From an uncultured Nocardioidaceae bacterium (GTDB lineage Bacteria > Actinomycetota > Actinomycetes > Propionibacteriales > Nocardioidaceae), in assembly GCA_902805845.1 (NCBI GenBank), contig CADCUI010000034.1, forward strand, positions 1 to 38,366: 38,366 nt of DNA, in the 5' to 3' direction. Position numbers and translations under genes: made by a program. The notes under the pieces are model-generated. The model was not told the origin of the DNA, searched no databases, and worked only from the letters and a program-made list of their open reading frames with translations. Shown in pieces: positions 1-38,366 of the stretch (its first letter is position 1; every line of letters begins with the position of its first letter).

Positions 1-1
1 C

Positions 2-223
2 ACCCCGATCATCAACCAGCCGCAGGTGGCGATCCTCGGCACCGGCACGGTCGTGAAGCGCCCCGTGGTCATCGACGACGCGAACCTCGGCGAGACGATC
101 GCCGTACGGCAGATGTGCTACCTGGCGCTGACCTACGACCACCGACTTGTCGACGGCGCCGACGCCGCCCGGTTCCTCAGCGACGTCAAGCAGCGGCTCG
201 AGACCGGCCAGTTCGAGGTCTGA
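2..223 (+). CDS. sucB: 2-oxoacid dehydrogenase E2 (dihydrolipoamide acyltransferase), C-terminal end
   Basis: Only the last 73 residues are present; the gene begins before the window. They match the C-terminal end of the catalytic acyltransferase domain of E2 subunits, with the active-site motif [14 protein letters not shown], in which His and Asp act in acyl transfer from the lipoyl arm to CoA. The upstream part, [12 protein letters not shown], is also typical of the domain. The lipoyl and E1/E3-binding domains lie outside the window. In this neighbourhood (lipB and lipA downstream) the usual annotation is the succinyltransferase of 2-oxoglutarate dehydrogenase, but a pyruvate or branched-chain E2 cannot be excluded from this fragment. 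The stop codon overlaps the next start (TGATG), suggesting translational coupling with the epimerase gene. Confidence 0.9.
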
Positions 224-1113
224 TGCGCTTCGTGGTCGCAGGCGCCTCCGGCTTCCTCGGGCGCGCCTGGTCACAGGTGCTCGAGGACCAGGGGCACCAG
301 GTTGTGCGCCTGGTCCGGCGGGAGGCGAGCGGCGTCTCGGAGTCCCGTTGGGACCCTGCCGGCGGCGACCTCGACCAGTCGGTCGTCGACTCCGCCGACG
401 TCGTCGTTAACCTCGCCGGGGCCCCGCTCGCGCACTTTCCGTGGACCGGGTCCTACGAGAAGGAGTTCATGGCGTCCCGCGTCGACACGACCCGGCTGCT
501 GGCCGAGGCAGCGGCGCGCGCGGACAGCCGACCGTCGCTGCTCGCGCAGAGCGGCGTGGCGGGGTACGGCGACCGGGGCCGCACGGTCATCACCGAGGAC
601 ACCGCGGTCGACGCGGACACCTTCATGGCCGAGGTGGTCCGCCGGTGGGAGGAAGCCACCACGCCGGCTACGGCTGCCGGATGCCGGGTGGTGGTGATGC
701 GCACCTCGGTGGTGCTCGACCGCTCCGCGGGTGCCCTCAAGGCCATGCTGCCTGCCTTCAAGCTGGGAGTCGGCGGGCCGATCGGGACCGGCGAGCAGTA
801 CTTCGCCACGATCTCGCTCCAGGACTGGCTGGGGGCGGCCACGTTCCTCGCTCTCGACGACCACCACTCGGGGGTCTTCAACGTCACCGGCCCGGACTGC
901 TCCACCAACGCCGACTTCGTCTCCGAGCTGGGCAAGGCCCTGCACCGGCCGACCCGGCTCCGGGTCCCCGCCTTCCCTCTGCGCAGGCTGGCCGGCCCGG
1001 CCGGTGGAGAGATCCTGGCCTCGGCGCGGGTGGAGCCGCACCGCCTCCTCGAGGCCGGCTACGCGTTCGCGCACAACGACGTCGCCGAGCGCATCGCCGC
1101 CGCACTGCGCTGA
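223..1113 (+). CDS. TIGR01777-family NAD(P)-dependent epimerase (YfcH-like)
   Basis: A 296-residue protein starting at the ATG that overlaps the E2 stop codon; the open frame extends further upstream but that part lies inside the E2 gene. The N-terminus [16 protein letters not shown] is an extended-SDR Rossmann fold with the GxSGFLG nucleotide-binding loop (residues 7-13). VVNLAGAP around residue 60 and the ending EILASARVEPHRLLEAGY, which corresponds to the DUF1731 C-terminal domain, identify the TIGR01777/YfcH family. The length is normal for the family. The substrate of these proteins is unknown. The classical YxxxK catalytic pair is not obvious, as is usual here. It is probably co-transcribed with E2 and converges on the lipoprotein gene downstream. 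Confidence 0.88.
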   Translation: MRFVVAGASGFLGRAWSQVLEDQGHQVVRLVRREASGVSESRWDPAGGDLDQSVVDSADVVVNLAGAPLAHFPWTGSYEKEFMASRVDTTRLLAEAAARADSRPSLLAQSGVAGYGDRGRTVITEDTAVDADTFMAEVVRRWEEATTPATAAGCRVVVMRTSVVLDRSAGALKAMLPAFKLGVGGPIGTGEQYFATISLQDWLGAATFLALDDHHSGVFNVTGPDCSTNADFVSELGKALHRPTRLRVPAFPLRRLAGPAGGEILASARVEPHRLLEAGYAFAHNDVAERIAAALR

Positions 1114-1172
1114 GACCTCGCCGGTCGTGCCGGTGCCTGCTCGGGGGTGCCTCAGGGGTGCCTCGGGGAAGG

Positions 1173-1811
1173 TCAACGCGCTGCCACCCTGGCCATCAGC
1201 CAGTGGCCGTCAGCGGGCAGGAGCGTCAGGCGCCACCGGTCGGCCCGGTCGGCAGGGAGGGCACGACGGACCGGCCGACCATGCGCGGCACGTGCCACTG
1301 CTCCCATCAGCCGGTCGCGGACCACGAGCACCAGGCAGTGCGGGGTCCACCGGTCGAGGCGGAGGTCGAGCACCTGCGTCTGCATCCGCCTGACGACCAG
1401 TCCACGTCCGACGTACCGCTGCAGCATGGCGACGTCGCTCTCTCCCGCGCTCGAGGTCGGGGTGTACAGGCGTCGCAACGCCGCCACGTCGCCTTGCGCG
1501 TACGCCGCGGACCGCCGTGCGTCCCACCGGTGCAACAGCTCCGACGCCGCGACCACCCGGGCGCGCCTCGTCCGCTCGGCCGGAGCGACCGACTGGCCGG
1601 GACCCACCGCCGCCGAGTCGCCGGGCGACGGCATCACCGGGAGTGACGAGGCACACCCGGCGGCCGCGCCGACGAGGACCACGGCGGTGACGGCAACCAC
1701 GGCGACGACGGCGTCGCGGACGACGGCGCGGACACCGGCCGGGAGACTTGCGCGGGTGGGGCGCACCCGAGCATCGTGCCGCAGTCCTCGGCCGCGTCGG
1801 GGGTTCTCCAC
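1173..1811 (-). CDS. Hypothetical membrane-anchored or lipoprotein
   Basis: A 212-residue protein if the GTG at 1809-1811 is used; a second GTG at 1764-1766 would give 197 residues. Neither has a convincing ribosome-binding site. The longer start would leave no leader free of the lipB Shine-Dalgarno, so the shorter form may be right. A hydrophobic segment (residues about 34-51, rich in Ala and Val) ends in AAAGCASS, a plausible lipobox, so the protein is probably exported and lipidated. The remainder ([25 protein letters not shown] and a later [14 protein letters not shown]) resembles the small extracytoplasmic SnoaL/NTF2-like folds of actinobacteria. This is a weak impression and no function is claimed. 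It is divergent from lipB. Confidence 0.6.
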
Positions 1812-1831
1812 AGGAGGCTAGGCTCGCGGCG

Positions 1832-2566
1832 ATGAGCGGACTGCGCTTCGAGCACCCCGGCTTCGGCGACCGGGCGCTGGACTACCTCACCGCCTGGGAC
1901 CTGCAGCGACGGGTCCACGACCGTGTGGCGGCGGGCGGCGAGGGCACCGTGCTGCTGCTCGAGCACCCTCCGGTCTACACGGCGGGGAAGCGCACCCAAC
2001 CCCACGAGCGACCCTTCGACGGCACGCCGGTGATCGACGTCGACCGGGGCGGGAAGATCACGTTCCACGGTCCCGGCCAGCTGGTCGGCTACCCCATCAC
2101 GCGGCTGCCCGATCACGTCAAGGTCGTCGACTACGTGCGGCGGGTCGAGGAGGCGCTCATCCGGGTGTGCGCCGAGCTGGGCGTGGCCACCGCCCGGGTG
2201 CCGGGCCGCAGCGGCGTGTGGCTGGCGCCGGACGCGGGCGGGCCCGAGCGCAAGGTCGCGGCGATCGGCATCCGCGTCAGCCGCGGGATCACCATGCACG
2301 GCTTCGCGCTCAACTGTGACGTCGACCTCGGCTGGTACGACCGGTTCGTGCCCTGCGGCATCACTGACGCGGGCGTGACCTCGCTCAGCGCCGAGCTGGG
2401 TCGTCAGGTCACCGTCCCGGACGTGGTGCCCCTCGTCGAGCGCGCGCTCGCGGAGCTGTTGTCCTGGGCGCCGTACACCCCGACGCCGGACTATCCCGCC
2501 AAGCCGGACCCGTCTCGCCGTCCGGTTCCCGTGCTGCGTGTCCCGGTGGTCAATCCGCTGTCGTGA
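1832..2566 (+). CDS. lipB: Octanoyltransferase (lipoate-protein ligase B)
   Basis: LipB transfers octanoate from octanoyl-ACP to the lipoyl domains of E2 and H proteins, the first step of endogenous lipoate synthesis in the cytoplasm. The 244-residue protein has the family signature [18 protein letters not shown] (residues 71-88) and the catalytic pair Lys141 (in ERKVAAIGI) and Cys175 (in [10 protein letters not shown]), which correspond to the known acyl-thioester dyad of the family. RSGVW near residue 126 and GFALN near 157 are also conserved. The start is the ATG at 1832, preceded by AGGAGG at 1812-1817; the longer frame back to 1748 is non-conserved. It precedes the ABC genes and lipA on the same strand and fits with the E2 gene upstream. 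Confidence 0.96.
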
Positions 2567-2641
2567 CCGACGGCTGCGGCAGGCTGGGGAGGTCGAGCCG
2601 CCGGACCGGCCGGTGACCGGTGCCAGGATTCCAGGAGTGGC

Positions 2642-3610
2642 GTGACCGACCTCGTCCTCGAGACGCGCGGGCTGCGGAAGGAGTTCCGCTCCCGACGTGG
2701 TCGGCATGTGGTGGCCGTCGCGGACCTGGACCTGCAGGTCCCGCGAGGCGGCGTGCACGGCTTCCTCGGGCCCAACGGCTCGGGCAAGACCACGACCATC
2801 CGGATGCTGCTGGGGCTCGCCGGCGCCAGCGCCGGCGAGATGCGCCTCCTCGGCGAGCCGGTGCCCCAGCGGCTCCCGGCGGTCATGGACGGGGTCGGCG
2901 CGGTGGTCGAGCAGCCCAAGTTCCTTCCGGGGTTCACGGGCAGGCGCAACCTCACTCTCCTGGCGCGGAGCATCGGCGTGCCCACCTCCCGGGTGGACGC
3001 GGCGATCGAGCGGGTTGGGCTGGCGGGCCGGGAGGAGGACCGCTACAAGGCCTTCTCGCTGGGCATGCGCCAGCGGTTGGCGATCGCAGCCACGCTGCTC
3101 AAGTCGCCGCAGCTGCTGATCCTCGACGAGCCGACGAACGGCCTCGACCCGGCGGGCATCCGCGACATCCGCGACACCGTGCGCGAGCTCGGCGAGAGCG
3201 GCGTCACGGTGCTGCTGAGCTCGCACATCCTCGCCGAGGTGCAGCAGGTCTGCGACTCGGTGTCGGTCATCGGCAACGGCCGGCTGCTGGCGGCGGGCAC
3301 AGTCGCAGAGCTGGTGGGTCGGGCGCGCAGCGGAGGCGTGTGGGTGGGCGTGCCCGACGCCGGGGCGGCCGGAGATCGACTCACCGGGGCCGGGCTGCGC
3401 GTCACCCGCGACCGCCACCACCTCTACGTCGAAGGCGTCGACGACCCGGCCGACGTCACCCGGCTCCTCGCCGACGCCGGCATCTACGTGCGGGAGCTGG
3501 TACCGGACCGGCCGGACCTCGAGCAGGTCTTCCTGCAGCTCACCGAGGACCACGAGCTCGGCACGGGTGCAGGACCGGCGCGTGTCGGCCATGGCGGAGG
3601 CCTGTCATGA
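2642..3610 (+). CDS. ABC transporter ATP-binding protein
   Basis: A 322-residue nucleotide-binding subunit with a GTG start preceded by AGGAG. It shows all the ABC landmarks: Walker A GPNGSGKTTT (about 43-52), Q-loop Gln91, signature SLGMRQRL (139-146), Walker B LLILDEPTNGLDP (158-170) and H-loop His195 in LLSSHIL. The LSxGMRQR form and the roughly 100-residue extension after the H-loop (ending LEQVFLQLTEDHELG) are typical of the ABC-2/DrrA-type exporters. Its stop codon overlaps the start of the permease (ATGA), so the two are translationally coupled and form one exporter. The cargo is not identifiable. Its position between lipB and lipA gives no evidence that it handles lipoate. Confidence 0.95.
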   Translation: MTDLVLETRGLRKEFRSRRGRHVVAVADLDLQVPRGGVHGFLGPNGSGKTTTIRMLLGLAGASAGEMRLLGEPVPQRLPAVMDGVGAVVEQPKFLPGFTGRRNLTLLARSIGVPTSRVDAAIERVGLAGREEDRYKAFSLGMRQRLAIAATLLKSPQLLILDEPTNGLDPAGIRDIRDTVRELGESGVTVLLSSHILAEVQQVCDSVSVIGNGRLLAAGTVAELVGRARSGGVWVGVPDAGAAGDRLTGAGLRVTRDRHHLYVEGVDDPADVTRLLADAGIYVRELVPDRPDLEQVFLQLTEDHELGTGAGPARVGHGGGLS

Positions 3611-4563
3611 GGCTGTTCATGGTCGAGCTGGTGCGGCTGGCGTCGCGGCGCGCGGTCGTGGTGCTCCTGCTGGTCGCCACCGGCCTCGCCGCCGTGATGC
3701 TGGTCTCGGCCGCCTACGACACCCGCCCGGTCGACGCCACCGAGCGCGCGGCGGCCGAGCAGCAGCTGGCTCAGCAGCGGAAGGCCGGGGAGTCCGACTA
3801 CCGCGCCTGCCTCGACGACCCCACCGGCTACTACGGCCCCGGGGCCACGGCGTCCGACTGCGAGGGGAGCCGCCCTCGCCTCGAGTGGTTCCTCAGCCGC
3901 CCCGAGCTCGATCTCGTCGCGGAGGTCGAGGGGAGGGGGCGGACCCTCCTGGCGCTGCTCGCTGTCACCGGGGTCCTGATCGGAGCCACGTTCGCGGGTG
4001 CCGACTGGTCGAGCGGCTCGCTGACCAACCAGCTGCTGTTCGTGCCCCGCCGTACCCCGGTCTGGCTGGCCAAGGGCGTCGCCGTGGTGGGAGGCACCAC
4101 CTTGTCCGCGGCGGTGGTGCTCGCCGCCTTCTGGGGCTCGCTGCAGGCGGTGGCGTCGGCCCGAGGGCTGGGTGCGTCCGCCGACGCGTGGCGGGAGGTG
4201 CTGCTCGGCTCCGGTCGAGGGTTGGGCCTGGTCGCGGCGGTGACGCTCGGCGGGTTCGCGCTGACGATGCTGCTGCGCAGCACCGTGGCCACGCTCGGGC
4301 TGCTTCTGGGGTGTCTGGTCGTCGGCGAAGGGCTGGCCTCGGGGCTGCCGTTCGAGCGGATGAGCCAGTGGTCCCCGGCCCAGAACGTCGGCGCGTGGCT
4401 CAGCGGTGGCCTTCAGGTCTTCGACACCAGCATCTGCACACCCGAGGGGCAGGCATGCGTCTACACCCTCACGCTCTCCCACGCCGTGACCTATCTCGGC
4501 GCCCTGCTCGCGGTCGCGGTGCTCGCCTCGCTGGTGACGTTCCGCCGCCGCGACGTCGCCTGA
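3607..4563 (+). CDS. ABC-2-type transporter permease subunit
   Basis: A 318-residue membrane protein starting at the ATG that overlaps the ATPase stop. There is one N-terminal membrane segment ([20 protein letters not shown], about 15-34). An extracytoplasmic stretch of about 80 residues follows, with two cysteines (in YRACLDDP and ASDCEGS). Then come about five further hydrophobic segments, from [16 protein letters not shown] to [18 protein letters not shown] second extracytoplasmic loop, [15 protein letters not shown], carries two more cysteines. The layout, and the [18 protein letters not shown] stretch after the second membrane segment, match ABC-2 permeases that work as a homodimer with a DrrA-like ATPase. 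The substrate is unknown. It ends 31 bp before lipA. Confidence 0.88.
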
Positions 4564-4594
4564 GGGCTCTTGGCGTTCGCCGTACGATGACCCG

Positions 4595-5566
4595 GTGACC
4601 GCACAGGCAGAGGGACGCAAGCTCCTGCGCCTGGAGGCGCGCAATGCCGAGACCCCCATCGAGCGCAAGCCGGAGTGGATCAAGACGCGTGCGCGGATGG
4701 GGCCGGAGTACACCGCGCTGCAGTCGCTGGTGAAGTCCGAAGGGCTCCACACCGTCTGCCAGGAGGCCGGCTGCCCCAACATCTTCGAGTGCTGGGAGGA
4801 CCGCGAGGCCACCTTCCTCATCGGCGGGGAGCAGTGCACCCGGCGCTGCGACTTCTGCCAGATCGACACCGGCAAGCCGCAGCCGCTGGATCGCGACGAG
4901 CCGCGGCGGGTGGCCGAGAGCGTGCGCACCATGGGACTGCGCTACGCCACGATCACCGGTGTTGCCCGTGACGACCTGCCCGACGGGGGCGCCTGGCTGT
5001 ACGCCGAGACCGTCCGGGCGATCCACGAGCTCAACCCGGGCACCGGCGTGGAGAACCTGATTCCCGACTTCAACGGGCAGCCGGACCTGCTCGCGGAGGT
5101 CTTCGAGTCCCGGCCGGAGGTCCTCGCGCACAACGTGGAGACCGTGCCGCGCATCTTCAAGCGGATCCGGCCGGCGTTCCGCTACGACCGGTCGCTGGGT
5201 GTCCTCACCGCCGCCCGGGCGTTCGGGCTCGTCACCAAGTCCAACCTCATCCTCGGCATGGGTGAGACGCGCGAGGAGGTCTCGCAGGCGCTGCGCGACC
5301 TGCACGAGGCGGGCTGCGAGCTGGTGACCATCACCCAGTACCTCCGTCCCTCGGTGCGTCACCACCCGGTCGAACGATGGGTCCGCCCGGAGGAGTTCGT
5401 GGAGCTCGCCGACGAGGCCGAGCAGATCGGCTTCGCCGGGGTGCTGTCCGGTCCCCTGGTGCGCTCGTCGTACCGGGCCGGACGTCTCTACCGGCAGGCG
5501 CTCGAGCGGCGCGGCGAGCCGGTCGCCCAGGACGCGGCGGCGGGCGTCGGCCCCGCGGCGATCTGA
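4595..5566 (+). CDS. lipA: Lipoyl synthase (radical SAM)
   Basis: LipA inserts two sulfur atoms into protein-bound octanoyl groups to give lipoate. The 323-residue protein carries the auxiliary-cluster cysteines C55-x4-C60-x5-C66 (in [12 protein letters not shown]), which bind the sacrificial 4Fe-4S cluster. It also carries the radical-SAM triad C81-x3-C85-x2-C88 (CTRRCDFC). The family's C-terminal serine that ligates the auxiliary cluster is in RSSYRAG (about 290-296). The start is GTG at 4595; the region just upstream contains CGTACGAT, a possible -10 element, so lipA may have its own promoter as well as read-through from the ABC genes. It pairs functionally with lipB and with the E2 gene at the left edge. 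Confidence 0.97.
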
Positions 5567-5624
5567 GAGAATCGACCGGCTCCCCGGGAGCCGTCGTTCC
5601 CAGCACCACCCGAGGCAGGAGTCC

Positions 5625-6314
5625 ATGGCGAAGTCCGGCAAGAAGGGCCGCATCCGGCAGCTGATCCAGGCCTACAAGCTCACGCGCGAAGGCGACCCCA
5701 AGATCGGGCTGGTGCTGCTCGGCACCTTCCTCTTCGCCGCTGCAGTGGGCTTCGCCCTGATGTGGTTGCTGCCGCCCCCGTGGCTGGTGGTCGACGCGCT
5801 CACCGCGTTCCTGATCGGCCTCCTGGCGGTGCTGATCGTCTTCGGCCGGAGGGCGACCAGGTCGCAGGTCAAGCAGATCGAGGGCAAGCCCGGTGCGGCG
5901 GTCGCGGTGCTCGGGACGCTGCGCCGCGGCTGGCGCACCGACCAGGCCATCGCCTTCAACCGCCAGCAGGACGTCGTGCACCGCCTCGTCGGGCCGCCCG
6001 GGATCATCCTCGTGGGGGAAGGCAACCCGGCCCGGCTCAAGCAGCTGATGAGCGCCGAGCGCGTGCGGCACCAGCGGGTGGCCTCGGAGGCGCCGATCCA
6101 CGAGCTCGTCGTCGGTTACGGCCCCGGCGAGGTACCGCTCGGGAAGCTCACCCGACACGTCACCAAGATGAAGCGGCAGGTGCGTCCGGCCGAGATGACC
6201 GACATCCTCGCGCGGCTCAAGGCTCTCGACGCGCAGAAGTCGAACATCCCGCTGCCGAAGGGCCCCATGCCCACCAGCATGAAGGGGCTCAGGGGCAACC
6301 TGCGCGGCCGGTGA
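5625..6314 (+). CDS. DUF4191 family membrane protein
   Basis: A 229-residue protein of the actinobacterial DUF4191 family, commonly found directly after lipA. It starts at the ATG preceded by GGCAGGAG. The N-terminus is basic (MAKSGKKGRIRQLIQAYKLT). Two adjacent membrane segments follow, LVLLGTFLFAAAVGFALMWL and VVDALTAFLIGLLAVLIVFG (about 30-73). The remaining 150 residues are soluble and presumably cytoplasmic, with RRGWRTDQAIAFNRQQDVVH and RLKALDAQKSNIPLPKGP as the recognisable conserved stretches. No catalytic motif is visible and the function is unknown. It converges on the lipoprotein gene with only 18 bp between the stop codons. Confidence 0.88.
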   Translation: MAKSGKKGRIRQLIQAYKLTREGDPKIGLVLLGTFLFAAAVGFALMWLLPPPWLVVDALTAFLIGLLAVLIVFGRRATRSQVKQIEGKPGAAVAVLGTLRRGWRTDQAIAFNRQQDVVHRLVGPPGIILVGEGNPARLKQLMSAERVRHQRVASEAPIHELVVGYGPGEVPLGKLTRHVTKMKRQVRPAEMTDILARLKALDAQKSNIPLPKGPMPTSMKGLRGNLRGR

Positions 6315-6332
6315 CCGGCCGGCGGCCCTACC

Positions 6333-7172
6333 TCACCTGAACGGCGCCGGGACGAGGTCCTTCGCCGCCGGCGCCTCGACGTCAACCGGCTCGCCCCACT
6401 TGCTCAGCTCGAGGTGGACGGTGGCGCCCTCCACCTCGATGTCGAACTGCCGGAGCCGGTCCTCGGCGTCGAGCCACACGTCGGCGACCAACGAGTCGGG
6501 CACGCCGGACTCGCCCGACTCCTTGGTCACTGCGTCGAGCTTGTCGGCCAGCCCCAACGCCTCCGCGGCGCCCTGGGGGTCCAGGGTGAGACGGAAGTGC
6601 TCCACCGGCTCGCCGCCGACGGTCTCCGCTCCGAGCGTCTCCACCTTCTTGATGCCGGCCTCGATCGCGGCGAGGACCACCTCGGGTGACATCGAGTGGT
6701 GGTCGTCCATGCCCTTCGCGTGGCCCGGGCCGCCGAGCCCCGCCAGCAGCTCCTTGTCGACCTTGAAGTATTGGCCGGGCTGGGTCATCCCGGGCACTGC
6801 CACGTAGAGCGTGTGGTCGACGAGGAGGGCGGTGATCTCGCCCGTGCCCATCGCCGGCACCGAGAGGGTGAAGCGGCCCTCGGGACCACCGGGGCCGTAC
6901 TCCACGTCGCCCTCACCGTCGGCCGCCATGGCCCCGGTCACCCTGAGGACCGCGTGCGCCGAGCCGGAGTCGCCGATGCCGCTCCGCACCCGGTCCACGA
7001 ACGCGGAGGGCGAGAGGGTCGAGGCGCCGGTGTCCGCGGCGGGCTCCGCCGCTCCGGCCGCGACGGTGGTCGCGCCCCTGTCGCCGGCCTCGCTGCCACC
7101 GCACGCGGCGAGCGGCACCGCGAGTGCACAGACCGAGACGACGGGGACGAGAGGACGAAGGACGAGTCGCAT
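6333..7172 (-). CDS. LprG/LppX-type lipoprotein
   Basis: A 279-residue exported lipoprotein. The signal sequence MRLVLRPLVPVVSVCALAVP ends in the lipobox LAAC with Cys24, followed by a Gly/Ala/Thr-rich linker. The mature part (from STLSPSAFVDRVRSGIGDSG) has the layout of the LppX/LprAFG fold, half-barrel lipoproteins that bind or carry lipids under the cell envelope: GTGEITALLVDHTLYVAVPGM, GQYFKVDKE, then GGEPVEHFRLTLDP and ADVWLDAEDRLRQFDIEVEG. Assignment to that family is by pattern and length (usual size 230-280). The lipid is unknown. It lies 16 bp downstream of the RDD gene on the same strand, so the two probably share a transcript. Confidence 0.82.
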   Translation of the reverse strand: MRLVLRPLVPVVSVCALAVPLAACGGSEAGDRGATTVAAGAAEPAADTGASTLSPSAFVDRVRSGIGDSGSAHAVLRVTGAMAADGEGDVEYGPGGPEGRFTLSVPAMGTGEITALLVDHTLYVAVPGMTQPGQYFKVDKELLAGLGGPGHAKGMDDHHSMSPEVVLAAIEAGIKKVETLGAETVGGEPVEHFRLTLDPQGAAEALGLADKLDAVTKESGESGVPDSLVADVWLDAEDRLRQFDIEVEGATVHLELSKWGEPVDVEAPAAKDLVPAPFR

Positions 7173-7188
7173 CTCGCCAGCGTACGCG

Positions 7189-7617
7189 CTACCTGCGCAG
7201 CGTCACCGTGCCGACGGCGAGGTCGTGCAGGCCGCGGTTGTCCCTGTTGAAGACCACCGGGGGGATGACGAGGCAGATGAGCAGCGTGCGGAGCAGCGCG
7301 GCGAGGATCGTCACCGGTCGGCCGTCCAGCCGCACCACGACGATCCTGAGGGCGAGCTGCCCGAACGACCCACCCGCCAGTGCGGTGAACAGGGTGACTT
7401 CCAGGAAGAAGACGAGGAGCGGCAGCGAGCGCTCGGCGTCGGCGCTGAGGTCGGCGTAGGCGCCGATCACCTGGGTGACCAGCAGCGAGGCGAACCAGTC
7501 GATGAAGAGCGCGGCGACCCGTCGGCCCCAGCCGGCGACCGACCTCGAGCCCTCCTCCGGGAGGCCGAGCCGCTGCCCGGCGTACTTCTGCTCCCCGAGC
7601 GGGAGGTCCTGGCTCAT
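7189..7617 (-). CDS. RDD family membrane protein
   Basis: A 142-residue protein starting at the ATG at 7615-7617 (MSQDLPLGEQKYAGQRLGLP); the open frame is three codons longer. After a soluble N-terminal stretch of about 30 residues, the motif GWGRRVAALFIDWFASLLV gives the Arg and first Asp of the RDD domain. Two or three further hydrophobic segments follow (LPLLVFFLEVTLFTALAGG, LLRTLLICLVIPPVVF). NRDNRGLHDLAVGT carries the last conserved Asp. The function of RDD proteins is mostly unknown; some move ions. It is divergent from glnA, an arrangement seen in many actinobacteria, and shares the intergenic region holding the GlnR box. Confidence 0.9.
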   Translation of the reverse strand: MSQDLPLGEQKYAGQRLGLPEEGSRSVAGWGRRVAALFIDWFASLLVTQVIGAYADLSADAERSLPLLVFFLEVTLFTALAGGSFGQLALRIVVVRLDGRPVTILAALLRTLLICLVIPPVVFNRDNRGLHDLAVGTVTLRR

Positions 7618-7636
7618 GCCTCGCACGCTACCGGGC

Positions 7637-7674
7637 GTAACACCGGCGAAACACGAGAGATACGGCGGGGAAAC
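7637..7674 (+). promoter_or_regulatory. GlnR operator upstream of glnA (four half-sites)
   Basis: Four 5-bp half-sites lie on one strand, each separated by exactly 6 bp: GTAAC at 7637-7641, GAAAC at 7648-7652, GATAC at 7659-7663 and GAAAC at 7670-7674. This alternates the two half-site types of the actinobacterial GlnR box (gTnAC-n6-GaAAC), giving two complete boxes in series. It is about 100 bp before the glnA start and 20 bp upstream of the divergent RDD gene start. GlnR control of glnA is well established in Streptomyces and mycobacteria; whether the RDD gene responds too is open. Confidence 0.88.
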
Positions 7675-7774
7675 CCCTCCTGCCTAGCGTTCCTCACGAT
7701 GCAGCGCCGCATCGGACCGAGCTTGTGATCGACCCGCCCGGACAGGTGGTCGCGTGCGCGACCGAGGAGGACGA

Positions 7775-9193
7775 ATGTTCGCAAACAGCGACGAGCTTCT
7801 GAAGTTCATCAAGGACGAGCACGTCGAGATGGTCGACGTCCGCTTCTGCGACCTGCCCGGGGTGATGCAGCACTTCACGGTCCCGGTGTCGTCCTTCGAC
7901 CAGTCGGTCTTCGACGACGGCCTGAACTTCGACGGCTCCTCCATCCGCGGGTTCCAGGCGATCCACGAGTCGGACATGTCGCTGTTCCCCGACCCGACCA
8001 CGGCGTACCTCGACCCCTTCCGGGCCGTGAAGACGCTGATCGTGAACTTCTTCATCCACGACCCGCTCACCGGCGAGCCCTACAGCCGTGACCCGCGCAA
8101 CATCGCCCGGAAGGCGCAGGCGTACCTCACGTCGACCGGCATCGGCGACACCGCCTACTTCGCCCCCGAGGCCGAGTTCTACGTCTTCGACTCGGTGCGG
8201 TTCCAGACCACGCAGAACGAGGGTTTCTACCACATCGACTCCGAGGCGGGCGCTTGGAACACCGGCTCGGAGACCAACAACCGCGGCTACAAGGTCAAGT
8301 ACAAGGGCGGCTACTTCCCGGTGGCGCCCTACGACCACTTCGGTGACTTCCGCGACGAGATCGTGCTGGAGCTGGAGCGCGCGGGCCTGGTCGTGGAGCG
8401 CGCCCACCATGAGGTCGGTACGGCGGGCCAGGCCGAGATCAACTGGCGCTTCGACGAGCTGCTGCCCTCCGCCGACTCGGTCATGAAGTTCAAGTACATG
8501 GTCAAGAACGTCGCCTGGCGCAACGGCAAGACCGCGACCTTCATGCCGAAGCCGATCTTCGGTGACAACGGCTCGGGCATGCACTGCCACCAGTCGGTCT
8601 GGAACGAGGGCGAGCCGCTGTTCTACGACGAGGCGGGGTACGCCGGGCTCTCCGACATGGCGCGCTACTACATCGGCGGTCTGCTCAAGCACGCCCCGTC
8701 GCTGCTGGCTTTCACCAACCCGACCGTGAACTCCTACCACCGGCTGGTGCCTGGGTTCGAAGCCCCGGTGAACCTGGTGTACAGCCAGCGAAACCGCTCG
8801 GCCTCGGTGCGGATCCCCATCACCGGCGCCAACCCGAAGGCGAAGCGCATCGAGTTCCGCTGCCCCGACCCGTCGGCCAACCCCTACCTCGCCTTCTCGG
8901 CGATGCTGCTGGCCGGGATCGACGGCATCCGGAACAAGATCGAGCCGGCACAGCCGATCGACAAGGACCTCTACGAGCTGCCGCCCGACGAGCACGCCGA
9001 GGTCGCCCAGGTGCCCGCCTCCCTCGGGGCGGTGATGGACCGGCTCGAGTCCGACCACGACTTCCTGCTCGAGGGCGGCGTCTTCACCCCCGACCTCATC
9101 GAGACGTGGATCGACTACAAGCGGACCCAGGAGATCGCCCCGATCGCACTGCGTCCGCACCCGCACGAGTTCGAGCTCTACTACGACATCTGA
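7775..9193 (+). CDS. glnA: Glutamine synthetase, type I
   Basis: GlnA makes glutamine from glutamate, ammonia and ATP and is the main route of ammonium assimilation. The start at 7775 ([20 protein letters not shown]) follows a strong GAGGAGG at 7764-7770, giving 472 residues, a normal GSI length. Visible motifs: [13 protein letters not shown] and YLDPF in the N-terminal domain, [33 protein letters not shown] (ATP and substrate site) and NRSASVRIP. The adenylylation loop is present, with Tyr400 in [10 protein letters not shown], so activity is probably controlled by GlnE as well as transcriptionally through the GlnR operator upstream. No partner gene (glnE or glnB) is in the window. Confidence 0.98.
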
Positions 9194-9359
9194 TGAGCAG
9201 CACTTCGTCTTGCTGAGGACATATCGTGAGTCTCCCGAGGGGTGCCCCCCGATGCACAGCTAGCTGAGCGGTGTCCCGCTCGACGCGCCTCGTGATCTCG
9301 ACGCTCCCCCGACGTTCGCTCATGCCGAGTCGAGGACGTTGACCGGCAGCGCGGAACCG

Positions 9360-9932
9360 ATGACCGTGACAGTGCGTCGTACTGGTATGCCGAACCCTCG
9401 ATCGTGCAGCCTCTTGGTCGTGGCAGCGGCAGTCCCGGTGCTGCTCAGCGCATCCGGGTGCACCGCTGACGAAGCGGAGCCGTCGAGCGAGGCAGCGAAG
9501 TCGACCGCGCAACCGCCCGCCGCCGAGGAAGCCGAGCCGTCAGCCGCTCCCGCAACCGGGCGGTTCGACCCACTGACCATCTCTTTGAGGCTTCGTGCGA
9601 CGACCGTGCAACAGGGCAAGACATTGCGAAGCCGAGCATTCATCGAGAACAACTCAACGAAGGTGGTCGTGGACCCGGCCTGTGTCATCGCGGAGGGGCG
9701 GTACGCCTTGGTGCCTGTCGACCAACCTCATGCTGAACTCTGGGTTCGACCGATGACTGACTGCGGCGGACCGCACCGTATGCCACCCGGATACCGCGAG
9801 GAGTACCGAGGGCCAGACTTCTTCGCTCGGACCAAGTACGGCGACCCGTTGCCCCCTGGTGAATACATCGCGGTGCTCGACATCAGGGGTCTGTCGCAGC
9901 GTCTGGAGTACCCGGTCACTGTCACCCCCTGA
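9360..9932 (+). CDS. Hypothetical lipoprotein
   Basis: A 190-residue protein from the ATG at 9360; a TTG at 9339 and an ATG at 9387 are alternatives, and the last gives the most compact signal peptide. The hydrophobic core SLLVVAAAVPVLLSASGC ends in a lipobox-like SASGC. A low-complexity linker rich in Ala, Glu, Pro and Ser follows, typical of surface-exposed lipoproteins. The rest (about 115 residues) looks like a single beta-sandwich domain: SLRLRATTVQQGKTLRSRAF, IENNSTKVVVDP, PPGEYIAVLDIRG and YPVTVTP. It has two cysteines that could form a disulfide. The pattern is like extracellular Ig-like domains, but no family was recognised with confidence. It stands alone, with 166 bp to glnA. Confidence 0.65.
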   Translation: MTVTVRRTGMPNPRSCSLLVVAAAVPVLLSASGCTADEAEPSSEAAKSTAQPPAAEEAEPSAAPATGRFDPLTISLRLRATTVQQGKTLRSRAFIENNSTKVVVDPACVIAEGRYALVPVDQPHAELWVRPMTDCGGPHRMPPGYREEYRGPDFFARTKYGDPLPPGEYIAVLDIRGLSQRLEYPVTVTP

Positions 9933-10118
9933 ACGTCTGCTCATCCCGCTTCAGCTGAGTCCTTTGCTCGGCCCGTGACCAGTAAGGACGCTGTCGGCCG
10001 TGCGCGCTGCGCGAAGGCGGACAACGCCATAGGGGATCCCGCACCGGCACGCTCGGCGTGGCCATCCCGCACACCGGAACGTCCCGCGCGCCCGTCCGTT
10101 TCCGATGATCGGCTGGAC

Positions 10119-10448
10119 TCAATCTGAGCAGTCGACAGCGACTGCGAGGGCGGCACAGATCTCGCGCATCCTCACCTCGGCCACTCGTCCCAGGCGTTCG
10201 ACGAGGATGGCGATCGAGACGCTCTCAACCGAGTCGAGATTGACCGCCGAGCGAAGCGGCACCGGGTCTTCACCGGGTTCGAGAACAACCTCGCTCGGGA
10301 GAGTTCGGATGGTGGTCGTGCATGGCGCGACGAGGGTGCGGCGATGGCGTGGGATTACCGCGTCGCGAGACAGCACAACGACCGGCCTGCGGCCGACTGC
10401 CGCCATCTCGCACCACCACACCTCCCCTCGCGCGGGGATGTCCGTCAT
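10119..10448 (-). CDS. MazF/PemK-family toxin (endoribonuclease)
   Basis: A 109-residue protein ([22 protein letters not shown]) with the MazF-family layout. RGEVWW at the N-terminus and [15 protein letters not shown] form the first strands. [28 protein letters not shown] supplies the conserved serine and later strands. MazF toxins are ribosome-independent mRNA or tRNA endonucleases built on a plasmid maintenance toxin fold. The start ATG (complement of 10446-10448) overlaps the antitoxin stop codon by the ATGA arrangement that keeps toxin translation coupled to the antitoxin. The frame is open further upstream, but that part lies in the antitoxin. The cleavage specificity cannot be read from the sequence. 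Confidence 0.87.
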
Positions 10449-10678
10449 GAGGCGGCCACCGCTCGTCGGAACGAAGCGAGGTCCCCCCACTCGTCTGGTT
10501 CGTCCAGGGGGTGCTCGTCGTAGGCGGCGTAACTGGCATCGACTTCAGCTGCGCGATGGCGAGCCAGCAACGCAGCAAGCGCATCGTCCACAAGCGCGGA
10601 GTCTGGCTTGCGGGACACCTTGCGGGCGCTCTCGAGAAGGTCGGCGTCCACCGTGGTGCTCAAACGTGTGCGGCTCAT
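10445..10678 (-). CDS. MazE-like ribbon-helix-helix antitoxin
   Basis: A 77-residue protein starting [20 protein letters not shown], a ribbon-helix-helix opening in which the TRLSTTVD strand would contact DNA. The C-terminal half is acidic ([18 protein letters not shown]) and would wrap the toxin. A GGAAGTG sequence lies about 12-18 bases before the start. Its stop overlaps the toxin ATG, so the pair is one operon, presumably autorepressed by the RHH domain. A longer open frame to 10792 exists but has no conserved sequence. The pair sits alone between a lipoprotein gene and the MerR-VOC gene, as expected for a mobile toxin-antitoxin cassette. Confidence 0.85.
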
Positions 10679-10807
10679 GCCACAATCATGCCACTTCCGC
10701 GCTGGGGTGGGCGGCGTCGTCGCAAAGGGATCCACTTGCGACCAGGGACCCCCGCCGGCACCTCCAGTGACCGCTCGACTCCGCTCGATCAATGGGAGTC
10801 AGCTCGC

Positions 10808-11620
10808 TCACTGGGTATCCCATCCGTCGATGTCATTGAGCGGAGTCTGGAACGACCAGAGGTGCCCTTCGGGGTCGCGGACGCTGTACTCGCGGACGCC
10901 GTAGGGCATGTCGGTCGGCTCGTAGTCGATCGCGGCGCCGCTCGCGGCGAGGCGGGCGTGATGGGCGTCGACGTCGTCGACGAGGACGGCGAGCGATGCG
11001 GTGACGGTGCCGTTGGTCAGCGGCGAGACCATCCGGTGTTCAGGAGCCTCACGGTGCAGCCAGACCACGCCGTCGCCGGCGTGGACCTCGCCGTGCACCG
11101 CCCGGCCGCCGTCGTACACGAGCGGTCCCGGAGCCAGGCCCAGGACATCGACGAGGTAGGCATGTCCCGCCACGATGTCGCGGTACACGAGCAACGTGAT
11201 CCGTCGCGTCAGCGCGGGCTCATCCGCCGGCAGGCCCGAGAGCAGGTCGAGTAGGGCCTCGTCACCGGGGCGGTCGCCGACCAGGAGCCGGTCCTCGACG
11301 GCTCGAACTCGCTCCCGCACGCGGGCAAGGTGGGCCAGTCGGGTATCGAGGTCGGCCAGGTGCCGGCGGGTCAGCTCATGTAAGTCGACCGCTTCGGGGT
11401 TGACGTCGGCCACGGGCGTGCCCAGCTCCCGGAGCAGCCGGATCCGGTAGAGCCGATCGAGGGTGTCGCCGTCGTATCGACGTCGGCCCCCAGCGTCGCG
11501 GGCCGGTGCCAGGAGGCCGAGTTCCTCGTAGTAGCGCAGGGTGCGCTCGGTGACGCCGGTACGTCGGGCGACGTCACCGATGCCCCACTCTGGGGAGTCC
11601 GTGCTCTTCATGGAACTCAC
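10808..11620 (-). CDS. MerR-family regulator fused to a VOC (glyoxalase-fold) domain
   Basis: A 270-residue fusion. Residues about 12-80 are a MerR winged helix (WGIGDVARRTGVTERTLRYY and GGRRRYDGDTLDRL). Residues about 80-130 are a dimerisation helix with many Arg and Leu (LTRRHLADLDTRLAHLARV). From about 140 the sequence is a VOC/bleomycin-resistance fold: TLLVYRDIVAGHAYLVDVLG, GEVHAGDGVVWLH, ASLAVLVDDVDAHHARL and VRDPEGHLWSFQTP. The VOC part probably binds a small hydrophobic or electrophilic ligand and signals to the MerR part. Start: the GTG at 11618-11620 has a GAGGT at good spacing; the ATG at 11609-11611 is the alternative. A near-palindrome upstream may be its operator. Confidence 0.87.
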   Translation of the reverse strand: MSSMKSTDSPEWGIGDVARRTGVTERTLRYYEELGLLAPARDAGGRRRYDGDTLDRLYRIRLLRELGTPVADVNPEAVDLHELTRRHLADLDTRLAHLARVRERVRAVEDRLLVGDRPGDEALLDLLSGLPADEPALTRRITLLVYRDIVAGHAYLVDVLGLAPGPLVYDGGRAVHGEVHAGDGVVWLHREAPEHRMVSPLTNGTVTASLAVLVDDVDAHHARLAASGAAIDYEPTDMPYGVREYSVRDPEGHLWSFQTPLNDIDGWDTQ

Positions 11621-11632
11621 GCTAGGACCTCA

Positions 11633-11644
11633 CCTCACGTCAGG
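11633..11644. promoter_or_regulatory. Candidate MerR operator, CCTCACGTCAGG
   Basis: A 12-bp near-palindrome (10 of 12 positions symmetric about ACGT) lies 13-24 bp upstream of the MerR-VOC start. It overlaps the adjacent CCTCACCTCACG direct repeat of CCTCAC units. MerR proteins usually bind a dyad in their own promoter; this is the best dyad here. It is an inference from position and symmetry only. Confidence 0.4.
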
Positions 11645-11969
11645 AGCAACATCTCCGACCCTCCACCTACGAAGGCGCCCGGATGGCCGTGCTGGCTCCT
11701 GCGGGGCAAGTGATCGCGGTCGCGTTCTCGAGCCGCCGTTCCCCTTGCACCCGCCAACAACACAGCCCGCAACTCACCAGTCCTCGACAAGAGCCAGATC
11801 AGAGGTCTTCGCACGAAGGTCGTCCGCGCGCATCGATCGTCTCGCGGAGCGTGACCGGTGCGGGATGGTCGCGCAGGACGCGCGCCGGTGCGGGATTCGC
11901 CTTATGGGCAAACGATGATGTGAGACGCCGTCACGTCCTGGCATCAGTGCCGTGCACTACGTTTCGCTG
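11645..11969. other. Intergenic stretch without a supported gene
   Basis: About 325 bp between the divergent MerR-VOC and EVE-domain genes. The open frames here on the plus strand (for example 11683-11970) have low-complexity Arg/Ser-rich translations and no family resemblance. No tRNA-like fold or strong hairpin was seen. The promoter for the EVE gene must lie in it, but no clear -35/-10 pair stands out. Confidence 0.5.
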
Positions 11970-12371
11970 ATGGCGACTCCTCGGCACTGGGTGATCGTGG
12001 CATCGCGTGACCATGCGAGGCGGGGCGTAAACCGCGGCTATGTCATGGCCAGCCACGGCAAGCGGCCACCCCTGGCCAGGATGTCGCCAGGTGACGGCGT
12101 CCTCATCTACTCACCGACCACCACCCACCCCCACGGTGAGCCGCTGCGAGCGGTGACCATCGTCGGCGAAGTCACCGGAGACGAGCCGGAGCCGAGCGAT
12201 GTGATCCCTCACGGGTTCCGTCGTGCGGCAAGTCTCCGGGAGATTGAGCCGCTGCCGCTCGAGGACATCCGCGAGCATCTGCCCCTCTCACGCATACGGT
12301 TCGGCTTCTTTGAGCTTGACGCGGCGAACGCCGCAGCCATTTGGACCCTCGTGGAGCACCAAGGTCGCTGA
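11970..12371 (+). CDS. EVE-domain (PUA-like) protein, UPF0310 family
   Basis: A 133-residue single-domain protein (MATPRHWVIVASRDHARRGV). It has the features of the EVE/UPF0310 family: HWVIVASRDHA at the first strand, KRPPLARMSPGDGVLIYSPT in the middle, then AVTIVGEVTGDEPEP and PLSRIRFGFFELD. EVE domains have a PUA/YTH-like fold and are thought to bind modified bases; in bacteria they are often found with restriction systems, but no such partner is nearby. The start at 11970 is preferred over the GTG at 11952 because the family begins at this point; neither has a strong ribosome-binding site. It appears monocistronic. Confidence 0.83.
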   Translation: MATPRHWVIVASRDHARRGVNRGYVMASHGKRPPLARMSPGDGVLIYSPTTTHPHGEPLRAVTIVGEVTGDEPEPSDVIPHGFRRAASLREIEPLPLEDIREHLPLSRIRFGFFELDAANAAAIWTLVEHQGR

Positions 12372-12597
12372 GCAAAGGACCGACACCCTCGATTCCGGGA
12401 CCGATGAGGCACCGGTTCGCGTCGCTCGACGTACCGGTTATGGATCCACCAACGGCACGCGGCGCCGCATGGGTCCCTCCGTACGCAGCCTCCGCTGGGC
12501 GCGGTGGTCAACCGGCCCTCGGTGTGGTCTGACCGATGAAATCGTCCGCGCCGCGTTGGTCTGTACGCCGAATACCGACTCACGGGAGGCTGACGCC

Positions 12598-12918
12598 ATG
12601 CAGAAACTGACCTTCGCCATGAACGTGAGCCTGGACGGCTACATCGCCGCGCCGGGCGACGACCTCGGCTGGAGCGTGCCGAGCGACGAGCTGTTCCAGT
12701 GGTGGTCCGACCGGGTGGGGGCGACGGGCCTGGCGCTGTACGGGCGCAAACTGCGGGAGACAATGAGCTCCTACTGGCCGACCGCCCACCGGCAGCCTGG
12801 CGCCACACCGGCGCAGATCCAGTTCGCAGCCCTGGACAACTGGGTGGACCTGAACCTGGTGGAGACCTGGACGTTTCCCGACGGCGTGCTCCTGACCAGG
12901 TACGAGACCAGGCGCTGA
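12598..12918 (+). CDS. Dihydrofolate-reductase-family (RibD C-terminal) protein with an internal in-frame deletion
   Basis: A 106-residue product, with GGGAGG at 12584-12589 before the ATG. The N-terminus (FAMNVSLDGYIAAPGDDLGW, SDELFQWWSD, TGLALYGRKL, PGATPAQIQFA) is the start of an actinobacterial dihydrofolate-reductase-family protein. The C-terminus (ALDNWVDLNLVETWTFPDG, LLTRYETRR) is the very end of the same family. The middle of a normal protein of about 180-190 residues is missing; the join is near residue 77 (about 12826). Lost parts include the segment that usually reads KVVFSST and the GGxxL nucleotide-binding region, so it is unlikely to be an active reductase. It is best read as a relic that stayed in frame. 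Confidence 0.8.
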   Translation: MQKLTFAMNVSLDGYIAAPGDDLGWSVPSDELFQWWSDRVGATGLALYGRKLRETMSSYWPTAHRQPGATPAQIQFAALDNWVDLNLVETWTFPDGVLLTRYETRR

Positions 12919-13134
12919 ATTCTCGACCTCGGATCGGCGCGGGCTCGGGCCACTGAAGGATCTCGGGTGAACCTCTCGGTCGCCGCTGAGCAGGGTCTGA
13001 TGTCCGCGAGTTGCCCATCCGGGTCGAAGACGTCCCTCTGTAGACGGCAACTGTGGAGCAGCTCGGCAGACCGACAGGCGCTGACTAGCACCCGGCCGTG
13101 ACCTACCGGGGGGTCGTCGCACACGAGGCGGGTC

Positions 13135-13611
13135 CTACCTCGGCGGCAATGGCTGCAGGCGTCGCGACGTGGCGTCCCTGACCAGCTTGGTGACCCTCTT
13201 CTCGACGTCGGAGCTCCAGTCGGTGATCGCGAAGGAGACCGGCCACATGGGTCCGTCGTCGAGGGCGGCGTCGTCGTTGAAGCCGAGGGTGGAGTAGCGG
13301 CTCTTGAACTTCTCGGCGCACTGGAAGTAGACGACGACCTTGCCTTCGTCGTTGGCGTACGCGGGCATGCCGTACCACGTCTTGGCCGTGAGGTCGGGAG
13401 CCGTGGTGGTCACCGTCACGTGCACCCTCTCGGCCAGGCGCCTGTCCTGCGGTGACATCTCCGCGATCTTGTCGAGGACGGCCTTCAGCCCGTCGGCCTT
13501 CTTGGCGCCCTTCCTTCCCTCGGTTCGGAGCTCGGCTGTGCGCTCCTTCATCGCGGCGCGCTCCTCGGCCGTGAAGCCGCGGTCGGACGGGGTGGCAGTA
13601 GGTGTCGGCAT
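13135..13611 (-). CDS. DUF1801-family protein
   Basis: A 158-residue protein from the ATG at 13609-13611, chosen because AGGAGAG precedes it at proper spacing; the frame is open further upstream without conservation. The N-terminal third is a charged helical stretch (FTAEERAAMKERTAELRTEG, then a Lys/Ala-rich segment). The rest is a DUF1801 (YdhG-like) fold: LKAVLDKIAEMSPQDRRLAERV, PDLTAKTWYGMPAYANDEGK, VVVYFQCAEKFKSRYSTLGF and MWPVSFAITDW. The biochemical role of these proteins is unsettled; some are called iron chaperones by homology. It follows the DUF1059 gene and the sigma factor on the same strand, with a 145-bp gap. Confidence 0.82.
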   Translation of the reverse strand: MPTPTATPSDRGFTAEERAAMKERTAELRTEGRKGAKKADGLKAVLDKIAEMSPQDRRLAERVHVTVTTTAPDLTAKTWYGMPAYANDEGKVVVYFQCAEKFKSRYSTLGFNDDAALDDGPMWPVSFAITDWSSDVEKRVTKLVRDATSRRLQPLPPR

Positions 13612-13756
13612 GGTCGTCTCTCCTGTTCGCATGGTTGCTTGCGTGGCGCGGGCGACGCGACGGTCGGTGTCGCCGCGTGCGCCAGCGGCGACGACTCGCG
13701 TCACCGGCCGCCGGGTCGGTGTGCTGGGCGGTCGTCGGGATGTGTCGAGGTTGGGG

Positions 13757-13993
13757 TCAGCCGTTGGGAAGCGCGGCGAAGGTCCGCTTCGTGTCGCGGT
13801 ACCAGCCCATCGACCTCTTCGGGTGACGCCATCGGCTCTTCATCGCGTCGCGCGCCTCCTGGTGGGTGGCGTCGCCGGCCTTCTCCGCTTCCTTGAGGTG
13901 TCGGTCCTGGGCGTTGATGACGTCGTCGGCGCTCTCGCCGTGGTGAGCGAGGTCGCAAGGGCCTCCGAGGTCCTTGCAGGTCATGGTCTTCAT
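13757..13993 (-). CDS. DUF1059-family small protein
   Basis: A 78-residue protein starting MKTMTCKDLGGPCDLAHHGE, which is the DUF1059 opening: two conserved cysteines in CKDLGGPCD. The rest (DDVINAQDRHLKEA and HQEARDAMKSRWRHPKRSM) is helical and charged. The start has a strong GAAGGAG 11-17 bp before it. The function of the family is unknown; the paired cysteines and histidines suggest metal or redox chemistry, which is inference. The gene lies just downstream of the ECF sigma gene and has its own copy of the same promoter-like element, so it is the most likely direct target of that sigma factor. Confidence 0.86.
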   Translation of the reverse strand: MKTMTCKDLGGPCDLAHHGESADDVINAQDRHLKEAEKAGDATHQEARDAMKSRWRHPKRSMGWYRDTKRTFAALPNG

Positions 13994-14033
13994 GGTGGTG
14001 TGCTCCTTCCGATTGCTGGGTCCTGTGGTGACT

Positions 14034-14060
14034 GACGTCGAGAACCGGTGCGGTGTGACC
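14034..14060 (-). promoter_or_regulatory. ECF41-type promoter for the DUF1059 gene, GGTCACA-N16-CGTC
   Basis: On the minus strand, GGTCACA (complement of 14054-14060) is followed after exactly 16 bp by CGTC (complement of 14034-14037). This matches the known ECF41 promoter TGTCACA-N16-CGTC at 10 of 11 defined positions. It lies about 40 bp before the DUF1059 start and just past the sigma-gene stop. An element with the same sequence and spacing precedes the sigma gene itself. Confidence 0.75.
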
Positions 14061-14063
14061 GCC

Positions 14064-14900
14064 TCAGCGTGGTTCTCGAGCTTGCGTGCGCCGGGTGACG
14101 CGGGCCAGCACCTCGGGTGCTGCCCTGAAGGTGATCGCTTGGACGAGGCCGCCTCGGATCGTGAAGTCGAAGACGACCTTGGGCTGGCCGAGGTGGTACC
14201 ACGCGCTGCCTGCTCGGTCATCGAGGAGGACCGGGAGTGCGGCGCTGGCGCTGCCGTTGAAGAAGGTCGCCGTCGCGTCGCTGCCCTCGATCCGCTGAGG
14301 TGTCCCCATCAGGACCGCCGCGTCGTCGGCGGTCACGGCTGCGTCGGGCGCGAGCAGCTCGAGCAACCGGTCGAAGTCTCCGTGCCTGGCCGCGGCCATG
14401 AAGGCGTCGACGACCTCCCAGTCGGCCAACCGGTCCTCGGGGCGCGGCTGGCTCACCTTGGCCCGCGCGCGGGAGGCCAGCTTGCGGGCAGCGGCGGGCG
14501 TGGTGTCGAGGAGCGCTGCAATCGTCGAGAACTCGAACCCGAAGCTGTCGTGAAGCACGAACGAGACGCGCTCGCTGGGCGTCAGCCGGTCCAAGACGAC
14601 GTTCAGGGCCCGCCCGACGGTGTCGGCGAGGGCGACGTCCTCGGCGGGGTCGTCGACGATCCCAGCGAGCTCGAGGTCCTCGACCGGGACGGGGGTGCGA
14701 GAGCGCAGCCTGTCCAGGCACAACCGGGTGGTGACGGTCGTCAGCCATGCGGGCAGGCTTTCGATGGCGGCGCCGGTTCCGTGGAGGCGGAGCCACGTCT
14801 GCTGCACGACGTCCTCGGCCTCCGCGCGGTCGCCCAGGATCCGGCTCGCCATGCCGACGAGGCGCGGTCGCTCGGCTTGGAACTCGTCGGTTCGGTCCAC
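14064..14900 (-). CDS. ECF41/SigJ-type RNA polymerase sigma factor with SnoaL-like C-terminal domain
   Basis: A 278-residue sigma factor. Region 2 is in RLVGMASRILGDRAEAEDVV and PAWLTTVTTRLCLDRLRSR; region 4 is in RLTPSERVSFVLHDSFGFEF and TTPAAARKLASRARAKV. After it comes an NTF2/SnoaL-like domain of about 110 residues (VVDAFMAAARHGDFDRLLEL through FDFTIRGGLVQAITFRA). Such fused domains replace an anti-sigma factor in ECF41/SigJ proteins. The Asp-Gly-Gly-Gly motif usual in the C-terminal part is not visible; the equivalent stretch reads TADDAAVLMG. The GTG at 14898-14900 is chosen because AAGGAG sits 8 bp before it; the GTG three codons earlier is too close to that site. The promoter-like element upstream suggests autoregulation. 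Confidence 0.88.
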   Translation of the reverse strand: MDRTDEFQAERPRLVGMASRILGDRAEAEDVVQQTWLRLHGTGAAIESLPAWLTTVTTRLCLDRLRSRTPVPVEDLELAGIVDDPAEDVALADTVGRALNVVLDRLTPSERVSFVLHDSFGFEFSTIAALLDTTPAAARKLASRARAKVSQPRPEDRLADWEVVDAFMAAARHGDFDRLLELLAPDAAVTADDAAVLMGTPQRIEGSDATATFFNGSASAALPVLLDDRAGSAWYHLGQPKVVFDFTIRGGLVQAITFRAAPEVLARVTRRTQAREPR

Positions 14901-14933
14901 GTCGTCCACTCCTTAGATTCCGGTCACCAGACT

Positions 14934-14960
14934 GACGCGACGAACAAGGCAGATGTGACC
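14934..14960 (-). promoter_or_regulatory. ECF41-type promoter for the sigma gene, GGTCACA-N16-CGTC
   Basis: On the minus strand, GGTCACA (complement of 14954-14960) is followed after exactly 16 bp by CGTC (complement of 14934-14937), about 33 bp before the preferred sigma start. The spacing and both boxes are the same as those in front of the DUF1059 gene, while the spacers differ in sequence. This argues for conserved function rather than recent duplication. Confidence 0.75.
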
Positions 14961-15211
14961 GAACGGCCGTCCGACACCGACCGGGTGAGCACGTGCGTGG
15001 TCGCCGGATCCCCAGAGGCGCCGGCAACACGGGTTCGCTTCAGAGAGCCTCGACCTGCTCCGAGGTAGGCGCGGACGCGGCCCGTTGAGTCGTGTCGCGC
15101 CGGTGTGGGACCGGCCTGCGGCGATGTGACAGCCTGGCCGACTGCCGCCGAAAGTCGGCGGTTGGCGCAGCTGGCGGCCCCAGGTGCGCAGTGTCGATGG
15201 CCACACTGGCC
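14961..15211. other. Intergenic stretch without a supported gene
   Basis: About 250 bp (311 bp if the sigma promoter is included) between the sigma gene promoter and the end of the YcaQ-like gene. Open frames crossing it are shadows or have no family resemblance. A lone TGTCACA (complement of 15125-15131) has no CGTC at the right distance. Confidence 0.5.
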
Positions 15212-16336
15212 TCACGTCTCGTGTGGCGCCTCCGACACGGTGAGGTTGAGCCAGCGCGCCAACTCCGTGAGTCTGAACTCGACAGCGGAGCGCAGGTTGT
15301 CGTGCAACGGCTCGTCGACGTGAACCGCGTGCACGAGCAGTTCGCCCGCCTCGCGATCCGCTGTCACGTCGACCTTGCCCACCAGCCCGGCACCGTGCAG
15401 GACGGGCAGGGCGTAGTAGCCCCAGCGGCGCTTCTCCTTGGGCTTGTACATCTCCAGCGTGTAGTCGAAGGCGAGCAGGTCGGTCATCCGTTTGCGATCG
15501 TGCAGCAGAAGGTCGAAGGGCGCGAGCAACTCGGTGCGGTCGGGCGCGGGACGGTCGAGCGTCTCCAACGCGGCGGGGTCGACGCGCCACCGTCCTCGTA
15601 CGCTCTCGACCACCGCCGGCTCACCGGCCTCGCCAGCTCCGACCGGTATCCCCTGCTGGAAGACCGCTCCGGCGCGGGCGAGGCCGAGGGCACACAGGCG
15701 GCGGCGGTCGAGCTCGGCCTCGGCCTCGGCGAGAGGGGGGACTGGGTCGTCGGGGTAGACGCGGTCCGCGAGGTCGTAGATGCGTTCACCGTTCGCACGA
15801 CCCGCGACCGCCACTTCGCCGCGCTGCACGAGCTGGGCGACCAGCATGCGGGTGTTCTTCCCGTCGTTCCAGCCCGACGATCGCCAGGGGCGCACGCAGG
15901 TGTCGGGTAGCGAGCCGACCGGCAGCGGTCCTTCCTGCCGTAGTCGCTCGAGCACGTCCTGGCGACACGCCTCGTTGGCCTCCATCCAGTCGTGCAGCCG
16001 GTGGTGCCACTCCTTCCAGGGCCCAGGAGTCGGCCAGGCAACCATCTGGGCCCGGTACGGGGCGACGTCGTCGATGGAGCGAAACCCACCTGCGACCTCG
16101 AGGAGCCGCTGCGACGCGATCGCGTCGTCTAGATCCCCGGGCCGGTGATCGTGCCCGAGTCTGCTCAAGAGCACGAGTTCCGCGGCCGGCGCCACCGCGC
16201 GGGTCTGGTCAAGGGGGAGCATCGTGAGCCGCCGCGCGGCGTCCAGCATGTCGTCCGGACGATCGTCGGCCAACAGAGCAGCCTGGACTGCGATCCGTCG
16301 TGCCTGGTGTTGCGTCAGTCGGTGCGTCGCCTCCAT
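15212..16336 (-). CDS. YcaQ/AlkZ-like winged-helix DNA-binding protein (HTH_42)
   Basis: A 374-residue protein of the winged-helix superfamily that contains the DNA glycosylases AlkX (YcaQ) and AlkZ, which unhook interstrand crosslinks. Recognisable parts: LTQHQARRIAVQ at the N-terminus, DAARRLTMLPLDQTRAVAPA and AELVLLSRLG, RVYPDDPVPP in the middle, then LLAPFDLLLHDRKRMTDLLAF, YTLEMYKPKEKRRWGYYALP and VLHGAGLVGKVD. In AlkX-type enzymes the catalytic motif is Gln-x-Asp at the place that reads Pro-Leu-Asp here (residues about 41-43 from this start), so glycosylase activity is doubtful. The start is the ATG at 16334-16336; a GTG two codons earlier is possible. It seems monocistronic. Confidence 0.83.
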   Translation of the reverse strand: MEATHRLTQHQARRIAVQAALLADDRPDDMLDAARRLTMLPLDQTRAVAPAAELVLLSRLGHDHRPGDLDDAIASQRLLEVAGGFRSIDDVAPYRAQMVAWPTPGPWKEWHHRLHDWMEANEACRQDVLERLRQEGPLPVGSLPDTCVRPWRSSGWNDGKNTRMLVAQLVQRGEVAVAGRANGERIYDLADRVYPDDPVPPLAEAEAELDRRRLCALGLARAGAVFQQGIPVGAGEAGEPAVVESVRGRWRVDPAALETLDRPAPDRTELLAPFDLLLHDRKRMTDLLAFDYTLEMYKPKEKRRWGYYALPVLHGAGLVGKVDVTADREAGELLVHAVHVDEPLHDNLRSAVEFRLTELARWLNLTVSEAPHET

Positions 16337-16342
16337 GGTCAC

Positions 16343-16677
16343 GTCGGCACGATCTCACGCAGAACGGACGACGTCCCTCCGGAACCGGGGCCCGACCACC
16401 CCGCGTGCCAGCCCCCGACGCCCTCATTCAACCCAGAACCCAGGCATTCGTCGCCGCGCCGTCCTCGTCGACGTGTTCCATCAGGGCATCGGCGACACAT
16501 CTCTGAAGACACGGGCGACAACGTCATCGGCCGCTTCTCGAAGCTCGGTGTAGACGTTCCGTCAGCCGAACCGCTCTCAATGACTGACGCGCCGGAAAGG
16601 CATGGCTTCGAGGACGGCTCGCACGGGGGACCGCGCGGGGCCGTGGCCAAGGGTCGATCACTTCTTCGTGACCGTCT
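16343..16677. other. Intergenic stretch without a supported gene
   Basis: About 335 bp between the truncated LysR gene and the YcaQ-like gene. The frames here give low-complexity Pro/Arg/Ser-rich translations. A search by eye in all frames for the effector-binding domain missing from the LysR fragment found nothing recognisable. It must hold the YcaQ-like promoter. Confidence 0.5.
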
Positions 16678-16974
16678 CTACGGTGCCGGGCGCGCGCCAC
16701 GTTGCGCCGCCGCTCGAAAGCGCGGTCGGTGTGCTCCCTGGGCAGCGCGGACGAGCTGCGGAGCGAACTGCACAAGTCTTCGGCCGGCAGGCGTGAGTCC
16801 CGCGTAGCCGCCAGTGTCGCGTTCGATCAGCGGGACGCCCACCGCGGCCTCAAGCCTCTTGATCCGCTTTGTCAACGCGGACACCGAAACACCAAGCTTG
16901 TCGGCGGCGCGCCCAAAGTGCCGCGACTCGGTGACGGCGATGAAGCTCTCGACAGCAGTCAGGTCGAGAGCCAT
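16678..16974 (-). CDS. LysR-type regulator reduced to its DNA-binding domain
   Basis: A 98-residue product from the ATG at 16972-16974. Residues 1-75 are a complete LysR winged helix: DLTAVESFIAVTESRHFGRA, ADKLGVSVSALTKRIKRLEA, then VGVPLIERDTG and GLTPAGRRLV. The helix that normally links to the effector domain begins (APQLVRAA), and then the frame runs out in an Arg/Pro-rich tail and stops. LysR regulators are usually about 300 residues, so the whole ligand-binding part is gone. It may be a pseudogene or could still bind DNA as a short dimer. No target gene is adjacent. Confidence 0.72.
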   Translation of the reverse strand: MALDLTAVESFIAVTESRHFGRAADKLGVSVSALTKRIKRLEAAVGVPLIERDTGGYAGLTPAGRRLVQFAPQLVRAAQGAHRPRFRAAAQRGARPAP

Positions 16975-17054
16975 GACAGCGATCGTCCCATTCAGCCCGC
17001 TCGGCGTCCTCCCGAAGGGACACTCATCCACCGCGCTTAGCGAGGGACTGCAGA

Positions 17055-17091
17055 GAACCGCCCCAGCCTCTCCCGCGGGCTGGGGCGGTTC
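17055..17091. repeat. Perfect 14-bp inverted repeat (hairpin)
   Basis: Left arm GAACCGCCCCAGCC at 17055-17068, 9-nt loop, right arm GGCTGGGGCGGTTC at 17078-17091, fully complementary. The stem is strong enough for an actinobacterial terminator, but there is no T-run after it on either strand and no gene ends towards it. It may end an unseen small RNA or be left over from a rearrangement. Confidence 0.8.
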
Positions 17092-17205
17092 GTGTCGCCG
17101 AGCAAGCGGGACGCCTCAACAATAGGACGACGCCAAGCTCGGGCAGAAGGAGCGCGGATGCTCGAGACGTTGCATTGCACGATCTCGCAGGCACCGCCTC
17201 CAGTG

Positions 17206-17235
17206 GTGGGGCCGCGGGACAAGCCCCGCGTCCAC
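17206..17235. repeat. Imperfect GC-rich hairpin
   Basis: An inner 6-bp stem CGCGGG/CCCGCG with a 6-nt loop is extended by GTGG/CCAC across a small asymmetric internal loop. It is the second of three hairpins within about 260 bp. Confidence 0.5.
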
Positions 17236-17278
17236 CGGCGAATGACCACCGAGGGATGTACAGGGGCGGCGCCTGAGG

Positions 17279-17314
17279 CGGCCCCGCCTGCTTTCGGGTA
17301 CAGACGGGGCCGCT
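17279..17314. repeat. 9-bp inverted repeat with an 18-nt loop
   Basis: GCGGCCCCG at 17279-17287 pairs perfectly with CGGGGCCGC at 17306-17314. The loop contains TTTCGGG. No T-run follows. Its role is unknown. Confidence 0.6.
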
Positions 17315-17749
17315 GAGAGCATCCCGGGGGAGAGACGCTCGAACTTTACTTTCGCGGCTGCCCGGGTGGCCGCACCAGGGACGAGCGTCCCGGACGCTGA
17401 TGACACGGGACTCCCGCGACGCCGGCGTCCAGCCGGGCGGCGCTGCGAGCCACGTCATGTCGCGCGCGAGCACGCATTTCTTCCATTCGTGTGGCCGGTC
17501 CCAACATCGACCTCAGCCGCAGGCAGGTCGTGCCCTGATTAGCACCAGTTGGACAAATCCCTTTTCCCCGAGAGTCGGCCCATTCAAGTCACGAGCCTTT
17601 TCGGGCATTTCCCACGACTTTCAATCTCAAGGACCTCCGTCCTGCACCGTCGACGCTGTCGCTCCTGACGATGACGCTAGGAGCTCGGTTTCGAGGTTCG
17701 AGGCCCGACAATTCGTTCTGGTCTTCTCGCTACGGCTGCAGGGGTAACC

Positions 17750-20700
17750 ATGATGTCGCATTTCTCGCGGAGTGACCGATCTGGCCTGCGACTCGGAATC
17801 ATTGCAATGCTCGTGGCGGCGGCCGCATTGGTCGGACCCATGCCGCATGCAAGTGCCGCGGCTCCCGTGACGGTGTCGTTGGTGTTCAACGACGGGCTGT
17901 CCTCGCAGTTCCGCAACGCCGCTCCCGCGCTCCAGGCCCGCAGCATGGACGGCACCTTCTACGTCGCCAGCAACTGGGTGAAGACCAACGACTCGAAGTA
18001 CATGCGGTTCTACCATCTTGACGAGCTCTACCGGCAGGGCAACGAGATCGGCGGCATGGGCAAGGACCACAAGAACCTCACCAGCACCTACGACGCCGAC
18101 CCAGCCGCTGACCTCGCCTACAAGCGTGACCAGGTGTGCGGCGACTTCCAGGCCCTCACGACCTGGGGCTACCACCCTGTGAGCTTCGCGTACCCCGGCT
18201 CGGCAGAGAACGCCACGGTGCAGGGCATCGTCCGGGACTGCGGTTTCACCACCGGCCGGGTGGCCGGCGGGCTGTCCGCGACCGGGCCGGCCTACGCCGA
18301 GCCGATTCCCGCGACCAACTCGCTTCGGCTGCGCTCGGCCACCACGCCGGCCGGGGCGATGACCCTGCAGACACTGCAGAACGCCGTGACCGCTGCGGGC
18401 AACAACGGCGGCGGCTGGCTGCCCCTCGCCTTCAACGACGTGTGCAGCTCGACCGACGCCAGCTACTCCACCTGCATGAACGGCAGCAAGCCGATCGACG
18501 CAGCCGTGTTCGCCTCGTTCCTGGACTGGCTCGCCTCACAGGCGCCGGAGGGCGTCACGGTCAAGACGGTGCGCCAGGTCATGGCTGCCGATCAGCCTCC
18601 CCTGCCGTCACGTCCCTTCGTCGTCTCCCTGACCTTCGACGACGGCCTCAGGTCGCAGTACGGGCTCCGGGAGATCTTCGCGCGGCACAACGTGCACGGA
18701 ACCTTCTACATCAACTCGGGTCCCGTCGACGCACGCGAGGCCGGCACCATGTCGTGGGCACAGATCCGCGACCTCCAAGGGGCGGGGCACGACATCGGCG
18801 GACACACCCGGGACCACATCAACATGCTCGCCACCGACACCTCCCTGGAGTTCAAGACCCGACAGACGTGTGACGACCGACAGCGGCTCCTCGAGGAGGG
18901 CATCAACGCGGTCAGCTTCGCGTATCCCTTCGGAGCAATGGACGCCACCGCGCAGCCCATCGTCCGAGGCTGCGGGTACCAGTCGGGCCGCAAGGCGGGC
19001 ACCGTGACCTCCGACGGCCCGATCTACTCCGAGACCATCCCGGTGACCGAGAACCCCTACGCGATCAGGATCCTGGGCACCAACTACAACGGGGCCGTCA
19101 CTCTCGAGGCCCTGCAGTACGCCGTGAACCAGGCCACCAAGTACGGCGGCAGCTGGCTGCCCACTCTCTTCCACCAGATCTGCTACGCGGGGACGCCGAC
19201 GTACGACAGCTGCATGGCGGGTTACCGGCCGATCGACGACGTGACCATCGACGCGTTCCTCGGCTGGTTGGGAAGCCAGACGGACCGCAACATCACCGTG
19301 AAGACCGTTGCCGACGTCATGGGCGGCGGCTCCACCGCACCGGTGGTGCGGGTCACCGCTCCGGCAGCCGGATCTGTCTCGCCCTCCGGGCAGCCGGTGC
19401 TGTCCGGCACGGCCAGCGGCAACGGCAACGTCGCCGTCCGGCTGTACCAGGGCGACTACTCCACCGGAACGCCGGTGGCCACGCTCTCCGCCCCGGTCAC
19501 GGCGGGCGCCTGGAGCGTCGAGCCGGGCACGGCGCTTCCGGACGGCAGCTACACCGTCCAGGCCAGCCAAGCTGCTGGCAACGCGACGGGAACCAGCGTG
19601 CCGACGCGGTTCACCGTGGACACGACGAAGGCGCCGACCGACACCACCGCACCTGAGGTCTCGGTGACGAGCCCGTCTGCGGGAGCGACCTTGTCGACCT
19701 CCACACCCAGCCTCGAAGGGACAGCCGGCACCGCCACAGGTGACGGGTCCGAGGTGACGGTCCGGGTGTTCGAGGGCTCCGTGGTCGGTGGATCGCCGGC
19801 GCAGACCCTGACCGCAACGGCGACCTCGGGCGGCGCGTGGTCCACGACCGCGTCCGCGCTGGCCGACGGTGTCTACACGGTGGAGGCGACGCAGGCCGAC
19901 CAAGCCGGCAACACCGGGAGAAGCTCCGCGGTGACCTTCACCGTGGACACCACGCGCGTCGACTCCACCGCCCCCAGCGTCACCATCGACAGCCCGGTTG
20001 CTGACGCGACGCTCGACACAGCCACCCCGGTCCTCAGGGGGACGGCAGGCACCGCCACCGGAGACGACGCCGATGTCGTGGTGAGCATCTCGCCGTCGTC
20101 GGAGACGCAGGGCGACGCGGTTCAGACCCTTCGCGGGACCGTCGGGAGCGACGGCACGTGGTCGGTCACGGCTGCAGCCCTGGCAGACGGCACCTACACG
20201 GCGCAGGCGACCCAGTCCGACGCGGCCGGCAACGGCGGTGTCAGCAACTCCGTCACCTTCACCGTGTCGACGGCGCCGGCGGACACGACCGCTCCCGCGG
20301 TCACCCTCACCGCGCCGACTGCGGGAGCGACCGTGGTCACCGCCGACGTCCCGGTCGCCGGCGGTGCCGGTGCAGAAGAAGGAGACGACGCCACCGTCTC
20401 GCTCGAGGTCTACACGGGCAGCAGCGCGACGGGCACTCCGACGCAGAGGCTCACCGCCGCAGCCGCGTCGGGTGCATGGTCCACCAACGTCACCGGGCTG
20501 GCGGCAGGCACCTACACGCTCGTCGCTGCCCAGTCAGACGCCGCGGGCAACGTGGGTCGTAGCCAAGCCGTCACCTTCACCAAGGCCGTGGTCCCGACCA
20601 TCACGTCGATCTCGCCCACCACGTTGGGGCAAGGGGCGACCTCGACCACGGTGAGGATCAACGGCTCGGGCTTCAACAGCTCCACGGCGGCTGCCATCTC

Positions 20701-21145
20701 CGGAGCCGGCGTGACCTCGAGCGTGGTGTCCCGGACCAGCACGGTGGTGACCTTGAACGTGACCGTCGGCGCCGCGGCGGCGACCCAGCCACGCAACGTG
20801 ACCGTGACGAACAGCACCGGAGCAACCACGACGTGCACAGGCTGCCTCTCGATCGTTGCCGGTCCCTCGATCACCGGCGTGAGCCCGACCTCGGTGCGCC
20901 GTGGACTCAGCACGACCGTGACGATCACCGGTGCGAGGTTCCCGACCGGGAACGGCAATGTGCAGGTCGCCGTCTCGGGCACGGGCATCACCGTCGGGAC
21001 CGTCAGGGTGGTCAGCTCGACGACCGTGACGGCTGTCCTCCAGGTGTCGTCGACGGCGGCATTGACAGCCCGTTCCTTGACCCTGACGAACAGGACCACG
21101 TTCGGCAGCGCCACGAGGAGCAATGCGGTGACCGTGGTGCCTTGA
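17750..21145 (+). CDS. Secreted tandem NodB polysaccharide-deacetylase-like protein with Ig-like and IPT-like repeats
   Basis: A 1131-residue exported protein; AGGGG precedes the ATG. A signal peptide (residues about 1-38, ending HASAAA) is followed by two NodB-type domains. The first (about 40-280) has FNDG at 46-49 in place of the TFDDG motif and GGMGKDH at 101-107 in place of HTxxH, so it lacks the catalytic Asp and one metal-binding His. The second (about 290-530) is canonical: LTFDDG ending at residue 299 and HTRDH at 352-356. Then come about four Ig-like repeats, each with a PDGSYTV- or ADGVYTVEATQ-like ending and AGN. Two IPT/TIG-like domains follow (ITSISPTTLGQGATSTTV, ITGVSPTSVRRGLSTTV). 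No sortase motif or membrane anchor is visible. It probably acts on wall or capsule glycan. It converges with the next gene, 3 bp apart. Confidence 0.9.
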   Translation: MMSHFSRSDRSGLRLGIIAMLVAAAALVGPMPHASAAAPVTVSLVFNDGLSSQFRNAAPALQARSMDGTFYVASNWVKTNDSKYMRFYHLDELYRQGNEIGGMGKDHKNLTSTYDADPAADLAYKRDQVCGDFQALTTWGYHPVSFAYPGSAENATVQGIVRDCGFTTGRVAGGLSATGPAYAEPIPATNSLRLRSATTPAGAMTLQTLQNAVTAAGNNGGGWLPLAFNDVCSSTDASYSTCMNGSKPIDAAVFASFLDWLASQAPEGVTVKTVRQVMAADQPPLPSRPFVVSLTFDDGLRSQYGLREIFARHNVHGTFYINSGPVDAREAGTMSWAQIRDLQGAGHDIGGHTRDHINMLATDTSLEFKTRQTCDDRQRLLEEGINAVSFAYPFGAMDATAQPIVRGCGYQSGRKAGTVTSDGPIYSETIPVTENPYAIRILGTNYNGAVTLEALQYAVNQATKYGGSWLPTLFHQICYAGTPTYDSCMAGYRPIDDVTIDAFLGWLGSQTDRNITVKTVADVMGGGSTAPVVRVTAPAAGSVSPSGQPVLSGTASGNGNVAVRLYQGDYSTGTPVATLSAPVTAGAWSVEPGTALPDGSYTVQASQAAGNATGTSVPTRFTVDTTKAPTDTTAPEVSVTSPSAGATLSTSTPSLEGTAGTATGDGSEVTVRVFEGSVVGGSPAQTLTATATSGGAWSTTASALADGVYTVEATQADQAGNTGRSSAVTFTVDTTRVDSTAPSVTIDSPVADATLDTATPVLRGTAGTATGDDADVVVSISPSSETQGDAVQTLRGTVGSDGTWSVTAAALADGTYTAQATQSDAAGNGGVSNSVTFTVSTAPADTTAPAVTLTAPTAGATVVTADVPVAGGAGAEEGDDATVSLEVYTGSSATGTPTQRLTAAAASGAWSTNVTGLAAGTYTLVAAQSDAAGNVGRSQAVTFTKAVVPTITSISPTTLGQGATSTTVRINGSGFNSSTAAAISGAGVTSSVVSRTSTVVTLNVTVGAAAATQPRNVTVTNSTGATTTCTGCLSIVAGPSITGVSPTSVRRGLSTTVTITGARFPTGNGNVQVAVSGTGITVGTVRVVSSTTVTAVLQVSSTAALTARSLTLTNRTTFGSATRSNAVTVVP

Positions 21146-21148
21146 CCC

Positions 21149-22177
21149 TCACTTCGGTGGAAGCCCCCGAGGACAGCCGTACGTCGGGTGACAGGCGGGA
21201 CGAACGGTCGGCCAGTCCGGCTGGCGCCATGTGCGAGCGTCGAGCTCACCCTGCACCCGACGGATGTACGCGACTGCCGCCTCGGAACGCCACTCCCCCG
21301 CGTACCACGCTCCGACGCAGCCCCACATCCGGCCGGCCTCGTAGGTCCTGGTGCCCGTGTTGTCCAACCACCACTGCCAGCCCTCGTAGCATCCGCGCAG
21401 CTGTGAGGCGAGGTAGTCAGCGGCGAAGGCGGTCGACCGGACGTTGAACGGGAACGTGCCGTTCTGGTTGTCGGGCATCTTCCCCCACGAGGGGGCCTGC
21501 CACGACATGACGCCGGTGATGCCGAAGGTTCGGGGACAGATCCCGGGGGCGTGGTCTCGCTGGTGATCCCGGCCATGGGCTGCAAGCCCCGAGCAGAACT
21601 CAGCGGTCGCGACGCTCGGTGTCTCCACCAGGTCACCGCAGCTGAACTGAGGCACGCAGCGACCGCCCGGATATATGTCGTACTGGTACCACGTCGACTC
21701 ACGCACGGCCACGGCTCGGAGCAGGTTGTCCGAGACGCCCCACTTGCACGCGGCCCACTGCAGGATTCCGTCGGTCGTGCCGGTGAACCGTCCTGAGACC
21801 CGTTGCAGCAGCCATGAGTCCCATCTCGAGGGATAAGCCTTGTCGATGGCCACCGGCCGCGCGGCGAACGCCGCGTGCACGCGCTTGGCGCTGGGCATCC
21901 GGTTGTTGGGAACGGCATTGTCCGGCCGTGGCTCCCACGTCGATCTGTGCACGCGGGCCGCACAGGCCTTTCCGCTGGGGAGCGACTTCCAGGCGCCGAG
22001 CTCGAGTGTTCGAAAGTACCCCGCCGCCGTCGGCGGTCGGGCCGCCGACGTTACCGCCCATGACCTTGTCGTCGCATCGCCGTGGTGCTCCATGGCGAAG
22101 GACGGTCCTGCCACCGTGGCACCGATGACCAGGAGACTCAGGAAAGGGAGACCAAGGGCATGAATATAGCGGGGCAT
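21149..22177 (-). CDS. Secreted lytic-transglycosylase-like protein, copy A
   Basis: A 342-residue protein with a signal peptide (PFLSLLVIGATVAGPSFA, residues 11-28) and GGAGGG before the start. The central part reads DNLLRAVAVRESTWYQ (150-165), which is the Glu-Ser motif of the SLT lysozyme-like fold with Glu160 as the likely acid. GITGVMSWQAPSWG stands where SLT enzymes have GLMQ. VHRSTWEPRPDN, RWDSWLLQRVSGRFTGTTD, QWAACKWG and NQNGTFPFN are shared almost word for word with the paralogue at 27.3-28.3 kb. Several conserved cysteines suggest disulfides. It probably cuts peptidoglycan or a related glycan outside the membrane. It is divergent from the FAD/ATP-grasp operon, 78 bp apart. Confidence 0.82.
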   Translation of the reverse strand: MPRYIHALGLPFLSLLVIGATVAGPSFAMEHHGDATTRSWAVTSAARPPTAAGYFRTLELGAWKSLPSGKACAARVHRSTWEPRPDNAVPNNRMPSAKRVHAAFAARPVAIDKAYPSRWDSWLLQRVSGRFTGTTDGILQWAACKWGVSDNLLRAVAVRESTWYQYDIYPGGRCVPQFSCGDLVETPSVATAEFCSGLAAHGRDHQRDHAPGICPRTFGITGVMSWQAPSWGKMPDNQNGTFPFNVRSTAFAADYLASQLRGCYEGWQWWLDNTGTRTYEAGRMWGCVGAWYAGEWRSEAAVAYIRRVQGELDARTWRQPDWPTVRPACHPTYGCPRGLPPK

Positions 22178-22255
22178 TTCCTATCGCCCTCCATCAAAGG
22201 CAGGGAATCGTGATACTACCTCTTCAAGGCGAATACCCAGGGGGGTAAATCGGAA

Positions 22256-23467
22256 ATGAACGACACCAACGTCGCCATTATCGGGGCTGGCCCGCACGGG
22301 CTTGCTGCAGCCGCTCGGCTCCGTGCCGCGGGGGTGGAGTGCCGCGTCATCGGTGATCCGATGTCGTTCTGGCGGACCATGCCGGTCGGGATGCTTCTCC
22401 GGTCAAACTGGACCGCGACAAGCATCGCGGAGTACGACGGTCCGCTCTCGTTGATCAGCTACAAGAACCGGACCGGGCGGCCGGTGGCGCTGCCCCTGCC
22501 CTTGGACGAGTTCCTGCGGTACGGCGAGTGGGTGCAAGCCCAGGTCGCCCCCGAGGTGGACCGTCGCCGGGTGGATGCTGTCACCGGCTCCCCTGACGGG
22601 TTCAGGCTCCGGATGGAGGACGGGGAAGAGCTGCGCGCCCGTCGTGTCGTGGTGGCGGCGGGGATCGCGAACTTCGTGCACCTCCCCGACGTCGCGCGTG
22701 CGCTTCCCTCAGAGCTGGTCACGCACACGTCCGAGCACCGTGACCTGTCAGTCTTCGGTGGTCGCCGAGTCCTCGTGGTGGGTCTGGGGCAGAGCGCGCT
22801 CGAGTCCGCAGCGCTGCTCCACGAGGCAGGCGCCGAGGTAGAGGTCGTGGGGCGGCGGGACGGCATCACGTGGCTGCACGGCGGCAAGTACCACCGCAAG
22901 CTTGGCCGCCTGGTCCCCTTGTTCTACGCGCCGACGGACGTAGGACCGCTCGGCCTCTCGCGCCTCGTGGGTGCGCCGACCTTGTTCCGCCAGCTTCCGC
23001 GCACCGTTCAGGACCCGCTCGCACACCGGTCGATCCGACCGGCTGGGGCCGCCTGGTTGAAGCCCAGGCTGGCGGAGGTCCCGGTCACCACGGGACGGTC
23101 GGTCACCGCGGTGAGCGCCAAGGGGCAGGGCGTGGACGTGCAGCTGAGCGACGGCTCGCACCGGTACGTCGACCACGTCATCTTCGGCACCGGGTACAAG
23201 GTCGACGTCAACCGCTACCCGTTCCTCGGGCCCGACCTGCTCAAGAGGCTGGAAGTGGTCAAGGGGTATCCCTTGCTGGCTGGTGGCATGGAGTCGTCGG
23301 TGCCCGGGCTGCACTTCCTCGGTGCGCCCGCCGCCTGGAGCTTCGGCCCGACGATGCGGTTCGTGGCAGGCGGCTGGTACGGCGGTGAGCGGCTCACCCG
23401 CGCGCTTGCGCGCCGGGGCCAGTCCGCCGACGCACGATCGGCTGCCGGCTCGTCGGCCACCCGGTGA
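22256..23467 (+). CDS. FAD-dependent NAD(P)-binding oxidoreductase
   Basis: A 403-residue flavoprotein. FAD-binding motif IIGAGPHGLAAAARL (8-22), second Rossmann motif VVGLGQSALESAALL (174-188), and the FAD-closing motif VIFGTGYKVDVN. The arrangement is that of the flavin-monooxygenase/lysine-hydroxylase-like group, with the FAD domain interrupted by the NAD(P) domain. The substrate is unknown. It opens a plus-strand operon; GGGGGGT lies about 9 bp before the ATG. The stop overlaps the ATP-grasp start by the GTGA arrangement. In this context it could oxidise a sugar or an amino substituent of the surface glycan, or prepare the acid joined by the ATP-grasp enzyme. This is inference. Confidence 0.88.
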   Translation: MNDTNVAIIGAGPHGLAAAARLRAAGVECRVIGDPMSFWRTMPVGMLLRSNWTATSIAEYDGPLSLISYKNRTGRPVALPLPLDEFLRYGEWVQAQVAPEVDRRRVDAVTGSPDGFRLRMEDGEELRARRVVVAAGIANFVHLPDVARALPSELVTHTSEHRDLSVFGGRRVLVVGLGQSALESAALLHEAGAEVEVVGRRDGITWLHGGKYHRKLGRLVPLFYAPTDVGPLGLSRLVGAPTLFRQLPRTVQDPLAHRSIRPAGAAWLKPRLAEVPVTTGRSVTAVSAKGQGVDVQLSDGSHRYVDHVIFGTGYKVDVNRYPFLGPDLLKRLEVVKGYPLLAGGMESSVPGLHFLGAPAAWSFGPTMRFVAGGWYGGERLTRALARRGQSADARSAAGSSATR

Positions 23468-24669
23468 AGGCGCGGGAGGCGCCCCTGGTCACGCCCGTCG
23501 CCCACGGTGGCACCGGTGCAGTGGTCATCGGAGGCGACTTCCAGGGGCTAGGCATCGCCCGCAGCCTCGGGCGGAGGGGCGTACCCGTCGTGGTCCTCGA
23601 CGACGAGGTCTCGATCTCCCGGGCGTCGCGCTACGTCACGCGGCACGTGAAGGTCCCCGACCTCCTCGAGCCGAAGGCTGCCCTGGACGCACTCCGGCAA
23701 CTCGGCAGCTCGCTGCCGACCTCCGGCTGGATCCTCTACCCGACGAGGGAGGAGACGGTCGCCCTCGTCTCCCAGCAGCGCGACGAGCTCAGCAGATGGT
23801 TCCGCGTGCCGACCCCACCGTTCTCCGTCATCCGTACTGCGTGGGACAAGCGACAGACCTACACCCGCGCCCAGGCCCTCGACATCCCCGTCCCGCGGTG
23901 CTGGTTCCCCGCCTGCGAGGACGACCTGGACGAGATACCTCTCGATGCGCCGCTGGTCGTCAAGCCGGCGATCAAGGAGAACTTCATCTACGCCACCAAG
24001 GTCAAGGCATGGCGCGCCGACACGCATGCCCAGCTGCGCGCCGTCTATCGCGCCGCGGTAGCGGTGATCCCTTCCGACCAGGTCATCGTCCAGGAGCTGG
24101 TGCCAGGCGACGGCGCGTCGCAACTTGCCTACTGCGCGTTCTTCAAGGACGGCGCTGCGGTGGCGGACATGACGGTCAACCGGCTTCGACAGCACCCCTC
24201 GGACTTCGGCCGGGCGAGCACCTTCGTCGAGACCACAGAGCTGCCGGAGCTCGCGGAGCTCGCGGAGCGCTTCCTGCGCGACATCGGGTTCTATGGCTTG
24301 GTCGAGGTCGAGTTCAAGCGCGACCCCCGTGACGGGCGCCCCAAGCTGCTCGACGTCAACGCCAGGACCTGGGGCTACCACACCCTCGGCTCGGCGGCCG
24401 GGGTCGACTTCCCCTACCTGCTCTTCCAGGACCAGCTCGGTGGGAACGTGGCGCCGGTCCGGGCCCGGACCGGTGTGCGGTGGATCCGCCTGGAGACCGA
24501 CGTACCCAACGCATTCCGCGACATCTGGCGAGGGCACGTCAACTGGCGCGACTACCTGCGAACGCTGCGCGGGGTCGACACCGAAGCGGTCTTCTCCTTG
24601 GCTGATCCGTTGCCGGGCCTCTACGAGATGGCGCTGGCGCCGTACCTCGCGGTCCGTCGAGGGCTCTGA
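23464..24669 (+). CDS. ATP-grasp ligase
   Basis: A 401-residue protein with an N-terminal preATP-grasp Rossmann-like part (AVVIGGDFQGLGIARSLGRR, 19-38) and the ATP-grasp core. The core has LVVKPAIKENF (164-174, ATP-binding Lys), VQELVPGDG (209-217), YGLVEVEFKRD (277-287) and LLDVNARTWGYH (295-306, metal ligands Glu and Asn). It belongs to the carboxylate-amine or carboxylate-thiol ligase superfamily and resembles ATP-grasp proteins of polysaccharide loci. The acid and the amine are not known. GTG start overlapping the previous stop; the deacetylase-like gene begins 4 bp after its own stop. A plausible role is forming an amide on a uronic acid or amino sugar of the glycan, which is inference. 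Confidence 0.88.
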   Translation: MKAREAPLVTPVAHGGTGAVVIGGDFQGLGIARSLGRRGVPVVVLDDEVSISRASRYVTRHVKVPDLLEPKAALDALRQLGSSLPTSGWILYPTREETVALVSQQRDELSRWFRVPTPPFSVIRTAWDKRQTYTRAQALDIPVPRCWFPACEDDLDEIPLDAPLVVKPAIKENFIYATKVKAWRADTHAQLRAVYRAAVAVIPSDQVIVQELVPGDGASQLAYCAFFKDGAAVADMTVNRLRQHPSDFGRASTFVETTELPELAELAERFLRDIGFYGLVEVEFKRDPRDGRPKLLDVNARTWGYHTLGSAAGVDFPYLLFQDQLGGNVAPVRARTGVRWIRLETDVPNAFRDIWRGHVNWRDYLRTLRGVDTEAVFSLADPLPGLYEMALAPYLAVRRGL

Positions 24670-24673
24670 CCAC

Positions 24674-26131
24674 ATGTTCGTCGCGTCCGCTCCCTTCGGG
24701 CTGTTCGACTATCTCCGGGTGCCCTACCGAGTGGCCGCCCCCCCAGATGCGGAGGCCGTCGGGGCCGTCGGCGCCCTGCGGCGTGAGGCCGCGGGAACCG
24801 AGGCGCCGGCCATGATGTGGGTCCGCGACGGCGGCGAGCCACGACACCGCCACTACAGCGGCACGTTCAGCGTGGCCGGACTGCGGCTTGCGGGCACCGT
24901 CACCACCGAGCATCCGCACCGGCTGCTCGCGGGCCAGGGAAGGGACTGGCATCGAACCGAGACGGTCTCCACGGGGGACGGTCGCGAGATCTCCGCGGTG
25001 TGGACCAGCGACCGCGGTGACATCTTTCTGCCGTTCGATCCCGGCGCCGTGATGACGTGTCTGTGGTCCGAGGCCTACACACGACTCGGCGTCACCGCGC
25101 GAGTCCGATCGGCCGGCCGCCATTCCGCGGTGCGGGCGTACTACGCCCTTCGGCCTGCACTGCCCCGATCCGTCCAGCTCGTGCTACGCAGACGGCTGGC
25201 CCGGGACGGAGCGGTCCCCTCGTTTCCCTCCTGGCCGCTGGAGACCGGACTGCATGACATGTACACCTGGCTGCTCGGGCTCACCACCGCGCTCGCCGGC
25301 TGCCCGGTCCCCTACATCGCGCCGTGGCCGGACGGGCACGACTGGTGCTTCGTCCTCACCCACGACGTGGAGACCGCCCAGGGGTGCGCCGACATCCATG
25401 TCCTCCGCGAACCGGAACGACGCCACGGCTACCGCTCCTCCTGGAACTTCGTGCCGCTTCGCTACGACACCCCGTCCCGAACCGTCGACGGCCTCGTCGC
25501 CGAGGGGTGCGAGGTGGGCGTGCACGGACTGAAGCACGACGGTCGTGACCTGGCGTCGGAGCGAGTGCTCCGGTCGCGGCTGCCCGCGATGCGCGCAGCG
25601 GCCGCTGGGTGGGGCGCCACCGGCTTCCGGTCGCCGGCGACGCAGCGCGGCTGGGACCTGATGCCGCGACTCGGCTTCGACTACGACTCCTCCTACACCG
25701 ACACCGATCCCTACGAGCCGCAGCCGGGTGGCTGCTGCACCTACCTGCCCTTCCTCAACCGCGAGCTCGTGGAGCTGCCCATCACCCTGCCCCAGGACCA
25801 CACGCTCTTCTCGGTTCTCGGACACCGGGACGGGACACTCTGGCTCGAGAAGGCCAAGGAGCTGCGTCGCCGCGGTGGTCTCGTCCTCGTGCTCAGCCAT
25901 CCCGACTACGCACACGGGCCGGCGCTGACGGCCTGGGAGGCGCTTCTCGAGGAGTTCGACCAGGACCAGACGATGTGGCAACCGCTGCCCCGGGAGGCTG
26001 CGGCGTGGTGGCGAGCGCGTGCCGCGTCCGTCCCCGTCCCTGACGCCGGCGGGTGGCGGATCGCGGGGCCGGCCGCCGCTCGCGGACGCGTGGTCGAAGC
26101 GGCGCGGCTCGACAGCCACGGCGTGGCATGA
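24674..26131 (+). CDS. Polysaccharide-deacetylase-like (NodB-fold) protein with a long N-terminal region
   Basis: A 485-residue protein without a signal peptide. The C-terminal half has NodB landmarks: FVLTHDVETAQG (THDVE 229-233) and VGVHGLKHDG (His284-x3-His288, the metal pair), FRSPATQRGWDLMPRLGFDY and LVLVLSHPDY. The first 215 residues (GLFDYLRVPYRVAAP, a tract around 50-120 with TFSVAGLRLAGTVTTEH and DIFLPFDPGAVMTC) match no family known to me. Unlike the 17.7-kb protein it is probably cytoplasmic, so it may deacetylate a lipid-linked or nucleotide-linked intermediate before export. Its stop overlaps the glycosyltransferase start (ATGA). Confidence 0.85.
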   Translation: MFVASAPFGLFDYLRVPYRVAAPPDAEAVGAVGALRREAAGTEAPAMMWVRDGGEPRHRHYSGTFSVAGLRLAGTVTTEHPHRLLAGQGRDWHRTETVSTGDGREISAVWTSDRGDIFLPFDPGAVMTCLWSEAYTRLGVTARVRSAGRHSAVRAYYALRPALPRSVQLVLRRRLARDGAVPSFPSWPLETGLHDMYTWLLGLTTALAGCPVPYIAPWPDGHDWCFVLTHDVETAQGCADIHVLREPERRHGYRSSWNFVPLRYDTPSRTVDGLVAEGCEVGVHGLKHDGRDLASERVLRSRLPAMRAAAAGWGATGFRSPATQRGWDLMPRLGFDYDSSYTDTDPYEPQPGGCCTYLPFLNRELVELPITLPQDHTLFSVLGHRDGTLWLEKAKELRRRGGLVLVLSHPDYAHGPALTAWEALLEEFDQDQTMWQPLPREAAAWWRARAASVPVPDAGGWRIAGPAAARGRVVEAARLDSHGVA

Positions 26132-27345
26132 GGGCACGCGCGCGGCGCGAGCGGGCTCGCTGGCACGTCGCTGTCGTCGTCGAGAACGTCGCGGCCGGTG
26201 TGGACACCCGGTTGCGCAAGCAGCTCGACGATCTGCTCGCCGCCGGCTTCGAGGTCTCAGTGGTGACGATGCGGCACCCTGACAACGAGCCGCTGCGTCA
26301 CCGGCGGCGCCTCCATCTTCACGAGTACCCGGCGCCGCCCGAGGGGCGCGGGACACTCGGGTACGCCGTCGAGTACGCCGGGGCCTTCTTCTGGGCAGCG
26401 GTCATGCTGGCTCGCATCCGACGCCACGGCCGGGTGGACGTGCTGCAGCTGTGCCAACCACCCGACGTCTACTTCCCTCTGGCGTGGCCGCTCCGGTGGG
26501 CCGGGACGCGGGTGGTGGTCGACCAGCGCGACCTGATGCCCGAGACGCTGGCGTCGCGCAGCGACAGCCCCTCGCGCGCCCTCCTGGGCGTCCTGCGGGT
26601 GCTCGAGCGCGAGAGCCAACGGGTCGCGCACCGGACGGTGACCGTCAACGACTACCTGCGCCACCGGCTCGCGCCGCACGCGACGCAGGTGAGCGTGGCG
26701 CGGAACGGGCCGGTCATCGCTCGGGTCCAGCGGGCGTCCGGGGACCCCGGTCTGCGCGGCGACGCACGCCACCTCGTCGTGTGGATCGGCAAGATCGGCC
26801 CCCAGGACCGCGTGGACCTCGTCGTCCGGCTCATCGACGAGCTCGTCCACGAGCGCGGCCGGGATGACTGCCGATTCGTGGTGCTCGGCGACGGTGAGTG
26901 CCTCGGCGAGCTCCAGGAGCTCGCTGCGGAGCTCGGCCTCGAGCAGTGGGTCCAGTTCACCGGGTGGGTGCCGGAGGAAGCCGTGTTCCGTCACCTTGCG
27001 ACCGCCGACCTCGGCCTCGACACCTCGATGCAGGAGGAGGTGTCTCCGGTCAAGGCGATGGAGTACATGGCCTTCGGGGTCCCGTTCGCGTGCTTCGACC
27101 TCCAGGAGACCCGTCGTACCGCAGAAGGAGCGGCGGCTCTGGTGGCCCCGGGCGACGTGCAGGCGCTCGGAGACGCCGTGTCGGAGCTGCTGGACGACCC
27201 TGTCCGCCGAAGATCCCTGGGCGACTGCGGTCGCCGCCGCGTCGAGCAGGAGCTGTCCTGGGAACGGCAGTCCCCGGCCTATCTTGCAGCGGTCTCACCC
27301 GGCACGTCGGGACGAGTGGCGCCTGGCCTCACGGCGCACCCCTAG
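26128..27345 (+). CDS. Glycosyltransferase, GT4 family
   Basis: A 405-residue GT-B-fold glycosyltransferase starting MRARARRERARWHVAVVVEN. The N-terminal domain has VAAGVDTRLRKQLDDLLAAG and VDQRDLMPET. The C-terminal domain starts at HLVVWIGKIGPQDRVD and has RFVVLGDGECL, VQFTGWVPEE and the retaining E-x7-E motif in QEEVSPVKAMEYMAFG (Glu304 and Glu312), which binds the sugar nucleotide. It would add one sugar to a lipid-linked intermediate at the cytoplasmic face. It is the only clear GT-B enzyme in the locus, so more transferases are probably coded elsewhere if the repeat unit has several sugars. Its last 17 bp overlap the convergent transglycosylase-like gene. Confidence 0.92.
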   Translation: MRARARRERARWHVAVVVENVAAGVDTRLRKQLDDLLAAGFEVSVVTMRHPDNEPLRHRRRLHLHEYPAPPEGRGTLGYAVEYAGAFFWAAVMLARIRRHGRVDVLQLCQPPDVYFPLAWPLRWAGTRVVVDQRDLMPETLASRSDSPSRALLGVLRVLERESQRVAHRTVTVNDYLRHRLAPHATQVSVARNGPVIARVQRASGDPGLRGDARHLVVWIGKIGPQDRVDLVVRLIDELVHERGRDDCRFVVLGDGECLGELQELAAELGLEQWVQFTGWVPEEAVFRHLATADLGLDTSMQEEVSPVKAMEYMAFGVPFACFDLQETRRTAEGAAALVAPGDVQALGDAVSELLDDPVRRRSLGDCGRRRVEQELSWERQSPAYLAAVSPGTSGRVAPGLTAHP

Positions 27346-28339
27346 GGCAACCTCGAGCCGGATCGCACGGCAGCTTGCTCCGGCCCCAGGCAGCTGTCAG
27401 CCAGGTCCTCTCCTCCATCGCGGCCCGGACCCGGGCCACGTAGCCGCGGGCGAGGGGCGAGTCCCACTCTCCGGCGAACCACACGCCCGCGCAGCGGTAG
27501 AGGTCACCCGCCCGGTACTGGCCGGTGTTGGCGAGCCACACCGCCCACCCCTCGTAGCAGCCGCGCAGAAAGGCCCCGTAGTAGTCGAGGGCGAAGGCGG
27601 TGGACCTGCGGTTGAAGGGAAAGGTCCCGTTCTGGTTGCCGGGCATGCGGCCCCACGCCGGGTCCTGCCACGACATCACCCCCACGATGGAGAACGTCTT
27701 AGGGCACCTGCGAGGGTCGTAGGTCTTCTGGGTCGGCGGGTCGAGCTTCGCCACCTGCGCACAGAAGACGTCGGATGCTCCAGTCGGCTCTGCGACCAGG
27801 TCCCCGCACCCGTGGCGGAGCACGCACCCGCCGTCGAGGTAGCGCTGTCCCTGGTACCAGCCGCTCTCCCGCAGCGCGACGGCCCGCAGCAGGTTGTCGT
27901 CCAGCCCCCACTTGCAGGCGACCCACTGGAAGATCTCGTCGGTGGTGCCGGTGAAGCCGCCGCTGACCCGGGCCAGCAGCCACGAGTCCCAGCGCGGGTC
28001 GTAGGCTCCCTGCTGCGCCCGAGGCCGCTTCTGCAAGGCCTCGCGAATGCGGTCGCGGCCTGGTGTGCGGTGATTGGGGCGGAAGTTGTCCGGGCGCGGT
28101 TCCCACGTCGAGCGATGCACGCGCTGAGCACACGTGGCGTCGCCGGGCAGCCGTCGCCACTCACCGGCCGGACGTGTCTCGAAGTAGCCGGCCTCGGGCG
28201 GCGGGGCGTCCGATGCCGGCCTCTCGGAGGAGGTGACCCGCTCCACCACGACGAGCCCGAGAGTGGCTACCAGGATGGCCAGCAGCGCGATGGTCAGGCC
28301 AACAGCGGTGCTGGCGCGCGGTAGGTGGACCCCGGTCAC
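27329..28339 (-). CDS. Lytic-transglycosylase-like protein, copy B (membrane-anchored)
   Basis: A 336-residue paralogue of the 21.1-22.2 kb protein. It starts at the GTG that overlaps the stop of the Wzz-like gene; the longer open frame to 28471 lies inside that gene. Instead of a cleaved signal it has one membrane anchor (TAVGLTIALLAILVATLGLV, 11-30). The SLT-like motif DNLLRAVALRESGWYQ has Glu158; VHRSTWEPRPDN, RWDSWLLARVSGGFTGTTD, QWVACKWGLDDN and NQNGTFPFNRRSTAFA are as in copy A. It is the last gene of the eight-gene minus-strand operon. Being tied to the export genes, it may open peptidoglycan for the polymer to pass or be attached. Confidence 0.83.
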   Translation of the reverse strand: MTGVHLPRASTAVGLTIALLAILVATLGLVVVERVTSSERPASDAPPPEAGYFETRPAGEWRRLPGDATCAQRVHRSTWEPRPDNFRPNHRTPGRDRIREALQKRPRAQQGAYDPRWDSWLLARVSGGFTGTTDEIFQWVACKWGLDDNLLRAVALRESGWYQGQRYLDGGCVLRHGCGDLVAEPTGASDVFCAQVAKLDPPTQKTYDPRRCPKTFSIVGVMSWQDPAWGRMPGNQNGTFPFNRRSTAFALDYYGAFLRGCYEGWAVWLANTGQYRAGDLYRCAGVWFAGEWDSPLARGYVARVRAAMEERTWLTAAWGRSKLPCDPARGCPRGAP

Positions 28340-29685
28340 GACCTCGTCCGGACGCGTGGGCGCACCGCGGACCCGTTGATCCTCTTCGTGGCCAGCAGCT
28401 CGCTGCGGTCGGGCTTCCCGGGTCGTAGGCGCAGCCGCCGGCGCGCCACCTCCGGGGTGTGCGTCACCCATCCCACGACGCTCGGTGACGTCGGCTCGAG
28501 AAGGTGCACGATCTCGGTGACGTCCCGCCGGCGCAGTGACCGCAGGTCGGCCACGAGCAGCACGACGTCCACGTGACCGGCGAGCACGAAGGCCTCGGGC
28601 GCCTCGAGCAGGGGCGGCCCGTCGATGACGACGCTGCCGTCGGAGGAGAGCCGCCCCAGCACCTCGCCCAGCCTCTCGATCTCCAGGCGGGGCGGTGCTC
28701 CCGTCATCACCGAGCGAGCGATGCGTGGCTCTGAAGGGTTCACCCGTCGTGTGGCTTGCTCCACCGAGGAGTCGGAGAGCAGCGAATTCCCGAGGCCCGG
28801 CACCGGTGTGTCGCCACCGATGTCGGCGACGCCGTCCGTCGCCGGATTCGCGTCGATGATGGTCGCGTCGCTGCCGAGCGTCCGTAGGGATGCGGCGACG
28901 TTCAGCGCCACCGCGCTGGTCCCGCTGCCGGGCCGCGGTGCAGTGACGAGTATTCGCAGGTGACGTGGATCACCGCCTGTCGCGGCGACCAGCCGACCGG
29001 CCAGGAACCCGAAGCCGGTCCGGCCCGAGCTGGAGAGCCGTCGGGCACCACCCTGCGGGATCACGAGACTCGTTGCGAACACCGGTATGCCCGAGCGATC
29101 CAGCTCCCCGGGTGATCTGACCCTGTCTGACATCCGGTCCCAGACCCATGCTGCTGCAACGCCGATCGTGAGGCCCGCCAGCAGCCCCATCACGATGATG
29201 ACCGCGGGAGCGGTCCCGGAGGAAGTCGAGACGAGACGGGGCTCGGTGATGGCGACCGCGGCCCGGTTGCGCTTCCCCTCGTTGTGGGCCTCCACGTAGC
29301 TCTGGGTGAACGCCAAGCCCCCGTTGAAGGCTGCCTCCGTCGTGGGCGCCGAGTACCGGATGGCCAGGACCCGCGTGTCCGTGACCACAGAGACCGACAG
29401 ACCTGCCTCGGCCTCGCTTCGGGTCGTTCCCAGCTGAGAGGCCGCGGCGGCCGCGACGAGGCCGGAGGTGGCGACCTCGCGCTCGGTGCCCATGTCCGGC
29501 TCCAGCGGAGCCCCGCCGGTGGACTCGGGTCGCAGCTCGACGCGCGACTCGACCGTCGCCATCAGAGGTTGCGTCAAGGCGACCACGACGGCCGCCCCCA
29601 GGGCCAGCAGAGTCAGAAGAGCGACGATCCGGGCATGTACGCGTAGCAGTGACCTGTCCCTCGCGATGGGTGCATTGGTGCTCAT
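28336..29685 (-). CDS. Wzz/BY-kinase-like chain-length protein with degenerate Walker A
   Basis: A 449-residue protein with the layout of actinobacterial polysaccharide co-polymerase/BY-kinases: membrane segment 1 (ALLTLLALGAAVVVALTQ, 22-39), an extracytoplasmic domain, membrane segment 2 (AVIIVMGLLAGLTIGVAAAW, 161-180) and a cytoplasmic P-loop domain. The P-loop reads APRPGSGTSAVALN (249-262), with Thr256 where the Walker A lysine should be. A Walker A'-like TIIDANP (275-281) and a Walker B-like SVVIDGPPLLE remain. The C-terminal end has no tyrosine cluster. It therefore keeps the fold but probably not kinase activity, and may set chain length without phosphorylation. It sits 6 bp after the ligase-like gene and overlaps copy B. 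Confidence 0.85.
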   Translation of the reverse strand: MSTNAPIARDRSLLRVHARIVALLTLLALGAAVVVALTQPLMATVESRVELRPESTGGAPLEPDMGTEREVATSGLVAAAAASQLGTTRSEAEAGLSVSVVTDTRVLAIRYSAPTTEAAFNGGLAFTQSYVEAHNEGKRNRAAVAITEPRLVSTSSGTAPAVIIVMGLLAGLTIGVAAAWVWDRMSDRVRSPGELDRSGIPVFATSLVIPQGGARRLSSSGRTGFGFLAGRLVAATGGDPRHLRILVTAPRPGSGTSAVALNVAASLRTLGSDATIIDANPATDGVADIGGDTPVPGLGNSLLSDSSVEQATRRVNPSEPRIARSVMTGAPPRLEIERLGEVLGRLSSDGSVVIDGPPLLEAPEAFVLAGHVDVVLLVADLRSLRRRDVTEIVHLLEPTSPSVVGWVTHTPEVARRRLRLRPGKPDRSELLATKRINGSAVRPRVRTRS

Positions 29686-29691
29686 GTGCGG

Positions 29692-31179
29692 TCATCCCCC
29701 GGTCTTGACGAGTGGCGGAGCGTTACGAGGCATGGAGCGGCCGTTGGTGGGCCGGGGCGACTCGGTCTCCCGGCGCAGCAGCGCACCGACGGTGATGGCG
29801 AGCAGCGAGAACAGCCAGTCGGCCGAACCGCGGTACGTGAGGTGGGGATCGAAGGCCATCAGAGCGACCAAGGACACGATCCCGCTGAAGGCGGCGAGTG
29901 CGGCGACGGAGGCATAGGAGTCCAAGGGGGCGATCATCGGGCGGAGCGTCCGGAGAGTCACCCAGACGAACGCGACGTACGCCCCGAGGAGGGGAAGCCC
30001 ACCACCCCACAGGAGCCACAAGTAGCCGCTCTCGATCCACACGAACCCCACGCCATGGTGGTCGGCGACGACTCGAGCCGCGGGCCGCACACCCAGCAAC
30101 GGATTGGTTCCTGAGAAGAGGTCGGGGAGGAAGTAGGTCTTGAGGTTGTACAGCCGGGTGGTCCAGCTGACCGGCCACCCCGAGGGCGACTGGAAGCCCT
30201 CCAGCCTGTGCTCGATCACCGGCCACATGAGGACGACCGCGCCGCCCACGCCCAGGGGGATCCACCGGAGCGTGCGCGGCCGCCGCGCCACGAGTGCCAT
30301 GCTGACGACAGCGATGGCCAGACCGAGGGCGCTGGAGAACTCGGCAGCACCGAACGTTCCGGCGGTGCAGGCTGCGATGACGCCGAGGAGGAGCGGCCCG
30401 TGCCGCCGATCCTTCCACCAGAGCCCGGTCGCAGCGACGATGTTGAGCACGAGCAGGTCGGCCGCGGCCGCGGGCAGTCCCACCGTCGAGCCACCCCTGG
30501 GGGCGGCCAGGGCGCCCGTGTAACCGTACGGCGCGTAGTAGTCGGCGAGCATCTGTCGCATGCCGACGAGGTCCAACGCCTGGAGGGCTCCGATGAGGGC
30601 CACCACCGTCGCCGACGCGAGCGACGCCCAGAGGCACAGCTGGATGTGCCGGTCGCTCGTGACCGCGGTGCGGACCAGAGCGTAGAGCGCGAGGTACTTC
30701 CACAGCACGAGGGCGTAGGTCACGTCATCAGCCTCGATTGGCTGGCCGCGAAGCACCATCACCGCCAGAGGCACGACAGAGTTGGCCACGGCCATCGCGA
30801 GCAGAACGACGTCGATGCGCGTGATGCGCAACGTCCAACGGTGGCCAGTGGGAAGCGTCACCAGGGCGCGTACGACCATGACCCCTGCCAGGAAGGCGAC
30901 GAGCGCTTCATTGGGGCGCAGGATCGGGACGATGCGTCCGCGGTCGATCCCGGCGACAAGAGGCGTGACGACGGCGACCAGGACCGCGGCGAGAACGGGT
31001 TGCCGCCACACCGCGAAAGCGATGCCGGAGACCAGGATGAGCAGCACGCAGGCTCGGGGGTGGAGAGCGCTGAGCCCCCCCACGGTCAGGGCCGCGGCAC
31101 CCATCCCCACCGCAAGGCCGGGCAGCACCCAGGCGGGCCGGCGTGCTGCGAGGATGCCGGCGTCCTCGGTCCGCGTCAT
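29692..31179 (-). CDS. O-antigen ligase/polymerase-like membrane protein
   Basis: A 495-residue polytopic membrane protein (about 11-12 hydrophobic segments) of the Wzy/WaaL O-antigen ligase superfamily. The Wzy_C-type loop is near ARVVADHHGVGFVWIESGYL and is flanked by LLGVRP, with VIEHRLEGFQSPSGWPVSW before it. Such proteins polymerise lipid-linked repeat units or transfer the polymer to an acceptor on the outside. The start ATG (complement of 31177-31179) overlaps the flippase stop; the 20 codons upstream in the same frame belong to the flippase gene region. Between the flippase and the chain-length protein it is more likely a polymerase than a ligase, since no outer membrane acceptor exists in actinobacteria. 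Confidence 0.85.
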   Translation of the reverse strand: MTRTEDAGILAARRPAWVLPGLAVGMGAAALTVGGLSALHPRACVLLILVSGIAFAVWRQPVLAAVLVAVVTPLVAGIDRGRIVPILRPNEALVAFLAGVMVVRALVTLPTGHRWTLRITRIDVVLLAMAVANSVVPLAVMVLRGQPIEADDVTYALVLWKYLALYALVRTAVTSDRHIQLCLWASLASATVVALIGALQALDLVGMRQMLADYYAPYGYTGALAAPRGGSTVGLPAAAADLLVLNIVAATGLWWKDRRHGPLLLGVIAACTAGTFGAAEFSSALGLAIAVVSMALVARRPRTLRWIPLGVGGAVVLMWPVIEHRLEGFQSPSGWPVSWTTRLYNLKTYFLPDLFSGTNPLLGVRPAARVVADHHGVGFVWIESGYLWLLWGGGLPLLGAYVAFVWVTLRTLRPMIAPLDSYASVAALAAFSGIVSLVALMAFDPHLTYRGSADWLFSLLAITVGALLRRETESPRPTNGRSMPRNAPPLVKTGG

Positions 31180-32897
31180 GGCGCCGCCGCCGACGGGGCG
31201 GCGGCGGGGGTACGGCGCCGCAGGCCTCTGCTCCACCAACCAAGCTCAGGGGCCTTGAGCAGCCGCTGCACCAAGACGAAAACGATCACCCCGACAACAG
31301 TTCCGCCGACGACGGCTGTCAGATGACCAGGTCGGCCGGCTACGAGGTGCCGACCCAGGAAGGAGGTGGCCAGGACGGGACCGACCATCAGCAGGGCACC
31401 CGCGCCGACCCGGAGCCCGAAGGTCCCGAGCCGCGAGGGCACGGAGGACCACCCCTTCACGACCTGCAGGAGGAGGACGAATCCGCCGACGAGGACCGAC
31501 AAGGCGTAGGCGAGGGCCAGCGCACTCACCAACGCGGGACCGTCCCGGAGAAGGACCGCTCCGGCGCAGAGGACCGCGCAGGTGAGCACCTGCACCCGCA
31601 TGCACCGGAACGGCGTGCGCACGTCCCCATCGGCATACGCAGCCTGGGTGGTGGTGAACGTGATGGTCTGGCCGACCAGCCCGATTGCCAGCGCAGCCAA
31701 GGCCCCGGAGATCATCACCTCACCTGCGCCGGAGCTCATCCGACCCGCGGACACCACCGCAGCCATCGGCTCGGCAAGCAGCAGGTACCCCACGGTCGCC
31801 GGCACGGCCAGGAACAGAGCCGAGGTGAGACCACGGAGGAACGTCTCGCGGTAGCTCGCCACGTCCGCTGTCTGGGAGAGGCGGGACAGCTGCGGCAGGA
31901 GCGCCAGACCGACCGGCGTTGCTATGAGGGCGATCGCCACGGCGTAGAAGTTGAGAGCGATCTGGATCGCCACCACACCGCCCGTCACCCTGCTGGCCAG
32001 CAGGACGACAAGGAGCGTCTGGGAGGCGAACAATCCCGCTGTCAGGACCGACCGGCCGGCCCTCCGCACGACGTCGGCGATGTCGGGGTCCCGCCACCCG
32101 GCGGTGGGGAAGAGCGTGACTCCGCGCCTCCACGCCCCCCAGCACTGGAGTGCGGCGTTGAGGCCGACGGCAGCCGTGGAACCCGCACCGAGGAGCACGA
32201 GCTGCGCTACGGGCGCACCGGGCGCGCCCGCAGGGTCGGAGAAGGCGAACGCCGACGTGACGAGCACGAGGATGACGCCGATGTTCTCGAGGGCCGGCCC
32301 TACCGAGGGCAGGGCGAAGCGCCCGTGTGAGTACATGACAGCCGCAGCGGTCCCCACGACCGCGTACAGGAAGATCTGCGGGACGGTCAGGACGACGAGG
32401 AGCCTCACCATGTCGACCTGACGAGCGCTCGAGGGAGCGTCGACCCCGAGGGTGGCGAGCTGCAGCAGCAGGGGTAGCGCGATCACCGCGAGAGGTCCCA
32501 GTACCAGCGAGGCCGTGGTTGCGACGCCGAGGAAGCCGCGGCTGACCTCTGCTACCCGCTTCGGGCCGGCGGTGTCGAGCTGCCGAACCAACATCGGGAC
32601 GAGCACCGACGGAACAAGGGACCCGGCCAGGAACCCGTACCACACGAGGTTGGGCAGGCTGTTGGTGACCTGGTAGGCATTGCCGAGCTGGGTCGGTCCC
32701 AGAACCGCACCCACGGTGAGCACCCGCGCCACACCGCTGAGCCGGCTCAGGGCGGTGAACCCGGCCACCACCACGGACGTGCGGGCCCCCCGAGGGTCTT
32801 CAGGCGGTGCGGCCATCTCGTCGGCCCGCACCTCGGCGGCAGAAACGACTGCCCGACCGTCCTCCACGTCTGCTTGCCCGCCCCCTTGACCGGTCAT
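31176..32897 (-). CDS. MurJ/MVF-family lipid-linked oligosaccharide flippase
   Basis: A 573-residue membrane protein with about 13-14 hydrophobic segments and the MVF opening (TALSRLSGVARVLTVGAVLG, NAYQVTNSLPNLVWYGFLAG, LVPSVLVPML). MurJ proteins move lipid II across the membrane. Here the gene is embedded in a polysaccharide operon with an initiating sugar transferase, so it probably flips the glycan repeat unit in place of a Wzx protein. A second, essential murJ would be expected elsewhere in the genome. A hydrophilic N-terminal stretch of about 40 residues precedes the first segment; an internal start at MAAPPEDPRG is possible. It overlaps the sugar transferase upstream and the ligase-like gene downstream by 4 bp each. 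Confidence 0.87.
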   Translation of the reverse strand: MTGQGGGQADVEDGRAVVSAAEVRADEMAAPPEDPRGARTSVVVAGFTALSRLSGVARVLTVGAVLGPTQLGNAYQVTNSLPNLVWYGFLAGSLVPSVLVPMLVRQLDTAGPKRVAEVSRGFLGVATTASLVLGPLAVIALPLLLQLATLGVDAPSSARQVDMVRLLVVLTVPQIFLYAVVGTAAAVMYSHGRFALPSVGPALENIGVILVLVTSAFAFSDPAGAPGAPVAQLVLLGAGSTAAVGLNAALQCWGAWRRGVTLFPTAGWRDPDIADVVRRAGRSVLTAGLFASQTLLVVLLASRVTGGVVAIQIALNFYAVAIALIATPVGLALLPQLSRLSQTADVASYRETFLRGLTSALFLAVPATVGYLLLAEPMAAVVSAGRMSSGAGEVMISGALAALAIGLVGQTITFTTTQAAYADGDVRTPFRCMRVQVLTCAVLCAGAVLLRDGPALVSALALAYALSVLVGGFVLLLQVVKGWSSVPSRLGTFGLRVGAGALLMVGPVLATSFLGRHLVAGRPGHLTAVVGGTVVGVIVFVLVQRLLKAPELGWWSRGLRRRTPAAAPSAAAP

Positions 32898-33583
32898 CGC
32901 GCTCCGCGCCCGAGGATCGTGCCGACGGTGCGGGCGAGGATGAACAGGTCCAGGGCGAAGGTCCGCTCAGCGGCGTAGCGCACGTCGAGTGCCAACCCCT
33001 CCAGCATGCTGAGCCGATTGCGTCCCGAGACCTGCCAGAGCCCGGTGATCCCCGGCCGGACCCGGAAACGCGCCCGCGCCCAGTCCGGAAAGAGCTCCGC
33101 CTCCCAAGGCAGCACGGGCCGTGGCCCGACGAGGGACATCTGGCCACGAAGGACGTTCCACAGCTGCGGCAGCTCGTCGATGCTGCTCCGGCGCAGGAAC
33201 CGTCCGACCGGCGTCACTCGCGGGTCGGAGTGGAGCTTGTACAGGCCGTCCACGGGGTGGACCTCATGGCCGAGGAGCATGCTCCGCACGTACGCCTGGT
33301 GCAGGGCATCGGTGGAGTCGGCGTACATGGTGCGCAGCTTGAGCATCTCGAACGGTGTCCCGTCGATGCCGAGGCGCACTTGACGGAACAGCACCGAGCC
33401 CCGGCTCGACAACCGAACGGCCAGCACGGCGACGAGCAGCAAGGGCGACAGGAACAGCACGACGGCCGCCACCCCGACCACGTCCACGCACCGCTTGAGG
33501 CCCGGAAAGGTCTGAATCGCATGGCGAGGGGAGCCGGTGACGCCGGCCGACTGCTCGCCCCACGCCGCCTCACCCGTCGTCAT
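32894..33583 (-). CDS. Initiating sugar-phosphate transferase (bacterial sugar transferase family)
   Basis: A 229-residue transferase of the PglC/WcaJ-catalytic-domain type. It has one hydrophobic hairpin (VVGVAAVVLFLSPLLLVAVL) followed by the conserved catalytic part: EMLKLRTMYADS, HSDPRVTPVGRFLRRSSIDE, LPQLWNVLRGQMSLVGPRPV and FRVRPGITGLWQVSGRN. It transfers a phosphosugar from a UDP-sugar to undecaprenyl phosphate, starting repeat-unit assembly on the inner face. The size is that of the minimal monotopic enzymes, without the four-helix N-terminal half of WcaJ. It overlaps the acyltransferase gene upstream by 14 bp and the flippase by 4 bp. Confidence 0.95.
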   Translation of the reverse strand: MTTGEAAWGEQSAGVTGSPRHAIQTFPGLKRCVDVVGVAAVVLFLSPLLLVAVLAVRLSSRGSVLFRQVRLGIDGTPFEMLKLRTMYADSTDALHQAYVRSMLLGHEVHPVDGLYKLHSDPRVTPVGRFLRRSSIDELPQLWNVLRGQMSLVGPRPVLPWEAELFPDWARARFRVRPGITGLWQVSGRNRLSMLEGLALDVRYAAERTFALDLFILARTVGTILGRGAR

Positions 33584-34250
33584 GGGGCCTGCTGTCTCCT
33601 GCCGGATCCACCAGCCGATAGCCGGAGCGGGAGGCGGGGTCGCGGACCACGCGGGTACCGATGCTCACGAGCTCCTCGACGTGGCCCCGGACCACGGCAG
33701 GGCAGCCGAACGCGACCACACCGGCCGGCAGGTTCCGGGTCACCACCGAGCCTCCCCCGACCAGGGCACCCTCGCCGATCCGGACGTAGGGCAGGACCGT
33801 GACGTTCACTCCCAGCTGTGCACGGGCACCGATGACAGGGCCGGTCATGGCACGCGCGGAAGCAGGCTGCCCCGGATAGAGGTCGTTCGCGCAGGTGACC
33901 CCGGGCGCGAGGAACGCGTCCTCCTCCACCTCGGTGTACTGCGCGACATAGCAGTTCGAGTGGATCCTGACCCTGTGGCCCATCCGGCAGCCATAGTCGA
34001 TGACGCTGTTGCTCCACACCGAGACGTCGTCACCGATCTCGCACTGCTCGCGGATGACGACGTGGTGGCCCGTCTGAAGGCGATCGCCGATGCGGCTGCC
34101 GTCGTACACGACGGTGCCGCTGCGCAGCCTCGGCTCGGACCCGAGCACCAGTGTTCCGGCCACGGGGCGGTCCGGCGGGTACCCCACGAGCACCCCGGGA
34201 TCGATGCCGGCTCGACTACCCGATGCCCTGGCTGCGGTGTCGCTGGTCAC
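33570..34250 (-). CDS. Hexapeptide-repeat (left-handed beta-helix) N-acyltransferase, WbpD/WlbB-like
   Basis: A 226-residue protein made almost wholly of isoleucine-patch hexapeptides: LGSEPRLRSGTVVYDGSRIG, VIREQCEIGDDVSVWSNSVI, YVAQYTEVEEDAFLAPGV, PVIGARAQLGVNVTVLPYVR and IGEGALVGGGSVVTRNLPAG. The insert TCANDLYPGQPAS carries the loop found in WbpD-like sugar N-acetyltransferases. It would acetylate the amine placed by the aminotransferase next door. The start GTG (complement of 34248-34250) overlaps the aminotransferase stop; the frame is open much further upstream inside that gene. The substrate assignment comes from the neighbours rather than from the sequence alone. Confidence 0.88.
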   Translation of the reverse strand: MTSDTAARASGSRAGIDPGVLVGYPPDRPVAGTLVLGSEPRLRSGTVVYDGSRIGDRLQTGHHVVIREQCEIGDDVSVWSNSVIDYGCRMGHRVRIHSNCYVAQYTEVEEDAFLAPGVTCANDLYPGQPASARAMTGPVIGARAQLGVNVTVLPYVRIGEGALVGGGSVVTRNLPAGVVAFGCPAVVRGHVEELVSIGTRVVRDPASRSGYRLVDPAGDSRPHDDG

Positions 34251-35380
34251 GGAGCACCGCCCGGCCGGGCGCAGTCGTTGACGAGCGCCGCGACCCTCTC
34301 CGCCTGCTCCCGTCGCATGCCGGGATAGAGCGGCAGCGAGACGACCTCGCGGGCGGCCGCCTCCGCGACCGGTAGGGGCCCCGTGGCGTACTGGGTGTAG
34401 GGCGGGAGGAGGTGACACGGTGTCGGGTAGTGGATCCCGGTGCCGACTCCTCGCTCGGCAAGGGCCCGGCGCACATCGTCGCGGTCCCGCACCCGCACCA
34501 CGGCGAGGTGACGCACACCAAGGCTGCCGGGCAGCTCGTCGACGGGACGAGCCGCCTGCGGGTCGATGCCCTCCCGGTACACGTCGAACAGCCGCCTTCT
34601 CTCCTCGTTCCACGCCGGGAGAAAGCGCAGCTTGGCGTCCAGGACCGCCGCCTGGAGTGAGTCGAGGCGGCTGTTCGATCCCACCAGGACGTGTTCGTGG
34701 TGGGAGCCCTGTGCACGCCCGTGGTCTCGCATGGAGCGGATCCGGTCGGCGAGCCAGTCGTCCGAGGTGACGACCGCTCCTGCGTCGCCGAAGGCCCCGA
34801 GGTTCTTGCCCGGGTAGAAGCTGAAGCATCCCGCCACGCCGAAGGACCCTGCCGGACGCCCTTCCCACCGGGCGTCGTGCGCCTGGGCGGCATCCTCGAC
34901 CAGCAGGAGCCCGAGACGCTCGGTCGTGGCGCGGACAGCGGTGAGGTCGCCCATCTGGCCGTACAGGTGCACGACCACCACCGCTCGGGTTCGCGGCGTC
35001 ACCGCCGCCTCGATGGACGCCGGTGTCAGCATCAGGGTGCTGGGGTCGACGTCAGCGAAGCTGGGCCGGGCGCCGGCCAGCACCACGGCCTCCGCGGTCG
35101 CCACGAACGTGTTGGTGGGTACGACCACCTCGTCGCCGGCACCGATCCCGAGGGCGCGGAGCGTGAGGTGCAGGGCGTCTGTCCCGTTGGCGGTGCCGAT
35201 CCCGTGCGTCGCGCCACACACCGCGGCGAACCTCTTCTCGAAGCTTCGCACCGGCTCACCGTGGATGAAGGAACACTCGTCGAGGATGGTGCTCCACCGC
35301 GCCAGCACCTCCTCCCTCACTGCCTCGGTGACCGGTTGCAGGTCGAGGAAGGGCACGGTGCCGACATCGGCCAGGGTCAT
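34247..35380 (-). CDS. DegT/DnrJ/EryC1/StrS-family sugar aminotransferase
   Basis: A 377-residue PLP-dependent aminotransferase of nucleotide sugars. Landmarks: FLDLQPVTEAVREEV at the start, GTANGTDALHLTLRALGIG (62-80), EVVVPTNTFVATAEAVVLAG, VEDAAQAHDA (161-170, Asp163 and Gln166 at the cofactor) and FSFYPGKNLGAFGDAGAV (186-203), with Lys192 forming the Schiff base. The product of a 3-keto sugar made by the upstream dehydrogenase would be a 3-amino sugar, as in the WbpE/WlbC step. The start overlaps the dehydrogenase stop and the stop overlaps the acyltransferase start, both by 4 bp. Confidence 0.95.
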   Translation of the reverse strand: MTLADVGTVPFLDLQPVTEAVREEVLARWSTILDECSFIHGEPVRSFEKRFAAVCGATHGIGTANGTDALHLTLRALGIGAGDEVVVPTNTFVATAEAVVLAGARPSFADVDPSTLMLTPASIEAAVTPRTRAVVVVHLYGQMGDLTAVRATTERLGLLLVEDAAQAHDARWEGRPAGSFGVAGCFSFYPGKNLGAFGDAGAVVTSDDWLADRIRSMRDHGRAQGSHHEHVLVGSNSRLDSLQAAVLDAKLRFLPAWNEERRRLFDVYREGIDPQAARPVDELPGSLGVRHLAVVRVRDRDDVRRALAERGVGTGIHYPTPCHLLPPYTQYATGPLPVAEAAAREVVSLPLYPGMRREQAERVAALVNDCARPGGAP

Positions 35381-36495
35381 GACAGAACCGCGCCCATCGA
35401 GCCGGTCGTGCGCTGCAACGGTATGGAGGGCACGCTCGAGGACTCGGGCAGAAGTGTGCTCCGTTCCCGGACCTCGTCGATGTAGACCCGCCGCCCTTCA
35501 CGACGCGCGAGCTCGGCTGCCTCGAGCACCTGCACGACGGCGAGGCCGTTGGCGCCGCCGGTCAGAGGTGCATCGCCGCTCATCACGCAGTGCACGAAGT
35601 GCTCGTCCTCGACCGCGAGCGGCTCGTTCACGACGAGGTACGGCGCCACCACGTCTCCGTAGCGGTACGACATCGGTGGCTGGCTCAGGTCGTCGGTCTG
35701 GAGCTCCGGCTGGCGCACGCTCTTGTTGTGGATCCGGATTCGCTCCTCGGTGGCGAGGTCGTCGAAGACAACCATCCGGTCGCTGCCCACGGCGGTGACG
35801 AGCCGCGTCTTGCGGGGGTGGAGCCAGCTCACGTGAACCGTGGCCTCGACCCTCGGCTGCGCGTAGTGGATGCGCAGCTGGGCGATGTCCTCCCAGCGTC
35901 GATGAGCATGCCGAGAGGCCCAGCACTCGACGCTGGTCGGGGTGCTGTCCAGCACGTAGTTCAAGATCGAGATGTCGTGCGGCGCCAAGTCCCACAGCAC
36001 GTTGACGTCGTGCTGGTACAGCCCCATGTTGAGGCGCGCCGTGTCGAGATAGTAGAGGTCCCCGAAGTCGGCCTGCGCGACGATGCTCCTCAGTGCCCGG
36101 ACCGCTTCGTGGTACTCGAAGGTGTGCCCCACCATCACCACGACGCCCATGGCGTCCGCGGCGTCGATGATCGCTCTGGCGTCCGACACACTCGTCGCGA
36201 GCGGCTTCTCGATCATCACGTGCTTCCCGGCATGGATCGCCTTGAGAGCCAGTGGGGCGTGGGTGCTCGGTGGCGTTGCGATCACGACGGCGTCCACGCA
36301 GTCGAGTGCCCCGTCGAGTGACGGGAAGCTCACCAGTCCGGGATAGCCCCGGGTCAGGGCTGCGACGCGTTCTGTGCTCGGGTCGATCACGGAGACGTGC
36401 TCGACGTCGGGCAGGCTGCTGAACGTGCGGACGTGCTTGGATCCCCAGTAGCCGGCCCCGACGACTCCCACGCGGACCTTCGCTGCAGACGACAT
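35377..36495 (-). CDS. Gfo/Idh/MocA-family sugar dehydrogenase, WbpB/WlbA-like
   Basis: A 372-residue NAD(P)-dependent dehydrogenase. The Rossmann motif is VGVVGAGYWGSKHVRTF (9-25). VIATPPSTHAPLALKAIHAG leads into the catalytic KHVMIEKPLA (91-100, with the Glu-Lys-Pro signature). The substrate domain has VNVLWDLAPHDISILNYVL. With an aminotransferase and an acetyltransferase directly behind it, the trio matches the WbpB-WbpE-WbpD steps that turn a UDP-N-acetylglucosaminuronic acid into a 2,3-diacetamido sugar. The UDP-GlcNAc 6-dehydrogenase (WbpA step) is not in the window. This is the first gene of the minus-strand operon; its promoter is in the 36.5-36.8 kb intergenic region. Confidence 0.92.
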   Translation of the reverse strand: MSSAAKVRVGVVGAGYWGSKHVRTFSSLPDVEHVSVIDPSTERVAALTRGYPGLVSFPSLDGALDCVDAVVIATPPSTHAPLALKAIHAGKHVMIEKPLATSVSDARAIIDAADAMGVVVMVGHTFEYHEAVRALRSIVAQADFGDLYYLDTARLNMGLYQHDVNVLWDLAPHDISILNYVLDSTPTSVECWASRHAHRRWEDIAQLRIHYAQPRVEATVHVSWLHPRKTRLVTAVGSDRMVVFDDLATEERIRIHNKSVRQPELQTDDLSQPPMSYRYGDVVAPYLVVNEPLAVEDEHFVHCVMSGDAPLTGGANGLAVVQVLEAAELARREGRRVYIDEVRERSTLLPESSSVPSIPLQRTTGSMGAVLS

Positions 36496-36791
36496 GTGCG
36501 CCCCCTCCCGGCCTCGGGCGGTGCCCGAGCCCTTGACCAGACGCCGGTCGGCGACCGTCGCTCAATCGACACGATCGCCTTTTCTGCTCCGACATGAAAG
36601 AGCAACCCGAAATTGGGTCTTAATGGCATTGCTCACCCGGGCACAAAGGCCTATCGCTGACGGACATGTCCGTTTCGCGGCGGCATCAGGCAACATTTAA
36701 TTTGCAGGATATTTCCATTTCGGGATGGCAGGACTTAGGTTTCCGCCCGGCGGTCAATTATCTTTGCCCTGCGAACGAACGAAGGGGAGCC
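36496..36791. promoter_or_regulatory. Divergent regulatory region of the glycan operon and the sulfotransferase gene
   Basis: About 296 bp between the dehydrogenase and the sulfotransferase starts, much less GC-rich than the flanking genes from about 36580 on. It holds a perfect 14-bp palindrome (36660-36673) and AATT motifs at 36611, 36699 and 36756. Possible -10 sequences such as TTATCT (around 36758-36763) face the sulfotransferase. The open frame that covers the right half upstream of 36792 has no conserved sequence and is not taken as coding. Confidence 0.6.
36660..36673. promoter_or_regulatory. Perfect 14-bp palindrome ACGGACATGTCCGT
   Basis: A perfect dyad without spacer in the AT-richer divergent intergenic region, about 165 bp from the operon start and 120 bp from the sulfotransferase start. 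Its position fits an operator for a dimeric regulator of either direction. The cognate protein is not known. Confidence 0.5.
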
Positions 36792-37733
36792 ATGGTCGGG
36801 ATCGGGGACACAAGGGTTCTGGTCATCGGTGGGTGGGGGCGGTGCGGAAGCACCCTGCTCGACATGATGCTCGGCCAGATCGAGGGGTTCGTCTCGGCCG
36901 GCGAGGTCCGTGAGGTCTGGCTCCGAGGGTGTGTCGAGAACCGTCCGTGCGGGTGCGGAGACCCGTTCCGCGACTGCGTGTTCTGGAGCCGGGTGGGCGA
37001 TGAGGCGTTCGGCGGCTGGGACCGGCTCGACATCGAGGCGATCCTGGGGGTCCGCTACCGCAGGGACCGGGCCTGGGGCATCCCGCGGCTGCTTCTCGCT
37101 CGGAGTCGCCCGCTCGACGGTGAGCTTCGGAGGTACGTCGATGCACTCGAACGGCTGATGAAGGCGATCGCGACAGTGTCCGGCGCCTCTGTGGTCGTCG
37201 ACTCCTCCAAGTTGCCCATGCACACTCTGCTGCTGGCCCGTGCCGACGGGCTCGACGTGCGGTTGCTGCACCTGGTCCGAGACAGCAGAGGGGTGGCCTT
37301 CTCCAACACGAAGCACGTCCTCAAGACCGTCACCGCTGGTCGACCGACGGCGCTTCCGCGCAATGGCAGCGTCGGGTCCTCGGCCCGGTACACGGTCTAC
37401 AACGGCCTGAACGACGTCATCGCGCGCAGCCGCATGATCCCCGCGATGCGGCTCAGGTACGAAGACCTGATCGACGACCCGCGAGGCAAGCTCCTGGAGG
37501 TCGCCCGGCATGCGTCAGGAGACGACCACCATGACGTGACGTTCCTGCGTGGCGACGAGGCGGTGCTGGCGGAAAACCATCTTGTCGACGGGAACCCCGT
37601 GCGCTTCACGCAAGGGCCGCTTCGCCTGAGAGTGGACGACGAGTGGCGACGACGACTCCCGACGCGGCAGCGACACACGATCTCCGCACTCACGTACCCG
37701 TTCCTGCGGCGGTACGGCTACCCGGTCCGCTGA
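36792..37733 (+). CDS. PAPS-dependent sulfotransferase-like protein
   Basis: A 313-residue protein starting at the ATG preceded by AAGGGGAG at 36782-36789; a longer frame to 36666 is non-conserved. GGWGRCGSTLLDMMLGQ (13-29) is the 5'-phosphosulfate-binding loop, LLHLVRDSRGVAFSNTK (158-174) the 3'-phosphate-binding region, and VVVDSSKLPMH the segment between. A cysteine-rich stretch (CVENRPCGCGDPFRDCVFW, 47-65) is a mark of one sulfotransferase subfamily. It would transfer sulfate from PAPS to a hydroxyl of the glycan or its lipid-linked precursor. It is transcribed away from the eight-gene operon and shares its intergenic region. Confidence 0.9.
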   Translation: MVGIGDTRVLVIGGWGRCGSTLLDMMLGQIEGFVSAGEVREVWLRGCVENRPCGCGDPFRDCVFWSRVGDEAFGGWDRLDIEAILGVRYRRDRAWGIPRLLLARSRPLDGELRRYVDALERLMKAIATVSGASVVVDSSKLPMHTLLLARADGLDVRLLHLVRDSRGVAFSNTKHVLKTVTAGRPTALPRNGSVGSSARYTVYNGLNDVIARSRMIPAMRLRYEDLIDDPRGKLLEVARHASGDDHHDVTFLRGDEAVLAENHLVDGNPVRFTQGPLRLRVDDEWRRRLPTRQRHTISALTYPFLRRYGYPVR

Positions 37734-37766
37734 TCGAGGGGGAACGGCACTGGCCGCGCCTCGGCC

Positions 37767-38078
37767 TCAGTTCTCAGGAGTCCTGGGTCTCGGTACCGGT
37801 GGCCGTGACCGGGCCTCTCCCGCTCGGTCCCGAGTGACGTCGGCGGAACCTCCGCTCGCCAGGCGGAGCACCTCGCTGGCGGGATAGCGCCGATGTCCAC
37901 CCGGCGTTCGGATCGACGCCAGCTTCCCTTCGTTAGACCACCGCGCCACCGTGTTCGGGTCGACGTGCAGCACCGCGGCAACCTCTCCTGGCGTCAGGAA
38001 GCCTTGGCTCTCCAAGGCGGCGACCTCTCGCCAGTTGTCTGCTGCGCCCACGCCGGAGTCCGACCTGTCCACCACCAT
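37767..38078 (-). CDS. BldC-like MerR-type DNA-binding protein
   Basis: A 103-residue regulator. The core LESQGFLTPGEVAAVLHVDP, NTVARWSNEGKLASIRTPGG and HRRYPASEVLRL is very close in pattern to BldC, the small developmental regulator of actinobacteria that binds direct repeats as a head-to-tail oligomer. It differs by an N-terminal extension and a Pro/Arg-rich C-terminal tail. The ATG at 38076-38078 has a GGGGG nearby; a GTG at 38127-38129 gives a longer form (120 residues). It converges with the sulfotransferase gene, 33 bp apart, and is the only regulator next to the glycan locus. Confidence 0.83.
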   Translation of the reverse strand: MVVDRSDSGVGAADNWREVAALESQGFLTPGEVAAVLHVDPNTVARWSNEGKLASIRTPGGHRRYPASEVLRLASGGSADVTRDRAGEARSRPPVPRPRTPEN

Positions 38079-38366
38079 GCTGCCCCCAGCACACCTTAGA
38101 AAGCGCCCCCTCGGAACCCCGACGCTCACCGGAAGCGTAACGCCGAGACCAGACTTTCGACTTAAACCTGTTGGAAATCGCGGGAATGCTCTCTATGTCG
38201 CGTATTACATCGATGAGCATTGTCGTCCCTCACAGGCGCGACTTGGCAAGAGCACGCCACGTCCCGGGGCTCCCGAGCTGAGATCGGGGTTGTTCGGACT
38301 AAGTGGCTCCTCGCGATCCCTGGACCCTCGCCGTGCACGCACTGCCGGCACGGAAGCCTCTGCTGG
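38079..38366. other. Right-edge stretch without a supported gene
   Basis: About 290 bp, less GC-rich between 38150 and 38230, probably the promoter region of the BldC-like gene and of whatever lies beyond the window. The short open frames here have no recognisable sequence. Confidence 0.5.

Follow-up and report, generated by a model that had tools for sequence, protein, structure and literature searches.

A SigJ-like sigma factor and a small DUF1059-like protein encoded beside it in an uncultured Nocardioidaceae bacterium very probably form a two-promoter mini-regulon, in which a one-component sigma factor would control its own gene together with the DUF1059-like protein as a conserved output. 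The window (the whole stretch of 38,366 bases that we analysed) contains exactly two matches to KGTCACA-N16-CGTC, at 14034-14060 and 14934-14960, both on the minus strand. The putative ECF41-type promoter of the sigma gene consists of a -35 element, GGTCACA, at 14954-14960, a 16-bp spacer and a -10 element, CGTC, at 14934-14937, which ends 24 nt 5' of the GTG start (14909). That of the DUF1059-like gene has GGTCACA at 14054-14060, again a 16-bp spacer, and CGTC at 14034-14037, ending 40 nt 5' of the ATG start (13993). Both boxes stand at promoter-like positions and their spacers differ in sequence. An earlier note had pointed out this pair, with its equal spacing and unlike spacers, and the two boxes proved to be exact and the only ones in a window where chance would supply a mean of 0.17 (100 dinucleotide shuffles, one of which gave two or more matches).

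To place the pair in the context of its family, we searched 245 member genomes for the sigma gene and obtained 89 sigma genes at 59-100% identity and at least 315 bits (rounded) before scores dropped to 235 bits. The comparison set comprised all 89 orthologues and 20 of the next 22 paralogues among the matches listed; the two omitted from the paralogue controls were an additional G008 match and a G200 match with an in-frame stop. One orthologue with an in-frame stop (G113, locus L095) was kept in the set of 89, and a partial 54% match in G061 (residues 9-191) is not part of it. Two subsets were also used: A1, with 46 of the 87 DUF1059-like sequences, and A2, with 40 of the 89 sigma orthologues (the window's included) and 9 paralogues. 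A DUF1059-like gene lies within 2 kb of the sigma gene (1.5 kb for the first 30 loci) in 87 of 89 orthologous loci and in 0 of 20 paralogous ones. In one of the two exceptions the small gene is about 5 kb from the sigma gene and carries a box; in the other (G013) the genome has neither a small-gene match nor a box.

Boxes were called with at most one mismatch at 10 fixed positions, the first base being free, with a spacer of 16 and within about 120 bp. Under this rule a box precedes the sigma gene in 72 of 89 orthologues (58 without mismatch; absent in 17) and the DUF1059-like gene in 71 of 87 loci (65 without mismatch). Relatives that keep both genes and lack the boxes, the outcome that the earlier note had named as contrary to its claim, were looked for, and boxes were present instead: every one of the 87 small genes either has its own box (71) or shares its strand with a boxed sigma gene that it follows (16). 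Where the small gene is on the opposite strand it has its own box in 10 of 10 cases, and where it is on the same strand within 65 bp of the sigma gene it has none in 12 of 13, as expected of an operon. Because the box is kept in the inverted cases and absent in the close same-strand ones, it appears to track the gene and its need for a promoter, and co-transcription of the two genes is likely in the close same-strand loci.

The proposal that the sigma factor controls itself and the small protein is thus borne out, as far as sequence comparison can carry it, by these box counts, by the linkage and by the other predicted genes of the same loci, whose upstream regions contain the box in 0 of 140 cases. 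In a profile of 137 boxes, 15 of the 16 spacer columns hold <1 bit; the boxes were chosen by similarity to the consensus, so the conservation of the core is partly built in. The orthologues share descent, so the loci are not independent, and the clade tree is a quick one. Two 11-base matches are possible in a GC-rich genome, and loci related by descent could carry such boxes through simple inheritance, with no regulatory work attached. We regard this explanation as highly improbable, since 20 shuffles gave means of only 1.05 and 1.45 for the sigma and small genes, respectively, against the 72 and 71 observed, other upstream regions are free of boxes, and boxes are kept on inversion or relocation but absent in all nine phylum-level loci without a sigma orthologue. 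The small protein is very probably the dedicated output of the sigma factor. When the search was widened to exact GGTCACA-N16-CGTC in six relatives, it gave 31 sites, 30 of which were read as loci, with no recurrent target beyond the pair. One site (L260, in a single genome) precedes a 393-aa frame by 52 bp, and a 27-mer common to three genomes is, by crude gene calls, not before a gene.

The sigma gene (14064-14909, minus strand) encodes 281 amino acids with sigma2 and sigma4 followed, at about residues 160-273, by a C-terminal NTF2/SnoaL-like domain. Its sigma2 and sigma4 matches exceed the Pfam cut-off, its SnoaL_2 match (21.1 bits) is below the cut-off of 27, and the best NCBIfam model, SigJ, scores 192.6 bits, below its cut-off of 271. 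The closest solved structure by sequence is SigJ of M. tuberculosis (PDB 5xe7, E 8e-34), which shares the sigma2, sigma4 and SnoaL_2-like domains and is also the best match by fold, although identity is about 35% in the structural alignment. An AlphaFold2 model (pLDDT 90.6) shows a helix-sheet domain at the C-terminus, and Foldseek ranked SigJ 5xe7 first, SigG1 (PDB 7qh5) next and NTF2-like enzymes such as ketosteroid isomerase lower; global TM-scores are low (0.32 to SigJ) and the arrangement of the domains is uncertain (pTM 0.51). Model and Foldseek together indicate a large C-terminal extension of the SnoaL/NTF2 fold, as in ECF41.

The motifs WLPEP and NPDKL are described for ECF41 in the available text of two studies (PMC3426412, PMC7730460). 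WLPEP in the sigma2-sigma4 linker and NPDKL in the C-terminal extension are both absent from all 89 orthologues and all 20 paralogues. Because both motifs are missing from every orthologue, we do not file the protein as a canonical ECF41 despite its ECF41/SigJ-like promoter, C-terminal fold and closest structure; it is ECF41-like, or SigJ-like, and not an ECF41 member. The earlier note's placing of the sigma factor with SigJ and ECF41 thus stands for promoter, fold and structural match but not for these two motifs. In a quick tree the 89 orthologues and five further loci form one branch (SH-aLRT 100). Like the ECF41 systems with COE targets, as set out in the text available of PMC3426412, the unit has (T)GTCACA-N16-CGTC 5' of both the sigma gene and a gene beside it, a C-terminal extension and a very small regulon; unlike them, its clade lacks the WLPEP linker motif and mostly has G rather than T as the first -35 base. 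A COE gene, which is often though not invariably the neighbouring target in the ECF41 group, was not found in that position, and in 87 of the 89 loci the DUF1059-like gene takes that place. A SnoaL_2 extension without NPDKL is also found in the ECF56 factor SigG1 of Streptomyces tsukubaensis, the next fold match, but SigG1 is described in the part of PMC7730460 consulted as having a -10 of CCCTCC, a 17-bp spacer and a partner antagonist gene, RsfG, of a sort that the unit here is not known to have. An ECF56 assignment was rejected, as the boxes here are N16-CGTC.

The host genome has a second unit that bears on which sigma factor reads the boxes. Scanning its 3.28 Mb for [TG]GTCACA-N16-CGTC, as the earlier note had suggested, returned 7 exact matches compared with 1 for a reversed control pattern, and besides the window pair only one of these is clearly promoter-placed. 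This match, TGTCACA on contig C27, stands before a gene read as carboxymuconolactone-decarboxylase-like, which is followed by a sigma gene with WLPEP that is incomplete at the contig end; each of the remaining four either falls within or across open frames or has no clearly placed gene. To judge from sequence, C27 is a canonical, textbook-like ECF41 locus, and the genome has two predicted units, a canonical ECF41 with TGTCACA and the SigJ-like/DUF1059-like pair with GGTCACA. Both boxes of the pair could then be read mainly by the canonical ECF41 or by both sigma factors, making the unit part of a wider ECF41 network. The shared -35/-10 core, the WLPEP motif and the TGTCACA before C27's own target are compatible with such a network, as are an ECF41-type box before 16 of the 20 paralogous SigJ-like sigma genes and distant sigma factors with TGTCACA boxes that seem to read unlinked copies (see below). 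We nevertheless consider it improbable. With the first -35 base left unscored, 106 of 143 boxes in the clade start with G (55 of 72 for the sigma gene, 51 of 71 for the small gene), compared with only 1 of 16 in the paralogues (T in 10 and C in 5), and both linkage and co-occurrence follow the SigJ-like sigma factor; these two lines of evidence are indirect.

The DUF1059-like gene (13757-13993, minus strand) encodes 78 amino acids and has a ribosome-binding site, AAGGAG, just upstream of its ATG, within about 14003-14010. Its assignment to DUF1059, made in the earlier note, is borderline. The window protein, taken with one extra leading codon, scores 21.9 bits against a PF06348 cut-off of 21.1, in a match to only the first 36 positions of the 56-position model, whereas the majority consensus of its orthologues (20.6 bits) and another member (18.7) fall below it. 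Cys6, Cys13 and His32 are present in 86 of 86 loci, His17 in 85 and His44 in 84; locus L063, for which no full N-terminus was found (its match covers residues 13-78 only), was not counted. Canonical DUF1059 proteins of other actinobacteria mostly have C-x6/7-C...H-x3-4-H. The small protein shares the N-terminal C-x6/7-C and a following stretch with His, but the second His of H-x3-4-H is replaced, by Glu in 68 of 86 loci and by Val in 15, and a new C-terminal part (RW-x-x-P...WY) extends beyond the 36 matched positions. An AlphaFold2 model (pLDDT 96.8) has two strands followed by three helices, and the protein has no PDB match by sequence or by Foldseek (best E 5.8). Because the invariant Cys6, Cys13 and His32 fall in the N-terminal strand pair and helix, we infer a putative metal-binding or thiol module, although the missing canonical fourth ligand weakens a plain zinc-finger reading. 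A DUF1059 protein listed with a [NiFe]-hydrogenase gene set in the text available of PMC9561532 would fit a link to metal, but is another member of the family.

Presence of the two genes is asymmetric. The small gene occurs in 88 of the 89 family genomes with a sigma orthologue and in 22 of the 156 without one, and of 396 genomes sampled from the phylum, 4 have a sigma orthologue (E <= 1e-60) and 13 have the small gene, that is, 4 of 4 genomes with the sigma factor and 9 of 392 without it; all nine of the latter loci lack a box. That the sigma factor is hardly found without the small gene, while the small gene is found without the sigma factor, favours an effector over an obligate partner regulator. 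Separated copies keep their boxes: in Enemella dayhoffiae the sigma and DUF1059-like genes are on different contigs, both with a box, and in Nocardioides solisilvae, where they are about 5 kb apart, the DUF1059-like gene retains CGTCACA-N16-CGTC.

A scan with the DUF1059-like alignment of one genome per species (84,980 species) found 386 relatives, of which 80 were kept and 32 of those judged to lie outside the Nocardioidaceae. In 21 of the 32 a sigma gene is linked (59-78% identical), in Cellulomonas, Paraoerskovia, Knoellia, Janibacter, Arthrobacter, Modestobacter, Gordonia, Actinomycetospora, Saccharomonospora, Tersicoccus, Ornithinimicrobium, Millisia and further assemblies. The small gene is boxed in eighteen of these linked loci, in 13 of which the sigma gene is boxed as well; in two only the sigma gene has a box, and in Millisia a box precedes the whole run. 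Among the 11 outside loci without a linked sigma gene, nine keep the box and two, in Arthrobacter mangrovi and an Ilumatobacter assembly, do not.

We then searched 15 genomes for the sigma factor, 14 from loci without a linked sigma gene plus Millisia. An orthologue was found in Enemella (on another contig), N. solisilvae (5 kb away) and Millisia; 10 of the 15 have only a 44-51% relative and 2 have none. A. mangrovi has neither sigma factor nor box, consistent with sigma-box pairing. One metagenome-derived assembly (L135) has an exact box and no sigma match at E <= 1e-30, a misfit unless the assembly is incomplete, and eight outside loci are boxed though their genomes show only 45-51% sigma relatives. 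Because these eight loci and seven small genes within the family are boxed without a sigma orthologue, at least one other sigma factor probably reads the boxes in such genomes. Separately, we noted that the 47-51% sigma genes at L205-L209 and L211-L213, in Terrabacter, Terracoccus, Humibacillus, an Intrasporangiaceae strain and Nocardioides currus, have two opposed ECF41-type boxes with -10 elements 8 bases apart; at L208 the gene on the other side of the opposed boxes encodes a glyoxalase-superfamily protein.

Within the family, small genes without a sigma orthologue as called number 23 loci in 22 genomes. With two contig-edge copies beside a cut sigma gene (L308, L309) set aside, 21 loci remain: 7 with an ECF41-type box (at most one mismatch), 9 directly behind a glyoxalase-superfamily gene, 4 with neither and 1 (L322) cut at the contig end and not judged; no stretch among them has both a box and a glyoxalase gene. 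One glyoxalase gene was tested against Pfam and all nine are 61-100% identical to it. A UvrA-like ABC ATPase gene (about 783 residues where complete) follows downstream in nine of nine, and an AraC-type gene lies 5' of the glyoxalase gene in seven of seven compared. These nine loci (L315, L316, L319-L321, L323, L327, L328 and L330) would thus represent an AraC-glyoxalase-DUF1059-UvrA-like operon, and no sigma match was seen in the stretches fetched around it. A literature search, judged by title, found no publication on this operon. At the phylum level, two of the nine loci (L298, L302) have a glyoxalase-like gene just upstream of the small gene, and L298 has an AraC match and no UvrA-like match.

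These loci also weigh on a different role for the small protein, which might mainly regulate the sigma factor, as an anti-sigma factor or ligand relay, the paired promoters then forming a feedback loop rather than a pathway from sigma factor to effector. Such a role would suit the tight linkage (87 of 89), the likely co-transcription in close same-strand loci and a small protein with invariant Cys and His. We hold it to be unlikely, as the protein occurs without a sigma orthologue in 22 of 156 family genomes (two of these being the contig-edge copies) and in 9 of 392 phylum genomes, and sits in a glyoxalase-UvrA-like operon with no sigma match in the fetched stretch.

Of 26 genomes searched for this kind of UvrA-like gene, 25 have one, the host genome among them (contig C4); the 10 sigma-type genomes in this group all carry it away from the small gene. 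In the host genome, AraC and glyoxalase matches precede it with no DUF1059-like gene between. A glyoxalase match was found in one other sigma-type genome (G107), and neither AraC nor glyoxalase in the other seven fetched; this check took in nine of the ten sigma-type genomes (all except G041), with only 1 kb upstream in G007. We also observed that the AraC and glyoxalase matches on the host's contig C4 (L338, positions 1-8000) are shorter than those of relatives and may be broken or frameshifted. The UvrA-like gene was rejected as a second target: no box was found near its start in 15 loci scanned, and the two one-mismatch sites (L347, L349) are >800 bp upstream.

Taken together, the DUF1059-like gene seems to have moved between regulators, the direction of this move being tentative. 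The glyoxalase/UvrA-like context hints at detoxification or tolerance of DNA lesions and is the best lead to DUF1059-like function; judging by this gene neighbourhood in other lineages, the small protein would protect against a reactive or DNA-binding molecule. More tentatively, it could be a portable stress effector passed between regulators, serving in some actinobacteria as one gene of an operon (AraC-glyoxalase-DUF1059-UvrA-like) directed at a reactive or DNA-binding compound. In others it would have left this operon and come, on its own, under a SigJ-like sigma factor that lacks the ECF41 linker motif. The NTF2 domain fused to that sigma factor would sense the same compound, and G rather than T at the first -35 base would help to keep the sigma factor apart from canonical ECF41.

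A DUF1801-like gene (13135-13611, minus strand), 145 nt downstream of the DUF1059-like gene, is a possible third member of the transcript. Its Pfam match is weak (19.1 bits, below the cut-off of 27.2) and it has no box of its own in the window. Its homologue was found in 3 of 15 genomes searched; it adjoins the small gene in the window, in L135 and at L185 of Millisia, with an exact box ahead of the DUF1801-DUF1059-sigma run there, and in G107 it is present but not beside the small gene. Because the gene, though uncommon, has the small gene as its neighbour at three loci, of which one is under an exact box, it is plausibly an accessory member that may share the DUF1059-like transcript. Upstream of the sigma gene, a gene for an AlkZ-like DNA glycosylase (15212-16342, minus strand) was excluded from the unit, as none lies within 1.5 kb of the sigma gene in 29 relatives. 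Elsewhere in the window, a plus-strand frame at 12597-12918, with no Pfam match of its own, resembles by eye a shortened form of a RibD_C-like protein found near the UvrA-like gene in L331 and L332, and 17750-21145 (plus strand) reads as a large protein that looks secreted, its two halves resembling polysaccharide deacetylases, with repeats of Ig-like stretches.

In the mechanism that we favour, the C-terminal NTF2/SnoaL-like domain would be the sigma factor's own sensor, responding to a putative ligand. Once this domain is satisfied, RNA polymerase with the sigma factor would read GGTCACA-N16-CGTC, transcribing the sigma gene itself in a positive feedback and, separately, the DUF1059-like gene, possibly with the DUF1801-like gene behind it in the source genome. 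The DUF1059-like output would then help the cell to cope with a reactive or DNA-binding small molecule, the presumed stress.

COE genes are given as the only detectable ECF41 targets in the available text of the ECF41 study, which also mentions hypothetical proteins with a box (Wecke et al. 2012, PMC3426412). A literature search, with that study's supplementary table outside its scope, found no publication on ECF41 together with DUF1059, and the sigma-DUF1059-like pairing may have been tabulated earlier without recognition. By its title, a later study reportedly has an ECF41 sigma factor controlling motility in Azospirillum. What is new here is a clade of SigJ-like sigma factors without the ECF41 linker motif that has a closely kept, predicted DUF1059-like target instead of a COE gene, together with two other settings of the small gene in genomes lacking the sigma orthologue, behind an ECF41-type box (7 of 21 family loci) or between glyoxalase-like and UvrA-like genes (9 of 21). 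The clade gives a defined promoter pair to test and a reporter for finding the signal, and its target, with glyoxalase-like and UvrA-like partners in other lineages, provides initial clues, from regulation and from gene neighbourhood, to what DUF1059-like proteins do.
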